Shown here: positions 1 to 64,000 of the stretch, in pieces
How the letters are laid out: each line of letters opens with the position of its first letter
How positions within the stretch are numbered: the first letter of the stretch is position 1
Notes under the pieces: model-generated
Seen by the model: the letters and a program-made list of their open reading frames with translations, nothing else
Databases searched by the model: none
What the model was told of the DNA's origin: nothing
Assembly (NCBI GenBank): GCA_023667045.1
Contig: JAMPAU010000002.1
Location: forward strand, 266,842 to 330,841
Length of the DNA stretch: 64,000 nucleotides
Direction: 5' to 3'
Source: Ruminococcus flavefaciens
Lineage (GTDB): Bacteria > Bacillota > Clostridia > Oscillospirales > Ruminococcaceae
Made by a program: the position numbers and the translations under genes

Positions 1-1
1 A

Positions 2-1222
2 AACGGTCAGGAAATTCATGACGTGCTTGATTATATGTTTTATGCCGCAGAAACTTCCGTTTCTCTCGAAATTATCCGAAATGACGAAAAATTTTCAGTC
101 CCTATCGAAAAAGATGAATACGACGACATTGGTCTTGAATTTGATACTTTCCTAATGGACTCAAAACAGTCTTGCCGTAATAAGTGCGTTTTCTGCTTTA
201 TCGACCAAATGCCACCTAATATGCGTGAAACTCTCTACTTTAAGGACGACGACGCTCGTCTCTCTTTCCTGCAAGGAAATTATGTCACTCTCACTAATCT
301 TGAACAGTCTGACATTGACAGAATTATTAAAATGAAACTTAATATAAACGTCTCCGTGCATACTACAAATCCGGAACTGCGTGTCAAGATGATGCATAAC
401 CGCTTTGCCGGCGAAAAGCTTAAATACATCTATCAGCTTGCCGAAAACGGTATACAGCTGAACTGTCAGATTGTATGCTGTCCGAATCTCAACGACGGCG
501 ACGAGCTAAGGCGTTCACTGACAGATTTAGGCGGACTTATGCCGAATATATCAAGCATGGCTGTTGTACCTGTCGGTCTTACAAAATTCCGTAAAGGTCT
601 GTTTCCGCTGACAACGTTCACTCCGGAAAAAGCAGGAGAGACTATTGATATAATAGCAGAGTTTCAGGAAATTTTTCTGGAAAAATACGGCACGAGAACT
701 GTTTTTCCGTCAGACGAGTTCTTTCTTATTGCAGAGCGTGAACTTCCGCCTATGGAATACTATGAAGATTTTCCGCAGTATGAAAACGGCGTGGGTATGA
801 TGCGTTCGCTTATTGACGAATTTGAAAAGGCTCTGGAAATAGCTGAATGGGAGGGCAGAAAACGTCACGTCTCGATAGCTACAGGATATTCAGCTTATCC
901 GGTGATAAAATCTCTTGCGGAAAAGGCTGAAAAATATTTCCCTATGCTTAAATGCGATATTTACCGGATAAGAAACGACTTTTTCGGGGAGACTATTACT
1001 GTTACCGGACTTATTACCGCTCAGGATTTAATAGCACAGCTTAAAGACAAAAATCTCGGCGATAATCTTCTCATCTCGTCTTCCATGCTTATGCGTGACA
1101 ATGAAATTTTTCTTGATGACCTTACAGTAACAGACGTTGAAAACGCTCTGGGCGTAAAAATAAGGCACACCCCTAATGACGGATATGAACTTCTTGACGC
1201 AATTATGGGAATTACTTACTGA
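2..1222 (+). CDS. DUF512 family iron-sulfur (radical-SAM-like) protein, 5' partial
   Basis: The reading frame is open to the left edge. Codons from base 2 give NGQEIHDVLDYMFYAAE, the usual end of the PDZ-like N-terminal part of this family, so the GTG at 23 is internal and the true start lies outside the window. The cysteine motif CRNKCVFCF follows about 50 residues later and is the likely 4Fe-4S ligand set. The C-terminal two thirds matches the DUF512 domain. Family members are about 430-450 aa, so only a few dozen residues are missing. The biochemical role of the family is not established. The order DUF512-der-plsY-gpsA is common in Clostridia, and der follows after 23 bases, which suggests co-transcription. 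Confident in family, not in function. Confidence 0.85.
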   Translation, partial: NGQEIHDVLDYMFYAAETSVSLEIIRNDEKFSVPIEKDEYDDIGLEFDTFLMDSKQSCRNKCVFCFIDQMPPNMRETLYFKDDDARLSFLQGNYVTLTNLEQSDIDRIIKMKLNINVSVHTTNPELRVKMMHNRFAGEKLKYIYQLAENGIQLNCQIVCCPNLNDGDELRRSLTDLGGLMPNISSMAVVPVGLTKFRKGLFPLTTFTPEKAGETIDIIAEFQEIFLEKYGTRTVFPSDEFFLIAERELPPMEYYEDFPQYENGVGMMRSLIDEFEKALEIAEWEGRKRHVSIATGYSAYPVIKSLAEKAEKYFPMLKCDIYRIRNDFFGETITVTGLITAQDLIAQLKDKNLGDNLLISSSMLMRDNEIFLDDLTVTDVENALGVKIRHTPNDGYELLDAIMGITY

Positions 1223-1245
1223 AAATATGAAAGGAGTGCGATAAA

Positions 1246-2574
1246 ATGTCAATACCAATTGTTGCAGTTGTCGGCAGACCAAATGTGGGCAAGTCAACAC
1301 TTTTCAATAAAATTATCGGACAGAGGCTTTCAATAGTTGAAGATACACCCGGAGTTACCCGTGACCGTATTTACTCTAAATGCGAATGGCGTAACAAGCA
1401 GTTTATGGTGGTTGATACCGGAGGTATAGAACCCGACAGCGACGACGTTATACTTGCTCAGATGAGGAGACAGTCAGAGCTTGCCATTGAAAAAGCCGAC
1501 GTTATTGTGTTTGTAACAGATATACGTTGCGGAGTAACTGCTGATGACTATGCGGTTGCTGAAATGCTGATAAAAAGCGGAAAGCCTATAATACTTGCTG
1601 TAAATAAATGCGATACTCTCGGCGAACCGCCTATGGAAATATATGAATTTTATAATCTCGGTCTCGGCGACCCCTACCCCGTATCTTCCGTACATGGTCA
1701 CGGAACAGGCGATATGCTTGACGCTGTATATGAATATCTTCCGGATTCAGATGAAGAAGAATACGACGAGGAGTATATAAAGGTTGCTGTAATAGGCAAA
1801 CCAAATGCCGGAAAGTCTTCACTTATAAACAAGATAGCTGGAGAAGAACGTGTGATAGTTTCAGATATTGCAGGAACTACAAGAGATTCAACCGATACGG
1901 TAATTGAAAATGAGTACGGAAAGTTTGTATTCATTGATACCGCAGGAATACGCAAAAAATCAAAGGTTACGGAGAGAGTGGAGCATTACAGCGTACTGAG
2001 GGCTTACATGGCGGTAGACCGTGCAGACGTATGCGTTATAATGATTGACGCTTCTGAGGGATTCACTGAGCAGGATTCAAAGGTTGCCGGTTATGCACAT
2101 GAACAGGGTAAAGCCTGTGTTGTTGCTGTGAACAAATGGGACTTAATCGAAAAGAACGACAAGACAATGCAGGAATACCGCACAAAGCTTGAAAATGATT
2201 TCAGCTTTATGTCTTATGTGCCTTTTGTATTTATTTCCGCAAAGACAGGTCAGCGTATAAATAAGCTGTATGAACTGATAAAATATACCTTTGAACAGAA
2301 CAGCATGAGAATATCAACCGGTATGCTGAATGACGTTCTCGCCTATGCTACCACAAGGGTACAGCCACCGTCAGACAAGGGCAGAAGACTGAAAATATAT
2401 TACATGACCCAGCCATCAACCAAACCGCCTACCTTTGTTACCTTTGTCAACAGAGCAGACCTGTTTCATTTTTCTTACAGAAGATATATCGAAAATCAGA
2501 TACGCTCAACATTCGGACTTGAGGGAACACCTGTGCGTTTTATAGTCCGTGAAAGAGGAGGAAACGACAAATGA
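1246..2574 (+). CDS. der: Ribosome biogenesis GTPase Der (EngA)
   Basis: Tandem-GTPase protein needed for 50S subunit maturation. The first G domain has the P-loop GRPNVGKST near residue 9, the DTGG switch and NKCD. The second has GKPNAGKSS near residue 184, DTAG and NKWD. A KH-like C-terminal domain follows from about residue 350. The length of 442 aa is normal for the family. The start ATG is preceded by AAGGAGTG. The stop overlaps the plsY start by four bases (ATGA), a sign of translational coupling. The second P-loop has Ala where Val is usual, a conservative change. Confidence 0.97.
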   Translation: MSIPIVAVVGRPNVGKSTLFNKIIGQRLSIVEDTPGVTRDRIYSKCEWRNKQFMVVDTGGIEPDSDDVILAQMRRQSELAIEKADVIVFVTDIRCGVTADDYAVAEMLIKSGKPIILAVNKCDTLGEPPMEIYEFYNLGLGDPYPVSSVHGHGTGDMLDAVYEYLPDSDEEEYDEEYIKVAVIGKPNAGKSSLINKIAGEERVIVSDIAGTTRDSTDTVIENEYGKFVFIDTAGIRKKSKVTERVEHYSVLRAYMAVDRADVCVIMIDASEGFTEQDSKVAGYAHEQGKACVVAVNKWDLIEKNDKTMQEYRTKLENDFSFMSYVPFVFISAKTGQRINKLYELIKYTFEQNSMRISTGMLNDVLAYATTRVQPPSDKGRRLKIYYMTQPSTKPPTFVTFVNRADLFHFSYRRYIENQIRSTFGLEGTPVRFIVRERGGNDK

Positions 2575-3251
2575 AATTTTTACTTGCTGTTATTATTTCC
2601 ATTGCACTGGGCTATCTTCTGGGAAGCTGTAACTTTTCAATTATAATAGTAAAAATCATGACCGGAAAGGATATACGTGAGCTTGGCAGTAAAAATGCCG
2701 GACTCACGAATACATACAGATGTGCAGGAAAAACCTGTGCATTGCTTACCCTTGCCGGAGACCTGCTCAAAGGTGTGCTTGCCGTTGCATTCTCAATGAT
2801 GTTTGCAACTATGCTGAAAGCAGGTTTAAAGCCCGACAATGACACGCTGTACATAGGCTATATCGCCGGAATTTCCGCTATAATGGGACATATCTTCCCT
2901 CTGTACTATGGATTCAGAGGCGGAAAAGGCGTACTTGTTGCCGCTGCATCTTTCCTTATGATTGACCCGAAAGTATTCATTGCTATTTTTTCAATTTTTG
3001 TTGTTATTCTTGCAATATCAAAATATGTTTCGCTTGCCTCGATATTTTCAGCAACATACTGCCCTATAGCTGTATTCTGTATGTCATTTATTGTAGAGAA
3101 TCAGACAATAGGTGCAAGTATTCTGTATACGCTCCTTTCCGCTGTAATGGCTGTTACTGTGGTATGGAAACACAAGCCGAATATTGACAGGCTTATTGCC
3201 GGAAATGAAAATAAATTCTCATTCAAGTCCGGCAGTCTTACAAAAAAATAA
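2571..3251 (+). CDS. plsY: Acyl-phosphate:glycerol-3-phosphate acyltransferase PlsY
   Basis: Integral membrane enzyme that transfers an acyl group from acyl-phosphate to glycerol-3-phosphate, the first acylation in phospholipid synthesis. The product is 226 aa with about five hydrophobic helices. The family motifs are recognisable: SKNAGLTNTYR near residue 40 (usual form GSGNIGATN), GFRGGKGV near residue 105, and a third conserved segment near residue 180. It overlaps der by four bases. gpsA, which makes its glycerol-3-phosphate substrate, follows after a hairpin, so the pair supplies phospholipid precursors together. Confidence 0.95.
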   Translation: MKFLLAVIISIALGYLLGSCNFSIIIVKIMTGKDIRELGSKNAGLTNTYRCAGKTCALLTLAGDLLKGVLAVAFSMMFATMLKAGLKPDNDTLYIGYIAGISAIMGHIFPLYYGFRGGKGVLVAAASFLMIDPKVFIAIFSIFVVILAISKYVSLASIFSATYCPIAVFCMSFIVENQTIGASILYTLLSAVMAVTVVWKHKPNIDRLIAGNENKFSFKSGSLTKK

Positions 3252-3257
3252 ATAATA

Positions 3258-3292
3258 AAATGAGCATATCTGTAAGCCGGATATGCTCATTT
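3258..3292 (+). terminator. Perfect 13-bp hairpin between plsY and gpsA
   Basis: AAATGAGCATATC (3258-3270) and GATATGCTCATTT (3280-3292) are perfect complements around a 9-base loop. The trailing T run is only three bases, so it may act as a weak terminator or an RNA-processing or stability element that tunes gpsA relative to der-plsY. A frame-open ATG at 3260 lies inside the stem and is not the gpsA start. Confidence 0.6.
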
Positions 3293-3307
3293 GACAGGGG
3301 ATTGTTT

Positions 3308-4300
3308 ATGGCAGATATAGTTATACTGGGAGCAGGAAGTTTTGGTCTCAGCCTTGCAGTAACCGCCGAATACTGCGGCAAACATAATGTAACGGTCTGG
3401 TCTAAATTTCAGGAAGAAATTGACGGAATCAGAGCAAACGGCGAAAATACCGGCAAACTTCCGGACGTGAAGATTTCTGAAAATATCGCCCTCACAAGCG
3501 ATATTTCATGCGTAAAAAACTGTGATATTCTTATCTTTGCTGTGCCGACTGTTTTCGTAAGGGAAACTGCACGGCTTGTCTCTCCTTATACAGACAGCAG
3601 AATGATTATTGTAAATACCGGAAAAGGCATTGAAAGCGGAAGTCTCAAAATGATGAGCGATGTAATAGGAGAGGAGATTAAAACAGAAAGAATAGCGGTT
3701 CTTTCCGGACCGTCGCACGCTGAAGAACTGGCAAGGCATATTCCTACTGCTGTGGTTGTTGCATCAAAAAATGCCGACTGTGCTGAATACGTTCAGAAAG
3801 TCTTTTCAAATGATTATCTGAAAGTGTATCTGAGCAGTGACGTGACAGGCTGTGAAATAGGCGGTGCTTTGAAAAATGTTATTGCTCTGTGCGTCGGAAT
3901 ATGCGACGGTATGGGTTACGGAGACAATACAAAATCTGCACTGATGACAAGAGGAATCTATGAAACGACACGTCTTGGAATGGCTCTCGGAGCTGACGAA
4001 AAAACATTCAGCGGTCTGACGGGAATAGGCGATTTGATAGTAACCTGCACAAGCCGTCACGGCAGAAACAGACAGGCTGGTTTACTTATCGGTCAAGGAC
4101 TATCGCCGGCAGAAGCAGTTGAAAAAACAGGCACTGTAGAGGGTTATTCAAGCTGTAAAAATGCCTTTCAACTCGCACGGAAACTCAACATTGAAATGCC
4201 CATAACTGAACAGCTTTACATGGTGCTTTTTAATGACAAAGACGTAAAATCAGCAGTTGACGAACTTATGAAACGTCCGGCTTATTATGAGGCATTATAA
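3308..4300 (+). CDS. gpsA: NAD(P)H-dependent glycerol-3-phosphate dehydrogenase
   Basis: Cytosolic enzyme reducing dihydroxyacetone phosphate to sn-glycerol-3-phosphate for phospholipids. The start was chosen at the ATG of MADIVILGAGSFG because AGGGG lies just upstream and the Rossmann motif GAGSFG begins at once, as in other GpsA proteins. The longer frame from 3260 would start inside a hairpin. Visible motifs are NTGKGIE near residue 98, GPSHAEE near residue 131, the GALKNV segment with the catalytic lysine near residue 185, and RGIYE near residue 212. Length 330 aa is normal. It follows plsY, which consumes the product. Confidence 0.95.
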   Translation: MADIVILGAGSFGLSLAVTAEYCGKHNVTVWSKFQEEIDGIRANGENTGKLPDVKISENIALTSDISCVKNCDILIFAVPTVFVRETARLVSPYTDSRMIIVNTGKGIESGSLKMMSDVIGEEIKTERIAVLSGPSHAEELARHIPTAVVVASKNADCAEYVQKVFSNDYLKVYLSSDVTGCEIGGALKNVIALCVGICDGMGYGDNTKSALMTRGIYETTRLGMALGADEKTFSGLTGIGDLIVTCTSRHGRNRQAGLLIGQGLSPAEAVEKTGTVEGYSSCKNAFQLARKLNIEMPITEQLYMVLFNDKDVKSAVDELMKRPAYYEAL

Positions 4301-4339
4301 AAAATTTTATAACATATATATTGATGAGGTGATTTTTTT

Positions 4340-5869
4340 ATGATAAAAATTCTTGAATACAGAGGTCATGTAAGAAACTGGAAAGACCTTTGCGGAGAAC
4401 TCGGCATAGAACCGCTCACTCGTGACGAGCGTGAAAAAAAGATAATAGAAAAGGCTTATGAAAAATGGGGTCACGGTATGGCAGACCACATTTACGGAAT
4501 GTTTGCATTTGCACTCGAAGATGACGGAAAAATTTTCTGTATGCGTGACCAATTCGGCACTAAACCTTTCTACTACTATCAGACAGATGACGGAAAACTC
4601 CTTTTCGGTACAAATATACACAGAATCATGGAGCAGGACGGTTTTATAAAAGAAGTAAATACCGATATGCTACAGATTTATATGTCGCTGACTTACGTTG
4701 CCGGAGAAGATACTTTCTTTAAGGGTGTAAAAAAATTAATGCCGGGTCACTGGCTTGAATTTGCTGACGGAAAACTTACCGTTGAACGCTACTGGACACC
4801 GACTTTCAAGCCCGATAATTCAAAGTCCCTTGACGAATGGGCAGACGAAATTCACACCACAATACAGAAGATTTTTCCGGAAGTTAAGGAAGACGGCGAA
4901 ACTGCTGAATCTTTCCTTTCCGGCGGTGTTGATTCTTCATACGTTCTTGCCATGTCAGACGCTAAAGTTACTGATTCCTGCGGTTACGATGATGAACGCT
5001 TTGACGAATCCGGTCTTGCAAAACAGACTGCTGATATTCTCGGACGTGAAAATAACCGCTGTCTGATTACTCCGGAGCAGTATTTTGACATTGTGCCGTA
5101 TGTTATGTACAACATGGAACAGCCACTCGGCGACGCATCGGCTATAGTTTTCGCTATCGCTTGCAAGGCTACTGCCGAACATACTAAACTTTGCTATTCC
5201 GGCGAGGGTGCTGACGAATTTTTCGGCGGTTACAATATGTACCGCAATGCCGAAAGATACGGCGATAATCTGAAAAACTTCTACGTCGGCAATACCAACA
5301 TTATGAAAGAAGACGAAAAACAGAAAATTCTGAAAAGCTATAATCCGGAAGTTCTGCCGATTAATCTTGTAAAGCACATATACGAGGAAACAGAGGGTCT
5401 TGACCCGCTCACAAAGATGTCCGACGTTGATATACAGATATGGCTTGAAGGTGATATTTACCTCAATGTAGATAAGATGAGTACCTGTGCAGGTCTTGAA
5501 ATACGTATGCCACTTACCGATATGAGAGTTTTTGACATAGCTTCAAGAATGCCGTCTGAATACAAGGTAAACGACGAAATGAACAAAGTCGCTTTCAGAA
5601 CTTCTGCCTCAAAGGTTCTTCCGGACGAAATAGCTTTCAGAAAGAAACTCGGCTTTATAGTTCCTATAAGAATATGGCTCGCCGATAACCGCTACAACGG
5701 TGATGTGAGAGCAAAATTCAACAGCGATATTGCTGAAAAGTTCTTTAATGTAGATGAGATAAATGAAATCTTCAATGAATATATCGGCGGTAACTCTGAC
5801 ACCTGGCGTAAAATCTGGACTATATATACTTTCCTTGTATGGTATGAGGAGTACTTTGTAAAAAGATAA
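4340..5869 (+). CDS. Asparagine-synthase-like protein lacking the glutaminase Cys
   Basis: The synthetase half is intact: the PP-loop SGGVDSS at residues 194-200, then YSGEGADEFFGGY near residue 285 and the usual acidic and basic residues of AMP-forming amidation. The N-terminal glutaminase (GATase II) half is incomplete. AsnB normally begins MCGI with the catalytic Cys2, but this protein starts at a segment equivalent to about residue 60-70 of AsnB and keeps only the second half (YGMFAFAL, RDQFGTKPFYY). The ATG at 4340 has the Shine-Dalgarno GATGAGGTGA, so the short form looks genuine. Inference: it uses free ammonia or a partner glutaminase, or amidates something other than aspartate. It lies 39 bases after gpsA and ends at a strong terminator. 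Confidence 0.8.
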   Translation: MIKILEYRGHVRNWKDLCGELGIEPLTRDEREKKIIEKAYEKWGHGMADHIYGMFAFALEDDGKIFCMRDQFGTKPFYYYQTDDGKLLFGTNIHRIMEQDGFIKEVNTDMLQIYMSLTYVAGEDTFFKGVKKLMPGHWLEFADGKLTVERYWTPTFKPDNSKSLDEWADEIHTTIQKIFPEVKEDGETAESFLSGGVDSSYVLAMSDAKVTDSCGYDDERFDESGLAKQTADILGRENNRCLITPEQYFDIVPYVMYNMEQPLGDASAIVFAIACKATAEHTKLCYSGEGADEFFGGYNMYRNAERYGDNLKNFYVGNTNIMKEDEKQKILKSYNPEVLPINLVKHIYEETEGLDPLTKMSDVDIQIWLEGDIYLNVDKMSTCAGLEIRMPLTDMRVFDIASRMPSEYKVNDEMNKVAFRTSASKVLPDEIAFRKKLGFIVPIRIWLADNRYNGDVRAKFNSDIAEKFFNVDEINEIFNEYIGGNSDTWRKIWTIYTFLVWYEEYFVKR

Positions 5870-5920
5870 TGCTCCAGATATGATACGCTGGATTCAACAG
5901 ATAATAAAACACTGAATAAA

Positions 5921-5960
5921 AAAACTCCCTCTGAATTTTATCCGGAGGGAGTTTTTATTT
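5921..5960. terminator. Bidirectional rho-independent terminator
   Basis: AAAACTCCCTC (5921-5931) pairs with GAGGGAGTTTT (5945-5955), with A-rich sequence before and T-rich sequence after. It can end both the rightward asparagine-synthase-like gene and the leftward gene at 5970. Confidence 0.85.
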
Positions 5961-5969
5961 ATTATTCAT

Positions 5970-6584
5970 TTAATATGAATCAACAAAACGGAATTTCCAT
6001 TCATAAGCCTGTGGATTTTTTTTGTAATTTCTTAGGTCGTCTATATCTGTAATATATCTGTCAGGCAAAGGAATATTTCCATATTCCTCCAGACCGTCAG
6101 CACGGCTTGCAGGTAGGGGAGTATATTTATTTTCATAATGGATTCTGTCCAGTTCGCAGATAAACTCACGCAGACGTAATGCTTTCCGCAAAAAATTTTC
6201 TTCATTGTCTTGAATATCGTCCCATTCAATCCAGTAAAACCTTTCAGATTTCTGTTTATATGGAATATCATTTATTTTTCCTCTGTTTTCAACGTCCCAG
6301 AATCCTTTTATCGTTGAATATTCATGGCGGACACTTTCCGGAATCATTGCATAACTGAACAGACAGCTTGCCATTTCTCTTAGTGCTGTCTGAGGAAAAA
6401 CGACTTCATATTCTGTCGCAAGGGAGCTTGTATCAACATATTTGCTTAATATTTTAGTCCATGCACGTGCAGTTTCTACAGCAGTATCATGACAGTCCCA
6501 GTATACAGTAAACCATTCCTCAGAAATTCTTCTGCCTGTAGATTTTTCATATATAGTTGCCTCAATATATGTATCCTGTCCCAT
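5970..6584 (-). CDS. Hypothetical protein, 204 aa
   Basis: No family recognised. The soluble 204-residue protein is rich in aromatic and acidic residues (WDCHDTAVETARAW near residue 28, FYWIEWDDIQDNEENF near residue 112), with no signal peptide, membrane segment or repeat. The ATG lies two bases past the stop of the LUD-domain gene, and AGGTGAGG inside the end of that gene serves as Shine-Dalgarno, so the two are probably co-transcribed. The reading frame is long and closed by a shared terminator, which supports a real gene. Confidence 0.65.
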   Translation of the reverse strand: MGQDTYIEATIYEKSTGRRISEEWFTVYWDCHDTAVETARAWTKILSKYVDTSSLATEYEVVFPQTALREMASCLFSYAMIPESVRHEYSTIKGFWDVENRGKINDIPYKQKSERFYWIEWDDIQDNEENFLRKALRLREFICELDRIHYENKYTPLPASRADGLEEYGNIPLPDRYITDIDDLRNYKKNPQAYEWKFRFVDSY

Positions 6585-6586
6585 TA

Positions 6587-7255
6587 TTAATAGCCGAGTT
6601 CCTCACCTACAAGTATAACCTTTATACGTCCCTTGTGTCTTTGCTGTGCAGAGATAAGATAGTTACAGCATATACGACCGTCACCGGAACAGCCGTCGGT
6701 CATCTGCCTGTCTGCCTTTGAGAGTGAAATGCATTCGCCTGTTTTACCGCATGGGGTGGGGCAGTCAAGGCGTATACAGTTAGGCGGTGCAGATTCTTTC
6801 TTCACACGGATTTCAGCTTCTTCAAGATTTCTGACAATCTTATTATATCCGGCGATTATAATAACAGACTTAGGACCATAGGCGATAGCAGAAATCCTGT
6901 TGCTGTTGCCGTCCACATTGTATAAAACGCCGTCTTCGGTTATTGCGTTTGAACTGGAAATATATACGTCTGCCGAAAAAGCTTTTATATATATTTCTTC
7001 GACTTCCTCACGGGATTTTCCTGTGCGGTCTAGATATGTATAATCCGGAGAGGTGAGCAGGTCGGAAAGACCGCATTCAGCCATAGTTACAGTACCTCCG
7101 TTTGTGATAACATCGCCTTTTTTCAAGAGTGATTCAACAATAGGGCGTACGTCGTCTTTAGTTTCGGCATAGTAAAACTCCATGTTATTTTTTACAAGGT
7201 TTTCGCCTGTTTTCTTAATGCATTTTTCAATCACAGCTTTTTTATTGTTATCCAT
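6587..7255 (-). CDS. LUD-domain (LutC/YkgG-like) protein
   Basis: Matches the lactate-utilisation LUD domain family: GDVITNGGTVTMAECGL near residue 48, DVYISSSNAITEDG near residue 98, a YGPKSVIIIAGYNKIV strand-turn near residue 126, and a C-terminal cysteine-rich segment (CPTPCGKTGEC, then CSGDGRICCN) that may bind metal. The start at 7255 (MDNNKK) has AAAGGA upstream. The longer frame to 7291 would start inside the hpf terminator. No lutA or lutB partner is in the window, so involvement in lactate oxidation is not implied; stand-alone LUD proteins like this are common in Clostridia and uncharacterised. Confidence 0.8.
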   Translation of the reverse strand: MDNNKKAVIEKCIKKTGENLVKNNMEFYYAETKDDVRPIVESLLKKGDVITNGGTVTMAECGLSDLLTSPDYTYLDRTGKSREEVEEIYIKAFSADVYISSSNAITEDGVLYNVDGNSNRISAIAYGPKSVIIIAGYNKIVRNLEEAEIRVKKESAPPNCIRLDCPTPCGKTGECISLSKADRQMTDGCSGDGRICCNYLISAQQRHKGRIKVILVGEELGY

Positions 7256-7271
7256 AAAAAAATATCCTTTC

Positions 7272-7303
7272 AAAAAACCGACGGCTCTCATGAACCGCCG
7301 GTT
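7272..7303 (-). terminator. Terminator of hpf (minus strand)
   Basis: On the minus strand AACCGGCGG pairs with CCGTCGGTT (one mismatch) and is followed by six T. It lies directly after the hpf stop and overlaps the apparent 5' extension of the LUD gene. Confidence 0.75.
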
Positions 7304-7309
7304 AATATT

Positions 7310-7837
7310 TTATTCGTTGTCAGGTTCGAGAACGGCATAATTGCCCTCAGAACGCTTGTACACTACATTTATTTCACCGCTTTCAGCGTTTGTGAACATA
7401 AAGAAGTTATGACCGAGCATATTCATCTGAAGAATAGCCTCGTCGATGTCCATAGGACGCATTTTGAATCTTTTGTGCTTGATAACCTCATAGTCGGCAG
7501 TTTCGGGAACAGTTTCCACGAATGCTTCCTTGAAAGCGTTATCTTTGAGACGTTTTTCAATTTTTGTCTTGTTTCTGCGTATTTGTCTGATGATTTTGTC
7601 GATAGCATCATCGAGTGCAACGAATTTATCTTCAGCGGTACGCTCTGCACGGAAGATAATGCTGTTGTACTTTACAGTAAGCTCGATAACGATATTGTTT
7701 CTGATTTCCGAGATAACGATTTTAGCGTCAGCCTCGTCGCCGAAAAACTTGCTGAGTTTCGTGTTGATTTTTGACTCTGCATACTCCGTGAAATTCTGCG
7801 GAATCTGCATTTTCTTAGCAGTGATAGTTGTTTTCAT
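7310..7837 (-). CDS. hpf: Ribosome hibernation promoting factor, long form
   Basis: 175 aa. The N-terminal S30AE domain (residues 1-100) binds the 30S decoding region in resting cells. The C-terminal domain (from about residue 120, IKHKRFKMRPMDIDEAILQM, ending in MFTNAESGEINVVYKR) is the dimerisation module of long HPF that pairs two ribosomes into 100S particles. The length and both halves match Firmicute long HPF. It has its own promoter (7893-7921) and terminator, so it is monocistronic. The Shine-Dalgarno AAAGGAGGA precedes the ATG. Confidence 0.96.
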   Translation of the reverse strand: MKTTITAKKMQIPQNFTEYAESKINTKLSKFFGDEADAKIVISEIRNNIVIELTVKYNSIIFRAERTAEDKFVALDDAIDKIIRQIRRNKTKIEKRLKDNAFKEAFVETVPETADYEVIKHKRFKMRPMDIDEAILQMNMLGHNFFMFTNAESGEINVVYKRSEGNYAVLEPDNE

Positions 7838-7892
7838 TTTAGTCCTCCTTTAGACACCAGCCGTAAAACTGATGTATAAATTTTATAGGTAT

Positions 7893-7921
7893 ATTATAAC
7901 ATAAGTTTCCGGAAATTACAA
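7893..7921 (-). promoter_or_regulatory. Sigma-A-type promoter of hpf
   Basis: Minus strand: TTGTAA, 17-base spacer, TATAAT. The spacer contains the palindrome TTTCCGGAAA, a possible but unproven operator. Confidence 0.75.
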
Positions 7922-7985
7922 TAGATTTTTGGCAATTTCGTGAGATGATACAAAATGAGCGGAAATATTTGTGCATTTCAGACAA

Positions 7986-9341
7986 TCACTGTAAATTAAT
8001 CGAATCAAGCATAATCTGTGCTATCTGCTCGGTAGTGGCAAAGCCAGCGTTTTTATCCTCAATAAGTATGCAGAATGCTATCGGCTTATTCGGGTCATCA
8101 ACAAATCCGACAAGCAGTGAATTTTCCTTTTCGCCTTCCTCAACCTGTGCCGTACCGCTCTTTACGCCGAGAGTATAACCGCTTATCGTGTAGGCATAGT
8201 GGTTTGCACCGTTGGTAAGAAGAATCTGTCTGACAGTATTTGCTGTATCTGGTGAAAAAATCTGTTTGCTGAACTTTGTCTTTGCGGTTTCTGTTATATC
8301 GCCGTCAACGTCTGTCACATGGTCTATAAGGTGAGGCATTGTCATTTTACCTGTGCCGTTGGCTATTGCACTCTGCCACATCATAAGCTGTATTGGGCTT
8401 ACCATTGTATCGCCCTGACCGATACAGCCCCACTGCGTTCTGAACTCATGTTTATCCACAAGTGTAGTAGAAGCAGTTTCGCACTGTATTCCGTCAATGT
8501 CTATGTATTCCATTTCATCATCATTGACAGCATAGCCGAGTTTTCTGTACTTCTTGATTATATCATTCAGGTCAAGCTCCTCATCTTCAACAAGCTGTGC
8601 AAAGAAAGGATTACAGCTGTTTTCCACTGCCTGCTGTATGTTCTGCTCGCCGTGACCGCTCCAGTTATGGCAGTCAATAGTATCGCCGTTCATGTTGGTA
8701 TAGTGACCGGCACAGCTATACATCTTTGAAAAAAGTTTATCTGCACCGAGTATTTCGAGTACGGAAACAACCGTTGATACTTTCTGTGTAGAGCCGGGTA
8801 CTGTACGGTACATATTTTTGGAAATAAGCGTACCGCTTTCAAAATATTCTATACCGTCATAACCCTTTGTCACGTCAAGCGACGGCAGACTTGTGCAGAC
8901 GAGTATTTCACCGGTTTTGTAATTGTATGCTACAGCACAGCCTTTCTGAAAACCATAAGCATTGTATACCGCACGGTTGGCGTTATGGTCAAGAGTAGTA
9001 TAGATAGCAGATTTTCCGTCTTCGATAGAGCCGGAAGAAAAACTGTAGTTGCTGAGTTTTTCAAGATTCTGGGCAACGAGGGTATTTGTCATCTGACCTT
9101 TATTGTCGCCTATGAGATTTCCGACATCAACAAAGAAATTATCTTCATACCAGCCTTTTCCCGTGCCGTCAAAAAGCACACCGCCGTTACGGTCATAAAC
9201 CATACCGAGAGACTGGTTTTCAGAATTTGATACATAGAACCTCGCTTCCGTCCGGATTTTTATTGTAAGCACAGCCATTGCTATTATAAAGAAAAGTATA
9301 AAAAGGCTTATCATATACTGTGAGCGTCTTATGCCTTTCAT
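7986..9341 (-). CDS. Penicillin-binding protein, transpeptidase (PbpA/FtsI class)
   Basis: Peptidoglycan DD-transpeptidase anchored by one N-terminal helix (residues 9-28). The three active-site motifs are present: STQK at 184-187, SCN at 242-244 and KSGT at 394-397. At 451 aa it has the short N-terminal part typical of PbpA-like class B PBPs. It overlaps the upstream FtsW/RodA gene by four bases, so it is very likely the cognate transpeptidase of that glycosyltransferase. Whether it serves division, elongation or a developmental stage cannot be told. Confidence 0.92.
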   Translation of the reverse strand: MKGIRRSQYMISLFILFFIIAMAVLTIKIRTEARFYVSNSENQSLGMVYDRNGGVLFDGTGKGWYEDNFFVDVGNLIGDNKGQMTNTLVAQNLEKLSNYSFSSGSIEDGKSAIYTTLDHNANRAVYNAYGFQKGCAVAYNYKTGEILVCTSLPSLDVTKGYDGIEYFESGTLISKNMYRTVPGSTQKVSTVVSVLEILGADKLFSKMYSCAGHYTNMNGDTIDCHNWSGHGEQNIQQAVENSCNPFFAQLVEDEELDLNDIIKKYRKLGYAVNDDEMEYIDIDGIQCETASTTLVDKHEFRTQWGCIGQGDTMVSPIQLMMWQSAIANGTGKMTMPHLIDHVTDVDGDITETAKTKFSKQIFSPDTANTVRQILLTNGANHYAYTISGYTLGVKSGTAQVEEGEKENSLLVGFVDDPNKPIAFCILIEDKNAGFATTEQIAQIMLDSINLQ

Positions 9342-10606
9342 GCCGACCGCCTCCTTGCAACAGGATTTTTTATTTCCGGCGACTGCGATGCCATAAGCAT
9401 ACCTGCCATAAGTCCGCTCGCTATCATTGAACTACCTCCGGCTGATATAAACGGAATTGTTACGCCAGTAAATGGAATGAGATTACATGAACCGAAAATA
9501 TTAAGAGCCATCTGCATTATAAAGTATGCACATACGCCGGAAGTCATTGTGGCATGGTAGTATGAACAAGGCGGATTAAAAAGAGGTGTGGCAATAAGTA
9601 TAATTATTGCAAAAATTAATAAGAGTGCAAATATAAGTCCCCATTCCTCGCTTATCGTGGCAAATACTATATCGCTTTCATAGGCGAATACCTCGCACAG
9701 GCTGCCTTTTCCTGCTCCCTTTCCGAACCAGCCACCCTCTGCTATTGCTATAAGTGCGTGGGACTGTTGCCAGCCGTTTCCGCTCCTGTCGTTCCATATA
9801 TCAGCGTGGAGACGTTGCTGAACATATTCCGGAGCAAATTTAAGGGCTATTATTACGGCTATCAGAAGAATGACACCTGCCGTTATCAGAGTTTTTCTGG
9901 AAAATTTCGCTTTTGGGTAGCATATTCTAAGAAAGAATCCGCTGATGAATATTCCCATAAAGGTAGGCAGACTGCCTAAATCTCTGCACCACCATTGGAG
10001 CAGGCATATTGTGAGGGTAAGTCCATAAAGGGCGAAGTTTTCATATACCACAAAGAAACAGGCAACCTTACGCTTGTTCTGCTGTTCTGCTACTGTGGTG
10101 GCACAGGCAAGCACAAACAACGGCTTTATAAATTCTGACGGCTGTATAGATATAGAGTCGCCTATCTCTATCCACATACTTCTTGAACCGGTAAGAGTAA
10201 GTATTATTACCATAAGTATGCCTATACCGATATATACGTATTTTTTCTGCATCTGCAACCATTTGTAGTTACGGCAGAGAACAAAACCGACCTTTGAGGC
10301 GATAAGCGAAACTATACAGGTTATGTAATGCTTTATTGAAAGATTTACTCCGCCGAAACACGACTGGAAAATAACACTCATATTCAGAATCAGTATAAGC
10401 ATGAAGTCAACAGCAAAACTCCGCTGTCTGAACATCTTCATCACAATAAACCATGTAAGGTCAAGCAACAATACAGCCACTGCAAGAATTATGACATTTG
10501 TTGCACTTTCATAACTGCCGTTTACGTATACATTCAAAAGCATAGCTGAATGTGTCAGCAGAACAAAAAGGCATGATATAAGATAAAGGAAGATATTAAC
10601 GTACAT
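9338..10606 (-). CDS. FtsW/RodA/SpoVE-family peptidoglycan glycosyltransferase
   Basis: SEDS-family polytopic membrane protein of 422 aa with about ten hydrophobic helices. The sequence shows the family hallmarks: GSRSMWIEIG and SIQPSEFIKPL near residue 160, a WNDRSGNGWQQSHALIAI segment near residue 275, GKGAGKG, and the end motif PFISAGGSSMIASGL. These enzymes polymerise lipid II with a partner class B PBP, here the next gene. It overlaps the FHA gene by 11 bases and the PBP gene by four, forming a coupled three-gene unit. FtsW, RodA and SpoVE cannot be separated on sequence alone. Confidence 0.92.
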   Translation of the reverse strand: MYVNIFLYLISCLFVLLTHSAMLLNVYVNGSYESATNVIILAVAVLLLDLTWFIVMKMFRQRSFAVDFMLILILNMSVIFQSCFGGVNLSIKHYITCIVSLIASKVGFVLCRNYKWLQMQKKYVYIGIGILMVIILTLTGSRSMWIEIGDSISIQPSEFIKPLFVLACATTVAEQQNKRKVACFFVVYENFALYGLTLTICLLQWWCRDLGSLPTFMGIFISGFFLRICYPKAKFSRKTLITAGVILLIAVIIALKFAPEYVQQRLHADIWNDRSGNGWQQSHALIAIAEGGWFGKGAGKGSLCEVFAYESDIVFATISEEWGLIFALLLIFAIIILIATPLFNPPCSYYHATMTSGVCAYFIMQMALNIFGSCNLIPFTGVTIPFISAGGSSMIASGLMAGMLMASQSPEIKNPVARRRSA

Positions 10607-11027
10607 TGTTCACCCTCCTGCGTCTGAAAACAAGTCTTCTGTTGCCGAGATTGATAACGTCATTTTCGTAAAGAATGCACTGTCTTACAAGATTGCCGTT
10701 AACGAAAACGCCGGACTTTGAGCCGATGTCGGTAATAGTCCATATGCCGTCGGCAACAGTCATTATTGCATGATAGCGTGATACTGACAAATCCGGCAGA
10801 CGTATGTCAGCAGAAGCGTGTCTGCCTATAAGTATTTCGTCACAGTTAAGGGGATATGAGATATTCGGCTCTGAAAGCTCCATAAAGCCCGAAACTGCAT
10901 TCCAGTACTGGCGTGCGTGTTTTCTTTCATTGTGCGATACAAGAAAAAGTATAGATATGCACAAGACAAGAATAAAAGCTGAAATTAAACACAGAGAATA
11001 ATAGGGCATATCATTTAAGAAATCCAT
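10596..11027 (-). CDS. Membrane-anchored FHA-domain protein
   Basis: An N-terminal transmembrane helix (about residues 10-30) is followed by a cytoplasmic forkhead-associated domain: IGRHASADIRL (phosphothreonine-binding Arg and Ser), SVSRYHA, then DIGSKSGVFVNG near residue 108. FHA domains bind phosphothreonine partners. It is first of the FHA-SEDS-PBP unit, like the FHA genes beside rodA-pbpA in Actinobacteria, but here no PASTA kinase or phosphatase is adjacent. Inference: it recruits a Thr-phosphorylated regulator to the cell-wall synthase. Confidence 0.9.
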   Translation of the reverse strand: MDFLNDMPYYSLCLISAFILVLCISILFLVSHNERKHARQYWNAVSGFMELSEPNISYPLNCDEILIGRHASADIRLPDLSVSRYHAIMTVADGIWTITDIGSKSGVFVNGNLVRQCILYENDVINLGNRRLVFRRRRVNNVR

Positions 11028-11074
11028 AAAACACCTCCATAGCGTTGAGAATTTTTCTTGCAGGACTATAGAAT

Positions 11075-11103
11075 ATTATATCACATACTGCCGGATTTTT
11101 CAA
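11075..11103 (-). promoter_or_regulatory. Promoter of the FHA-SEDS-PBP operon
   Basis: Minus strand: TTGAAA, 17-base spacer, TATAAT, about 50 bases before the FHA gene start, which has the Shine-Dalgarno GGAGGTG. Confidence 0.75.
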
Positions 11104-11150
11104 TATCCGTTACTGATATGTATATATAATGTGACCATTCTGTAAATAAA

Positions 11151-11187
11151 AAAGGAAGACGGAGTATCAAAACCCCGTACTTCCTTT
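11151..11187 (-). terminator. Terminator of the SleB-like gene
   Basis: Minus strand: AAAGGAAG(T)ACGG pairs with CCGTCTTCCTTT with one bulge and is followed by a T-rich run. It lies 20 bases past the stop at 11208. Confidence 0.8.
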
Positions 11188-11207
11188 GAAAACGTATGTA
11201 CAATTAT

Positions 11208-12203
11208 TTACTGACTTACTGAAAAATAATTCTGGTAGCCGTCGCCGAAGAAATACAGATAACCCTGAGAGAATGAATAGGGGTCGCTGAAATAGAGGTC
11301 AACGGCAGAAATTACGCTGTCGGTAACTTCATAGGAGTAACCGCCGAGATAGGTATATGTTTCAGAGCCTTCAAACTGATAAGGCTGTGTGAGAACTTCA
11401 TATACTGTATTCGGAAACAGCGGGCTGTATACTCTGTTCATAATAACTTCAACTACATTAGCCTTGCTGTAAATATCAATCCAGTCCGAGCCAGCCTCAT
11501 GAGCGACAGCATTGCATAAAAGAATGTAATCGCTTTCAGATATGTAGTTAAGACCGGATACATAAGTATCAACAACTTCCGGCTCTGTATAGACAGATTC
11601 TTCCACTATATATTCTTCTACTGCCGGTTCTTCGTATACTGGTTCTTCATATGCTAATGCTGTAGTTGTTTCCATATAAAACCACTCAGCAGGCTCTGTA
11701 AACTCTGTTGTAGTGGTTGTGGTTGTTGTTTCTGTGGTGGTGGTAGTGGTGGTTGTAGTTGTTATGGCAACTGCTGTTGTTGTAACAATTTCTTCTGCTT
11801 CTTCTGCCACAGCAGGAGAATTTTCTGTATCTGTATAAGATACATCTGAGACAACTGATGTCACAGCCTCTTGTGTAAGGACTGTTTCTGTAGTGTTTAC
11901 TTCTGTATAGATTGTTGTAAGCTCTTTTGTCATTACATCGACAATGCATTCTTGATTCATTGCCGGTACTTCTTCTGTATAATATTCTGTATCTGCTGTG
12001 ATAAATTCTGTGTTTTCACCTATGGGCTCGGTGAAAGTCGGCATAGTATTTGCGAGCTTTTGGTTCTCGAAACCGAAAACCTCTTGATTATTCATTTTTC
12101 CTACCATGTTTCCTGATACTGCACAATCTGCAATAAGGACACAGCCTGTAATGCATGAAGCAACCATTGCACAAACACAAACTGCCGTTTTACCTTTACT
12201 CAT
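11208..12203 (-). CDS. Secreted SleB-like cell wall hydrolase with Thr-rich linker
   Basis: 331 aa in three parts. The N-terminus has a hydrophobic export segment (about residues 7-30) with a Cys at TGCVL, so it could be a lipoprotein or a signal-anchored protein. The middle (about residues 40-215) is low complexity and dominated by Thr, Glu and Val, including long Thr runs near residue 150. The C-terminal 115 residues match the SleB/CwlJ-type hydrolase domain: LLCNAVAHEAG with the putative catalytic Glu, VVEVIMNRV and PNTVYEVLTQPYQF. Such enzymes cleave peptidoglycan. The Thr-rich linker is of the kind seen in exported Ruminococcus enzymes and may be glycosylated. It is monocistronic with its own promoter and terminator. 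Confidence 0.85.
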   Translation of the reverse strand: MSKGKTAVCVCAMVASCITGCVLIADCAVSGNMVGKMNNQEVFGFENQKLANTMPTFTEPIGENTEFITADTEYYTEEVPAMNQECIVDVMTKELTTIYTEVNTTETVLTQEAVTSVVSDVSYTDTENSPAVAEEAEEIVTTTAVAITTTTTTTTTTETTTTTTTTEFTEPAEWFYMETTTALAYEEPVYEEPAVEEYIVEESVYTEPEVVDTYVSGLNYISESDYILLCNAVAHEAGSDWIDIYSKANVVEVIMNRVYSPLFPNTVYEVLTQPYQFEGSETYTYLGGYSYEVTDSVISAVDLYFSDPYSFSQGYLYFFGDGYQNYFSVSQ

Positions 12204-12257
12204 CGACTCAATCCTTTCCCCGAAAATTTTTTCGGACGCTCTTTCTGAGCTGAGATA

Positions 12258-12286
12258 ATAATAGCATATATCGCATGAAATGGCAA
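12258..12286 (-). promoter_or_regulatory. Promoter of the SleB-like gene
   Basis: Minus strand: TTGCCA, 17-base spacer, TATTAT. Between it and the start is a small hairpin (CCGAAAA/TTTTCGG, around 12217-12233) just ahead of the Shine-Dalgarno AAAGGA. Confidence 0.6.
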
Positions 12287-12650
12287 TACTTTTTGAAATT
12301 TTTCCATTTTACGCCCAAAAAGAGACAGTTAAAAAAAGCATTATCGGGTAAAATGATACAAAAAAGGTTAATAAATTATGTATGAAAAATTTATTTGATA
12401 TGAATAAAACAAAAAATATATCTGTAAATGGTTACAGAAATGTTACAAGAGATACAAAACAGTGAAACAGCAGATAAAACAGAAATATGTAAATTACAGG
12501 AAAAATAATATTATTCACCTTGTTTTATGGGGATTTATGGCTTTATTCATTTTTGTAACAATATTGTTAATGATTACAGATTGTAACCGAAAAATGTCGC
12601 TTGTCCGCATTAAGTCTGTTATATCTGCATAAAAATACACGGTATGACAT
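12287..12650. other. AT-rich divergent intergenic region
   Basis: About 360 bases between the leftward SleB-like promoter and the rightward ligA promoter. It is strongly AT-rich, has no convincing reading frame, and no hairpin I would call a terminator. I see nothing assignable in it. Confidence 0.6.
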
Positions 12651-14699
<2,049 letters not shown>

Positions 14700-14720
14700 A
14701 ACAAGGAGAACGTTACAGAA

Positions 14721-15068
14721 ATGAAAAATGATGATAATTTACCACGTTTTTTCAGGACAAAGCAATTAGATGATAAAGCACCGGAAATTGAATCTGTCCG
14801 GAAAAAAGTAATTGCTTTTTCACAGAAACAAGCCAACGCAACTATTGAAGAAATTCCGGACGGTTTCATAATCAAAACTGATACGTACAAAATCTGTGCC
14901 TTTGACAGAACTATATGCATAAATTACTATAATCCGTCAGACAAAGAAGTGCTTTATTCTGCTGATATTAACATGGAATCCGGTTTAATCACAACTAATA
15001 TTCCAACAGATTATGAGGACTTTTCAGAATTATTAGATGATACATTAGCAATTATTGGTGATGTATAA
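14721..15068 (+). CDS. Hypothetical protein, 115 aa
   Basis: No family recognised. Small acidic soluble protein without signal or membrane segment. The centre alternates strand-like stretches (GFIIKTDTYKICAFDRTICINYYN), and the end is acidic (YEDFSELLDDTLAIIGD). The ATG has AAGGAGAA upstream. Its stop TAA shares a base with the ATG of the macrodomain gene (TAATG), so the two are translationally coupled and may work together. Confidence 0.65.
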   Translation: MKNDDNLPRFFRTKQLDDKAPEIESVRKKVIAFSQKQANATIEEIPDGFIIKTDTYKICAFDRTICINYYNPSDKEVLYSADINMESGLITTNIPTDYEDFSELLDDTLAIIGDV

Positions 15069-15478
15069 TGATTTACACAGAAGAAAAACGTGACCTCTTT
15101 TCAGTGCCAGAAGATTATTATTTAGTTCATTGTGTAAGTGCTGATTTTGTTTTAGGCAAGGGCATAGCAATGGAGTTTAAAAAGCGTTTCGATATGAAAA
15201 ACAAACTCAGAAATTCCGGACAATCCGGAAAGTGCATACTCATTGACAGGGTATTCAATCTTGTCACCAAAGAAACCTGGAGACGTAAGCCCACTATGGA
15301 CAGCGTGAAAGAATGTCTTCACGAACTGCATAAACAGGTTACAGAAAAAAATATAAAAAAACTCGCTATGCCACTTATTGCCTGTGGTCTCGACGGCATG
15401 AAATGGGAAGAAGTCTCTGAGCAGGTGAGGGATATTTTCAGCGGTACTGACGTTGAAATACTCGTCTGCTATATGTAA
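15068..15478 (+). CDS. TARG1-like macrodomain protein (probable ADP-ribose hydrolase)
   Basis: 136 aa, essentially a single macrodomain. The N-terminal VHCVSADFVLGKGIAMEFKK (residues 20-39) and the later MPLIACGLDGMKWEEV (residues 101-116) track human TARG1/OARD1 closely, including a Lys pair at 38-39 and Asp109 in the positions of the TARG1 catalytic Lys and Asp. TARG1-type domains, including the DarG antitoxin, remove ADP-ribose from Glu or from DNA bases, or deacylate O-acyl-ADP-ribose. No DarT-like toxin is adjacent. The neighbours are a coupled 115-aa protein and an ArsC/Spx-like protein 13 bases on. Substrate unknown; family call strong. Confidence 0.85.
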   Translation: MIYTEEKRDLFSVPEDYYLVHCVSADFVLGKGIAMEFKKRFDMKNKLRNSGQSGKCILIDRVFNLVTKETWRRKPTMDSVKECLHELHKQVTEKNIKKLAMPLIACGLDGMKWEEVSEQVRDIFSGTDVEILVCYM

Positions 15479-15491
15479 GGAGGTGAAAACT

Positions 15492-15842
15492 ATGCTGTAT
15501 GTATGTTATCCAAAATGCACAACCTGTAAAAAGGCTCAGAAATGGCTTGACGGCAAGGGCTTTGAATACACTATGAGAGACATAAAAGAAAATAATCCGT
15601 CATACGACGAGCTGAAAGAATGGCACAGTAAAAGCGGTCTGCCTTTAAAGAGTTTTTTCAATACAAGCGGAAATTTATATAAATCCATGAACCTTAAAGA
15701 AAGACTTCCCGAAATGTCAGACGATGAACAGTTAAAACTGCTTGCGACTGACGGAATGTTAGTCAAAAGACCTATTCTTGTTACAGAAAATACCGTGCTT
15801 GTCGGATTTAAAGAAAAAGAATGGGAAGAAATCATTAAATAA
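15492..15842 (+). CDS. ArsC/Spx-family thioredoxin-fold protein
   Basis: 116 aa of the arsenate-reductase-like family. The start at 15492 is set by AAGGAGGTG at 15478-15486; the longer frame overlaps the macrodomain gene and is unlikely. The redox site is CTTC (YPKCTTCKKAQKWL near residue 4), followed by the thioredoxin-like fold with FNTSGNLYKS near residue 58 and the cis-Pro strand MLVKRPILV near residue 94. Such proteins are glutathione- or thioredoxin-linked reductases, or Spx-like RNA polymerase regulators. The absence of ars genes argues against arsenate detoxification as the assigned role. Confidence 0.85.
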   Translation: MLYVCYPKCTTCKKAQKWLDGKGFEYTMRDIKENNPSYDELKEWHSKSGLPLKSFFNTSGNLYKSMNLKERLPEMSDDEQLKLLATDGMLVKRPILVTENTVLVGFKEKEWEEIIK

Positions 15843-15847
15843 CAGAC

Positions 15848-15882
15848 AAACCGGAGAGCAGGAGAGTTTCTCCGGTTTTTTG
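15848..15882 (+). terminator. Terminator after the ArsC/Spx-like gene
   Basis: AAACCGGAGA (15848-15857) pairs with TCTCCGGTTT (15869-15878) and runs into T6. It separates the ligA-macrodomain group from the copper ATPase. Confidence 0.85.
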
Positions 15883-15925
15883 TTTTATTAATAAAACTGC
15901 TGTTACAGTTAGGCAGAGTTAATAA

Positions 15926-15956
15926 TTGCCTGTTTTTTCTCCGGATATGATATAAT
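15926..15956 (+). promoter_or_regulatory. Possible promoter of the copper ATPase gene
   Basis: TATAAT at 15951-15956 is a good -10. The best -35 (TTGCCT at 15926) is 19 bases away, longer than ideal, as often seen where an activator or repressor acts. No clear CopY- or CsoR-type operator was recognised. Confidence 0.4.
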
Positions 15957-15985
15957 AAGTACATAAAATAAAAGGAGGAATTTAA

Positions 15986-18493
15986 TTGAAACAATTCAAT
16001 GTTACAGGCATGAGCTGTGCGGCGTGTTCGGCGAGGGTGGAAAAAGCCGTGAATGCTGTAAACGGTGTAACATCATGTTCCGTGAGCCTGCTCACCAACT
16101 CTATGGGCGTTGAGGGAACGGCAAACGACAGCGATATAATAAATGCCGTAAAAAATGCCGGTTACGGTGCAACGCTGAAAGGCGGTTCAGATACTGCACA
16201 GTCTACAGCCGATGAAGATTCTCTGGCAGACCACGAAACACCAGTACTGAAAAAAAGGCTTTTCACGTCTGTAGGATTTCTTATTCTGCTTATGTATATC
16301 TCTATGGGTTATAGTATGTGGGGATTTCCTCTGCCGTCTTTCATGGACGGAAACTATATAATGATTGGCATTATAGAAATGTTGCTTGCCGGTATAATAA
16401 TGATTATAAATCAGAAGTTTTTCATAAGCGGATTCAAGAGCCTTTTTCACAGGTCGCCGAATATGGACACGCTCGTTGCACTGGGTTCGGGAGCGTCTTT
16501 CGGCTACAGCCTGTACCAACTGCTTGCAATGACCGACGCACAGTTAAAAGGTCTTGAAACAATGCACTATATGCATGAGTTTTATTTTGAGTCTGCTGGA
16601 ACTATCCTCACTCTTATAACGGTTGGAAAAATGCTTGAAGCACGTTCAAAAGGCAAGACTACCGACGCACTCAAAAGCCTTATGAGACTTGCCCCGAAAA
16701 CTGCTGTTATAATTGAAGATGGCATAGAGAAGACTATTCCGGCAGAACAGGTAAAGAAAGGCAATATATTTGTTGTAAGACCTGGTGAAAGTATTCCTGT
16801 TGATGCAGTGATAACAGAGGGCGAAAGTGCCGTTAACGAATCTGCACTTACTGGTGAGAGCATTCCGGTGGACAAGACAGCAGGGGACAGCGTTTCCGGC
16901 GGAACACTCAACCAGTCCGGCTTTATAAAGTGCGAAGCAACAAGAGTGGGCGAAGATACGACCCTTTCACAGATAATAAAAATGGTAAGCGAAGCCTCAG
17001 CCACAAAAGCACCTATCGCCAAAACTGCCGATAAAGTTTCCGGTGTATTTGTTCCTGCTGTAATATGCATAGCGATAATTACTCTTATAGTGTGGCTGGC
17101 GGTCGGTCAGACTGTGGGATATTCTCTTGCAAGGGCTATATCCGTGCTTGTAATAAGCTGTCCTTGTGCATTGGGTCTTGCTACACCTGTGGCTATAATG
17201 GTGGGCAACGGCGTGGGAGCTAAAAACGGAATACTTTTCAAGACGGCTGTCTCACTGGAAGAAACCGGAAAGGTTAATGTAGTGGCACTTGACAAGACAG
17301 GCACGATAACTTCTGGAGAACCGAGAGTTACGGATATAATTACGGCTGACGGCTATGACGGAAATTATCTTCTTTCACTGGCGTATTCCCTTGAAAGAAA
17401 AAGCGAACACCCTTTAGCAAAGGCTGTTTTAATAAAGGCTGAACAGGAAAATATATCGGCGGACGAGGTGACAGGCTTTCAGGCATTATCCGGCAACGGT
17501 CTTACAGCTGAAAGAAACGGCGTGAAGATTTCCGGCGGTAACTATAAATTCATAAGCACTGTGGCAGACATTCCGGAAAATATAAAAGAGAGTTCAGAAA
17601 AACTTTCAGAGGACGGAAAAACCCCTTTATTCTTTGCAGAGGGAAAAAAACTCGCTGGTATAATAGCGGTTGCCGACGTTATCAGAGAAGACAGCACACA
17701 GGCGGTAAAAGATTTGCAGAATATGGGCATTCATGTTGTTATGATTACCGGAGACAATGAACGCACTGCAAAAGCTGTCGGCAGACAGGCAGGTGTTGAC
17801 GAGGTAATAGCAGGAGTACTTCCAGACGGTAAGGAAAGTGCTGTACGCAGTCTGAAAAGCAGAGGACGTGTGGCAATGGTCGGTGACGGTATAAACGACG
17901 CTCCGGCTCTCACCAGTGCCGATACCGGAATAGCTATCGGAGCAGGTGCAGATGTGGCGATTGATTCGGCTGATGTGGTACTCATGAAAAGCCGTCTGAG
18001 TGATGTGCCGTCAGCAATAAGACTTAGCCGTGCCGTATTAAGAAATATCCGTCAGAATCTTTTCTGGGCATTTATATATAACGTTATCGGAATACCTCTC
18101 GCCTGCGGAGTATATATAAAGATTTTCGGGTGGCAGTTAAACCCAATGTTTGGGGCTATGGCTATGAGCTTGTCGAGTTTCTGTGTGGTAACAAACGCTC
18201 TGAGACTTAACCTTGTAAAGATACACGATTCAAGCCATGACAGAAAGGTTAAGGAGCATACAAAAAATAATGACAGCGTTTCCGGCGGTACTCTTACAAT
18301 AAGCATAAAAGGAATGATGTGCGGTAACTGCGAGGCTCATGTCAGAAAAGCTCTGGAAGAAATGGGCGTAACCGTTACAGAGGTAAGCCACGAAAAAGGC
18401 ACAGCTGTTATTGAGGTCGGCGAAAATATAAGCCGTGAAAGTATGAAAAAGGCAATAGAAAATGAGGGCTATAAAGTAAAGAAATTCATATAA
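15986..18493 (+). CDS. copA: Copper-translocating P1B-type ATPase with HMA domains at both ends
   Basis: 835 aa. TTG start set by AAAGGAGGAA at 15970-15979. The N-terminal heavy-metal domain has GMSCAAC (residues 8-14), followed by membrane helices, the actuator segment with TGES, the ion-binding CPC in SCPCALGLATP, the phosphorylation site DKTGT, GDGIND, and two final helices. A second heavy-metal domain (GMMCGNC, near residue 773) sits at the extreme C-terminus, resembling a fused CopZ chaperone. CPC plus the two CxxC domains indicates Cu(I) export, though Ag+ is possible. The gene is transcribed alone, with terminators on both sides. Confidence 0.94.
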   Translation: MKQFNVTGMSCAACSARVEKAVNAVNGVTSCSVSLLTNSMGVEGTANDSDIINAVKNAGYGATLKGGSDTAQSTADEDSLADHETPVLKKRLFTSVGFLILLMYISMGYSMWGFPLPSFMDGNYIMIGIIEMLLAGIIMIINQKFFISGFKSLFHRSPNMDTLVALGSGASFGYSLYQLLAMTDAQLKGLETMHYMHEFYFESAGTILTLITVGKMLEARSKGKTTDALKSLMRLAPKTAVIIEDGIEKTIPAEQVKKGNIFVVRPGESIPVDAVITEGESAVNESALTGESIPVDKTAGDSVSGGTLNQSGFIKCEATRVGEDTTLSQIIKMVSEASATKAPIAKTADKVSGVFVPAVICIAIITLIVWLAVGQTVGYSLARAISVLVISCPCALGLATPVAIMVGNGVGAKNGILFKTAVSLEETGKVNVVALDKTGTITSGEPRVTDIITADGYDGNYLLSLAYSLERKSEHPLAKAVLIKAEQENISADEVTGFQALSGNGLTAERNGVKISGGNYKFISTVADIPENIKESSEKLSEDGKTPLFFAEGKKLAGIIAVADVIREDSTQAVKDLQNMGIHVVMITGDNERTAKAVGRQAGVDEVIAGVLPDGKESAVRSLKSRGRVAMVGDGINDAPALTSADTGIAIGAGADVAIDSADVVLMKSRLSDVPSAIRLSRAVLRNIRQNLFWAFIYNVIGIPLACGVYIKIFGWQLNPMFGAMAMSLSSFCVVTNALRLNLVKIHDSSHDRKVKEHTKNNDSVSGGTLTISIKGMMCGNCEAHVRKALEEMGVTVTEVSHEKGTAVIEVGENISRESMKKAIENEGYKVKKFI

Positions 18494-18494
18494 T

Positions 18495-18526
18495 AAAAAT
18501 CCGGAGTGCTATGCTCCAGATTTTTT
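18495..18526 (+). terminator. Terminator of copA
   Basis: AAAATCCGGAG pairs with CTCCAGATTTT around a 7-base loop with one internal mismatch and is followed by a T run. Confidence 0.8.
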
Positions 18527-18585
18527 ACTTTTGGGGACGATAATCAGCTATTATAAAAACAGCATTTATTGTCCCCCCGAAAAGA

Positions 18586-18901
<316 letters not shown>

Positions 18902-18937
18902 CGAAATGAGCGGTTGCAATTAATAATTATAAACGTT

Positions 18938-19927
18938 TTATGATTTGTTTTTCTTGCTGAAATCAACATCTGAAAGGGGGTTGCTTTCAACTGCTCCCCG
19001 TACCTGTTCGCTGTCAAGGTGTGTATAGATTTCAGTTGTGGAGATACTGGAGTGTCCAAGCAGTTCTTTGAGCGTAAGTATATCTGCTTTTCCGTACTGA
19101 TACATAAGTGTTGCGGAAGTATGGCGTAGTTTATGGGTGGTTATGCCTTTTCCGTCGAGTTCGGCACGGCGTACAGTATTCTCGACAATCTGCTGTACAC
19201 GGCGTTTTGATATGCGTTTGTTCTGATTGCTTATAAAGAGAGCGGATTCATTGGTTGCTTTAGGGTTTTCATTTCTTACAGCGAGGTAGTTTTTCAGAGA
19301 GGAAATACAGGCGTTATTCAGATAAATCATGCGTTCTTTTCTGCCTTTTCCGACAATTCTTATGCGGTTTTCATTGAAGTCAATATCCTTTGTGTTAATG
19401 CTTATAAGTTCGCTGAGACGCATACCGCAGTTGAGCAGGAGAGTAATAATGCAGTAATCACGGAGAGAATCGCCGTTACTGGAAGTTTCAAGGAGTTTCA
19501 TGCTTTCATCAAGTGAAAGGAACTTCGGGAGGGCGGTTTTAGGGGATGGCATATCAATATCTACAGTGGGATTTTTTTCAAGGATATGCTCTGTCTTGGT
19601 AAGGTATTTAAAAAAGCTTTTAAGTGAGGATAATTTTCTGTAACGTGTCCGCTGACTGTTGCTTCTTTCATCGGCGACATAAAATATAAAGTTATATACA
19701 TCGGAGACGGAAATTTCTGAAAGTTCGTCTGTAGTCATGCCGGATATATCAGTATCTTCCTGTGTGTTTTCAGAATCAGTATTATTTCTGTGTATATATT
19801 TAAGAAAAAGACGTATATCAAGATAATATTCATTTATTGTACGCTCTGAAAGCATTCTTACTACTTTCAGATGCACCAGATAATTATTAAGAAATTCCGG
19901 ATTGCTTTCATTGTTGTAGTTTTTCAT
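18938..19927 (-). CDS. Tyrosine recombinase (XerC/XerD/integrase family)
   Basis: 329 aa. The N-terminal SAM-like core-binding domain (residues 1-100) is interrupted by an acidic, polar insert around residues 50-65. The catalytic domain shows the full set: Arg in GMRLSELI near residue 168, Lys in GKGRKERM, HKLRH near residue 268, His in LGHSSISTT near residue 291, and Tyr in TTEIYTH near residue 300. Such enzymes resolve chromosome dimers or integrate mobile DNA. It stands alone, with a consensus promoter and no excisionase or transposon genes. The two tRNA-Ser genes about 500 bases upstream could be an old attachment neighbourhood. Xer versus integrase is undecided. Confidence 0.88.
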   Translation of the reverse strand: MKNYNNESNPEFLNNYLVHLKVVRMLSERTINEYYLDIRLFLKYIHRNNTDSENTQEDTDISGMTTDELSEISVSDVYNFIFYVADERSNSQRTRYRKLSSLKSFFKYLTKTEHILEKNPTVDIDMPSPKTALPKFLSLDESMKLLETSSNGDSLRDYCIITLLLNCGMRLSELISINTKDIDFNENRIRIVGKGRKERMIYLNNACISSLKNYLAVRNENPKATNESALFISNQNKRISKRRVQQIVENTVRRAELDGKGITTHKLRHTSATLMYQYGKADILTLKELLGHSSISTTEIYTHLDSEQVRGAVESNPLSDVDFSKKNKS

Positions 19928-19951
19928 ATCTGTTTACCTCGTTTTTTATTT

Positions 19952-19980
19952 ATTATAACAGCATTTTTCATGTATGTCAA
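19952..19980 (-). promoter_or_regulatory. Consensus sigma-A promoter of the recombinase gene
   Basis: Minus strand: TTGACA, exactly 17 bases, TATAAT, a perfect match to both hexamers and unusually strong for a recombinase. The leader is short, ending in the weak Shine-Dalgarno GAGGTAA. Confidence 0.85.
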
Positions 19981-19997
19981 ATTTTTCCGGAATATAA

Positions 19998-20022
19998 AAA
20001 ACTCCACCATTAAGACGGAGCA
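19998..20022 (-). terminator. Minus-strand terminator without an assigned gene
   Basis: Minus strand: CTCCGTC pairs with GGTGGAG (two G-U pairs) around TTAAT and is followed by six T. The nearest upstream minus-strand features are the tRNAs, which have their own terminator, so this hairpin implies another transcript ending here. Confidence 0.55.
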
Positions 20023-20334
20023 GATTATATTATTTTCTGAATAAATCGCTGTAAGTGCCAAAGTAAGCACAAAAATATTATATTCTCAAAGTAAAAACAG
20101 TGAAGTCCGTGCTGAGAAAGTTTCACCAACGTTTGAACTATACACACAGCTAAAGTCTGATACTTAGGGGACTGTTTCCGAAAAGAACACTCTTGAACAG
20201 ATTTTAGACCATGGGGAGTATATTTTTATATTGCAGTCGTTTCGTGTCATATTTTAGTATAAATTTTAAAACTTAAAGACTAAAATCTTATTCTTTTGAG
20301 ATGAATCTATTTATTTTCAAATTATATGAAACAT
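20023..20334 (-). ncRNA. Possible untranslated RNA in a gene-free gap
   Basis: About 310 bases without a credible reading frame lie between the tRNA terminator and the orphan terminator at 19998-20022. The minus strand has paired elements, for example AAACAG with CTGTTT and CTAAG with CTTTAG, and is less AT-rich around 20100-20220 than ordinary spacers here. No conserved signature of tmRNA, 6S or RNase P RNA was securely recognised. The short plus-strand string GAAGTCCGTGCT resembles RNase P region I, but the rest does not fit. Inference only. Confidence 0.25.
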
Positions 20335-20374
20335 AAAGAAAACCGCCGTATACTACAAAAAGCAATATACAGCG
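20335..20374 (-). terminator. Terminator of the tRNA-Ser pair
   Basis: Minus strand: CGCTGTATAT pairs with GTATACGGCG (with G-U pairs) around an 11-base loop and is followed by TTTTCTTT. Confidence 0.75.
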
Positions 20375-20387
20375 ATTCAAACAATAA

Positions 20388-20474
20388 CGCGGATTGAGAG
20401 ATTTGAACTCTCGCGCCGGTTTCCCGACCTACTCCCTTAGCAGGGGAGCCCCTTCACCACTTGGGTAAATCCGC
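20388..20474 (-). tRNA. tRNA-Ser (GCU anticodon)
   Basis: Minus-strand class II tRNA of 87 nt. Acceptor GCGGATT pairs with AATCCGC and the discriminator is G. The anticodon loop CTGCTAA sits on a CTCCC/GGGAG stem, giving anticodon GCU. There is a long variable arm, and the T arm GAGAG-TTCAAAT-CTCTC. The CCA end is not encoded. Confidence 0.95.
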
Positions 20475-20483
20475 ATAATATGG

Positions 20484-20569
20484 CGGAGAGGGTGGGATTC
20501 GAACCCACGTGACCGTTAAGTCAAACGGTTTTCAAGACCGCCTCGTTATGACCGCTTCGATACCTCTCC
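20484..20569 (-). tRNA. tRNA-Ser (UGA anticodon)
   Basis: Minus-strand class II tRNA of 86 nt. Acceptor GGAGAGG pairs with CCTCTCC and the discriminator is G. The anticodon loop CTTGAAA gives UGA. The long variable arm and the T arm GTGGG-TTCGAAT-CCCAC are clear. It lies nine bases before tRNA-Ser(GCU), with which it shares promoter and terminator. Confidence 0.95.
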
Positions 20570-20607
20570 GTGTTTTGTTTATTTGTTCTGTGCCTTACGA
20601 CTATTAT

Positions 20608-20636
20608 ATTATAGCACAGCTTTTCAAAAAAGTCAA
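20608..20636 (-). promoter_or_regulatory. Promoter of the tRNA-Ser pair
   Basis: Minus strand: TTGACT, 17-base spacer, TATAAT, about 40 bases before the first tRNA. Confidence 0.8.
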
Positions 20637-20753
20637 GCATTTTTTGTGACGAAAAACAAGAATTTTTTTCTTTTATTTTTGTATAATATTACCAAACAAT
20701 TGTGTCTGAAATGAAAAAATTTCAAAAAACAGGATTTTTTTCAGCAAATAACC

Positions 20754-20782
20754 TTTACAGAATGGTTTTTTTAGTGTAAAAT
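20754..20782 (+). promoter_or_regulatory. Promoter of the pyrH operon
   Basis: TTTACA, 17-base spacer, TAAAAT, about 33 bases before the pyrH start. Confidence 0.6.
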
Positions 20783-20814
20783 ATACATATATAATTTTTT
20801 TGTGAGGTGCTAAT

Positions 20815-21522
20815 ATGAACCCAAAGTATAAAAGAATATTATTAAAGTTAAGCGGTGAGGCTCTGGCAGGCGACAAAAAAACCGGTCTGAACTTCGACAT
20901 TATCACTGACATATGCAAAAGCATAAAGAAGTGTGTTGACGAGGGCGTACAGGTTGCTGTTGTAGTCGGAGGAGGAAACTTCTGGCGTGGTCGTTCTTCC
21001 GGTGCTATGGACAGAACACGTGCCGACCACATAGGCATGATTGCTACCGCCATGAATGCTCTCGCCCTTGCAGACGTTCTTGAATCTCTCGGCTGTGTCG
21101 TAAGAGTTCAGACGGCTATCACTATGCAACAGGTAGCAGAGCCTTATATCAGAAACAAGGCAGTCAATCACCTTAATAAAGGCAGAGTGGTTATTTTCGG
21201 CTGTGGTACTGGTAATCCGTTCTTCTCAACGGATACTGCCGCCTCTCTCCGTGCCGCTGAAATAGAGGCTGACATATGTCTCAAAGCTACACTTGTTGAC
21301 GGTGTTTACGACAAAGACCCACATAAGTTTGAAGACGCTAAAAAATATGATACTCTTACTTTCAGTCAAGTACTCAGCGACGAACTCGCCGTTATGGACA
21401 GTACAGCCGCTACTATGTGCCGTGACAATAAAGTGAAAATGCTTGTCTTCGACCTCTCACGTCCCGACAATATATATGACGCTGTTATGGGAAAAGATGT
21501 CGGAACAATTGTCTCTGTATGA
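20815..21522 (+). CDS. pyrH: UMP kinase
   Basis: Bacterial amino-acid-kinase-fold UMP kinase, converting UMP to UDP with ATP in pyrimidine synthesis. 235 aa. Motifs are KLSGEAL at residue 8, [11 protein letters not shown] near residue 46, the [11 protein letters not shown] segment near residue 80, and [13 protein letters not shown] near residue 133. The Shine-Dalgarno TGAGGTG precedes the ATG. First gene of the conserved pyrH-frr-uppS-cdsA block. Confidence 0.97.
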
Positions 21523-21546
21523 TTTTTAATGAAAGGAATTACTATA

Positions 21547-22101
21547 ATGAAAGAACAGATTAACAATGCTAAAGAAAAAATGAACAAGAGCCTTAACGCT
21601 CTCGGCAATGAATTTGCCTCAATCCGTGCAGGTCGTGCAAATCCTGCCGTACTCGACAAGGTGCTTGTTGACTACTACGGAGCTCCCACACCTGTAAACC
21701 AGATGGCTGCCGTTTCCGTTGCTGAGGCAAGGATACTCGTTATTCAGCCATGGGACAGGTCAACCCTCAAACTCATTGAAAAGGCTATACTTGCTTCCGA
21801 CATCGGCATTAATCCGACAAATGACGGCACTGTTATCCGCCTTGTTTTCCCTCAGCTCACAGGCGACAGACGTAAGGAACTCTGCAAAGACATAAAGAAG
21901 TACGGCGAGGAATGCAAGGTTACTATCCGCTCTATCAGACGTGACACTATGGACAAGTTCAAGGCTATGAAGAAAAATTCCGAAATCACAGAAGACGACC
22001 TCAAAGACTGCGAAAAGAAAGTACAGGATTTAACTGACAAGTTCTGTGCAGAAGTAGACAAGGCTGTTTCTGCTAAGGAAAAAGAAATCATGACTGTCTG
22101 A
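21547..22101 (+). CDS. frr: Ribosome recycling factor
   Basis: Splits post-termination ribosomes together with EF-G. 184 aa. The start MKEQINNAKEKM was chosen at 21547 because AAAGGA sits 10 bases upstream and family members begin this way; the ATG at 21529 would place the Shine-Dalgarno inside the gene. RAGRANPAVLDKV near residue 26 and the long helices of domain I at the C-terminus are typical. It lies 24 bases after pyrH. Confidence 0.96.
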   Translation: MKEQINNAKEKMNKSLNALGNEFASIRAGRANPAVLDKVLVDYYGAPTPVNQMAAVSVAEARILVIQPWDRSTLKLIEKAILASDIGINPTNDGTVIRLVFPQLTGDRRKELCKDIKKYGEECKVTIRSIRRDTMDKFKAMKKNSEITEDDLKDCEKKVQDLTDKFCAEVDKAVSAKEKEIMTV

Positions 22102-22111
22102 TAGGAGAACT

Positions 22112-22855
22112 ATGGCGTTATTTGGTAAAAAAGAAAACAAGGAAGAACAGTCACTGCCGGCTGTTCTTCCACAGCACGTCGGATTCATAATGGACGGCAA
22201 CGGTCGCTGGGCTAAAAAAAGAGGTCTGCCACGCTCTTTCGGTCATCGTGAGGGTGCTAAGAATTTCAAGAAGATAGTCCGCTACTGCAAGGATATAGGA
22301 CTTAAAAATATTTCTTTCTATGCATTCTCGACTGAAAACTGGCAGAGACCGACCGATGAGGTTAATACTATCATGGAGCTTTTCCGTGATTATATCGTTG
22401 ATGTAAGAAACTTCCTCAGCGAAAATACCCGTATGGTTTTTTTAGGCGACAAGTCGGCATTTGATGATGATTTGCGTGAAAAAATGATAAAGCTCGAACA
22501 GGACACCGCCCACTATACTGAAATGACTTTGATGATGGCGGTTAATTACGGCGGTCGTGATGAGATAGCACATTCTGCACGTATACTTGCACAGCAGGCT
22601 ATTGACGGCAAAATAAAACCCGAAGACATAACTGAACAGTCCATAGCAGATAATCTGTATACGGCAGGTTTTCCGGACGTTGATTTACTTATCCGTCCGA
22701 GCGGTGAACTCAGACTATCCAACTATTTAATATGGCAGTGTGCCTATGCAGAATACTACTTTACGGACGTTCTATGGCCGGACTTCTCCCCGAAAGACCT
22801 TGACAAAGCATTGATTGAATTTAACAACAGAAACAGACGTTTCGGAGGTGTATAA
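22112..22855 (+). CDS. uppS: Isoprenyl (undecaprenyl) diphosphate synthase
   Basis: cis-Prenyltransferase making the C55 carrier lipid for cell wall synthesis. 247 aa. FIMDGNGRWAKKRG near residue 26 carries the catalytic Asp, SFYAFSTENWQRP lies near residue 67, and the C-terminal DLLIRPSGELRLSNYLIWQ motif is complete. It overlaps cdsA by one base (TAATG). Its carrier lipid is used by the PBP and SEDS enzymes encoded at 8-10.6 kb. Confidence 0.97.
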   Translation: MALFGKKENKEEQSLPAVLPQHVGFIMDGNGRWAKKRGLPRSFGHREGAKNFKKIVRYCKDIGLKNISFYAFSTENWQRPTDEVNTIMELFRDYIVDVRNFLSENTRMVFLGDKSAFDDDLREKMIKLEQDTAHYTEMTLMMAVNYGGRDEIAHSARILAQQAIDGKIKPEDITEQSIADNLYTAGFPDVDLLIRPSGELRLSNYLIWQCAYAEYYFTDVLWPDFSPKDLDKALIEFNNRNRRFGGV

Positions 22856-23733
22856 TGCTTACAAGAATTATTTCGGGTGCGGTAGGCGTTCTGATACTGG
22901 CGGTGATACTGTACTTTCATAATACAATAGTACTGCCCATAGCCGTTGCGGTGATAATCGCAATAATGCTTTACGAACTTTTAAGAGCAGTTAATATGCA
23001 TAAGTGCGTGCCTGTTCTGATAGCGTCGGAAGTGTGCGGTATAGTTACGCCCTTAATAGCAAATGTCACCAAAACAAGCTATAACGACTATCAGGGCGGA
23101 GCAAAGTTTTCACCTGATTCAATGCCGTCTGAATTTTTTTCTGTTATTCAGTTTGCGGTTACGCTTTTATGTGCGTTTGTGATATTCGTGACATGGCTGA
23201 AGAAGCATAAGGAAATCCGCTATGAACAGGTATTCTTTGTGCTTGCCGTCATGGTGCTTGTACCGCAGGCTATGTCAACTATGGTACGCATAAATAACTT
23301 TCACGAAAAGGAAGGTCTTTTCTTTCTGATAATGGGACTTTGCGGTGCGTGGATTGCGGACACAGGAGCGTATTTTTCGGGAGTTGCACTCGGCAAGCAC
23401 AAACTCTGTCCGGAAATTAGCCCTAAAAAAACCATAGAGGGATTTATAGGCGGTATTCTCACAACGGGTATTGTTTACGCTGTGGCATTCTGTGTGCATT
23501 ACGGCGGATTTGATATAAGAATGGCTGTTTTTGCGTTTATCATGGGTGCAGTATGTGCAGTTATCGGAACGGTAGGGGACTTGTCCGCTTCTATGGTCAA
23601 GAGACAGATAGGCTTTAAAGATTACGGCAAAATCATGCCCGGTCACGGCGGTCTTATGGACAGATTCGACAGCGTGCTTTTTGTACTGCCTACTTTTTAT
23701 GCATTTATGGCAATGGCTTTTACACTATTATAA
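22855..23733 (+). CDS. cdsA: Phosphatidate cytidylyltransferase
   Basis: Membrane enzyme making CDP-diacylglycerol from phosphatidate and CTP. 292 aa with about eight hydrophobic helices. The family signature near the C-terminus is present: GDLSASMVKRQIGFKDYGK followed by PGHGGLMDRFDS. It starts within the uppS stop codon. A hairpin follows the gene. Confidence 0.95.
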   Translation: MLTRIISGAVGVLILAVILYFHNTIVLPIAVAVIIAIMLYELLRAVNMHKCVPVLIASEVCGIVTPLIANVTKTSYNDYQGGAKFSPDSMPSEFFSVIQFAVTLLCAFVIFVTWLKKHKEIRYEQVFFVLAVMVLVPQAMSTMVRINNFHEKEGLFFLIMGLCGAWIADTGAYFSGVALGKHKLCPEISPKKTIEGFIGGILTTGIVYAVAFCVHYGGFDIRMAVFAFIMGAVCAVIGTVGDLSASMVKRQIGFKDYGKIMPGHGGLMDRFDSVLFVLPTFYAFMAMAFTLL

Positions 23734-23738
23734 TCACG

Positions 23739-23784
23739 AAAGGAGACTAAACGTTTTTTATTACAAGGCGGATAGTCTCTTTTG
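23739..23784 (+). terminator. Hairpin after cdsA
   Basis: AAAGGAGACTA (23739-23749) pairs with TAGTCTCTTTT (23773-23783) with one bulge, then TTTG. It is probably a partial terminator that insulates the downstream membrane gene. Confidence 0.55.
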
Positions 23785-23800
23785 CCATAAGGAGATATAA

Positions 23801-24307
23801 ATGAATGGATTTATATTGGCACATATTCCGGAAATACTGTTATTTATCACAATATTATATACTTTTCTTACAATATCATCTATCAAGAAATATATGCGTG
23901 AACACAAAACGATAAAAGAACTTGTCAACAGATGCATTGAATGCATGGCAACCGTCATAAACCCTGTTGTATTAGATAACAATTATGCAGAGGGCGGACT
24001 GCGACAAGTCTCTAAAATTCTCGCTGGTTTTCAGAATGTTTCTAATTTTCCCCTCGAATATACCTGTACAGAAGTTTGTTTTAGTGTAAATGGAGAAAAG
24101 ATACAAACTATGATTCTTCGACGAATGTCTATACAAAATCCTAAATGCTATGATGATATTAAAATTTACTATGACCCGTACAATCCTGAACAGGCATTTG
24201 CTAAGGATATGAAAGGTATTTTATTACATAACCCCCTAAGAGACTGCATAATTTACGGCATTGTAGCGGTTGTATGTGCCTTGACGTTTATTTTTATATC
24301 AATCTGA
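23801..24307 (+). CDS. Small membrane protein, DUF3592-like
   Basis: 168 aa with a hydrophobic helix at each end (about residues 8-28 and 148-167) and a polar middle. The middle ends in IKIYYDPYNPEQAFAKD, a pattern seen in DUF3592 proteins, where a YDP.NP turn precedes the second helix. Function unknown. It interrupts the otherwise conserved cdsA-dxr junction and is flanked by a hairpin on one side and an AT-rich spacer on the other, so it looks like an insertion into the operon. Shine-Dalgarno AAGGAGA. Confidence 0.65.
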   Translation: MNGFILAHIPEILLFITILYTFLTISSIKKYMREHKTIKELVNRCIECMATVINPVVLDNNYAEGGLRQVSKILAGFQNVSNFPLEYTCTEVCFSVNGEKIQTMILRRMSIQNPKCYDDIKIYYDPYNPEQAFAKDMKGILLHNPLRDCIIYGIVAVVCALTFIFISI

Positions 24308-24472
24308 ATTAAGAATTAAAATTGGATTTTATGGGAAAAATTCACTATTGGATAAATGAAAAATGTGGTGTTTGTGGTGCTTAATTTTTTATCCACCACA
24401 CGAAAAATAATTCAGCATTCAGCATTATGAATTATGCATTGAAAAATAATTACACAAAAGTTTTCATATAAT
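24308..24472 (+). other. AT-rich spacer with hairpin and GCATTATG-type repeat
   Basis: Contains a hairpin (TGTGGTG 24373-24379 with CACCACA 24394-24400) and the quasi-palindrome GCATTATGAATTATGCATTG at 24422-24441, a motif type that recurs in other intergenic gaps of the window. No gene seen. Confidence 0.5.
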
Positions 24473-24488
24473 AAAGGAGATGACGCAA

Positions 24489-25637
24489 TTGAAAAAGACA
24501 GTTTCTGTTTTAGGCTCTACTGGTTCTATCGGTACACAGTCGCTAGAAGTCTGTGAAAAGCACGGCTTTAAGATAGCCGGACTTTCCGCCAACAACAACG
24601 TTGACCTGCTCGAACATCAGACAAGAAAATTCAGTCCGGAATACGTCTGCATATACAGCGAAAAAAATTATTCTGAATTGAAAAAACGCCTTGCCGATAC
24701 GGGCGTTAAAGTACTGTGCGGAATGGACGGTCTCTGTGAGATAGCCTCATTACAGCAGAATGACATTGTATTAAATTCAGTAGTCGGCATGGTGGGACTT
24801 CTGCCGACTTTAACAGCTATTAACGCTGGAAAAGATTTGGCACTCGCCAACAAGGAAACACTCGTGGCAGGCGGTGAAATAGTAATGTCTTCCGCAAAGG
24901 CAAAGGGCGTGACTATCTATCCGGTGGACAGCGAACATTCAGCTATTTTCCAGTGTTTACAGGGAAACAAGAGGGAACAGTTAAGTAAGATTATTCTTAC
25001 GGCTTCCGGCGGACCTTTCTTTAAAAAGTCTTACGAGGACTTGAAAAAAGTCACAAAAGCCGACGCACTAAATCACCCTAACTGGAGCATGGGAAACAAG
25101 ATTACCATAGATTCTGCTACCCTCATGAATAAGGGTCTTGAATTTATAGAGGCTAAATGGCTTTTCGACCTTACGCCCGAACAGATTGAAATAGTAGTCC
25201 ACAGACAGAGCGTAGTGCATTCGGCGGTGGAATACAACGACTATTCAGTTATCGCACAGTTAGGTGTACCGGACATGAAAATACCGATTCAGTATGCCTT
25301 GTTATATCCGGACAGAATGGAATGCCCTACACGTCGGTTGTCGCTTACGGATTATGGCATGCTGACTTTTGAAAAGCCAGATTATAAGACATTCAAGTGT
25401 CTGTCAACGGCAATAAAGGCGATAAAAGCCGGCGGTGCATATCCGTGCCTTGTGAACTCCGCAAATGAGGAAGCTGTAAAGGCATTCCTTAATGACGAGA
25501 TACCATTTATAGAGATAGGCGAAATAGTATCGTCTGTCATGGAAAAATTCTCGCCTGCTCAGATAAACTGCTATGAAGACGTTGTAAAAGCTGATATTTC
25601 CGCAAGAGAATACGTCCGTAATATTATAGAAAAATAA
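24489..25637 (+). CDS. dxr: 1-deoxy-D-xylulose 5-phosphate reductoisomerase
   Basis: Second step of the MEP isoprenoid pathway, NADPH-dependent. A TTG start at 24489 (giving MKKTVSVLGSTGSIG) is preferred because AAAGGAG at 24473-24479 is nine bases upstream; the in-frame ATG at 24480 directly abuts that Shine-Dalgarno. 382 aa. GSTGSIGTQ is the NADPH site. VDSEHSAIFQCL near residue 145 and the downstream NHPNWSMG and MNKGLE segments carry the metal and substrate ligands. Isoprenoids made here feed uppS, and ispG lies two genes on. Confidence 0.95.
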   Translation: MKKTVSVLGSTGSIGTQSLEVCEKHGFKIAGLSANNNVDLLEHQTRKFSPEYVCIYSEKNYSELKKRLADTGVKVLCGMDGLCEIASLQQNDIVLNSVVGMVGLLPTLTAINAGKDLALANKETLVAGGEIVMSSAKAKGVTIYPVDSEHSAIFQCLQGNKREQLSKIILTASGGPFFKKSYEDLKKVTKADALNHPNWSMGNKITIDSATLMNKGLEFIEAKWLFDLTPEQIEIVVHRQSVVHSAVEYNDYSVIAQLGVPDMKIPIQYALLYPDRMECPTRRLSLTDYGMLTFEKPDYKTFKCLSTAIKAIKAGGAYPCLVNSANEEAVKAFLNDEIPFIEIGEIVSSVMEKFSPAQINCYEDVVKADISAREYVRNIIEK

Positions 25638-25664
25638 TTATCATGAAAGGAGACTGATATTACA

Positions 25665-26723
25665 ATGGGCATAATTATTGCGATAATCATTTTCGGGCTT
25701 ATAGTCATGGTGCATGAGTTCGGGCATTTTATCTGTGCAAAGTTAAGCGGTGTAAGAGTACTGGAGTTTTCCATAGGTATGGGAATGAAATTATTCCAGA
25801 AACAGATAGGCGAAACAAAATATTCGCTCCGTCTTCTGCCACTCGGTGGTTACTGTGCTATGGAGGGAGAAGACGAAGACTCAGACGACCCGCACAGTTT
25901 CCGGAGTGCTAAACTATGGAAACGCATGATAATACTTGTTGCCGGAGCAGGCATGAATTTTGTTCTCGGATTCGTGGCAATAGTAATCATGATGTCAATG
26001 CTTTCTTCCGTGCCTACCACTCAGATAGAGGGATTCAGTGCGATACAGCTTGAAGACGGCACTCTTGAAAGACAGTCGGGAAGTTATGACAGCGGACTGA
26101 GACATGAAGATATTTTCTATGAAATAGACGATACAAGGATATACAGTATGCTTGACTTGAATTATATTCTCTCGTCGTCGCCAACAAATGTCCATGACGT
26201 TACAGTTATCCGTAACGGCGAAAAGATTGAATTTGACGACGTTAATTTTCAAAGTCCGAGTGGCAGTGCTGTGGATTTCGGACTTGTGCAGAAAGAAAAG
26301 AATCCGTTTACAATTCTAAAGGGTTCGGGACAGATGTTCATGTCAATGGGTCATATCGTGGGAATGTCACTTAAACAGCTTGTTTCCGGACAGGCAAAAA
26401 AAGAAGACGTTTCCGGTCCTGTCGGGGTTGTTACGGCTATCAATGAAACAACTCAGGAAAGCGAAGATATAAAAGATACTATATTCCAGTTAGTATATAT
26501 GACGGCACTGATTACCATAAATATAGGTATATTTAATCTTCTGCCCATTCCAGGACTTGACGGCGGTCGCCTTATTTTCTGCTTTATCGAACTTATCCGC
26601 CGTAAGCCCGTTAAGCCGGAGCATGAGGGATATGTACACCTCGCCGGAATGGTTCTGCTTTTCGGCATAATGATTTTTGCAACATACAATGATATAGTAC
26701 GTCTTATTACAGGCGGTGTTTAA
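25665..26723 (+). CDS. rseP: Site-2 protease RseP (M50 metallopeptidase)
   Basis: 352-aa intramembrane zinc protease that cleaves anti-sigma factors and signal-peptide remnants. HEFGH (residues 18-22) in the first helix and NLLPIPGLDGGRL near residue 296 supply the zinc ligands. A PDZ domain lies between about residues 110 and 210. Three to four membrane helices are visible. It sits in the usual dxr-rseP-ispG order with Shine-Dalgarno AAAGGAG. Its substrate cannot be read from the window. Confidence 0.95.
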   Translation: MGIIIAIIIFGLIVMVHEFGHFICAKLSGVRVLEFSIGMGMKLFQKQIGETKYSLRLLPLGGYCAMEGEDEDSDDPHSFRSAKLWKRMIILVAGAGMNFVLGFVAIVIMMSMLSSVPTTQIEGFSAIQLEDGTLERQSGSYDSGLRHEDIFYEIDDTRIYSMLDLNYILSSSPTNVHDVTVIRNGEKIEFDDVNFQSPSGSAVDFGLVQKEKNPFTILKGSGQMFMSMGHIVGMSLKQLVSGQAKKEDVSGPVGVVTAINETTQESEDIKDTIFQLVYMTALITINIGIFNLLPIPGLDGGRLIFCFIELIRRKPVKPEHEGYVHLAGMVLLFGIMIFATYNDIVRLITGGV

Positions 26724-26726
26724 TGA

Positions 26727-26760
26727 AAAAGGCAGGAGAATATTATTTTTCCTGCCTTAT
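26727..26760 (+). terminator. Hairpin between rseP and ispG
   Basis: AAGGCAGGAGAA pairs with TTTTTCCTGCCTT around a short loop. The 3' T run is poor, so attenuation or RNA processing is more likely than full termination. Confidence 0.5.
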
Positions 26761-26780
26761 CTGAAACGGAGGAATTTTAA

Positions 26781-27818
26781 ATGAGAAACGTAAAACCAGT
26801 AAAAGTCGGGGACTGTGTTCTTGACGGAAAACATATATACATACAGTCTATGCTCAATGCACGCTCGGACGATATTGACGGAAACGTAAAACAGGCAATA
26901 GAACTTGAAAAAGCCGGCTGTGAGATTATCAGAACAGCTATTCCGGATATGGAGGCGGTAAAGCTCATTCCGGCTATAAAGTCTGCCGTGAATATACCGC
27001 TTGTTGCAGATATACATTTTGATTATAAGCTAGCCCTTGAATCAGCCCATGCAGGAGTTGACAAAATACGTATAAATCCCGGAAACATAGGCAGTAATGA
27101 CCGCATAAAAAAAGTTGTTGACGTGTGCCGTGAAAAGAATATCCCGATAAGAATAGGCGTTAACTCCGGTTCTCTTGAAAAGGAACTGCTTGCTAAATAT
27201 GGCTCTCCCACGCCGGAAGCACTCGTGGAAAGTGCATTGAATCACGCAAGACTCCTGGAGCAGTTTGACTTTGATGATATTGTCATTTCAATAAAGTCTT
27301 CCGACGTAAACAAAATGATTGCGTCATACCGTCTTGCCTCAGAAAAGTGTAATTATCCGTTGCACTTAGGAGTGACAGAAGCTGGTACTGAACGCATGGG
27401 CTTAATAAAATCAGCCGTCGGAATAGGTTCACTGCTGTGCGACGGCATAGGCGAGACTATCCGTGTATCGCTTACCGCCGACCCCGTACAAGAAATCTAT
27501 GCCGGACAGGATATTTTAAAATGCATAGGAAAAAAGAAAAGCGTAAGACTTGTTTCATGTCCCACCTGCGGACGTACAAGAATAGACCTCGTGAAAGTCG
27601 CTCATATCGTCGAGGAAGCAGTAAAGAACATGGATAAGGATATAACGGTTGCCGTAATGGGCTGTATCGTAAACGGTCCGGGAGAAGCCCGTGAGGCAGA
27701 CGTTGGAATTGCCGGAGGAAACGGCTGTGCTGTTATATTCCGCAAAGACGGCTCTCAGAGGAAAATAAAAGAGGAGGATATTGTCAGAGAACTCATGGCA
27801 GAGATTGACAAGCTTTGA
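26781..27818 (+). CDS. ispG: 4-hydroxy-3-methylbut-2-enyl diphosphate synthase
   Basis: Iron-sulfur enzyme of the MEP pathway (GcpE). 345 aa. The TIM-barrel N-terminal part has IRINPGNIG near residue 95. The C-terminal cluster-binding part has SCPTCGRTRID near residue 258 and GCIVNGPGEA near residue 294, giving the three cysteines of the 4Fe-4S cluster. The length fits the short bacterial form. Shine-Dalgarno CGGAGGAA. polC follows immediately. Confidence 0.96.
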   Translation: MRNVKPVKVGDCVLDGKHIYIQSMLNARSDDIDGNVKQAIELEKAGCEIIRTAIPDMEAVKLIPAIKSAVNIPLVADIHFDYKLALESAHAGVDKIRINPGNIGSNDRIKKVVDVCREKNIPIRIGVNSGSLEKELLAKYGSPTPEALVESALNHARLLEQFDFDDIVISIKSSDVNKMIASYRLASEKCNYPLHLGVTEAGTERMGLIKSAVGIGSLLCDGIGETIRVSLTADPVQEIYAGQDILKCIGKKKSVRLVSCPTCGRTRIDLVKVAHIVEEAVKNMDKDITVAVMGCIVNGPGEAREADVGIAGGNGCAVIFRKDGSQRKIKEEDIVRELMAEIDKL

Positions 27819-27819
27819 T

Positions 27820-30800
27820 ATGAATATAAATTTAGCTGAATTTTTAAAGGATTATACTGAAATCCCCGAAAGCACAAGGAGCGGTGAAGTCTTCCGGCTT
27901 ACGTACTCCGAAAAAATGGACAAGATGACATTCTTTGCACTCTTTGAAAAGCTTGTGCCGAGTGATGATATTTTTGCATTTGAAAAAGCCGTTGAAAATG
28001 CACTGAAAGTAGACCGCATACGTATTGTCTGCCGATATCCGTCGGAGCTTTTCAGTATTGACTGCTGTGATGAACTTATCAAGCTACTCAGACGTGACAT
28101 ATCCGTGATAAATGGTTTTCTTGACGGTGCTGACATACGTCTGAATGAAAATACACTTGCAATAAAAATCTTTCACGGCGGTCGGGAAATACTTGAAAAA
28201 TACCATTTTTGCCAGAACTTTTCACAGCTTATCTATAATCAGTTTGGTACAGAAATATCCGTTACTCTTGACGGCGGAGAGTTCTCCTCACAGGAATACA
28301 ATGAGATGATTGAAAAACTTTCTGCCGGACTTCCGGATTACAGCAGTCAGTTTGCTCCGGAAATACCGGAAGAAATGCCGGAAATCGTTGTACCGGACAA
28401 GCCGATTGATATAGATTCGCTTGATACTGATTTTGATGCTGAATCCGCTGAAATAGTTTTCGGAAAGGCTATCCGTGACAAGCCTGTACCGATTTCTGAA
28501 GCTGTACAGCTTTTAGGAAAAAAACTCGTCATTGTCGGAGATGTTTTCGCAGTTGAATTTAAGGAACTCAGAAACGAAAAGACAGTAGTAACATTTGATA
28601 TAACAGATTACAGCGGTTCTTTGAGGGTAAAGGTCTTTGCGAAGAATGAAGATATAGAAGAAATGAAATTAACGTCCGTGAAGAAAGGCTGTACTATTCT
28701 TGTACACGGAAAGACCGATTTCGACAAGTTCGCAAATGATATAACCATATCGCCCGATTCGGTCATAAAGGTGAAAAGGATTCCGAAAATGGATAACTAC
28801 CCCGAAAAGCGTGTTGAACTGCACTGTCACACTAATATGTCTGCAATGGACGCTGTAACTCCACCTGCCACCCTCATAAAGCGTGCTGCATCATGGGGTC
28901 ATCAGGCTATGGCAATAACAGACCACGGAGCAGTACAGGCTTTTCCGGAATGTATGTACAATATGCCGGATAATTTCAAGGTGATATATGGCTGTGAGGC
29001 TTACGTCGTCAATGACCTCGACAAGCAGACTATACTTAAAAATCCCGACAGCAGAAGTATAAACGACGAAGTAATTATATTTGACGTTGAAACTACCGGA
29101 TTGAGTTTTTCAGCGGACAGGCTCACGGAAATAGGTGCAGTAAAACTCAAAAATATGCAGGTTATTGATACTTTCAATACAAAGGTAAACCCTATGAGAC
29201 ATATTCCCGAAAAAATCACAGAACTTACCGGCATATCAGACGATGACGTTAAAGACGCTCCGCAAGAAAAAGAAGCTATACGGCAGTTTATGGAGTTCTG
29301 CGGTGAAAATCCCGTACTTGTCGCACATAATGCAAACTTCGATACTACATTCATAGATGAGGCGTGCAGACGTAATGATATAGAGTTTAAATATAACTGG
29401 ATTGATACGCTGATACTGTGTCAGATAATGTTACCGGAAATGTCACGCCACAAGCTGAACTATGTAGCAAAAAAGTTAAAGCTCGGAAAATTTGAACATC
29501 ACAGAGCTTCTGATGATGCATTCATGCTTGCTAAAATCTACATAGAACTCGTCGGAAGACTAATAAGCGATAAGGGCGTTAAAACTCTTGATGACCTCAA
29601 TTCAAAAGCAGGAGACATTGATGTAAAGAAACTTAAATCATATCATCAGATTATTCTCGTACGCAATCAAGCAGGACTTAAAAACCTTTACAAGCTTGTT
29701 TCATACAGCAACCTCGATTACTTCTATAAAAAACCTCTTATTCCTAAGTCCGTTCTGCAATCTCACCGTGAGGGGCTTATCTTCGGAAGTGCCTGCGAGG
29801 CTGGCGAACTTTTTCAGGCTATGCTCAACAAAAGGTCTGAAGAAGAAATAGAACGCCTTGCAAGTTTCTATGATTATCTCGAAATCCAGCCCACCTGCAA
29901 CAATGAGTTTATGATTCGTGAGGGTACTGCCGAAAACATTGAAGAACTCCGTGACTATACACGCCGTATTGTCGCACTCGGCGAAAAGCTCAATATTCCG
30001 GTATGTGCTACCTGCGACGTTCATTTCATAGACCCTAAGGACGCTATATACAGAAAGATTATTCTTGCAAGCATGGGTTTCAAGGACGTTGAAAACCAAG
30101 CACCTTTGTATTTCAGAACAACAGAGGAAATGCTTGCGGAATTTGAGTTTTTAGGCGAGGAAAAGGCAAAGGAAGTAGTCATCACAAATACAAACATGAT
30201 AGCCGATATGGTTGAAGTGGTAAGACCTATACCAAAGGGTACTTTTACCCCAACAATAGACGGTGCTGAAGAAGAACTGAAAAAAATCACTCACGACAAG
30301 GCTTATGAGATTTACGGCAATCCTCTGCCCGAAATTGTTGAAAAACGTCTTGACAGAGAACTTTCATCAATCATAAAACATGGCTTTTCCGTATTGTATA
30401 TAATAGCACAGAAACTTGTCTGGAACTCCGTCGAAAACGGCTACCTGGTAGGTTCTCGTGGCTCTGTTGGTTCTTCATTTGTAGCATCAATGGCAGGAAT
30501 ATCAGAAGTAAACCCTCTGCCTCCGCACTATATCTGTCCGGAATGCAAGCACAGCGAATTTATTACAGACGGCTCATACGGTTCAGGCTTTGACCTTCCG
30601 CCGAAAAAATGTCCACACTGCAATGCCGATATGATACGTGAGGGACATGATATACCTTTTGAGACGTTTTTAGGATTCGACGGCGACAAAGCCCCCGATA
30701 TAGACCTTAACTTTTCCGGTGAGTATCAGTTTTATGCACACAGATATACAGAAAAACTTTTCGGCAAATCAAACGTTTTCAAGGCAGGTACTATTTCGGC

Positions 30801-32124
30801 GGTAGCTGACAAAACGGCTTTCGGCTATGTCAAGAAATACTGTGAGGAAAACGGCATAACTCTTAACAATGCAGAAATGAACCGTCTATCCATAGGCTGT
30901 ACAGGAATTAAAAGAACTACCGGACAGCACCCCGGCGGAATGGTTGTTGTGCCGTCTGACTATGAAGTATACGACTTTACACCCGTACAACACCCTGCCG
31001 ATTCTGCCGGCTCGGAAGTTATAACCACTCACTTTGACTTCAATTCACTGCACGATACAATATTAAAACTTGACGAACTCGGTCACGTTGTGCCGACATT
31101 ATACAAGCACCTCGAAGACCTAACCGGAATGAAAATAAAGGACGTGCCGACATCAGACCCCGACGTTATAAAGATGTGTACAGACTGTAGCGTTTTAGGT
31201 GTTACTCCGGAAGAAATATACTGCAAAACCGGCAGTCTTGGTATTCCCGAAATGGGTACGAATTTCACGATACAAATGCTTATTGACGCACAGCCTACAA
31301 AGTTCAGCGACTTTTTACAGATTTCCGGACTTTCACACGGTACTGACGTATGGTTAGGAAACGCAAAAGACCTCATAGACCAGAAAATATGCACTATCTC
31401 TGATGTTATCGGTACTCGTGACAGTATCATGACTTATCTGCTGTATAAGGGCGTAGAGCCTAAAAGTGCATTTCAGATTATGGAGTGGACACGTAAGGGC
31501 AAAGCTCCGAAAAACTTTACGCCGGAAATTATTCAGATGCTGAAAGACCATGACGTGCCGGACTGGTACATTGAAAGTTGTCTCAAAATAAAGTATATGT
31601 TCCCGAAAGCACACGCAGCCGCTTACGTTATAGCCGCTATAAAGTTAGGCTGGTTTAAACTGCATATGCCTTTGGAATACTATTCTACTTATTTTTCAGT
31701 AAGGGGAGACGACTTTGACGCTGAACTAGCAATACAAGGAAAAGAAACTGTCCGCCGGAAAATAGAAGAACTCAAGGAAATGGGCAACAGCCGTTCCAAA
31801 AAAGACAACGACCTGTACGATATTCTGCTTATCACCAATGAAATGCTTTCAAGGGGATATGAATTTCTGCCAATAGATATTTTTAAATCCCATGCAGTTG
31901 ACTATCTTGTTGAAGACGGAAAACTCAGAATACCTTTTTCAGCTATGAACGGCGTAGGTGCCACCGCAGCTATGGGTATTTATGAGACGGCACAGCAGGG
32001 CGGTTTTATTTCAATAGATGAATTTCAGCAGATGAGTGGTGCGTCAAAAACAACAATAGATATGCTGAAAAGTGCAGGGGCTTTTGGTGATTTACCCGAA
32101 TCTGCACAGCTGTCATTCTTTTGA
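27820..32124 (+). CDS. polC: DNA polymerase III alpha subunit, PolC type
   Basis: Replicative polymerase of low-GC Firmicutes, 1434 aa. Order: N-terminal domain, OB fold near residues 230-320, PHP domain split around the exonuclease (HCHTNMSAMDAV near residue 340), DEDD 3'-5' exonuclease (FDVETTGL near residue 422), polymerase core with the CPECKH and CPHC zinc motif near residues 905-935, then DIDLNFSGEYQ and the rest of the palm and fingers. The ATG at 27820 gives a normal length, but its Shine-Dalgarno is poor. A GAGGAGG at 27771 would suit a start near 27781, inside ispG, so the start is uncertain. A his promoter follows directly. Confidence 0.97.
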   Translation: MNINLAEFLKDYTEIPESTRSGEVFRLTYSEKMDKMTFFALFEKLVPSDDIFAFEKAVENALKVDRIRIVCRYPSELFSIDCCDELIKLLRRDISVINGFLDGADIRLNENTLAIKIFHGGREILEKYHFCQNFSQLIYNQFGTEISVTLDGGEFSSQEYNEMIEKLSAGLPDYSSQFAPEIPEEMPEIVVPDKPIDIDSLDTDFDAESAEIVFGKAIRDKPVPISEAVQLLGKKLVIVGDVFAVEFKELRNEKTVVTFDITDYSGSLRVKVFAKNEDIEEMKLTSVKKGCTILVHGKTDFDKFANDITISPDSVIKVKRIPKMDNYPEKRVELHCHTNMSAMDAVTPPATLIKRAASWGHQAMAITDHGAVQAFPECMYNMPDNFKVIYGCEAYVVNDLDKQTILKNPDSRSINDEVIIFDVETTGLSFSADRLTEIGAVKLKNMQVIDTFNTKVNPMRHIPEKITELTGISDDDVKDAPQEKEAIRQFMEFCGENPVLVAHNANFDTTFIDEACRRNDIEFKYNWIDTLILCQIMLPEMSRHKLNYVAKKLKLGKFEHHRASDDAFMLAKIYIELVGRLISDKGVKTLDDLNSKAGDIDVKKLKSYHQIILVRNQAGLKNLYKLVSYSNLDYFYKKPLIPKSVLQSHREGLIFGSACEAGELFQAMLNKRSEEEIERLASFYDYLEIQPTCNNEFMIREGTAENIEELRDYTRRIVALGEKLNIPVCATCDVHFIDPKDAIYRKIILASMGFKDVENQAPLYFRTTEEMLAEFEFLGEEKAKEVVITNTNMIADMVEVVRPIPKGTFTPTIDGAEEELKKITHDKAYEIYGNPLPEIVEKRLDRELSSIIKHGFSVLYIIAQKLVWNSVENGYLVGSRGSVGSSFVASMAGISEVNPLPPHYICPECKHSEFITDGSYGSGFDLPPKKCPHCNADMIREGHDIPFETFLGFDGDKAPDIDLNFSGEYQFYAHRYTEKLFGKSNVFKAGTISAVADKTAFGYVKKYCEENGITLNNAEMNRLSIGCTGIKRTTGQHPGGMVVVPSDYEVYDFTPVQHPADSAGSEVITTHFDFNSLHDTILKLDELGHVVPTLYKHLEDLTGMKIKDVPTSDPDVIKMCTDCSVLGVTPEEIYCKTGSLGIPEMGTNFTIQMLIDAQPTKFSDFLQISGLSHGTDVWLGNAKDLIDQKICTISDVIGTRDSIMTYLLYKGVEPKSAFQIMEWTRKGKAPKNFTPEIIQMLKDHDVPDWYIESCLKIKYMFPKAHAAAYVIAAIKLGWFKLHMPLEYYSTYFSVRGDDFDAELAIQGKETVRRKIEELKEMGNSRSKKDNDLYDILLITNEMLSRGYEFLPIDIFKSHAVDYLVEDGKLRIPFSAMNGVGATAAMGIYETAQQGGFISIDEFQQMSGASKTTIDMLKSAGAFGDLPESAQLSFF

Positions 32125-32125
32125 C

Positions 32126-32154
32126 TTGACTTTTAATTAGTAATGTGTTATCAT
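32126..32154 (+). promoter_or_regulatory. Promoter of the histidine operon
   Basis: TTGACT (32126-32131), 17 bases, TATCAT (32149-32154). The first hexamer overlaps the second of two TTGAC copies at the end of polC. Confidence 0.75.
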
Positions 32155-32170
32155 ATTATCATGTTAACAC
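32145..32170 (+). promoter_or_regulatory. Possible operator over the his promoter -10
   Basis: GTGTTA (32145-32150) and TAACAC (32165-32170) form an inverted repeat overlapping the -10 and start region, with a direct TTATCAT repeat inside. The placement suits a repressor. No regulator gene is visible and no T-box leader is present. Confidence 0.4.
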
Positions 32171-32193
32171 GCTAAAGTGATTGGAGGACTTAA

Positions 32194-33387
32194 ATGAAAA
32201 ATTACGACCTTATTACTCCGGAGGGTACTAAAGATTATCTTTTCGGTGAATGCATAGTGATACGTGACGTAGAGAATACTCTCGTTGAATTATTCAAAAG
32301 CTGTGGCTACAGCGAAATAATTACTCCCGGACTTGAATTTTATGACGTTTTCAATCTTAATTCAAGATATTTTCCTCAGGAAAATTTATACAAGCTCACT
32401 GACAGCAAGGGAAGACTTCTTGTTATGAGACCAGACACGACAATGCCTGTTGCAAGGGTTGTTGCCACACGTCTGAGAGACGCTATACTCCCTCTTAAAC
32501 TTTTCTACAATCAGACGGTATACCGCACTGAACCCGCTCTCAAGGGAAGAAGCGACGAGATTGTACAGACAGGCATAGAACTTATCGGCTCACAGCTTAA
32601 AAAGTCAGACCTCGAAGTAATATCTACTGCTGTCGCCTCGCTGAAGTCTTTCGGCATGGAGTTCTCGCTTGAAATAGGTCATATAGGCATTTTCAAGGAA
32701 CTTGTCAGCAAGCTGGAAGTTACAGACAGGATAAAGGAAAAAATACGCCGTCTTATCGAAACTAAAAACTTTCCTGCACTCAATGACCTACTCGATTCTC
32801 TCGGAAACAACAGCATTACATATGCACTGAAAAAACTGCCTGCACTTTTCGGCGGTGAGGAAGTCTTTGAAAAGGCAGAGGAAATAATGCCGGACGAAAA
32901 CATAAAACGTCTGCTTGATGAACTCCGTGAAGTATACTGCAATACCGCTGAACTCTGCGGACAGGACGGCACAATAACAGTTGATTTAGGTCTTGTAAAC
33001 AAAACAGACTACTACACGGGAATTATTATCAAGGGCTATTTACAGGGTCACGGCGAGGAAGTACTTTCCGGCGGACGTTATGATAAGCTTATATCAGAGT
33101 TCGGATATGATGTTCCGGCTGTGGGATTTGCCGTAAATGTCAATGCTGTTGCAAAGCTCATAGAAAAAAACGGAGTTATTCCGTCAATGCCTAAAATAGA
33201 CGCAATAGTTTATGCGGAAGAAGGATTTGAAGTTACTGCAATAAAAACAGCGCAGGCACTTCGTGAGCAGGGTCTTGTCGTGGAAAACGCACTTTTTGAC
33301 GACCTCGAAACAGTAAGACATTATGCTATGGAAAAGAAAATCCCGAAAGTTGTTGTAGTAAACAGCGACGTTATGGAGGTTGAATAA
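32194..33387 (+). CDS. hisZ: ATP phosphoribosyltransferase regulatory subunit
   Basis: Histidyl-tRNA-synthetase paralogue without aminoacylation function that complexes with short HisG for the first step of histidine synthesis. 397 aa. Class II synthetase motifs remain: motif 2-like RPDTTMPVARV near residue 79 and TEPALKGRSDEIVQTGIELIG near residue 111. The C-terminal half shows GGRYDKLISEFG near residue 291. The presence of HisZ agrees with the 209-aa HisG that follows. Stop and start share a base with hisG (TAATG). First gene of the operon, Shine-Dalgarno TGGAGGA. Confidence 0.93.
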   Translation: MKNYDLITPEGTKDYLFGECIVIRDVENTLVELFKSCGYSEIITPGLEFYDVFNLNSRYFPQENLYKLTDSKGRLLVMRPDTTMPVARVVATRLRDAILPLKLFYNQTVYRTEPALKGRSDEIVQTGIELIGSQLKKSDLEVISTAVASLKSFGMEFSLEIGHIGIFKELVSKLEVTDRIKEKIRRLIETKNFPALNDLLDSLGNNSITYALKKLPALFGGEEVFEKAEEIMPDENIKRLLDELREVYCNTAELCGQDGTITVDLGLVNKTDYYTGIIIKGYLQGHGEEVLSGGRYDKLISEFGYDVPAVGFAVNVNAVAKLIEKNGVIPSMPKIDAIVYAEEGFEVTAIKTAQALREQGLVVENALFDDLETVRHYAMEKKIPKVVVVNSDVMEVE

Positions 33388-34016
33388 TGAAAAAACCAAT
33401 AAGAATAGCTCTCACTAAGGGCAGACTTGAAAAAGATACTATCGGTCTTTTCGACAAGCTCGGATTTGACTGCACAGCCGTTCACGAAAAAGGTAGAAAA
33501 TTAATTCTGCCTATTCCGGACGCTAATATAGAGGTAGTGCTTGCAAAGGCAAACGATGTTATCACATATGTTGAACACGGCGTTTGCGATATGGGCGTTG
33601 TCGGCAAAGACACTATCATGGAAATGAGAGGAAAGTTTTTTGAACTCGTTGATTTGGGATTCGGTCGCTGTAAGTTTGCACTGGCAACCAAAAAGGGTTA
33701 CGATTTTTACAGCGGTTACGGCGTGAAGACTATCGCCACAAAGTACCCCAATGTCGCAAGAAACTTTTTCGAGAAGAAAGGCATGGACACGGAGATTATC
33801 AAGATTGAAGGCTCTGTTGAACTTGCACCTCTCCTTGAACTTGCCGACGGCATTGTTGATATTGTAGAAACAGGCACTACACTAAAAGAAAACGGTCTGG
33901 AAGTAATCGAAGACGTTGCACCTATTTCCGCCCGTCTTATCGCTAACACCGTAAGCCTTAAACTCAGAAAGAACGAAATTGACAGGCTTATAACACTTAT
34001 AGAGGAGAATTTATAA
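33387..34016 (+). CDS. hisG: ATP phosphoribosyltransferase, short form
   Basis: Condenses ATP with PRPP, the committed step of histidine synthesis. 209 aa, lacking the C-terminal regulatory domain of long HisG and so dependent on HisZ. RIALTKGRLEKDT near residue 5 and the PRPP-loop segment GIVDIVETGTTLKENGL near residue 155 are present. Coupled to hisZ and to hisD by one-base overlaps. Confidence 0.96.
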   Translation: MKKPIRIALTKGRLEKDTIGLFDKLGFDCTAVHEKGRKLILPIPDANIEVVLAKANDVITYVEHGVCDMGVVGKDTIMEMRGKFFELVDLGFGRCKFALATKKGYDFYSGYGVKTIATKYPNVARNFFEKKGMDTEIIKIEGSVELAPLLELADGIVDIVETGTTLKENGLEVIEDVAPISARLIANTVSLKLRKNEIDRLITLIEENL

Positions 34017-35299
34017 TGAAAAAAATTTATGCAGACGGCAAGGCAGAAGTTGAGTTCCTCAGCGAACTCGGCAGACGTGCCGGCGAAACAAACAAGGAAG
34101 TTACTGAGATTGTTTCAGCTATCATAGAAGACGTAAAAAACAACGGCGATTCAGCTATAAACAAATACACAATGAAGTTTGACGGCAAGCTTCCCGAATA
34201 CTATGAAGTGCCAAGAGAAGTCATAAACGATGCAATGACAGAGGCAGACCCCGAATTTGTCAACGCACTCCTTGACGCTCAGGAAAATATAGCAGACTTC
34301 CACAACAGACAGGTTGAACAGGGCTTTATCAATGCCAAGGAAAACGGCGTTATTCTTGGACAGCGTATCAGAGGTCTTGCAAGAGTAGGTCTGTATGTTC
34401 CGGGAGGAACAGCCGCATATCCGTCAAGCGTACTCATGAACGCCATACCGGCAAAAATCGCAGGAGTAAAAGAGTTGATTATGGTTACTCCTCCGCTCAA
34501 AGACGGCACGCCAAACAAGGATATACTTGTTGCTGCTGCTATATGCGGAGTTGACAGGGTATTCCTCGCCGGAGGTTCACAGGCTATAGCCGGACTTGCT
34601 TATGGTACAGAGACAATCCCGAAGTGCGACAAAATTGTAGGACCGGGAAATATTTTCGTTGCTACCGCTAAGAAACTTCTTTACGGCGTTGTTGACATTG
34701 ACATGATAGCAGGACCAAGTGAAATTCTTGTACTTGCAGATGAAACTGCTAATCCGAAGTTCGCCGCTGCTGACCTTATGTCACAGGCAGAACACGATAA
34801 ATTAGCCTCTGCAATAATGGTTACGACAAGCGAAAAACTCGCCGATGAGACTATCGCAGAAATAAACCGTCAGAAAGAATACCTGTCAAGAAAAGAAATC
34901 ATTGAAAAATCGCTTGAAGATTACGGTGCAGTTATTATCACGGACAGCCGTGCAAAAGCCGTTGAGATTGCAAACGCAATAGCTCCGGAACACCTTGAAG
35001 TACTCATGGATAACCCTATGGAATTACTCGGCAGTCTCGACAATGCCGGCTCTGTATTCCTCGGACACTATGCAAGCGAACCACTCGGCGACTATTTTGC
35101 AGGTCCTAACCACGTACTCCCCACAAGCGGTACAGCAAGATTCTTCTCTCCGCTCGGAGTGGCAAGCTTTACAAAGCGTTCAAGTTACATCTACTACACT
35201 CGTGAGGCTCTCGAAGAAGCTAAAGACGATATTGTACTTATCGCTGAAAAGGAAGGTCTCACGGCTCACGCCAACGCTATCAAGGTACGTTTTGAATAA
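34016..35299 (+). CDS. hisD: Histidinol dehydrogenase
   Basis: Zinc enzyme performing the last two NAD+-linked oxidations to histidine. 427 aa. RGLARVGLYVPGGTAAYPSS near residue 117, GPGNIFVATAKK near residue 207, DMIAGPSEILVLAD near residue 230 and SQAEHDKLASA near residue 254 mark NAD, substrate and zinc sites. The C-terminal YFAGPNHVLPTSGTARF is conserved. Normal length, one-base overlap with hisG. Confidence 0.97.
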   Translation: MKKIYADGKAEVEFLSELGRRAGETNKEVTEIVSAIIEDVKNNGDSAINKYTMKFDGKLPEYYEVPREVINDAMTEADPEFVNALLDAQENIADFHNRQVEQGFINAKENGVILGQRIRGLARVGLYVPGGTAAYPSSVLMNAIPAKIAGVKELIMVTPPLKDGTPNKDILVAAAICGVDRVFLAGGSQAIAGLAYGTETIPKCDKIVGPGNIFVATAKKLLYGVVDIDMIAGPSEILVLADETANPKFAAADLMSQAEHDKLASAIMVTTSEKLADETIAEINRQKEYLSRKEIIEKSLEDYGAVIITDSRAKAVEIANAIAPEHLEVLMDNPMELLGSLDNAGSVFLGHYASEPLGDYFAGPNHVLPTSGTARFFSPLGVASFTKRSSYIYYTREALEEAKDDIVLIAEKEGLTAHANAIKVRFE

Positions 35300-35319
35300 T
35301 TGAAAGGCAGTTGTTTCAG

Positions 35320-36381
35320 ATGATAAATAAATGGGAGGAAAATGTACGTCGGGTAGTGCCTTACACGCCCGGCGAACAGCCGAAAGACAAAAACATTATA
35401 AAACTAAATACCAACGAAAACCCTTATCCGCCTGCTCCGGCAGTGCGTGAAATTCTTGATAATTTCGACGTTGCAAATATGCGTCTGTATCCTAATCCGG
35501 ATTCTGAAATTTTAGTAAATGCACTTGCTGAAAGATATAATTTAAAACCCTCACAGGTGTTTGTGGGAGTAGGTTCTGACGACGTTATCTCAATGGCTTT
35601 CATGACTTTCTTTAACTCAGACAAGCCGGTACTTTTTCCGGACGTGACATACTCTTTCTATGATGTATGGGCAGACGTTTATAAAATACCATACAAGACC
35701 TGTCCGCTCCGTGAGGACTTCACTATAAATCCCGACGACTACAAAAAGCAAAACGGCGGTATTATTTTCCCTAATCCGAATGCCCCCACAGGCGTGCTTG
35801 AAAGTCTTGATATGATTGAAGATATTGTCAAATCGAATCCGGATTCTGTAGTTATGATTGATGAGGCATATATAGATTTCGGCGGAAAAAGCTGTCTGCC
35901 GTTGATTGAAAAATACGACAATCTGCTTGTCATACAGACTTTTTCAAAATCTCGCTCAATGGCAGGTATGCGTATAGGTTTTGCAATGGGCAGTGAAAAA
36001 CTTATAAAATACATGAATGATGTTAAGTTTTCTGTCAACTCATACACCATGAACAGTGTTACACAGTTATGCGGTGCTGAGACTGTCCGTGACGAAAAAT
36101 ACTTCAATGATACTGTAAATAAAATTATTTCCACCCGTGAATACTCAAAGAAAAAACTCGCTGAACTGGGTTTCACTTTCACCGACTCAATGAGCAACTT
36201 TATCTTTGCAAGTCACATGGAAAAGAACGCCGGATATATCTTTGAGGAACTTAAAAAGCGTAAGATTTTCGTGCGTTACTGGAACAAGCCACGCATAAAC
36301 AATTACATGAGAATTACAGTAGGCACTGACGAAGAAATGAACGCTCTGTTTAAGGCACTGGAGGAAATTCTTCATGAATGA
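35320..36381 (+). CDS. hisC: Histidinol-phosphate aminotransferase
   Basis: PLP enzyme, 353 aa. The ATG at 35320 was chosen because AAAGG at 35304 is eleven bases upstream; a TTG at 35311 is only a few bases from it. LNTNENPYPP near residue 29, NPNAPTG near residue 150, DEAYIDF near residue 181, and QTFSKSRSMAGMRIGF with the PLP lysine near residue 211 are all present. The 3' end overlaps hisB by eight bases. Confidence 0.95.
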   Translation: MINKWEENVRRVVPYTPGEQPKDKNIIKLNTNENPYPPAPAVREILDNFDVANMRLYPNPDSEILVNALAERYNLKPSQVFVGVGSDDVISMAFMTFFNSDKPVLFPDVTYSFYDVWADVYKIPYKTCPLREDFTINPDDYKKQNGGIIFPNPNAPTGVLESLDMIEDIVKSNPDSVVMIDEAYIDFGGKSCLPLIEKYDNLLVIQTFSKSRSMAGMRIGFAMGSEKLIKYMNDVKFSVNSYTMNSVTQLCGAETVRDEKYFNDTVNKIISTREYSKKKLAELGFTFTDSMSNFIFASHMEKNAGYIFEELKKRKIFVRYWNKPRINNYMRITVGTDEEMNALFKALEEILHE

Positions 36382-36967
36382 TTTTACAAGAAAAGGAACA
36401 GTCACACGCACCACTAAAGAAACTGATATAAATATTTCAGTAACTCTTGACGGCATGGGAAAGGCTGATATTTCCACCGGAATAGGTTTTTTTGACCATA
36501 TGCTCACGGCACTTTCCGTACACAGCGGTATAAGCATGACCGTAAAGGTGAAAGGCGATTTGCACGTTGACTGTCACCACACTATAGAAGATACAGGAAT
36601 AGCACTCGGACAGGCTCTCGGAATAGCACTTGGTAACAAGTCCGGAATAGTCCGCTATGGTACGGCATATATCCCTATGGACGAATCTTTAGCTATGGCA
36701 AGTCTCGACCTCAGCAACAGACCGTTTTTAGTTTTCAACTGTGATTTTACTAATCAGTCTTGCGGTGAGTACGATTTGTGCATGACAGAAGAATTTTTCC
36801 GTGCTTTTGCCTTTAATTCCGGAATGACTTTGCACATCAATCTGCTTTACGGCAGTAACGACCACCACAAAGCAGAAGCCATATACAAGGCTGTCGCACA
36901 CGCACTTAAGACAGCCGTTGCCAAAAACGCCGACGGTACTGTACTTTCAACAAAGGGGGTATTATAA
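36374..36967 (+). CDS. hisB: Imidazoleglycerol-phosphate dehydratase
   Basis: Manganese-dependent dehydratase, 197 aa, single-function form. GIGFFDHMLTALSVH near residue 35, DCHHTIEDTGIALG near residue 61 and a C-terminal YGSNDHHKAEAIYKA near residue 160 provide the metal ligands. Overlaps hisC and directly abuts hisH. Confidence 0.97.
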   Translation: MNDFTRKGTVTRTTKETDINISVTLDGMGKADISTGIGFFDHMLTALSVHSGISMTVKVKGDLHVDCHHTIEDTGIALGQALGIALGNKSGIVRYGTAYIPMDESLAMASLDLSNRPFLVFNCDFTNQSCGEYDLCMTEEFFRAFAFNSGMTLHINLLYGSNDHHKAEAIYKAVAHALKTAVAKNADGTVLSTKGVL

Positions 36968-37570
36968 ATGATTGCGATTATCGACTACGGAGCAGGTAAT
37001 ATTTTCAGCGTGAAAAACGCCCTTGACTATCTCAGACTTGAAAGCCGTCTTGTTTCTGACAGCGATTCAATTAAAAATGCCGACGCTGTAATTCTGCCCG
37101 GCGTGGGAGCATTTCCGTCAGCTATGAAAATGCTTGAAAACTCCGGACTTATAGACACAATCAAGGAACAGGCAAAAATAAAGCCATTTCTGGGAATATG
37201 TCTCGGAATGCAGTTGATTTTTGAAAAGGGTTATGAATTTGAGGAATGCGACGGTCTCGGACTGATAAAAGGCTCTGTTCGCAAAATGGAAAACACAGAT
37301 TTAATAATCCCGCACATGGGCTGGAATAAGCTTGAAAAGCTGAATGACTGCAAACTCCTTGACGGTATCGGCGACAATGAGTATGTATATTTCGTTCACT
37401 CGTATAAAGCAGAATGCGACGACAAGGATATTTCTGCATACTGCGAGTACGGCGGACGTGTTCCAGCACTCGTACACGACGGAAAATATGTTTACGGAGC
37501 ACAGTTCCACCCCGAAAAAAGTGGTGAGACTGGTTTGAAAATACTGAAAAATTTCGGAGGTCTGATATGA
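36968..37570 (+). CDS. hisH: Imidazole glycerol phosphate synthase, glutaminase subunit
   Basis: Class I glutamine amidotransferase supplying ammonia to HisF. 200 aa. GVGAFPSAM near residue 44, nucleophile Cys in LGICLGMQ near residue 78, and the His-Glu of FHPEKSGETG near residue 178 are all intact. Starts immediately after hisB, with the Shine-Dalgarno AAGGGGG inside hisB, and overlaps hisA by four bases. Its partner hisF is displaced about 2 kb downstream. Confidence 0.97.
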   Translation: MIAIIDYGAGNIFSVKNALDYLRLESRLVSDSDSIKNADAVILPGVGAFPSAMKMLENSGLIDTIKEQAKIKPFLGICLGMQLIFEKGYEFEECDGLGLIKGSVRKMENTDLIIPHMGWNKLEKLNDCKLLDGIGDNEYVYFVHSYKAECDDKDISAYCEYGGRVPALVHDGKYVYGAQFHPEKSGETGLKILKNFGGLI

Positions 37571-38295
37571 TTATTTTACCTGCTATCGACATAAAAGACG
37601 GCAACTGTGTAAGGCTTTTCAAGGGGGATTTTTCAACCGTTGAAAAAGTAGCCTCCGACTATCTCGAAACGGCAAAAAGCTTTGAAAATGCCGGTGCTGA
37701 ATGGATTCACATGGTTGACCTCGACGGTGCAAAAGAGGGCAGACCAGTAAACACAAAAATATACACAGACGTTGCCGAAAAAACTAACCTCAAAGTAGAG
37801 TTAGGCGGAGGTATCAGAAGTCTTGAAACGATTCAGGAATACTTGGATATGGGTATTTCAAGGGTAATTCTCGGCTCTGTGGCACTCAAAAATCCTAAAC
37901 TCGTCCGTGACGCTGTTGAAAAATTCGGCAGTGAAAAAATAGTAGTCGGAATTGACGCTATGAACGGCATGGTAGCTACTGAGGGCTGGCTTGAAACTTC
38001 CAACGTTAACTATATCGACCTCGCAAATCAGATGATAAAGTCCGGTGTTAAATATTTTATCTTCACGGACATCTCAAAGGACGGTACGCTTTCCGGCGTG
38101 AACAAGGAACAGTTACAGGCACTCGCCGACGGTACAGAAAACTGCAATATCATTGCAAGCGGTGGCGTTCATACAATGGACGACATAAAGGCTTGTAAAG
38201 CTATGGGACTTTATGGCACTATCTGCGGAAAGTCAATCTACAAAGGCACTCTTGACTTAAAGCAGGCTATTGAATATGCTGAAAAAAATTCTTAA
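37567..38295 (+). CDS. hisA: Phosphoribosylformimino-AICAR ribotide isomerase
   Basis: TIM-barrel Amadori isomerase, 242 aa. PAIDIKDGNCVRLFKGDF near residue 5 carries the catalytic Asp8. ELGGGIRS near residue 77, GIDAMNGMVATEGW near residue 124, and FTDISKDGTLSG with the second Asp near residue 165 follow. Overlaps hisH by four bases. The 3' end overlaps the start of a small membrane protein gene. Confidence 0.96.
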   Translation: MIILPAIDIKDGNCVRLFKGDFSTVEKVASDYLETAKSFENAGAEWIHMVDLDGAKEGRPVNTKIYTDVAEKTNLKVELGGGIRSLETIQEYLDMGISRVILGSVALKNPKLVRDAVEKFGSEKIVVGIDAMNGMVATEGWLETSNVNYIDLANQMIKSGVKYFIFTDISKDGTLSGVNKEQLQALADGTENCNIIASGGVHTMDDIKACKAMGLYGTICGKSIYKGTLDLKQAIEYAEKNS

Positions 38296-38506
38296 AATAT
38301 TTTTAGTTATTTTGAGTTTGTGGCTGTGTATCGGAATAACTGACTATATACTTGTTGCGGTTATGAACAAAAAACCTGTTTTCTGTTCGACGGACGAATG
38401 CTGTCATTATTCCGGTATCGGCTATGGATTTGAGATTTATACAAATGAATATGTATTCTATATTTTCGGTCATTGCATAGACTGTAATTTTACTAACGGA
38501 GCATAA
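38276..38506 (+). CDS. Small membrane protein, 76 aa, unknown
   Basis: One N-terminal hydrophobic helix (about residues 5-30) is followed by an exported-looking Cys-rich stretch with the cysteines of VFCSTDECC, then HCIDCN near the end. No family recognised. The ATG at 38276 lies inside the 3' end of hisA in another frame, so its translation would be coupled to hisA. It begins a run of four short non-histidine genes between hisA and hisF. Confidence 0.5.
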   Translation: MLKKILKIFLVILSLWLCIGITDYILVAVMNKKPVFCSTDECCHYSGIGYGFEIYTNEYVFYIFGHCIDCNFTNGA

Positions 38507-38507
38507 C

Positions 38508-38948
38508 ATGGAAATAAAAAGACTCCTCACAGAAATAAAATATGAAAAGTCATATGACGAAATAAAAGCATTGATTTCCGAAATGACTAATCCGGTACTT
38601 CTGCATATGACAGCGGTTAATTACAACTGGGACGACGGCTTCGATATTCCGGAGTGCATTATTCAGAATAAACACTGCGATTTAGGTACGGCACTCATGA
38701 TTTTTGATTTTGCTGACGGTTATTCATTTCTGTTTGACAATGAAGAAATCACAGACACAGACTGGAAAAATTTCATTGAAAAATTAAAGCTTGAAATACA
38801 GAATGGAAAGTTTAAAACGCATAAAATAAAATATCTGCCCGAATTGTCACGTACCGGCAAGCTAAGAATAAAAAAGTTATATCCGGATTTGGACGGCGTA
38901 TTTTTAGAGGGAACTTCCGGCAAAGAAATAGAGCTGATAATTGTATAG
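38508..38948 (+). CDS. DUF4274-domain protein
   Basis: 146 aa, soluble. The block LHMTAVNYNWDDGFDIP (residues 30-46), followed by ALMIFDFADG near residue 62, is the hallmark of DUF4274, a small family often found in polymorphic-toxin or immunity-like neighbourhoods but without a proven role. Shine-Dalgarno GGAGCA, two bases after the previous stop. It lies inside the histidine operon between hisA and hisF with no evident link to histidine. Confidence 0.75.
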   Translation: MEIKRLLTEIKYEKSYDEIKALISEMTNPVLLHMTAVNYNWDDGFDIPECIIQNKHCDLGTALMIFDFADGYSFLFDNEEITDTDWKNFIEKLKLEIQNGKFKTHKIKYLPELSRTGKLRIKKLYPDLDGVFLEGTSGKEIELIIV

Positions 38949-38962
38949 AGGGCTGTTATGGA

Positions 38963-39160
38963 ATGATAATCAGAAAAATTATATTATTAAAATGGTTGAT
39001 TCTGCCTGTCATTCTATGTTTACGATTAGTAACTGTTGAGGTTTCGGGACTGATTTTCTGTATTCCTTTCTGTGATGTATTTTGCTTTTATGAAAATTAT
39101 CATGAATCAGACAATAAAAGAAATACAATTGTAGATTGTAAAGTGCGCATGAATAATTAA
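38963..39160 (+). CDS. Small hydrophobic protein, 65 aa, unknown
   Basis: Residues 3-40 are hydrophobic, with one or two helices, followed by a short polar tail. No family recognised and no strong Shine-Dalgarno (AGGGCTG, 14 bases upstream). It is kept because it sits in a tight run of short genes on the same strand, but it could be a chance frame. Confidence 0.35.
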   Translation: MIIRKIILLKWLILPVILCLRLVTVEVSGLIFCIPFCDVFCFYENYHESDNKRNTIVDCKVRMNN

Positions 39161-39162
39161 AT

Positions 39163-39191
39163 CCTTTCTGCAAATATTTTTTGCAGAAAGG
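39163..39191 (+). terminator. Perfect 12-bp hairpin overlapping a Shine-Dalgarno
   Basis: CCTTTCTGCAAA (39163-39174) pairs perfectly with TTTGCAGAAAGG (39180-39191) around five bases. The right arm includes the AAAGG of the ribosome-binding site for the next gene, so the hairpin could terminate or block translation of the DUF6483 gene. Confidence 0.6.
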
Positions 39192-39200
39192 AGGGTTATG

Positions 39201-39578
39201 ATGTTTGAACAAGACTATATCATGAGACAAATACATCAGATTATAGAAGTACTGGTTAAACTATTATTTAATGTTGAAAATCAATATCTGTCTATAAATC
39301 TGATAAAAGATACAGAAACAAAAGAATCGGCAGATTATATGCTGAAAAATATAGACATAGGAAATATCCATGAAGCTGAAAATAAACTGTTTGAAATGAC
39401 AGAAAACAGAACTATGGACAGTCTTTTAGCAGGACTTATTTTCTACTCACATCTTAATGAAAAAGATGATGATTATCTGGAAATAAGTGGTTTTAGCCGT
39501 GATGAAGTTGAAAACGGCATAAAGCGTTTGCTTTCAGAATATGGATTGGAGACTATGGCAGATTTATTTTTCTATTAA
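39201..39578 (+). CDS. DUF6483-like protein
   Basis: 125 aa, helical and soluble. MFEQDYIMRQIHQIIEVLVK at the start, with KLLF next, matches the N-terminus of a small Firmicute family annotated DUF6483; the rest is acidic helices (TENRTMDSLLAGLIF, YLEISGFSRDEVENGIKRLL). The second of two adjacent ATGs (39201) is preferred because it lies five bases from GGAGGG. No known function. It sits just before hisF, separated by a strong hairpin. Confidence 0.65.
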   Translation: MFEQDYIMRQIHQIIEVLVKLLFNVENQYLSINLIKDTETKESADYMLKNIDIGNIHEAENKLFEMTENRTMDSLLAGLIFYSHLNEKDDDYLEISGFSRDEVENGIKRLLSEYGLETMADLFFY

Positions 39579-39586
39579 TTGATTAA

Positions 39587-39633
39587 GAGAGCCTGTTCAG
39601 TATCTGTACATAAAATACACTGAGCAGGTTCTC
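39587..39633 (+). terminator. 15-bp hairpin before hisF
   Basis: GAGAGCCTGTTCAGT (39587-39601) pairs with ACTGAGCAGGTTCTC (39619-39633) with two G-U pairs around a 17-base loop, followed by GAAAAAT rather than a T run. More likely a processing or stability element than a terminator. Confidence 0.5.
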
Positions 39634-39658
39634 GAAAAATATAAAGGAGGCTGAAAAA

Positions 39659-40414
39659 ATGCTTGCAAAAAGAATAATCCCGTGTCTTGATGTACGCAAC
39701 GGCAAGGTAGTAAAGGGCGTTAATTTTGAGGGAGTGCGTGACGTTGGCGACCCTGTGGAGTGTGCCGAAGAATACAACAGACAGGGTGCTGATGAGATTG
39801 TATTCTATGATATAACCGCATCTTTCGAGGGACGTGGCGTATTTCTCGACGTTGTAAGGGAAACCGCTAAAAAAGTATTCGTACCGCTCACTGTCGGCGG
39901 TGGCATAAAGACAGTTGATGACATACGTGAAACACTCCGTGCAGGTGCGGATAAAGTTTCTGTGAACTCGCAAGCCGTAAAGAATCCTCAGCTTATACAT
40001 GACGGTGCGGACATATTCGGCAGTCAGTGCATATGCGTTGGAATAGACGCTAAAAAAATTGCCGACCACAAGTGGACAGTCTACATTAACGGCGGTCGTG
40101 TTGATATGGGTCTTGATTTGATAGACTGGGTTCACCAGATTGAAAAGCTCGGAGCAGGTGAAATCTGTCTGAACTCCATTGACGCTGACGGCACTAAAAA
40201 TGGTTTTGACATCGAGATGCTGAAAGCTGTATGCGACAATTGCAGTATTCCGGTTATCGCAAGCGGTGGTGCAGGAAAGATAAACGACTTTGTGGAAGTC
40301 TTTGAAAAAACAGGTGCAACAGCAGCACTTGCCGCTTCGCTATTCCATTTCAGAGAACTTACCGTACAGGAAGTAAAATCATACTGCCATGACAGAAACA
40401 TTACAGTAAGGTGA
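39659..40414 (+). CDS. hisF: Imidazole glycerol phosphate synthase, cyclase subunit
   Basis: TIM-barrel partner of HisH, 251 aa. [18 protein letters not shown] near residue 6 carries catalytic Asp11. [16 protein letters not shown] near residue 31, [10 protein letters not shown] near residue 80, and [13 protein letters not shown] near residue 173 with the second Asp are present. Strong Shine-Dalgarno AAAGGAGG. Separated from hisA by four short unrelated genes. Confidence 0.97.
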
Positions 40415-40743
40415 AAACGCTGAATAAAATCTATCCGCTGATTTATGGTTTTTTCGGCAGTCTCGGATTTATATGCTGTATAAATATTCTGCTTAACTTT
40501 GACTATAAAGTTTCGGCACACCCATATGCACATCCATTCTGTCTGATAGCCGGAAGTCTTTCGCTTTTTATATGTATGGCGGTATTCTGTATTGACGTGA
40601 CGGCTTTTATAGACGAGGAAAGAAAAATACGTCGTTTTATGCGGACAATTGGCATAACTTTAATATCATTCATAGGCTGTGCATTTATGTGGTCGGAATT
40701 ATGGTCGGCGGTAAGCAGATTTTTACAGTACAAAGGGTGGTGA
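40411..40743 (+). CDS. Small membrane protein, 110 aa, unknown
   Basis: Three hydrophobic helices (about residues 8-28, 45-65 and 82-102) with a basic loop [12 protein letters not shown] between the last two. No family recognised. The GTG start overlaps the hisF stop (GTGA), so translation is coupled. Part of the pair of extra genes between hisF and hisI. Confidence 0.55.
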
Positions 40744-40747
40744 TAGT

Positions 40748-41152
40748 TTGGACATAGTCTACAAAGACACTCACGATTTCAGCCGTGAACAGCTTAAAGA
40801 TTTATTCCTGTCTGTTGAATGGTCTTCGGGGCATTATCCCGACAAACTCGTGACGGCAATGAAAAACTTTGAGACTGTATTTTCCGCATGGGACGGCGAT
40901 AAGCTTATAGGCATGATATGTGCCATGGACGACGGAATTATGACAGCATATATTCACTATCTGCTTGTAAATCCCGAATATCAAAACAAAAAAATAGGCA
41001 GGGAGCTTGTCAGAATGGCAAAGGAAAAATATGCTGACTATCTGAGAATCGTCGTGGTTGCATATGATTCTGAACTTGCTTTTTATGAAAAATGCGGTTT
41101 TAAAAAATCAGATAATGCAAGTCCGATGTTTATAACGTCATTATGGACTTAG
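40748..41152 (+). CDS. GNAT-family N-acetyltransferase
   Basis: 134 aa, small GCN5-type acetyltransferase. [20 protein letters not shown] near residue 69 is motif A, with the acetyl-CoA loop Q-x-x-x-I-G. [20 protein letters not shown] near residue 103 is the motif B region with the usual FYEKCGF. A TTG start after GGTGGTGATAG is likely. The substrate is not predictable. It sits between hisF and hisI; no direct link to histidine synthesis is known. Confidence 0.85.
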
Positions 41153-41165
41153 AAAGGAGATTGAA

Positions 41166-41513
41166 ATGATAAAAGTTAACTTAAACGACCTTGATAAATT
41201 TTTTGTCAAGGGTGAACTCATTCCGACTATCTGCTATGAAGTGAACACTAAAACCGTTCTTATGCTTGCATACATGAACAAGGAGAGCCTTAAAAAGACC
41301 CTTGAAACAGGCTATACATGGTTCTGGAGCAGGTCGAGGCAGGAATACTGGAACAAAGGTGCTACTTCCGGACATCTACAGAAAGTAATTTCCATTTACG
41401 GCGACTGCGACAATGACACGCTTTTAGTCAATGTCGAGCAGACGGGTGTTGCTTGCCATACCGGAAGCTATAGCTGTTTCTTTAATGAAATCTACAATAA
41501 CAAGGAGAATTAA
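41166..41513 (+). CDS. hisI: Phosphoribosyl-AMP cyclohydrolase
   Basis: Zinc hydrolase opening the adenine ring, 115 aa, stand-alone form. [20 protein letters not shown] near residue 36, [18 protein letters not shown] near residue 56, and [12 protein letters not shown] with [11 protein letters not shown] near residue 79 contain the metal-binding Asp and Cys residues. Shine-Dalgarno AAAGGAGA. hisE follows by one base, as a separate gene rather than the fusion found in many bacteria. Confidence 0.97.
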
Positions 41514-41514
41514 T

Positions 41515-41853
41515 ATGACTGTTTATGAAGAAATTTTTGAAGTAATCAAGGAAAGAAAAAAGCAGTACGAAAACGGTACATCTGCTGAAAATTCGTATAC
41601 CTGCTATCTTTTTGACAAGGGCGTTGACAAGATATGCAAGAAAGTAGGCGAGGAAGCAACAGAAACTGTAATCGCTGCAAAAAACGGAGACAACGACGAG
41701 TTGATGAACGAAATCAACGACTTACTGTATCATGTCATGGTACTCTGTGCAAATCAAGGTCTTGAATGGTCTGACGTTGAAAAGGTTCTTGATGAAAGAA
41801 ACGAAAAAATCGGCAACCTTAAAAAATTCCATGAGGTTGACAAAAACACGTGA
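41515..41853 (+). CDS. hisE: Phosphoribosyl-ATP pyrophosphohydrolase
   Basis: MazG-like helical pyrophosphatase, 112 aa. Start at 41515 (MTVYEEIFEV) with Shine-Dalgarno AAGGAGAA; the open frame running back to 41431 lies inside hisI and is not used. GVDKICKKVGEEATETVIAA near residue 38 and ELMNEINDLLYHVMVL near residue 62 give the acidic metal ligands. Stop overlaps the next gene (GTGA). Confidence 0.96.
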   Translation: MTVYEEIFEVIKERKKQYENGTSAENSYTCYLFDKGVDKICKKVGEEATETVIAAKNGDNDELMNEINDLLYHVMVLCANQGLEWSDVEKVLDERNEKIGNLKKFHEVDKNT

Positions 41854-42332
41854 TTTACAGGATTTCAAAGTACAATCCTAAAAGTTATTCTGACGAATGG
41901 ACTTCAGTTACAGATGTCGGCGATAAGCGTTATAATCTGACTATCGGTGAGTACTTAAGATATGAAGAACTATACATACAAAGTCTTATGACGGTAATCA
42001 ATGACGATATAAAAAGTATTGTCAGAATAGAGAATTTTGAAGAAATCCAAAAACGGACAGGAAGTTTTGCAGATAAATCCGTGATGAATATATATGAAAA
42101 AGACTATCAGAGCGGTATATATAAATCACTTTACAACGGTGTACATGAGTTTGAATACAGCGATATTCTGGCACTTGTGAAAATTATGCTGAGGGAAGAA
42201 GCATGGTTTGTGATTGTTACTGACCGATATAAAATTGATGTCGGATATGATTACTATATTCATATACATACAGAGGGATTTTTAAAGCCGGATAATCTGC
42301 CGGAAGGTATTTTCTTTGAAAGACAACTATAA
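41850..42332 (+). CDS. Hypothetical protein, 160 aa
   Basis: No family recognised. Soluble, rich in Tyr and acidic residues, beginning MIYRISKYNPKSYSDEWTS and ending in a strand-rich segment (WFVIVTDRYKIDVGYDYYIHI). The GTG start overlaps the hisE stop, so it is translationally coupled and ends the operon just before a strong terminator. The N-terminal pattern resembles small contact-system immunity proteins, but this is only an impression. Confidence 0.6.
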   Translation: MIYRISKYNPKSYSDEWTSVTDVGDKRYNLTIGEYLRYEELYIQSLMTVINDDIKSIVRIENFEEIQKRTGSFADKSVMNIYEKDYQSGIYKSLYNGVHEFEYSDILALVKIMLREEAWFVIVTDRYKIDVGYDYYIHIHTEGFLKPDNLPEGIFFERQL

Positions 42333-42339
42333 AAATATT

Positions 42340-42371
42340 GAGCGGGATTTTTTACGTCCTGCTCATTTTTT
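42340..42371 (+). terminator. Terminator of the histidine operon
   Basis: GAGCGGGAT pairs with GTCCTGCTC (with G-U pairs) around TTTTTAC and is followed by T6. The right-hand 21 bases are nearly identical to the terminator at 47865-47891. Confidence 0.85.
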
Positions 42372-42408
42372 GTACCATTAATGTTTTAGGCTGTATAAAT
42401 AAAAAAAC

Positions 42409-42437
42409 TTGATTTTGTTGTTATTTTCTGTTATAAT
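42409..42437 (+). promoter_or_regulatory. Promoter of the pectate lyase gene
   Basis: TTGATT, 17-base spacer, TATAAT, with Shine-Dalgarno CGGGAGG at 42455-42461. Confidence 0.75.
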
Positions 42438-42470
42438 ATCAGTATAATAAATATCGGGAGGTTATTAATT

Positions 42471-45002
42471 ATGAATCTGAAAAAAATAATAGCCGGAGTA
42501 ATGGCTGTTTGTTCGCTTGGCGTGGCAGTTCCGGCGGTAAGTTCTGCACCTGATGTAAATGCGGTCGGTAACGTCCTTGCATTTCCCGGAGCGGTCGGTG
42601 GCGGAAAGTATGCTACAGGCGGACGAGGCGGTGAAGTTTATCACGTCACCAACCTTAACGACAGCGGAGCAGGTTCATTCCGTGACGCTGTAAGCAAATC
42701 GGGGCGTATAGTTGTATTTGACGTAAGCGGTACTATCGAGCTGAAAAGTAACATTCTCTGCCAGAGCAACATCACCATTGCCGGACAGACAGCCCCTGGC
42801 GGTTCGGGAATAACTCTTAAAAACTATAAAATGGGTATGTCCGGCGATAATATAATATGCCGTTATATAAGTTCACGACCCGGACCGTATACTGCGACGA
42901 GTTCCGGCAACGATGCGTGGGGCGGTTCTAACGGTTCAAACTCAATAATTGACCACTGCTCAATGGGTTGGACAACCGACGAACAGTGGGGGCTTTATTC
43001 AAACAATATGAACTATACCGTACAGTATTCCGTGCTTGGTCCTGCTGATTCTTGGGGCGGTCACAAAAAGGGACTTCACGGTTTCGGAATGATGATGGGC
43101 AAGGGCAACCTCACCTTTGACCACAACCTCATAATACACAACGTTTCAAGAAATTTCAGGGGAAAAGTCGAGGGTACAAATACAGCGGATTTTACAAACA
43201 ACGTCATCTATGACTGGGGCTATCAGACAGCTTACGGCACTATCGGACATCTTAATTATGTAAACAATACTCTTAAAATGGGCAACTCCACAACAGGCGG
43301 AAAACACTATGTAAATGTTGATAGTTCCACAAAACCGGAAAACTTCAAAATTTACATTGACGGAAACAGGATTCTCAATAAAGACAATTCGGTTTATGAG
43401 ACTCCCACAAATGACAACTGGGCAGGCGTTGACGTTAAAGAATCTATCGGAATCACTAAAGACCAGCTTGTTTCAGATTCGCCTTTTCAGACTTTGATAA
43501 ACGGTGAAAATGTATCGTCTGTACAGGACGTTGAAAGTGCGGAAGATTCATATAATCACGTTATAAGCTATGCCGGAAACGGTATATCACCCGAAAAACG
43601 TACAGCTATAGACCTACAGTGTGCAGAAGAAACACTTAACGGCACAGGCTCATGTAGCGGTACAGCCTCGTATGATGACGCTACTGACGCTAACAAGGAA
43701 AATATTGACAAGTATCAGATTCAGTGCGGAGTGGTTTATGAATATCCGTCGGCAGTTCTCACAAAGGAAATAACAGACAGCGACAATGACGGTATGCCGG
43801 ACGAATGGGAACTTGCAAGAGGTCTCGACCCGAATGACGCAAGCGACTATAAAGGCGATTACTGCGGACAGGGTTATATGAACATAGAATACTACATAAA
43901 TGATCTTACTGTTAATTCTTTTCCGGAGGGCGTTGTAACTCTCTCGCCCAAAACAACTATTGTAGAGCCAGTCCCTGCAAAGTCGGCATTTGAGACTATT
44001 GAGGCGGAAAGTTATACATCGCAAGACGGCATAAAAACTGAAGATTTATCAACGGGCGGACAGAATATAGGCTTTATTGAAAACGGCGATTATGCAGTAT
44101 ATAATAAGCTTGATTTCGGTGATGGTGCTAAGTCATTCGGCGGAAAGATTTCCGGCAATGCCTGTGCTATGGAGCTTTACCTTGACAACATGAACGGCAG
44201 TCCGGTTGCAACGGTAAATTTCAAAGGCACTTCCGGATTTTCTGACTATCAGGACGTTATGTTTAATATACCCGAAATTACAGATACTCACAATCTGTAT
44301 ATAAAGTTCACAGGCGGTGACGGCTACCTCATGAACGCCGACAGCTTTATTTTCGGCAAGGAAAGCGTATCTCTTAACGGTAAATATTTCACTCATGCTT
44401 CCGTACTGGAATCAGCTAATCCTAATTCATGGGAAATAGCAGAAAACGCACAGGTCGGCTCTCTGATTTTCGGTGACCGTGATTTTACTATTGCGACAAT
44501 TCCGGAATGCCTGAAAGGTGCTGAGATAATGAAAACTGCCTGTGACGCAAAAAGCGTTACACAGAGAAATACTCTTGTATTCACGACAGGAGCAGACGCT
44601 GATATATACGTTGGTGTTGATACAAGAGTAGAAAAAACTCCAGAGTTCCTTGACGGCTGGACAAAGACAGACGAAACATTTACATCTTCAAATGATGTTA
44701 CTTTCGTGCTTTACAAAAGAACTTTCCAGAAAATGAAATCTGTAGTAATCGGCTATAACGGACAGTCTGCAAACTGCGTGAACTTTACATTATTCGCACA
44801 GCCTCATACGGCAACAGAACAGCTTAAAGGCGACATTAACTCAGACGGCAAGGTAAACGTTGCTGATTTGGTGCTTTTAAATAAACACATACTTGCCATA
44901 GATTCACTTACGGCAGAGCAGTGCAAAACAGCCGATTTGGCAGAGGACGGCAGAATTGATTCTTTTGATATGATCGAACTCAGAAAACTAGTATTAAATT
45001 AA
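42471..45002 (+). CDS. Secreted cellulosomal pectate lyase with CBM6-like module and dockerin
   Basis: 843 aa. A signal peptide (residues 1-31, ending around VSSAPDVNA) is followed by a right-handed beta-helix pectate-lyase domain (about 35-440): AVGGGKYATGGRGGEVYHV, ITIAGQTAPG, IIDHCSMGWTTDEQ and FDHNLIIHNVSRNFR. A calcium-loop-like DSDNDGMPDEWE lies near residue 438. A CBM6-like module (about 500-625, starting FETIEAESY) and a further beta-rich module (625-780) follow. The C-terminus is a type I dockerin with two calcium repeats, GDINSDGKVNVADLVLLNKH and EDGRIDSFDMIELRKL. The dockerin implies docking to a scaffoldin, and the enzyme should cut de-esterified pectin. Own promoter. Confidence 0.93.
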   Translation: MNLKKIIAGVMAVCSLGVAVPAVSSAPDVNAVGNVLAFPGAVGGGKYATGGRGGEVYHVTNLNDSGAGSFRDAVSKSGRIVVFDVSGTIELKSNILCQSNITIAGQTAPGGSGITLKNYKMGMSGDNIICRYISSRPGPYTATSSGNDAWGGSNGSNSIIDHCSMGWTTDEQWGLYSNNMNYTVQYSVLGPADSWGGHKKGLHGFGMMMGKGNLTFDHNLIIHNVSRNFRGKVEGTNTADFTNNVIYDWGYQTAYGTIGHLNYVNNTLKMGNSTTGGKHYVNVDSSTKPENFKIYIDGNRILNKDNSVYETPTNDNWAGVDVKESIGITKDQLVSDSPFQTLINGENVSSVQDVESAEDSYNHVISYAGNGISPEKRTAIDLQCAEETLNGTGSCSGTASYDDATDANKENIDKYQIQCGVVYEYPSAVLTKEITDSDNDGMPDEWELARGLDPNDASDYKGDYCGQGYMNIEYYINDLTVNSFPEGVVTLSPKTTIVEPVPAKSAFETIEAESYTSQDGIKTEDLSTGGQNIGFIENGDYAVYNKLDFGDGAKSFGGKISGNACAMELYLDNMNGSPVATVNFKGTSGFSDYQDVMFNIPEITDTHNLYIKFTGGDGYLMNADSFIFGKESVSLNGKYFTHASVLESANPNSWEIAENAQVGSLIFGDRDFTIATIPECLKGAEIMKTACDAKSVTQRNTLVFTTGADADIYVGVDTRVEKTPEFLDGWTKTDETFTSSNDVTFVLYKRTFQKMKSVVIGYNGQSANCVNFTLFAQPHTATEQLKGDINSDGKVNVADLVLLNKHILAIDSLTAEQCKTADLAEDGRIDSFDMIELRKLVLN

Positions 45003-45105
45003 AAATAAAAGAATATTACAGTATATTTTTTAATGGTCTTTGAATTATTTATTTCTTTTTTAACAGAAAATTTATCATATTTTTACTACTTTTTTCTGTT
45101 AACTA
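45003..45105 (+). other. AT-rich spacer with inverted repeat ahead of the peptide gene
   Basis: TTAACAGAAAA (45060-45070) and TTTTCTGTTAA (45092-45102) form a perfect 11-bp inverted repeat with a 21-base spacer. It ends four bases before the -35 of the next promoter. It could be an operator or the weak terminator of the pectate lyase gene. Confidence 0.5.
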
Positions 45106-45134
45106 TTGACTTTTTTTGTTGAATAGTGTATAAT
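45106..45134 (+). promoter_or_regulatory. Strong promoter of the peptide precursor gene
   Basis: TTGACT, exactly 17 bases, TATAAT. The roughly 100-base leader holds a hairpin (GCGTTAAA 45185-45192 with TTTAACGC 45198-45205) and ends in the perfect Shine-Dalgarno AAAGGAGGT (45226-45234). Confidence 0.85.
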
Positions 45135-45242
45135 AATGTTAAAGAAATTTCAATAAAGATAATATTTTATAAAGCTGTATAAGAGCGTTAAAATCAATTT
45201 AACGCCTTTGCGTATAATATTACTGAAAGGAGGTCGTTAACA

Positions 45243-45428
45243 ATGAAGAAGATGTCAAAGTCTGAGCAGATGCAGGCAAACGGCGGTAAGTATTACAAGA
45301 TTTATTGCAGAGGTTGTGGCAGAAGCATTTGCGGTGGTACTAAGTGGGCTGCTGAAGTCATGAACGGTATTCACGTTTCTGGCAGAAAATCATGCTACGG
45401 CAAGTCTGTATATATCGGTTGGTGCTAA
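45243..45428 (+). CDS. Double-glycine-leader Cys-rich secreted peptide precursor (bacteriocin-like)
   Basis: 61 aa. The first 15 residues form a short C39-type leader: MSKSEQMQANGG places Met, Ser, Glu and the final GG at -12, -11, -8 and -2/-1 as in class II bacteriocins. The predicted core is 46 residues, basic and aromatic, with five cysteines at core positions 7, 10, 15, 36 and 46 (YCRGCGRSIC near its start, SCYGKS and GWC at the end). A second GG follows core Cys15. The exporter with a C39 peptidase is 110 bases downstream. No lanthionine, radical-SAM or cyclodehydratase gene is adjacent, so disulfides or metal binding are the likeliest features. I do not recognise the core family. Antimicrobial, signalling or other roles are all possible. 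Confidence 0.75.
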   Translation: MKKMSKSEQMQANGGKYYKIYCRGCGRSICGGTKWAAEVMNGIHVSGRKSCYGKSVYIGWC

Positions 45429-45458
45429 TGCACTGCTCTAAGTAATACGGATTTTTTT

Positions 45459-45505
45459 AAGAGTCAGAAGCTGTGCTGATAAGTGCGGTTTCTGATTCTT
45501 TTTTT
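45459..45505 (+). terminator. Internal terminator between precursor and exporter
   Basis: AAGAGTCAGAA (45459-45469) pairs with TTCTGATTCTT (45490-45500) with one G-U pair and runs into T7. Partial readthrough would give abundant precursor and less exporter mRNA, as expected for a peptide-export operon. Confidence 0.8.
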
Positions 45506-45538
45506 ATCACAAAACAAACTAAAAAACAGAGGTGCTTT

Positions 45539-47857
45539 ATGCGTTCAAAATATATACACATCAGACAGCATGATGAAAAAGACTGCGGAGCAGCTTGTCT
45601 TTCAATGATTGCATCGTATTATAAACTAAAACTGCCAATATCAAAATACCGTGAGCTGATTCAGGTGGATAATCAGGGAGCAAATATATACGGCATTGTA
45701 ACGGGTGCAGAACAAATCGGATTTACGGCTGACGCTCTTGAGGGTTCTCTACAGGAACTTGAAGAAGAAATGCAGGAAAACCAATCTTTAAATCAGCCAT
45801 TTATTGCAAGAATAGTCAATCAAGAAGGATATGAGCATTTTATTGTGGTTTTCAGCTATGATATACAGCATGACCGACTTATTATAGGCGACCCCGCTAA
45901 AATGAAAATATCGGAAATGTCAAGAAAGGATTTTGAGGAATGCTGGCAGGAGCAGGTGATAACATTTCAGCCGAATGAAAACTTTAAAGCTGTGGACGAA
46001 TCAAAAGGTATTCTTTCAAGATTTTTCAGCTATATTCTTGTTCAGAAAAAAATGCTTGCTATGATTTTTGTTATATCGCTTATTGTATCGGGTATAAATA
46101 TGTTCGGAACAGTTATTTTTCAGTACGTTATTGACAGTGCCACCCATGTGTCAGAATCGGCAATGACAGAAGAAGAAATAGCTGAATATGAGGGTGAAGA
46201 ACATGACCACGACCATGAGCATGAAGAAGATGATGAACATGAATCAGACGAATCAAGTTTCTATGGAAAAGCAATGGCAAAAATAAGCGTTATATTCAGT
46301 AATTTAAATGTTGTCTGCATTGCAATTCTCGGTCTGTATCTTCTGAAAAGTATCATCAGAATTTTCCGTAGCCGTATGCTTGCTGTAATGACAAAAAATA
46401 TAAACGTTCCTTTGCTTACTAATTTTTACAATCACATGATGGACTTACCGGCAGGATTTTTTGGTACAAGAAAGTCGGGCGAACTTATTTCAAGATTCCA
46501 GAATGCCGACGAAATCAAAAACGCTATTTCTTCTGCCACGCTTACAGTTATGCTTGACAGTCTCATGGCTGTTATCTTTGGAGTTATTCTGTTTTTCATA
46601 AGTAAAACGCTGTTCTTCATAACTCTTGTTACAATATTTATTTACGGCGTAGTGATGTTTATTTTCAAGAACCCCATAAGAAATATAAATTATGAAATAA
46701 TGGAAAACGACGCTCATCTTACTTCATATCTTAAAGAAACTATTGAGGGCGTGAATACTGTCAAGGCTAATCAGTATAATTCTGTTGTAAAAGAAAGGCT
46801 GAAAGAACTTGTCAACAGAAAAGAAGACAAATGTATAGAGGGTTCTGTAATCGGCGGAATACAGTATGCAATTGTTGAGTTTATCAGTTCTGCTTCTGTT
46901 GTCGCATTGCTGTGGACAGGTGCATATCTCTGCACAGTAAATACAATTACCATAGGAGCGTTGTTTACATTCTACTATATGATTGATTATTTTCTTAGTC
47001 CTGTCAGCAATCTGATAGACCTCCAACCACAGCTACAGACTGCATTAGTTGCCGCAGAACGTCTTAACGATATTCTTGATACTGAAACTGAAAAAGATAC
47101 AGGGGATAAAGATTTCTGCAACGGCGACATCTGCATTGAAAATCTTACATTTCGTTACGGAAACAGAAACGATGTTTTAAAAAATATCAGTATGTCTGTT
47201 AAGAAAGGTCAGAAAGTTGCCGTTATAGGTGAAAGTGGCTGTGGTAAAACAACGCTTGCAAAACTGCTGATGCGTTTCTATGAACAGAATCAAGGCAGTA
47301 TTATGATAGATAATACTGATATATCTGAATTTTCATTTGAAAGCTACAGAAATCATGTATCATATATATCTCAGGATATGTTTCTTTTTTCCGATACTGT
47401 CCGTAATAATCTGCTGATTGGAAATGATAATGTTACAGACGAGGAATTTTATAACATCTGTGAACTTTGCTGTATTGACGATTTTGTACAGGAAATGCCT
47501 ATGGAATATGATACAATGCTTGAAGAATCCGGTACAAATTTATCTGTCGGTCAGAGACAGAGGCTGATAATTGCAAGGGCATTGCTGAGGAAGCCGGATA
47601 TTCTGATTATGGACGAGGCAACCAGCAATCTTGATTCCGTTACAGAATCATGCATACAGAATGCAATAAACGTTTTAGGTGAAAATATGACCTGTATAAT
47701 TATTGCCCACAGACTTTCGACAATAAAAAACTGTGACAATATTTGCGTTATGCAGGACGGTACAATAAAGGAATGCGGAACTCATGACGAACTGATACAG
47801 CTTGGCGGACTTTATTATAATTATTACAGTCAGCAGTCATCGGATTCTAATTTATAA
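45539..47857 (+). CDS. C39-peptidase-containing ABC exporter (PCAT)
   Basis: 772 aa. The start at 45539 follows AGAGGTG; the longer frame from 45473 lies in the terminator. The N-terminal C39 domain (1-150) has the triad Cys16 in DEKDCGAAC, His100 in GYEHF and Asp118 in GDP, so it can cut double-glycine leaders. A six-helix membrane domain spans about 165-500. The ATPase has Walker A GESGCGKTT, signature LSVGQRQR and Walker B ILIMDEATS. Between helices 1 and 2 lies an acidic His-rich loop (residues 203-241; His at 222, 224, 226, 228 and 234) on the predicted outer face, unusual for this family and suggestive of Zn or another metal. It most likely matures and exports the upstream 61-aa peptide. 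Confidence 0.92.
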   Translation: MRSKYIHIRQHDEKDCGAACLSMIASYYKLKLPISKYRELIQVDNQGANIYGIVTGAEQIGFTADALEGSLQELEEEMQENQSLNQPFIARIVNQEGYEHFIVVFSYDIQHDRLIIGDPAKMKISEMSRKDFEECWQEQVITFQPNENFKAVDESKGILSRFFSYILVQKKMLAMIFVISLIVSGINMFGTVIFQYVIDSATHVSESAMTEEEIAEYEGEEHDHDHEHEEDDEHESDESSFYGKAMAKISVIFSNLNVVCIAILGLYLLKSIIRIFRSRMLAVMTKNINVPLLTNFYNHMMDLPAGFFGTRKSGELISRFQNADEIKNAISSATLTVMLDSLMAVIFGVILFFISKTLFFITLVTIFIYGVVMFIFKNPIRNINYEIMENDAHLTSYLKETIEGVNTVKANQYNSVVKERLKELVNRKEDKCIEGSVIGGIQYAIVEFISSASVVALLWTGAYLCTVNTITIGALFTFYYMIDYFLSPVSNLIDLQPQLQTALVAAERLNDILDTETEKDTGDKDFCNGDICIENLTFRYGNRNDVLKNISMSVKKGQKVAVIGESGCGKTTLAKLLMRFYEQNQGSIMIDNTDISEFSFESYRNHVSYISQDMFLFSDTVRNNLLIGNDNVTDEEFYNICELCCIDDFVQEMPMEYDTMLEESGTNLSVGQRQRLIIARALLRKPDILIMDEATSNLDSVTESCIQNAINVLGENMTCIIIAHRLSTIKNCDNICVMQDGTIKECGTHDELIQLGGLYYNYYSQQSSDSNL

Positions 47858-47864
47858 AAAATAA

Positions 47865-47898
47865 TGAGCAGGATTTTTTACGTCCTGCTCAGTTTTTT
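47865..47898. terminator. Bidirectional terminator after the exporter
   Basis: TGAGCAGGA (47865-47873) pairs perfectly with TCCTGCTCA (47883-47891) around TTTTTTACG, with an A-rich left flank and T7 on the right. It also ends the leftward thyX-U32 transcript. Nearly a copy of the hairpin at 42340-42371. Confidence 0.88.
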
Positions 47899-49115
47899 TA
47901 TTTTGTTTCCTTGCGTATAACTGTACCCGTTGGGAAAGTCAAATCAGACTTAAAGGAAAATTTCATCATAGCGTGATTAGCTGTCTGTATTTCCTCGCCT
48001 TTTTCGTCATAGAGAGTATCAAGAGTTAAAGTCACAGGCTTTGCGGACGGTGCGAGCAGTTCAACTGTATCACCTGCAAAGAATCTGTTACGCTGTGTAC
48101 AGTAAACAGTACCGTTTTCGCACTTTTCAACAACCGCCACAACGTCGTAATTCCGTATGTAACCGCTGTTTTCATAGTACTGTGAGTTTTCGGGAGTGCC
48201 GAAGAAAAAACCGTTGCAGTATTTTCTGTGGCTCACCTTGTAAACCTCGTCTCTAATCCAGTCGGGAAGTATGAAATTATCGGGATTCTTATAATATTCA
48301 TCAACTGCCATTCTGTAGGCGTTAGTGACTACTGTCACATAATATGCAGACTTTGCACGTCCCTCAATTTTAAGGCTGTTAACTCCGGCTTTTGCGAGCT
48401 TATCAATGTGTTCAATCATACACATATCTTTAGCATTAAGAATGTAAGTTCCTTTTTCGTCCTCAAATATCGGGAAAAACTCATTAGGTCTTTTTTCCTC
48501 AACAAGATGATAACCCCACCTGCACGGCTGTGCGCATTCGCCACGGTTAGCGTCACGGTTTACAAGATACTGTGAAAGAAGACATCTTCCGGAAAAAGAT
48601 ACGCACATAGCACCATGTACAAAAGTTTCTATTTCCATATCGGGACTTGTTTTAGCACGGATTTCAGCTATTTCTTCGAGTGTAAGTTCACGTGCGAGAA
48701 CTATTCTTTTAGCACCCATGTTGTATAACTCACGTGCAGTGATGTAATTCACAACGCCCGTCTGTGTAGAAATGTGTATTTCCATATCCGGAGCGTATTT
48801 CTTGATTAAAGCAAGCAACCCTATATCAGCCACTATGAGTGCGTCAACTTCAGCTTCCACTGCCTCACGTACAAACTGCTCAAACTGTGGGATTTCATTG
48901 TTTCTGGGCAGAGTATTGCAGGTAAGATAGACTTTTATTCCCTTTGCATGAGCCGACTGTACGGCGGTTACAAGCTGGTCAAAGTCAAAATTAAGAGGAG
49001 AAGACCTCATGCCGAATTGTTTTCTTCCGAGATATACAGCGTCAGCACCGTAATTTATACAGGCGTTGAAACGTTCTTCATCGCCTGCCGGAGCAAGAAC
49101 TTCAAGCTTATTCAT
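47898..49115 (-). CDS. U32-family protein, TrhP/YrrO-like (tRNA hydroxylation)
   Basis: 405 aa. Start at MNKLEVLAPAGD (49115), preceded by AGAGAGG inside mltG; the gene overlaps mltG by eight bases. EVLAPAGDEERFNACINYGA, AVYLGRKQFGMR near residue 27, the signature FVHGAMCVSFSGRCLLSQY near residue 165, and ANRGECAQPCRWGY near residue 190 mark U32 proteins and the cysteines that bind iron-sulfur. Neighbouring mltG recalls the Bacillus yrrL-yrrM-yrrN-yrrO order, where the U32 members make 5-hydroxyuridine at tRNA position 34. A peptidase role was the older annotation. No second U32 gene is adjacent. Confidence 0.88.
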   Translation of the reverse strand: MNKLEVLAPAGDEERFNACINYGADAVYLGRKQFGMRSSPLNFDFDQLVTAVQSAHAKGIKVYLTCNTLPRNNEIPQFEQFVREAVEAEVDALIVADIGLLALIKKYAPDMEIHISTQTGVVNYITARELYNMGAKRIVLARELTLEEIAEIRAKTSPDMEIETFVHGAMCVSFSGRCLLSQYLVNRDANRGECAQPCRWGYHLVEEKRPNEFFPIFEDEKGTYILNAKDMCMIEHIDKLAKAGVNSLKIEGRAKSAYYVTVVTNAYRMAVDEYYKNPDNFILPDWIRDEVYKVSHRKYCNGFFFGTPENSQYYENSGYIRNYDVVAVVEKCENGTVYCTQRNRFFAGDTVELLAPSAKPVTLTLDTLYDEKGEEIQTANHAMMKFSFKSDLTFPTGTVIRKETK

Positions 49116-50424
49116 CATTTTCAGCCTCTCTTTCGGCTTCACGTGATGCAATAATGTATTCGTCAACCTGATTTTCTACCATTGCCTGATATTCTTCATG
49201 TTCGCCGAGAGTTTCAGAGAAGTATGTCTGACCTGTGTAGATATTTGCGATAAAGTAGAAGTAGTTACTTTCTACATTTTCAAGAACAGCGTCGATAGCC
49301 TCAATACCCGGATTACATATAGCTCCCGGAGGAAGTCCAGGACTTACATATGTATCATAGGAATCAACAATAGTTTTGTCGTATACGTCCATTCTTGTTC
49401 TTACAAACTCAGAGTAGTTTGAAGTAGGGTCTGACTGGAGCAGAGGGAATACGTCGGCATTTCTTAATCTGTTCCAAAAAACAGAGGCGACATAAAGCAT
49501 TGTGTCGGTATTGGCTGCCTCTTTCTGAACGACTGAGGCGAAAGTTATAAGCTGGTCGAGTGAGAGACCGAGACTTTCCATTTTTGCATATCTTTCATCA
49601 GTCATCTTGTTATCGAAGTTAAGATAGATTTTCTGGCATACCTGCTCCGGACTCATATTTTCATAGAAGAAATACGTATCGGGGAATAAATAACCCTCCA
49701 TACGATAGAATTTAAGAGAAGTATCTGTAGGAAGTCTGTTTTCAAAATCAAATCCGAGACCGCCGGAATTGAAATAGAAAATAAATTCATCAGCAGAGCA
49801 TACGCTGTTTTGTTCAAGAATCTGTGCTGCCTCAAATATTGTACAGCCCTCTGGGAAAGTAACTTCAACTGTTTCCTGTTCTTCTTCAGTAATGCTTGTA
49901 AGTTCAGTTATTATAGTTTCATAAGCCATATTAGGACGTACAAAATGTTCTCCGGCTATATAGCTTGAATCAGACTTTCTTAGACGGCTGAAAAGCTGGA
50001 AACATTCGGGAGATTTTATAATTCCTTCGTCCTTGAGGAGTTCAGAGATTTCAATCGTTGAAGCGCCCTCCGGAATAACAATCAGCTTTGTACTGTCGCT
50101 TTTGCCGATACCAAGCATATCACGTCCGAAAGCTATGATAACAAGCGAAAGGCATATTGACACAGCGAATATAAAAGTAGTGAGAATAATAATTCCGGGC
50201 AGACGACTGCGTTTTTTCTTTTTCTTCTTTTTTCTTTTTCTTGGTACTTCCCGAATCGGCTCGGGTTCAGGCTCATAATATTCCTCCGGTTCATAGCTGT
50301 CTTCCTGCTGTGAATAATCGTCGTAATCGTCAATCAGTGGGACAGGTTCGCTGAACTGTTCTTCCGGAATATTTTCGTCATTAATGTCTTCATTCAGAAT
50401 TTCGTTGTCTTCTTTGTTCTGCAT
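49108..50424 (-). CDS. mltG: Endolytic murein transglycosylase MltG
   Basis: 438 aa. A long acidic cytoplasmic N-terminus (1-65) is followed by a Lys/Arg cluster (KRKKKKKKKR), one membrane helix (about 75-97), a LysM-like segment (VIPEGASTIEISELLKDEGI near residue 118) and the YceG catalytic domain, with the active Glu in ASVVQKEAANTD near residue 295 and SDPTSNYSEF later. It cuts nascent glycan strands. It overlaps the cyclo-ligase gene at its 5' end and the U32 gene at its 3' end. The highly acidic cytoplasmic tail is longer than in E. coli. Confidence 0.94.
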   Translation of the reverse strand: MQNKEDNEILNEDINDENIPEEQFSEPVPLIDDYDDYSQQEDSYEPEEYYEPEPEPIREVPRKRKKKKKKKRSRLPGIIILTTFIFAVSICLSLVIIAFGRDMLGIGKSDSTKLIVIPEGASTIEISELLKDEGIIKSPECFQLFSRLRKSDSSYIAGEHFVRPNMAYETIITELTSITEEEQETVEVTFPEGCTIFEAAQILEQNSVCSADEFIFYFNSGGLGFDFENRLPTDTSLKFYRMEGYLFPDTYFFYENMSPEQVCQKIYLNFDNKMTDERYAKMESLGLSLDQLITFASVVQKEAANTDTMLYVASVFWNRLRNADVFPLLQSDPTSNYSEFVRTRMDVYDKTIVDSYDTYVSPGLPPGAICNPGIEAIDAVLENVESNYFYFIANIYTGQTYFSETLGEHEEYQAMVENQVDEYIIASREAEREAENDE

Positions 50425-50968
50425 GACAGAGTATCATCCTTTCTGGTGTAACTATATAATCAGCCTGTATATCATGAGACATGACAGGCAGATTTTCTGT
50501 AATAATTTCCTCATAGGAGAGGGCGGTTTTATGTATCTGCGGATATTTCTGTAAAAACCTGTCGTAATAGCCTCCGCCATAACCAAGCCTTGCACCGTCG
50601 GGAGTAAAAGCAAGTCCGGGCAGTACGCACAGGGTATTTTCAGTTATTGCAGGCTGGGGCAGGGAACTGTCCGGCTCATATATGCCATACATACCTTTAT
50701 GGAGTTCGCTGAGGGATTCTACGATGTGAAATGTCATAACGCCGTCTTTGTGCGATACAGGAAAAGCAACGGTACATTTCCCGAAAATATCTCCGGCAAT
50801 GGATAGAGTATCGATTTCAGAGCCGAAAGAAGCATATAAAAGTACAGTATCAGTATTTCTGAGAGTTTTAAGAAAATTATTCCGGATAATAATATCTTTT
50901 CCTGTCTTGTCCGGAATATTTTTTCTTATCTCTGAAAATTTTTTCCGCAGTAATTTTTTATCTTCCAT
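50390..50968 (-). CDS. 5-formyltetrahydrofolate cyclo-ligase
   Basis: 192 aa. Converts 5-formyl-THF to 5,10-methenyl-THF with ATP. The N-terminal KKLLRKKFSEIRKNIPD and the signature GARLGYGGGYYDRFL near residue 130 are typical of MTHFS/YgfA. It overlaps mltG by 35 bases and follows the DJ-1 gene by two bases. Being in the same transcript as thyX fits a folate theme, since ThyX consumes methylene-THF. Confidence 0.93.
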   Translation of the reverse strand: MEDKKLLRKKFSEIRKNIPDKTGKDIIIRNNFLKTLRNTDTVLLYASFGSEIDTLSIAGDIFGKCTVAFPVSHKDGVMTFHIVESLSELHKGMYGIYEPDSSLPQPAITENTLCVLPGLAFTPDGARLGYGGGYYDRFLQKYPQIHKTALSYEEIITENLPVMSHDIQADYIVTPERMILCHAEQRRQRNSE

Positions 50969-50970
50969 AA

Positions 50971-51513
50971 TTAATCGCAGAGAATAGAGGCACGCTGTTT
51001 TCTGCTTTCTTCTTCAGAGACAGCTTTTTCAACGAGTTTCAGACCAAATTCAATTGCAACGCCTGCACCACGTGCAGTAATAAAAATACCGTCTTCTGCA
51101 ACTGCACCGTCGCCGATTACAGCACCCTCTAACTGACTTTCAAAACCAGTATAGCAGACAGCCTTTTTACCTCTGAGCAGACCCTTGTGACCGAGAATTG
51201 ACGGAGCTGCACAGATAGCACCTATAAACCTGTTGTTCTGTATACAGTAGTCGATAGCTTTCTGTACGCAGTCAGACTTTTCAAGGTTGAGAGTGCCGGG
51301 CATACCGCCGGGAAGTACAATCATTTCGAGGTTGCCGTCAAGGGTTATTTCCTCTGCTGTAGTATCTGCAACAACAGGTATGCCGTGCGAACCCTTTATA
51401 GTCTGACCGCCCACACCGACAGTAACCACTTTCTTTCCGGAACGTCTGAGCAGGTCAACGGGTGCTAAGGCTTCAGTTTCTTCAAAGCCCTCTGCAAGAA
51501 AAACATAAATCAT
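50971..51513 (-). CDS. DJ-1/PfpI family protein
   Basis: 180 aa, a single DJ-1 domain. EGFEETEALAPVDLLRR near residue 8 holds the conserved Glu. The nucleophile elbow is GAICAAPSILG near residue 97 (Cys about 100), and VLPGGMPGTLNL lies near residue 66. Members act as glyoxalases or deglycases or as redox-sensing proteins; which applies here is not visible. Shine-Dalgarno AAAGGAC. Fifteen bases follow the DUF2156 gene. Confidence 0.9.
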   Translation of the reverse strand: MIYVFLAEGFEETEALAPVDLLRRSGKKVVTVGVGGQTIKGSHGIPVVADTTAEEITLDGNLEMIVLPGGMPGTLNLEKSDCVQKAIDYCIQNNRFIGAICAAPSILGHKGLLRGKKAVCYTGFESQLEGAVIGDGAVAEDGIFITARGAGVAIEFGLKLVEKAVSEEESRKQRASILCD

Positions 51514-51528
51514 AATAAAAAAGTCCTT

Positions 51529-52410
51529 TCATTTGAAATTTATAATATATTTTTTGAGAAGAAAAGCAGGGTGATAGGAGAGTTTGGCTTTACGCAGACC
51601 CTCTATTCCCAAGTCTTCCTCACGATTGACATAATGGTAATCCCGACAGGCAGAAGACACAAACAGATTATTTATTGCCGTATATATTCCGGAAAAATTC
51701 CTGTCTGCCTTTTCAGTATGTACACAAAAAGTTTCAGAATTAAGTCGCTCGCCTATGGTCACGGCAACAACTTTTCCGCCTATGCGTATAATACCGCCCG
51801 AAAGACCGAGTTTGTCAAAATAGCTGAAATAGGTGTTTATTGCGTATTGTTCTGCAACAGAAGAATAATCCTGATATTTGTTATTATAGTCTTCAGTGCA
51901 GAAAGAAATACAGTCGTCAAAATCCTTTTCGGAAATCATGGAAAACTCATAGTCAAGAGACCGGAAATGTTTCAGATGATTTCTTTTTGAGTGATATTTT
52001 TTTCCGGAAAGTCTGGTAAGGTCTGACGTAAGATATATATAGTCTGAACTGTCACGGTCGTATTCAACTGTAAATTCTTCTGGAAAGAGTTCACTGAAAA
52101 TGGGCAGATATTTTTCTGTCACTCCGATAATCTTCAAAGGAACACCTAAAGAGTAAGTATGTTTTTTAAGTTCCGTAAAAATCTCCCTGTAATCGCCTTT
52201 TCCGGACGGAAAAACAAAATAGGGGGTATTTTCAGCAGTCTGTGAGCATACTATGTAGAAGTCTTTATAGAATGATATTTTTGAATCGGCGAGACGTTTC
52301 CAAGCCATATTGTTTGCAAAAGTATATTCACAGCCCATGAAGTCTGATTCCGCAAGACATCTGTTTATATGTTCCTTGTCTGATATGTCAATATCCCTAA
52401 AATCAAGCAT
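51529..52410 (-). CDS. DUF2156 protein (lysyl-PG-synthetase-like GNAT fold)
   Basis: 293 aa. The ATG at 52410 was preferred because AAAGGCG is eleven bases upstream. The sequence matches the DUF2156 domain, related to the catalytic half of MprF and FemX aminoacyltransferases: FANNMAWKRLADSKISFYKD near residue 36, KYHSKRNHLKHFRSLDYEFS near residue 137, and a C-terminal HTEKADRNFSGIYTAINNLF followed by NREEDLGIEGLRKAKLSYHP. Soluble, without the MprF flippase. Stand-alone members are uncharacterised. It overlaps thyX. Confidence 0.85.
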   Translation of the reverse strand: MLDFRDIDISDKEHINRCLAESDFMGCEYTFANNMAWKRLADSKISFYKDFYIVCSQTAENTPYFVFPSGKGDYREIFTELKKHTYSLGVPLKIIGVTEKYLPIFSELFPEEFTVEYDRDSSDYIYLTSDLTRLSGKKYHSKRNHLKHFRSLDYEFSMISEKDFDDCISFCTEDYNNKYQDYSSVAEQYAINTYFSYFDKLGLSGGIIRIGGKVVAVTIGERLNSETFCVHTEKADRNFSGIYTAINNLFVSSACRDYHYVNREEDLGIEGLRKAKLSYHPAFLLKKYIINFK

Positions 52411-53185
52411 TGCCGTCATCGCCTTTTAGATTGCTGAAATATTCTCTCACCTGTGATATTTTACCGCAAGTCATTTTACCCTCCGGACATTTCCCCTCTG
52501 AAACGCACGACGGACCAGCATGACGGAAAATATCTGGAGCGACTTCAAGACAGATTTTAAGCATTTCATCAGCAACGGCACGTATTTCCCACTGAGCCCT
52601 GTTACAGCACCTGTGGCGGAAGAAGTTAAACAGCGAGCGTGCGTTCATTGTGACGACAATTTTAGTCTCACAGGCATTCGGCAGTATAAATCTTGCGTCT
52701 TCGTTGGCGGTTTTGCGTGCTTTGGAGAGGGCGGTTTTCTCGTCAAGACCGTTCTGCATGAGATTCTTTTTATGATATTCTGTGAGCAGGTCTGCAATTC
52801 TGCTGTAGCTTTTGGAAATTTCCTCAATAATCCTGATATATTCTTCCTCAGCCTCCGGAACTTCCTCTACAGCCGGAGGAGTGACGAACTCAAAGCCGTT
52901 TTCATTTACATACCGCTGGCTTTTCTGTGAGTACGAGGCTATCCGGTGGCGGACAAGCTGATGTGAGCAGGCACGTGAAATCCCCTCTATGCCGAATGTA
53001 AAAGAGATATGTTCCATAACACTTTCATGACCGACGGAGACAAGCATTTCAATGAAGCTTTTAGTTTTTTCTTCCGTGAGACCGTCTCTCAGAGAGCCTA
53101 TGTCGCTGTCTGAATAGCACAGCTTTCCGGCAGTAGCAACGAGTTTTTCGGGTTCGGGAGTATGTGATATAAGGGTTACTTTCAT
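52403..53185 (-). CDS. thyX: Flavin-dependent thymidylate synthase
   Basis: 260 aa. Makes dTMP from dUMP using FAD, NADPH and methylene-THF. The diagnostic RHRIASYSQKSQRY (ThyX motif RHRxxSxxxxSxRY) is at about residues 80-93, HESVMEHISFTFG just before it, and SLFNFFRHRCCNRAQWEIR near residue 185 carries the FAD- and dUMP-binding Arg residues. First gene of a six-gene leftward run. Confidence 0.96.
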   Translation of the reverse strand: MKVTLISHTPEPEKLVATAGKLCYSDSDIGSLRDGLTEEKTKSFIEMLVSVGHESVMEHISFTFGIEGISRACSHQLVRHRIASYSQKSQRYVNENGFEFVTPPAVEEVPEAEEEYIRIIEEISKSYSRIADLLTEYHKKNLMQNGLDEKTALSKARKTANEDARFILPNACETKIVVTMNARSLFNFFRHRCCNRAQWEIRAVADEMLKICLEVAPDIFRHAGPSCVSEGKCPEGKMTCGKISQVREYFSNLKGDDGNA

Positions 53186-53221
53186 ATTAAGACCTCCGCT
53201 TATGAGAATACATATATTCTT

Positions 53222-53250
53222 ATTTTACCATTTCCGGAGTTATAAGTCAA
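53222..53250 (-). promoter_or_regulatory. Promoter of the thyX operon
   Basis: Minus strand: TTGACT, 17-base spacer, TAAAAT. The start has Shine-Dalgarno CGGAGG. Confidence 0.75.
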
Positions 53251-53330
53251 GGCAGGTACGGAAATAAATTAAGATAATATTTTTAAAAAATAAAAAATGT
53301 GAAAGAATGAAAAAATTTTCAAATGGGTAT

Positions 53331-53359
53331 GGACATTTGAATAAAAAAGTTGTATAATA
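53331..53359 (+). promoter_or_regulatory. Promoter of the PrsA-like lipoprotein gene
   Basis: TGGACA, 17-base spacer, TATAAT, 38 bases before the start, which has Shine-Dalgarno ATGGAGGAA. Confidence 0.75.
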
Positions 53360-53397
53360 AATTAGTATCTGTAAATTTTAATGGAGGAATGTTTAAA

Positions 53398-54693
53398 ATG
53401 ACAAAATTCAATAAGCTCGTGGCGGCGGCGGTATCTTTTGCACTTGGTGTGACTGCTGTCGGCTGTACTCCCACAATAGGCAAGGGTACTGAAATGGCTA
53501 TGACTGCCGACGGCTATGATGTAAGCTCCGGTCTTTTTATCTTCTATACTATCCGTGCATATGAAGACGCTGTTAGTATTATTTCTGAAAAGAACGGCAC
53601 AGAGCCTACTGTAAAGGAAGTAAAAAACTCACATATTGATAATCTTGAGGCTGAAGAATGGATTCAGGACAAGGCAACGGAATACTGTATGAATATTGCC
53701 GCTATTGAAAATGAATTTAACAAGATAGGCGGTAAGCTTACAGATGAGGAACTCTCTGAAATTGAAACAATAGCAGACAGTCAGATTGACCCAGAGGGTA
53801 CTGATATTTACTCTAAAAACGGCGTGGGCAAGGAATCACTGAAAAAGGTAGTAAGTGCTACCGGAAGCGGAAACAATTATTTCGGAGAATATGAATATAT
53901 GCAGAAATGCATATTTGAACATTATTACGGATTTGACGGCGAAAAAGGCTGTTCAGAAGAAGAACTCAAAGACTATTTTGATGAAAACTTCGCAAGAGTA
54001 AAGTATATCTCAATCAGCATGACAGATGAAGAAGGCGAATCCCTCAGCGACGACGAAAAGAGAGCTTTACGCCGTAAAGCTGAAGACTATGCAAGAGAAA
54101 TCAATGGCGAAAAAGACAACATGGATAAAATGTTCAAGATGAACGAAATGCAGGAAGACTATGATGAGTATATTTCCACACAGACTACTTCCGCAGATGA
54201 AGAAGAAACTACCACCACTACTACTACCACAACAACTACTACTGATACTGACGAAACTCAGACTACCACTACTACAAATCCATATGAAAATGAACGTCTC
54301 GTACAGAGATACACAACTACCACTACTGACGATACAGAAGACGATTCTGAAACAACTACCACAACTGCTGAAGAAACTGATTCTGAAAAGGCAGACAGAG
54401 AATACAAGCAGTTTTTATTTGATGAGATTGAAATGAACAAGGCTACAGTCTATGAATATGACGAAGATACTCTTTATGTCGTAATCAGAGGAGACCTAAG
54501 AGAACGTATGACAGAAGATGACTACTGGTCTGAAGACTATATATACAGTCTCCAGTTGCTCAGATATAATGATGATTTCGTTGACTATATGGAGGGTCTT
54601 GCTAAAAATTTAGTTCCTGAAAAGAATGATTCTTCATTCAGAAGATACGCTCCTTTCAAGCTTGACCTCTCATCACTCGAACCAACAGAATAA
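53398..54693 (+). CDS. PrsA/SurA-like foldase lipoprotein with Thr-rich insert
   Basis: 431 aa. The ATG at 53398 was chosen for its Shine-Dalgarno; the signal peptide then ends in the lipobox TAVGC near residue 24, so it is a lipoprotein. Residues 25-200 have the helical SurA_N/PrsA chaperone pattern with a conserved-looking EEELKDYFDENFARVKYISI. That segment normally leads into a parvulin PPIase domain, but here it is split by an acidic Thr-rich stretch (about residues 262-335, Thr runs at 54216-54280 and 54310-54365), after which the C-terminal helical part resumes. Prolyl isomerase activity is therefore doubtful. Inferred role: folding of exported proteins. Confidence 0.75.
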   Translation: MTKFNKLVAAAVSFALGVTAVGCTPTIGKGTEMAMTADGYDVSSGLFIFYTIRAYEDAVSIISEKNGTEPTVKEVKNSHIDNLEAEEWIQDKATEYCMNIAAIENEFNKIGGKLTDEELSEIETIADSQIDPEGTDIYSKNGVGKESLKKVVSATGSGNNYFGEYEYMQKCIFEHYYGFDGEKGCSEEELKDYFDENFARVKYISISMTDEEGESLSDDEKRALRRKAEDYAREINGEKDNMDKMFKMNEMQEDYDEYISTQTTSADEEETTTTTTTTTTTTDTDETQTTTTTNPYENERLVQRYTTTTTDDTEDDSETTTTTAEETDSEKADREYKQFLFDEIEMNKATVYEYDEDTLYVVIRGDLRERMTEDDYWSEDYIYSLQLLRYNDDFVDYMEGLAKNLVPEKNDSSFRRYAPFKLDLSSLEPTE

Positions 54694-54705
54694 CGTCTAC
54701 CGGAA

Positions 54706-54743
54706 AAAAAGGGGCTGTGCTTTCCTGCATAGTCCCTTTTTTA
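54706..54743 (+). terminator. Terminator after the PrsA-like gene
   Basis: AAAAAGGGGCTGTGC (54706-54720) pairs with GCATAGTCCCTTTTT (54727-54741) with two G-U pairs and is followed by TTA. Confidence 0.88.
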
Positions 54744-54755
54744 TAGGAGTATTTT

Positions 54756-55202
54756 ATGATTTATACAGAACTTACAAATAAGGCAATGCATATTGCATAC
54801 AAGGCACATCACGGACAGTATGACATTAACGGCGTGCCGTATATATTCCACCCATACCATGTTGCCGAGCAGATGACAGACGAAATAACCGCCTGTGTAG
54901 CCTTGCTTCATGACGTTGTTGAAGATACTGCCATAACTATGGAGGAACTGGAGCAGGAGTTTCCGCCGGAAGTAACAAATGCCCTTAAACTTCTTACGCA
55001 TGAAAAGGGAACGGATTATTTTGAATATGTAGAAAGAATAGGGTCGAATCCTGTCGCACGTGCCGTAAAAATTGCTGACATTGAACATAATTCCGATACA
55101 AGCCGTATAACAGACATAAAAGCCGTGCCGGAAGAAAAGCTGATATACTGGCGGTATAAATATTCAGAGGCAAAACGCATTCTTGAAAAATATACAGACT
55201 AA
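54756..55202 (+). CDS. Small HD hydrolase, MESH1/SpoT-HD-like
   Basis: 148 aa, only the HD domain of RelA/SpoT proteins. AYKAHHGQYDINGVPYIFHP near residue 14 and ACVALLHDVVEDT near residue 46 provide His and the HD dyad for Mn. KIADIEHNSDTSR near residue 108 is the last ligand block. This matches small alarmone hydrolases (SAH), which degrade (p)ppGpp. A related hydrolase activity, such as MESH1 on NADPH, is also possible. No synthetase partner is in the window. The gene follows a terminator and has Shine-Dalgarno TAGGAG. Confidence 0.85.
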   Translation: MIYTELTNKAMHIAYKAHHGQYDINGVPYIFHPYHVAEQMTDEITACVALLHDVVEDTAITMEELEQEFPPEVTNALKLLTHEKGTDYFEYVERIGSNPVARAVKIADIEHNSDTSRITDIKAVPEEKLIYWRYKYSEAKRILEKYTD

Positions 55203-55221
55203 AAATTGTGCATTATGCATG

Positions 55222-55250
55222 GTGACAATCTAAAAAAAATATGGTATAAT
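55222..55250 (+). promoter_or_regulatory. Promoter of the DnaD-like / DnaC-like pair
   Basis: GTGACA, 17-base spacer, TATAAT, about 38 bases before a TTG start with Shine-Dalgarno GAGGGGAGG. Confidence 0.65.
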
Positions 55251-55287
55251 ATTATATGAAAAATAAAATCTGAGGGGAGGAATTTTT

Positions 55288-56295
55288 TTGGAATTTAAAG
55301 CTAATAACGGTGCATGGGGAAATATGTTTGGAGTACCATGCGTAGTTGCCGATAATCTGCTGAAAATAGCAGACGGAGAGTGTATAAAAGTTCTGCTGTA
55401 TATTCTCAGATATTCGGGTAAAGACTGTTCAGATGAGGAAATATCAGCTAATACGGGGGTAGGATTGCAGGAAGTAAGAGACGCAGTTTCATTCTGGCAG
55501 AGAGCCAATGTCATTACCGCACAGAATGCAGTGCCGGATATGTTACGTACTGTTCAGCCTGTACAGCCGGAGATAACCAAGACCGTTCCGGAAAATCCGC
55601 CCGTACAGAAAAATGCAGTAAAACCATCACCCAAAAAGAGAACATGGACAGGCTCTGAAATAGAACGCATAAAAAATGAACGCCGTGACATAGCAGAGCT
55701 TTTTGAGGTGGCACAGTCGTATCTTGGTATTCTTAATCCTGCTCAGACAGATTCGCTTCTGTATATGTGTATACAACTCGGACTTAAAACGGAAGTAATA
55801 ATCATTCTTATAAGCTACTGCTGTGATATAGATAAAAAAAGTACAAATTACATAGAAAAAATAGCATGCCAGTGGGAAGAGGATAATATCAATACTCTTG
55901 AACTGGCAACAGACGAGGTACAGCGTCTTAAATCAAAACATGACTATATCAATCAGGTTATGAATATTGTAAAAGTCAGCAGGATTGCAAAGGAGCATGA
56001 GGCAATAATAGAGCAGTGGCAGAAATGGGGTATATCATCAGAGCTAATTTCTGAGGCTTACGAAATAAATCTGAAAAACAAGAATCTGGACTATAAGCTT
56101 GATTTTAGGTATATGAACGGCATTATTAAAAAATGGCATGAAAAGGGAATAAAGGATTTGAATGGCATAAATGAGGATAACAGACAGTATAAACAGAATA
56201 ACTCACAGAAGTACACCAAAAATGATGATGACTTCGATGCAGATATGTACAGCATATGCATAAATAACTTTGAGGTAATAAAAAATGAAATCTGA
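55288..56295 (+). CDS. DnaD-domain primosomal protein
   Basis: 335 aa from a TTG start. The N-terminal winged-helix part (residues 1-85, VADNLLKIADGECIKVLLYI) resembles DnaD/DnaB N-domains. A Pro-rich linker spans about 90-115. Two helical DnaD_2-like modules follow (residues 130-200 and 220-290) with the late motif YMNGIIKKWHEKGI near residue 270 corresponding to the family YxxxILxxW signature. Together with the next gene (an AAA+ loader) it should help load the replicative helicase. It overlaps that gene by 11 bases. Confidence 0.88.
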   Translation: MEFKANNGAWGNMFGVPCVVADNLLKIADGECIKVLLYILRYSGKDCSDEEISANTGVGLQEVRDAVSFWQRANVITAQNAVPDMLRTVQPVQPEITKTVPENPPVQKNAVKPSPKKRTWTGSEIERIKNERRDIAELFEVAQSYLGILNPAQTDSLLYMCIQLGLKTEVIIILISYCCDIDKKSTNYIEKIACQWEEDNINTLELATDEVQRLKSKHDYINQVMNIVKVSRIAKEHEAIIEQWQKWGISSELISEAYEINLKNKNLDYKLDFRYMNGIIKKWHEKGIKDLNGINEDNRQYKQNNSQKYTKNDDDFDADMYSICINNFEVIKNEI

Positions 56296-57247
56296 AATAT
56301 TTGAAAAAGTACAGATAATCATACAAAACAGGCGAAGAAATGCGGTAATTGAAAATGAACGCCGTATAGACGAGATAAACGAAAGAATCCCTCAAATAAG
56401 GGAAATTAACAATACAATAGCAAATGCAGGAAAAGAACTTATAAAAATTATCAGAGCAGGCGATAATGACAAACAACAGAGAATTGAAAAGCTCAAACGT
56501 GACAATCTCGATGCACAAAAAGCGTCAAGGTGGTGTCTTGTCCAAAACGGCTATCCGGCCGATTATCTTGATATTCATTATACCTGCCCTGTATGCAGTG
56601 ATACAGGATATGACAAAGACAATAATATATGTGAATGTTTTATCAAACTGTGCGGAAAACTTGAAGCAGATGAAATAAATAAACATTCACATCTTGAACT
56701 TTCAAGCTTTGATACATTCAGTCTTTCATATTATATGAATAACGATTATTATATAATGAAAGAAATTTATGAAAGTATGAAACGCTATGCAGAGAAATTC
56801 AATCAGCAGTCAAAAAGCCTTTTGCTTTTAGGCGGTACTGGTTTAGGAAAAACACATCTTTCGCTTGCCATTGCAAATAAGGTGCTTGAAAAGGGCTATA
56901 GCGTTGTCTATGATTCAACTATCAATATTCTGCATGAAATTGAAAAAGAGCATTTTAGCCGTGAGCATATTTCCGAAATGACAGACCTTGTTATGCAAAC
57001 TGATTTGCTTATCTTAGATGATTTAGGCACAGAACATACCACGCCTTTTTATAGTTCCACTATATATAACATAATAAATACACGTCTTAACCGCAGTAAA
57101 CCAACTATTATAAGTACTAATCTTGAACCTAATGAAATAAGTAAGAGATATGAGGCAAGAGTAGCATCACGTCTTGTTACACAATATATCAATTTTCATT
57201 TTGTTGGTTCAGACGTAAGACTGCAAAAATACAGGGAAAAGATGTAA
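56285..57247 (+). CDS. DnaC/DnaI-like AAA+ helicase loader
   Basis: 320 aa. A coiled-coil N-terminus (about residues 1-85) is followed by a zinc-binding CPVCSDTGYDKDNNICEC near residue 101, then an AAA+ domain: Walker A GGTGLGKTH near residue 183, Walker B LLILDDLGTE near residue 240, and sensor segments IISTNLEPNEI near residue 276. Zinc module plus AAA+ is the DnaI arrangement. It loads DnaB-type helicase at origins and restarts. Coupled to the DnaD-like gene and ended by a strong terminator. Confidence 0.92.
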   Translation: MKSEIFEKVQIIIQNRRRNAVIENERRIDEINERIPQIREINNTIANAGKELIKIIRAGDNDKQQRIEKLKRDNLDAQKASRWCLVQNGYPADYLDIHYTCPVCSDTGYDKDNNICECFIKLCGKLEADEINKHSHLELSSFDTFSLSYYMNNDYYIMKEIYESMKRYAEKFNQQSKSLLLLGGTGLGKTHLSLAIANKVLEKGYSVVYDSTINILHEIEKEHFSREHISEMTDLVMQTDLLILDDLGTEHTTPFYSSTIYNIINTRLNRSKPTIISTNLEPNEISKRYEARVASRLVTQYINFHFVGSDVRLQKYREKM

Positions 57248-57280
57248 AACTGCAAAAATACAATCAGATATTAAATAAGA

Positions 57281-57320
57281 AAACAGACCTGAATAAATGA
57301 GCAGGTCTGTTTTTTTTTGT
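57281..57320. terminator. Bidirectional terminator
   Basis: AAACAGACCTG (57281-57291) pairs with CAGGTCTGTTT (57302-57312) and runs into nine T. It sits between the convergent helicase-loader and sigma-factor genes. Confidence 0.88.
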
Positions 57321-57328
57321 GTGCTTGT

Positions 57329-58012
57329 TCAGAAAGGCGTTGTATCGTACATTTTTTTCAGCTTTTCAATAGCCTTTTTTTCAAGCCGTGATACATATGA
57401 ACGGGAAATATTAAGTTTTTTAGATGTTTCGCTCTGTGTATGCGGACTTTTTCCGTATAGACCATATCGGTATATGATAATTTCAAGTTCACGCTTATCA
57501 AGACACTTGTCAAGAAATTCATATAACTGTCTTGAACGTATAAGCAAATCTACCTGTTCATGAATGTCTATTCCGTCGTCAATCAAGTCCATAAGGGTGA
57601 GGGCGTTTCCGTCCTTGTCAAATTCAACAGGTTCGTTTATATATACATCTCCGGCGGTTTTGCGTGCTGAACGGAAACTCATAAGTATTTCGTTTTCTAT
57701 ACATCGGCTTGCATAGGTTGCGAACTTTGCACCGTTTGTATAGTCGAAAGTAGACACTGCCTTTATAAGACCTATCGTACCTATAGAAATAAGTTCGTCC
57801 TGCTCCGGCACAGTCGAGGCATATTTTTTTACTATATGTGCAACAAGCCTCAGATTATGCTCTATAAGCTTATTGCGTGAAGATTTGTCGCCGTCTGCCA
57901 TTTTTCTGAAACATTCTCCCTCCTCTTTTTTTGAGAGCGGTTTAGGAAAAGCATTATTGCCCTCAACGTGCAGGGCAAAAAAGAAAAGGTTTTTGATGAT
58001 TTCTGCAAACAT
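57329..58012 (-). CDS. sigK: SigK-like RNA polymerase sigma factor
   Basis: 227 aa. Start at MFAEIIKNL (58012), eight bases after CCGGAGGTG. The N-terminal hydrophobic stretch (residues 5-14) followed by NAFPKPLSKKEEGECFRKM resembles the processed N-terminus of SigK. Region 2 is intact (RNKLIEHNLRLVAHIVKKYA, DELISIGTIGLIKAVSTFD, FATYASRCIENEILM), and region 4 ends RSYVSRLEKKAIEKL. Uninterrupted, unlike the skin-split Bacillus gene. In spore formers SigK drives late mother-cell genes; if the host does not sporulate, its role has drifted. No other sporulation gene is adjacent. Confidence 0.85.
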   Translation of the reverse strand: MFAEIIKNLFFFALHVEGNNAFPKPLSKKEEGECFRKMADGDKSSRNKLIEHNLRLVAHIVKKYASTVPEQDELISIGTIGLIKAVSTFDYTNGAKFATYASRCIENEILMSFRSARKTAGDVYINEPVEFDKDGNALTLMDLIDDGIDIHEQVDLLIRSRQLYEFLDKCLDKRELEIIIYRYGLYGKSPHTQSETSKKLNISRSYVSRLEKKAIEKLKKMYDTTPF

Positions 58013-58028
58013 ATATATCACCTCCGGA

Positions 58029-58056
58029 AATATACTATGCACAAAGGCTTGAACAA
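58029..58056 (-). promoter_or_regulatory. Possible promoter of the SigK-like gene
   Basis: Minus strand: TTGTTC, 16-base spacer, TATATT. Weak but well placed. Confidence 0.4.
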
Positions 58057-58082
58057 TAGTTCTCTTTTTCTGAAATTTTTTC

Positions 58083-58111
58083 TTGCAAAAGATTCTGAAA
58101 TGTGTTATGAT
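58083..58111 (+). promoter_or_regulatory. Promoter of the ParE-like gene
   Basis: TTGCAA, 17-base spacer, TATGAT, with Shine-Dalgarno AGAGAGGACAGG before the ATG. Confidence 0.7.
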
Positions 58112-58152
58112 AGTAAAGAAACTTTTAAAGAAAAGAGAGGACAGGTATAAAT

Positions 58153-60132
58153 ATGGCTGATAAAAATAATTACGGAAACGACAGTATCACTATGCTGAAA
58201 GGTGCTGACAAGGTAAGAAAACGCCCTGCCGTCATATTCGGCTCGGACGGTCTCGACGGCTGTGAGCATTCAATCTTTGAGGTTATCTCAAACTCCATTG
58301 ATGAAGCACGTGAGGGTTATGGAAAGAAAATAATCGTCACGCACTACAGAAACCACGATATTGAGGTTGAAGATTTCGGGCGTGGCTGTCCGGTTGACTT
58401 CAATAATAACGAACAGCGGTATAACTGGGAGCTTGTCTACTGTGAACTCTATGCAGGCGGTAAGTATGACGATACAGCGGAATCATATGAATATTCATTG
58501 GGTCTTAACGGTCTCGGACTTTGTGCTACACAGTTTTCGTCTGAGTTCATGGACGTTGAGGTTGTACGTGACGGCTTTAAATATAATCTTCACTTTGAAA
58601 AGGGCGATAATGTCGGCGGTCTTCATAAAGAACCTTGCCGTAAGAAACAGACTGGCACTAAAACACACTGGAGACCCGACTTGGAGGTTTTCACGGATAT
58701 AGCAGTATCAGATGATTATTTCTGTGATATTCTGAAAAGACAGGCGGTTGTCAATCCCGATATACTTTTTGTGTTCCGTTCTGAAACAGAAACAGGCGAC
58801 TTTACGGAGCAGGAATTTATATACCAAAACGGCATAACAGACTATGTTTCCGAGATAGCAGGAGATAAGGCTATGACTACTATTCAGCACTGGTCGGCTG
58901 AAAAAAGAGGTCGTGACCGTGAAGACAAACCCGAATATAAGGTTAAACTTGATGTTGCAGTTACTTTTTCCAATAAGATAAAGCTTACAGAATATTATCA
59001 TAATTCAAGTTTTCTGGAGCATGGCGGTTCACCGGAAGACGCTGTTAAACGTGCCTTTGTGTATCAGATTGATAGCTTTATAAAGCAGAATAACGGTTAT
59101 CAGAAGAACGAGAGCAAGATAAGCTATGTGGATGTTGAGGAGTGCTTGGTGCTTGTTTCCTCGTCGTTTTCCACTCAGACATCATACGAGAATCAGACCA
59201 AAAAGGCTATCACTAATAAATTTATCCGTGAGGCTATGACAGAGTTCCTCAAACATCAGCTTGAAATATACTTCATAGAGAATCCCGACGAGGCACAGAA
59301 GATAGCGGAGCAGGTTCTAATAAACAAGCGGAGCAGGGAAAACGCTGAAAGGGTACGTCTGAATGTAAAGAAGAAACTTACCGGCAGTATAGACCTTGCT
59401 AATATGGTTGATAAGTTCGTTGACTGTAGAACTAAAGACGTTACAAGGCGAGAGATATATATAGTTGAGGGTGATTCTGCATTAGGTTCTGTAAAACTCG
59501 CACGTGATGCGGAGTTTCAGGCAATAATTCCCGTGCGTGGCAAAATCCTTAACTGCCTTAAAGCCGAGTATACAAAGATATTCAAGAGTGAGATTATAAC
59601 GGACTTGATAAAGGTTTTAGGCTGTGGCGTTGAGGTGAACACCAAGGCAAACAAAGACCTTTCCACGTTCAATATAGATAACTTCCGTTGGAGCAAGATT
59701 GTAATCTGTACGGACGCTGACGTTGACGGCTTCCAGATAAGAACGCTTATACTCACCATGCTGTACAGACTTACTCCGACACTCATTGAAAAGGGCTATG
59801 TGTATATTGCTGAATCGCCTTTATTTGAGATAAACACAAAAGACAAAACATACTTCGCATATACTGAGCAGGAAAAACAGCACATTCTTAAAATGATAGG
59901 CAACAAGAAGTATACTATACAGCGTTCCAAAGGTCTTGGCGAAAATGAGCCGGATATGATGTCGCTGACTACCATGAACCCCGATACAAGACGTTTAATA
60001 AAGGTCACGGCGGACGACATAACAGAATCGGCAGAAGTCTTTGAAATGCTACTCGGTGACGACTTGCAGGGCAGAAAACAGTATATTTCAGAATACGGTG
60101 CGGATTATCTCGAACTCGCCGACATAAGCTGA
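58153..60132 (+). CDS. parE: Type IIA topoisomerase ATPase subunit (ParE/GyrB-like, divergent)
   Basis: 659 aa. GHKL ATPase domain: FEVISNSIDEAREGYG near residue 43 with the catalytic Glu and Asn, GRGCPVD near residue 76, and GLNGLGLCATQ near residue 115. The transducer is near 240-390. The Toprim domain has EGDSALGSVKLARD near residue 438 and the CTDADVDGFQIRTLIL metal motif near residue 520, followed by QRSKGLGENEPDMM. The usual RKRPGMYIG appears as RKRPAVIFGSDGL, and several loops differ from GyrB, so this is a divergent topoisomerase IV-type protein. Its partner is at 61676. Confidence 0.88.
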   Translation: MADKNNYGNDSITMLKGADKVRKRPAVIFGSDGLDGCEHSIFEVISNSIDEAREGYGKKIIVTHYRNHDIEVEDFGRGCPVDFNNNEQRYNWELVYCELYAGGKYDDTAESYEYSLGLNGLGLCATQFSSEFMDVEVVRDGFKYNLHFEKGDNVGGLHKEPCRKKQTGTKTHWRPDLEVFTDIAVSDDYFCDILKRQAVVNPDILFVFRSETETGDFTEQEFIYQNGITDYVSEIAGDKAMTTIQHWSAEKRGRDREDKPEYKVKLDVAVTFSNKIKLTEYYHNSSFLEHGGSPEDAVKRAFVYQIDSFIKQNNGYQKNESKISYVDVEECLVLVSSSFSTQTSYENQTKKAITNKFIREAMTEFLKHQLEIYFIENPDEAQKIAEQVLINKRSRENAERVRLNVKKKLTGSIDLANMVDKFVDCRTKDVTRREIYIVEGDSALGSVKLARDAEFQAIIPVRGKILNCLKAEYTKIFKSEIITDLIKVLGCGVEVNTKANKDLSTFNIDNFRWSKIVICTDADVDGFQIRTLILTMLYRLTPTLIEKGYVYIAESPLFEINTKDKTYFAYTEQEKQHILKMIGNKKYTIQRSKGLGENEPDMMSLTTMNPDTRRLIKVTADDITESAEVFEMLLGDDLQGRKQYISEYGADYLELADIS

Positions 60133-60166
60133 TGACACGATTTTTTGTGCATAATTCATAGTGTAC

Positions 60167-60183
60167 CTACCGTCTGGAGACAA
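60167..60183 (+). repeat. Left arm of a 17-bp inverted repeat around the DUF6688-like gene
   Basis: CTACCGTCTGGAGACAA is the reverse complement of 61585-61601 at 16 of 17 positions. Nearby is a TGCATAAT-type motif, also found next to the right arm. Confidence 0.6.
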
Positions 60184-60224
60184 CCCGACTTATATATTTT
60201 TAACAAGAAAGGAGATGATTTTTG

Positions 60225-61532
60225 ATGATTATGCTAATTGTTTTAAGTATTTTCACTGTGATGATGATGTTCAATATATGTATCATCAAGGAATCCGACC
60301 ATAACCCCGACGGCAAAACCACAAAAGCAGATAAAATTATATTCGGAGCAGGTGCAGTGCCTTTATTGGTATTGATTATTGGTGACATAATAAACAATGG
60401 CGGAACAGTAACGATTGACGATATATTTATTTTGATTGCAGGCAGTGCATTTATATGGTTTCCGTTCAGTATGACGGGTCTTAATATAAAGCACCTCATC
60501 AAGGATACAAACTCATGGGCTATCGATATTCTGACTATAGTAGTAGGTGGAGTATATCATATTATGCTTTTAAGTATGATAGGCGGTGACGCTATGACCG
60601 ACGGTATGTCCGGCAAGCCCTACACAGAAGCCATATATCCAAACCAATATCACGAGATGATAAACAGTGAATACGGTTCAATAATAGAGTGGGTAATGGT
60701 AATAGGATTTATAAGTATGATAATGTTATGTGCAAGAAAACCCATGAAAACACCGCCTTTGCAGTCTGCATTGTGTATAGCGTTCACGGCGATAACGCTG
60801 TTGCTCATGGGTGTGATGTATGTTCAGATGATAAAAAACTTTGAAATAAGCTTTATTATGTTTTACCTGTACTACTTCAACTTGATAATAATATCGGCAC
60901 GTCGTATACGCTATCACATAACTGAGCAGGTAAGGCTTGCAAACGAATGTGAAACGGCATTCCGGACGAAAACAGGTGAGAGACTGCATAAAATAATGTC
61001 AACCATATCCGGAATGACCAAATTCAGCTTTATGCTGATACTGCCGATAGCTGTAATATGTGAGATACTCTATATACTTCTCGGACAGGGTGCGGACGGC
61101 TTTATAAAGGCTTTCACGATGACTGCCGACTGGACTTTTTCCACACAAGTACCACCTCCACCTATGGAGTATCAAGGGCATTATCTGTGTACGGTTGCGG
61201 TATGCGGTCATGAAAAAGTAGTAAAGCCCTTGCGTTACGGAGTGCGTTTAAATAAGAAGATAGTAGTAAACAGACAGTTGCTTATAGCTAATGCCTTTGA
61301 GGACTTAATAAAGGAACGTCTTCCGAAATCGCATCGGATAATAAGAAACTTCTATGATAAATACGGCTATCCGGTATCAAGGCATATAACAACACGCACA
61401 AGGGCGGATATAGTGTATATCGCCATGAAACCGCTTGAATGGTTATTTTTGGCGGTACTGTATATGTTTGACGTACAGCCGGAAAACAGAATAGCAGTGC
61501 AGTATTCGGAATGCAGTAAAATTAAAACATAA
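60225..61532 (+). CDS. Membrane protein, DUF6688-like
   Basis: 435 aa. The ATG at 60225 follows AAAGGAGATGA. The N-terminal half has about six to seven hydrophobic helices (residues 1-30, 40-60, 65-85, 100-125, 150-168, 175-200, 205-225), and another is near residue 270. The C-terminal 125 residues are soluble with HYLCTVAVCGHEKVVKPLR near residue 321, a possible metal site, followed by NRQLLIANAFEDLIKERLP and FYDKYGYPVSRHI. This tail matches what I know of DUF6688, an uncharacterised family. It is placed between the two topoisomerase subunits and bounded by inverted repeats. Confidence 0.65.
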   Translation: MIMLIVLSIFTVMMMFNICIIKESDHNPDGKTTKADKIIFGAGAVPLLVLIIGDIINNGGTVTIDDIFILIAGSAFIWFPFSMTGLNIKHLIKDTNSWAIDILTIVVGGVYHIMLLSMIGGDAMTDGMSGKPYTEAIYPNQYHEMINSEYGSIIEWVMVIGFISMIMLCARKPMKTPPLQSALCIAFTAITLLLMGVMYVQMIKNFEISFIMFYLYYFNLIIISARRIRYHITEQVRLANECETAFRTKTGERLHKIMSTISGMTKFSFMLILPIAVICEILYILLGQGADGFIKAFTMTADWTFSTQVPPPPMEYQGHYLCTVAVCGHEKVVKPLRYGVRLNKKIVVNRQLLIANAFEDLIKERLPKSHRIIRNFYDKYGYPVSRHITTRTRADIVYIAMKPLEWLFLAVLYMFDVQPENRIAVQYSECSKIKT

Positions 61533-61563
61533 AATTAAATATCAAAATAGAGGTAAAGAATTT

Positions 61564-61653
61564 ATGCATAATGCACAGATAGACTTGTTTCCAGACGGTA
61601 GCACCACTGTAAATACTGTACAAAAAAGTACCACCACTGAGCAGGTTAAATAA
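61564..61653 (+). CDS. Possible 29-residue peptide between the DUF6688-like and ParC-like genes
   Basis: ATG at 61564 follows AGAGGTAAAG and reads MHNAQIDLFPDGSTTVNTVQ plus nine more residues, ending in a TAA 19 bases before the Shine-Dalgarno of the ParC-like gene. Polar, no signal. It contains the right arm of the inverted repeat and a TGCATAAT motif, so it may be only repeat sequence read by chance, or a leader peptide coupling translation of the topoisomerase gene. Confidence 0.25.
   Translation: MHNAQIDLFPDGSTTVNTVQKSTTTEQVK
61585..61601 (-). repeat. Right arm of the 17-bp inverted repeat
   Basis: TTGTTTCCAGACGGTAG, the inverted partner of 60167-60183 with one mismatch. About 1.4 kb separates the arms. 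Confidence 0.6.
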
Positions 61654-61675
61654 ACGAAAGGGAGAATTTTTAAAT

Positions 61676-63901
61676 ATGGCAAAAAGAAAACAGACACCTA
61701 AAAAACCGGTTTTTAAACATGAGGCTTATATAGAAGGGTCGGGAAGTATAGTTGACGAAAAAATAACAGATACCCTCAAAAAGAACTATATGCCGTATGC
61801 CATGAGCGTTATCATATCAAGAGCGTTGCCGGAAATAGATGGTTTTAAGCCATCACACCGTAAACTGCTGTATATGATGTATAAGAGGGGATTATTAAAT
61901 CCGGATAAAGAGCGTTCAAAGTCGGCAAATGTAGTAGGCGAAACAATGAAACTCAATCCGCACGGCGACCAGGCTATATATGAAACACTCGTCCGTATGA
62001 CAAGAGGTAATGAGGCATTGCTTCACCCGTATATAGATTCAAAGGGCAATTTCGGCAAGGCTTATTCCAGTAAAATGCACTTTGCCGCACCACGTTATAC
62101 AGAGGTAAAGCTTGAAAAGATATGCAATGAGCTTTTCCGTGACATAGACAAGGAAACGGTTGATTTTGTACCTAATTACGATAACACCATGACAGAACCT
62201 ACTTTACTTCCGGCTACTTTTCCGACGGTTTTAGTCAATTCAAATACTGGTATAGCCGTATCAATGGCAAGTAATGTATGTCCTTTCAATCTTGCTGAAG
62301 TCTGCGAAACAACCATAGCACTGATAAAGAATCCCGACCACGATATTATAACAACCCTCAAAGCACCGGATTTCCCCAGTGGAGGAATTATGCTTTATGA
62401 CGAGAATGAACTCCGTAAAATATACGAAACGGGCAGGGGAAGTGTGAAAGTACGTTCACAGTATAGGTACGATAAGTCTTCAAACTGTATAGAGATAACT
62501 CAGATACCGTATTCCACCACGATAGAGGCTATTATAGATAAGATAGTTGACTTAGTAAAGTCCGGAAAGGTACGTGAGATTTCATATATCCGTGACGAAA
62601 CTGACATTGACGGTCTGAAAATAGCAATTGACCTGAAACGTGGCACTGACCCCGAAAAACTCATGCAGAAACTTTACAGACTTACACCTTTACAGGATAA
62701 CTACGCCTGCAACTTCAATATACTCATTGCCGGAACTCCTAAAGTAATGGGAGTAAAGGAAATCCTTACGGAATGGACGGCTTTTCGAGAAAAATGCATA
62801 TACAGAAGAACATATCACGATTTACAGGACAGAAAATCAAAACTGCATTTACTTGAGGCACTTTCTAAAATTCTGCTTGACCTTGACAACGCTATAAAGA
62901 TTATCCGTGAAACTCAGAACGAGAATGAAGTTGTCCCGAATCTTCAAAGAGCTTTTGACATAGACAGAGAGCAGGCAGAGTATGTTTCAGAAATAAAGCT
63001 CCGCAATATAAACAGACAATATATTCTTAGGCGTATTGAGGAAGTAGACAGTCTGAAAAACGATATTGCAGAAATGGAAGAAATTTTACAGGACAAAAAT
63101 AAAATAAGAAAGATAATAATAAAAGAGTTAAAGGACGTTATAAAGAATTATTCACAGCCACGAAAAACTCTTATCTGTGAATACACTGAGCAGGATATAG
63201 AAATTATTGATGATACGCCCGATTATCCGGTAAATATATTTGTATCAGCAAGCGGTTATTTCAAGAAGATTACTCCGCAGTCACTCAGAATGAGCGGTGA
63301 ACAGAAACTCAAAGAGGGAGACTATATCAGTCAGAGCTTTGAGGTTACAAACAAGACGGAACTTATCTTCTTCACAAACAATGAGCAGGCTTATAAGTCT
63401 AAAGCAAGTGCTTTTGACGATACTAAGGCAAGTCTGATGGGGGATTATATACCTGCTAAACTGTCATTTGATGAAGGTGAATCCCTTAAAAAGCTTGTTC
63501 CGACAGTGGATTACAGCGGTTATATAATTTTCTTCTTTGAAAACGGCAAGGCTACAAAAGTTCCGTTAAAGTCATATGAAACTAAGACCAACCGCCGAAA
63601 ACTTACTAAGGCTTATTCTGACAAATCGCCATTGGCTGAAGTTCTGTTTATTCAGAATGACTGCGATATACTGCTGAGGAGTTCGGGCGGTCATGCACTT
63701 GTATTGAATACAGAAATGATTTCAGTTAAGACCACAAGAGACTCACAAGGTATACAAGTAATGACATTGAGAAAAAACACTGTGCTTGCTTCTGTTGAAA
63801 TTGTTTCTGAAATTGAACTTGAAAAATATAGGACTAAAAGTCTGCCGTCCGTCGGAAAACTTGCAAAAGAACTCGGTGATGCAAATCAACTGAAACTATA
63901 A
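61676..63901 (+). CDS. parC: Type IIA topoisomerase DNA-cleaving subunit (ParC/GyrA-like, divergent)
   Basis: 741 aa, shorter than typical GyrA or ParC (about 800-880), mostly from a reduced C-terminal domain. The winged-helix core has MSVIISRALPEIDGFKPSHR near residue 43, KSANVVGETM near residue 83, and the active-site tyrosine in AAPRYTEVKL near residue 140. The tower and coiled-coil region runs to about residue 500. The C-terminal 230 residues have beta-pinwheel-like repeats (KITPQSLRMSG, FFTNNEQAYKSKA, FFFENGKATKVP, LRSSGGHALVLN), consistent with DNA wrapping, but I see no clear GyrA box, arguing for topo IV-like decatenation or relaxation. It pairs with the ParE-like gene. Shine-Dalgarno AAAGGGAGAA. 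Confidence 0.88.
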   Translation: MAKRKQTPKKPVFKHEAYIEGSGSIVDEKITDTLKKNYMPYAMSVIISRALPEIDGFKPSHRKLLYMMYKRGLLNPDKERSKSANVVGETMKLNPHGDQAIYETLVRMTRGNEALLHPYIDSKGNFGKAYSSKMHFAAPRYTEVKLEKICNELFRDIDKETVDFVPNYDNTMTEPTLLPATFPTVLVNSNTGIAVSMASNVCPFNLAEVCETTIALIKNPDHDIITTLKAPDFPSGGIMLYDENELRKIYETGRGSVKVRSQYRYDKSSNCIEITQIPYSTTIEAIIDKIVDLVKSGKVREISYIRDETDIDGLKIAIDLKRGTDPEKLMQKLYRLTPLQDNYACNFNILIAGTPKVMGVKEILTEWTAFREKCIYRRTYHDLQDRKSKLHLLEALSKILLDLDNAIKIIRETQNENEVVPNLQRAFDIDREQAEYVSEIKLRNINRQYILRRIEEVDSLKNDIAEMEEILQDKNKIRKIIIKELKDVIKNYSQPRKTLICEYTEQDIEIIDDTPDYPVNIFVSASGYFKKITPQSLRMSGEQKLKEGDYISQSFEVTNKTELIFFTNNEQAYKSKASAFDDTKASLMGDYIPAKLSFDEGESLKKLVPTVDYSGYIIFFFENGKATKVPLKSYETKTNRRKLTKAYSDKSPLAEVLFIQNDCDILLRSSGGHALVLNTEMISVKTTRDSQGIQVMTLRKNTVLASVEIVSEIELEKYRTKSLPSVGKLAKELGDANQLKL

Positions 63902-63910
63902 AAATATCAA

Positions 63911-63942
63911 GGGGAGATAGGATATATCTCCCTAAAATTTTA
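63911..63942 (+). terminator. Hairpin after the ParC-like gene
   Basis: GGGAGATA (63912-63919) pairs with TATCTCCC (63925-63932) and is followed by TAAAATTTTATA. A moderate terminator. Confidence 0.65.
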
Positions 63943-64000
63943 TACACAAAGTTGCACCAAATGTATACTATTTATCACTTTTACTTGTGGTTAAGTGTCA

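Follow-up and report, generated by a model that had tools for sequence, protein, structure and literature searches.

We posit that Ruminococcus flavefaciens probably uses a two-gene cassette to produce and export a miniprotein derived from zinc fingers, which may be loaded with zinc as it leaves the cell. The cassette lies within the stretch of 64,000 nucleotides analysed here (the window), and consists of a precursor gene with a double-glycine (GG) leader followed by a peptidase-containing ABC exporter (PCAT) (Table 1). The 61-residue open reading frame (ORF) of the original prediction, with its 15-residue GG leader and basic 46-residue core with five cysteines, was confirmed in the sequence: in precursor numbering, the core cysteines are residues 22, 25, 30, 51, and 61, His44 is the sole histidine, and the core has a pI of 9.5 and a net charge of +7. 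By comparison with its relatives, the precursor is a real gene, because homologues 89-90% identical to it adjoin exporters 88-89% identical to that of the window in two other genomes. Evolutionarily, the leader has a dN of 0 in all three pairs formed by the window and these two close relatives, and the core has a dN/dS of ~0.10-0.15 for the relatives against the window (0.09/0.62 and 0.07/0.72), with 0.05/0.12 between both relatives.

Table 1 Features of the precursor and exporter locus, in positions of the window.
Feature	Position	Strand	Basis or remark
Promoter-like TTGACT-17-TATAAT	45106-45134	+	11/12 consensus positions
5' UTR inverted repeat GCGTTAAA-loop-TTTAACGC	45185..45205	+	Read in sequence
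Shine-Dalgarno AGGAGG	45228-45233	+	9 nt before ATG
Precursor ORF, 61 aa	45243-45428	+	Translation of window
Double-glycine leader, 15 residues	45243..45287	+	GG end; alignment of 19 peptides
Core peptide, 46 residues + stop	45288..45428	+	Likely metal ligands C22, C25, H44, one of C30/C51/C61
Terminator-like stem between precursor and exporter, possible attenuator	45459..45500	+	19 pairs, then T run
Peptidase-containing ABC exporter (PCAT), 772 aa	45539-47857	+	Pfam, NCBIfam
C39 peptidase domain, Cys16/His100/Asp118	45554..45979	+	Pfam, alignment
TM1-TM2 loop insert	46145..46270	+	Exporter alignment
Acidic His-rich stretch of loop (EGEEHDHDHEHEEDDEHE)	46190-46243	+	Within TM1-TM2 insert
ABC ATPase domain	47177..47626	+	Pfam
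Terminator-like stem after exporter	47865..47891	+	Stem scan

Aligning the window peptide with its relatives (19 peptides in all) left M1, M4, A12, N13, G14, G15, C22, C25, and H44 invariant (window numbering), with M4 at position -12 and A12 at position -4 relative to the cut site. As a reference, the peptidase LahT recognises leader positions -12, -7, and -4 (PMC6363468); position -7 is Gln in the window peptide and Met in the 15 C2H2-type sister peptides described below. Database searches with the window peptide found nothing above chance in Pfam and no matching NCBIfam model, bacteriocin models included, and its core matched none of the solved structures in the PDB. A mobile origin was considered and rejected: there was no phage match at E up to 1, the sole plasmid match (E 0.7, 36% identity) was disregarded, and viral contigs held no confirmed relative when queried with the peptide, two peptide alignments, and the exporter alignment. 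A C2H2-type sister peptide likewise had no plasmid match at E up to 0.01.

The near-consensus promoter and the Shine-Dalgarno sequence that had been claimed upstream of the precursor are both present. A promoter scan of the region returned 16 such sites against 12.3 expected, and this site stands out by its score and place only; its hexamers are common to the window and one relative's locus (L003), and are not found in another (L002). The stretch of the 5' UTR inverted repeat is largely, not fully, conserved in these two loci, and that of the stem between the two genes is conserved in both. In Rfam, nothing at the locus reached an E below 0.9.

The exporter scored above the cut-offs for Peptidase_C39, ABC_membrane, and ABC_tran, as well as that of TIGR01193, and its best solved relative was 4ry2, a bacteriocin-type ABC transporter (E 6.9e-174). 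With Cys16, His100, and Asp118 invariant in an alignment of six exporters, the earlier identification of a PCAT with an intact C39 triad is borne out. In a 28-row tree, a branch supported at 100/99 had all six on the same side, and the long-branch warnings concerned rows other than the six. Elsewhere in the window's own genome (G000), contig 65 (L043) carries a second C39 exporter that is split in two ORFs (1630-2448 and 261-1646, minus strand), close to a GG-leader ORF of 94 aa (3507-3791).

Within the genus, the exporter search scored eight candidates per genome and exceeded 800 bits in six of 125 genomes (G000, G116, G026, G117, G108, and G133), with the next best at 520. The original prediction had hinged on precursor homologues lying next to exporters elsewhere, and a GG-leader precursor adjoins the exporter in 6/6 genomes of this clade, so that the prediction was not refuted. 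The window, G026, G116, and G117 have one precursor upstream of the exporter; in G108 and G133 the GG-leader peptides lie downstream, ten in the former, each with an AAGGAG-type ribosome site upstream, and five in the latter. Precursor and exporter can be regarded as a cassette because the stretch upstream of the 5' UTR and the neighbouring genes differ among close relatives. A profile of the 19 peptides matched in full length the same six genomes only, out of 125; since it had been made from these six, the information lies in no other genome having matched in full. Short matches (E 0.003-0.008) occurred in three other genomes and at a second site of G026. The latter (contig 83) is a short out-of-frame stretch inside other genes and was judged to be chance. 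Two weak hits of another search, in G017 and G001, were rejected once they had been read.

Two further observations concern the distribution of such loci. A record labelled Alistipes senegalensis (JAMPEF010000042.1; L003 / L041) carries the cassette as it stands in G116 of the window's genus, and is probably a mislabelled or misbinned metagenome-assembled genome. Among the loci read, other C39 exporters of the genus, with plain loops, lie near larger GG-leader precursors with zinc-ribbon-like cysteine pairs (L150, L151, L155, and L147, from genomes G066, G112, G007, and G079): G066, G112, and G007 have a CxxC and a later CxxxxC, and the 125-aa peptide of G079 has several CxxC. GG-leader cargo with metal-type cysteine sets may, by these motifs, extend beyond the family studied here, and given this CxxC-bearing cargo our claim is limited to the CxxC...H type accompanied by the exporter loop.

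The zinc-finger relation comes from the sister peptides of the two arrays. All 15 peptides of G108 and G133 read C-x2-C-x12-H-x3-7-H, compared with 18 of 19,995 shuffled cores, with the classical second spacing of x3-5 being exceeded in some of them. A profile of the 15 sister cores with their leaders removed ranked C2H2 fingers first, at an E of about 1e-4. The one sister searched singly against the PDB (L039:7187-7342), picked for having the best Pfam score, gave an E of 1e-10 with multi-finger C2H2 proteins (2i13) and of 4.5e-4 with the single finger 2eow. Among the eight of 15 sisters scanned against zf-C2H2 (PF00096), the best score was 20.2 bits, under the cut-off of 25.2.

The window peptide itself departs from the C-x2-C-x12-H-x3-5-H spacing, having C22 and C25, an insert with C30 downstream of this CxxC, and H44 as its sole histidine. 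An hhalign comparison of its subfamily with the C2H2 subfamily gave 97.4% and E 1.5e-11 over residues 1-29 only, that is, over the leader and the CxxC, and we read the window core, from these alignments, as a divergent branch of the peptide family. AlphaFold2 (three sequences) placed strands at 18-22 and 28-30 around the CxxC, followed by a helix and then a strand, the helix covering residues 34-40 in the precursor model and core residues 19-31 in the core model (equal to 34-46, with His44 within). These window models are of low confidence (pLDDT 57 and 60, pTM about 0.3), so the beta-beta-alpha order is only a hint.

A second line of evidence comes from the exporter. Between TM1 and TM2, all six exporters of the clade have an insert in which Asp, Glu, and His abound, with Cys as well in three of them. 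ABC exporter topology puts the TM1-TM2 loop outside the cell, and the insert is accordingly predicted to be extracellular. Per 25 loop residues, the six exporters have 15-24 H/D/E/C, compared with at most 7 in 18 others of the genus, a measure that was picked after the loop had been seen; His alone overlaps between the groups (2-5 versus 0-3), and the contrast thus depends on the acidic residues as well as on His. The comparison drew on 32 C39 matches in 31 of 125 genus genomes, the 18 others being those with the loop region covered, with one truncated, five unparsed, and two unlisted exporters left out; in four of the unparsed ones (G033, G125, G103, and G107) no such H/D/E/C cluster was visible. 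The loop is possibly metal-binding.

Peptides of a similar kind were also found beyond the genus. Three GG peptides, found in G827 (from another family of the class) and in G244 (from the same order), read C-x2-C-x13-H-x3-H, and in G488 (the same family) a CxxC...H GG peptide lies beside a C39 exporter; we regard the first two genomes as holding clear relatives and G488 a possible one. In the peptides of G244 and G827 (L077 2488-2965, minus strand; L076 4052-4249), this C-x2-C-x13-H-x3-H head is joined to a tail of hydrophobic residues, a layout that would be compatible with membrane activity. The exporters of G827 and G244 have a short plain loop and that of G488 an acidic loop with a single His. 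Since CxxC...H GG peptides lie beside plain-loop exporters in the former two, the loop is not required for such cargo, and zinc-finger-type GG cargo is wider in distribution than the loop. These searches covered 394 genomes of the order (two successive profiles, part of the candidates scored), 391 of the class (exporter alignment at E 1e-200, two candidates scored per genome), 9 and 70 of the families of G244 and G827, respectively, and 299 of the phylum (candidates scored in part). Among the candidates scored in the order, family, and phylum searches, from which relatives may have escaped, there was no clear relative besides G827 and G244; the searches of the G827 family and the phylum gave weak matches in L161, L162, and L163. 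A pattern sift of the weak order matches (loci of ~2-3 kb) found no further GG leader with a CxxC beside a C39 exporter; it overlooked the G488 peptide, which was recognised by reading the locus, and others may have escaped likewise.

Among the ORFs of positions 40000-54000 no modification enzyme was recognised by eye, in agreement with what had been predicted, and the same held for the ORFs seen, in part, at the loci of five relatives. A lanthipeptide or sactipeptide system was rejected, as no enzyme of that kind could be recognised by eye among the listed ORFs. As the original prediction had it, inspection by eye of the ORFs between 40000 and 54000, of which the upstream neighbour alone was family-searched, likewise revealed no immunity gene, but three other loci carry candidate ABC transporters. 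The G133 array is followed by a PmtA-like ATPase (246.7 bits, cut-off 350) and two permeases, the G117 exporter by a DevA/MacB-like ATPase (212.7 bits, cut-off 295.8) and an FtsX permease, and 6-7 kb from the G116 pair a permease lies with an ATPase of the gallidermin-protection-like type (220.8 bits, cut-off 309.75). These candidates, all under their cut-offs, could protect the producer. The upstream neighbour in the window (42471-45002) codes for a protein of 843 aa whose CBM6 and type I dockerin domains are of the kind found in enzymes of cellulosomes, and the downstream neighbours are presumably housekeeping genes (U32-type peptidase, MltG-like, and others). Near both C2H2-type arrays lie ECF sigma factor genes (L039 2689-3249 and L040 2766-3338), each followed by a large uncharacterised ORF; these sigma factors are possible regulators.

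Mechanistically, the near-consensus promoter would drive expression of the precursor, while the attenuator-like stem after it probably holds the exporter at a lower level. By family knowledge, the C39 domain would cut after Gly14-Gly15 and the ABC part would then export the 46-residue core, and the co-occurrence of peptide and exporter in 6/6 genomes supports export of the core by this exporter. Outside the cell, C22, C25, H44, and one more cysteine would bind a metal, most likely Zn2+, round which the core would fold, a ligation that we infer because the sister peptides are C2H2-type, and the His/Asp/Glu-rich TM1-TM2 loop probably gathers zinc where the chain leaves the exporter and assists in loading it. 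The original prediction had allowed for either disulfides or metal; metal is now preferred and disulfides are less favoured, because of the C2H2-type sisters and of the metal-binding-like loop in the exporter clade, a feature that the original prediction had not mentioned. Its proposed zinc site, the CxxC with Cys15 and His29 of the core (C30 and H44), is backed in part: C22, C25, and H44 are invariant in the 19 peptides, C30 only in the window's own three-peptide subfamily; the fourth ligand is likely to be one of C30, C51, or C61. Overall, the original prediction holds in its main lines but was incomplete. Functionally, within the zinc-finger-miniprotein explanation, we tentatively favour competition through a small, basic, unmodified, bacteriocin-like peptide as the likeliest role, because the cores are small, basic, apparently unmodified, and varied among copies, and because three other loci have candidate protective ABC transporters.

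The evidence also bears on other explanations. The window peptide could be an unmodified bacteriocin stabilised by a pair of disulfides (such as C30 with C61 and either C22 or C25 with C51), with no role for zinc and the zinc-finger ancestry lost in its subfamily, where all five cysteines are conserved; the lost C2H2 spacing of its core and the absence of a PDB match would fit with this. We consider it improbable, as C22, C25, and H44 are retained in every aligned peptide, the exporter keeps its loop, the number of cysteines is odd, and inspection of the listed neighbours by eye showed no oxidase gene. A different use of metal, in which the peptides would be exported empty as zincophores or metal buffers to capture scarce zinc while the loop holds zinc at the cell surface, would agree with the conserved metal-ligand sets, the metal-binding-like loop, and the many divergent copies in two genomes. 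It nonetheless seems very unlikely: no uptake gene common to the loci was noticed by eye, the Rfam search at the locus gave no match better than that noted above, and a metallophore, it can be argued, needs no ten sequence-diverse copies.

We see just as slim a chance that the exported core is a signal perceived by the producer or by neighbouring cells. Signals do occur among the GG peptides that PCATs export (PMC7018657, PMC7595303), and the sigma factor genes near the G108 and G133 loci would be in keeping with such a role; yet no receptor or response regulator was recognised by eye beside the window locus, and copies that diverge as up to ten peptides in one genome speak against it. Basic cores of 46 residues are also long for PCAT-exported peptide signals.

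Returning to the exported zinc-finger-derived miniprotein, its place among known systems can be outlined by comparison. With PCAT-exported GG peptides (PCAT1, LahT, ComA, and class II bacteriocin exporters) it shares the leader, the cut site, the C39 triad, and the exporter architecture, whereas the cargo of the window family has a zinc-finger-type ligand set and its exporters a His/Asp/Glu-rich TM1-TM2 insert that is absent in the 18 other genus C39 exporters measured. The sisters resemble the classical C2H2 zinc finger (PF00096) in spacing and in their scores against solved C2H2 proteins, but they stand behind a GG leader in a bacterium, are single fingers, and score under the Pfam cut-off; the window peptide differs further by its longer insert, one His, and extra cysteines. 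Like unmodified class II bacteriocins, the window peptide is small and basic, with a GG leader, its own exporter, and no modification enzyme recognised; unlike them, the pair is without a recognised immunity gene, has the zinc-finger-type ligand set, and yields no match of its peptide to an NCBIfam bacteriocin model. Lanthipeptide and sactipeptide systems have in common with the window locus a Cys-containing core behind a GG leader and a C39 exporter, though the window exporter lies apart in the tree from exporters tentatively labelled lanthipeptide-type by their neighbours.

The usual picture of C2H2 zinc fingers is one of intracellular, mostly eukaryotic proteins. Among the literature matches listed, represented by titles and the starts of abstracts, with bioRxiv and most subscription journals outside the search, none dealt with zinc-finger peptides that are exported or carry a GG leader. 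The word zinc is absent from the main text of a study of rumen bacteriocins (PMC13289728) and of a bacteriocin review (PMC7616364), and in PMC9372549 the sole mention of zinc fingers is in a reference. On our best reading, what is new here is the combination of zinc-finger-derived PCAT cargo with a metal-binding-like exporter loop.

A bolder proposal, doubtful as it stands, is that of a secretion system dedicated to zinc fingers, in which an exporter with a built-in metal-loading loop would release single-domain zinc-finger miniproteins, encoded in some genomes as arrays of up to ten different fingers; on leaving the exporter these would bind zinc, fold, and then target other cells. If true, this would add two things absent from the literature searched, an ABC exporter that loads metal and secreted zinc-finger effectors as a class. 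It would also make the metal-loading of cargo by an ABC exporter testable and provide small unmodified peptides with a new scaffold. Should the peptides be antimicrobial, the differences within the arrays at non-ligand positions would represent a natural library on a fixed fold. More broadly, zinc-finger arrays exported through a transporter that bears a metal-binding-like loop would link peptide secretion to metal handling.
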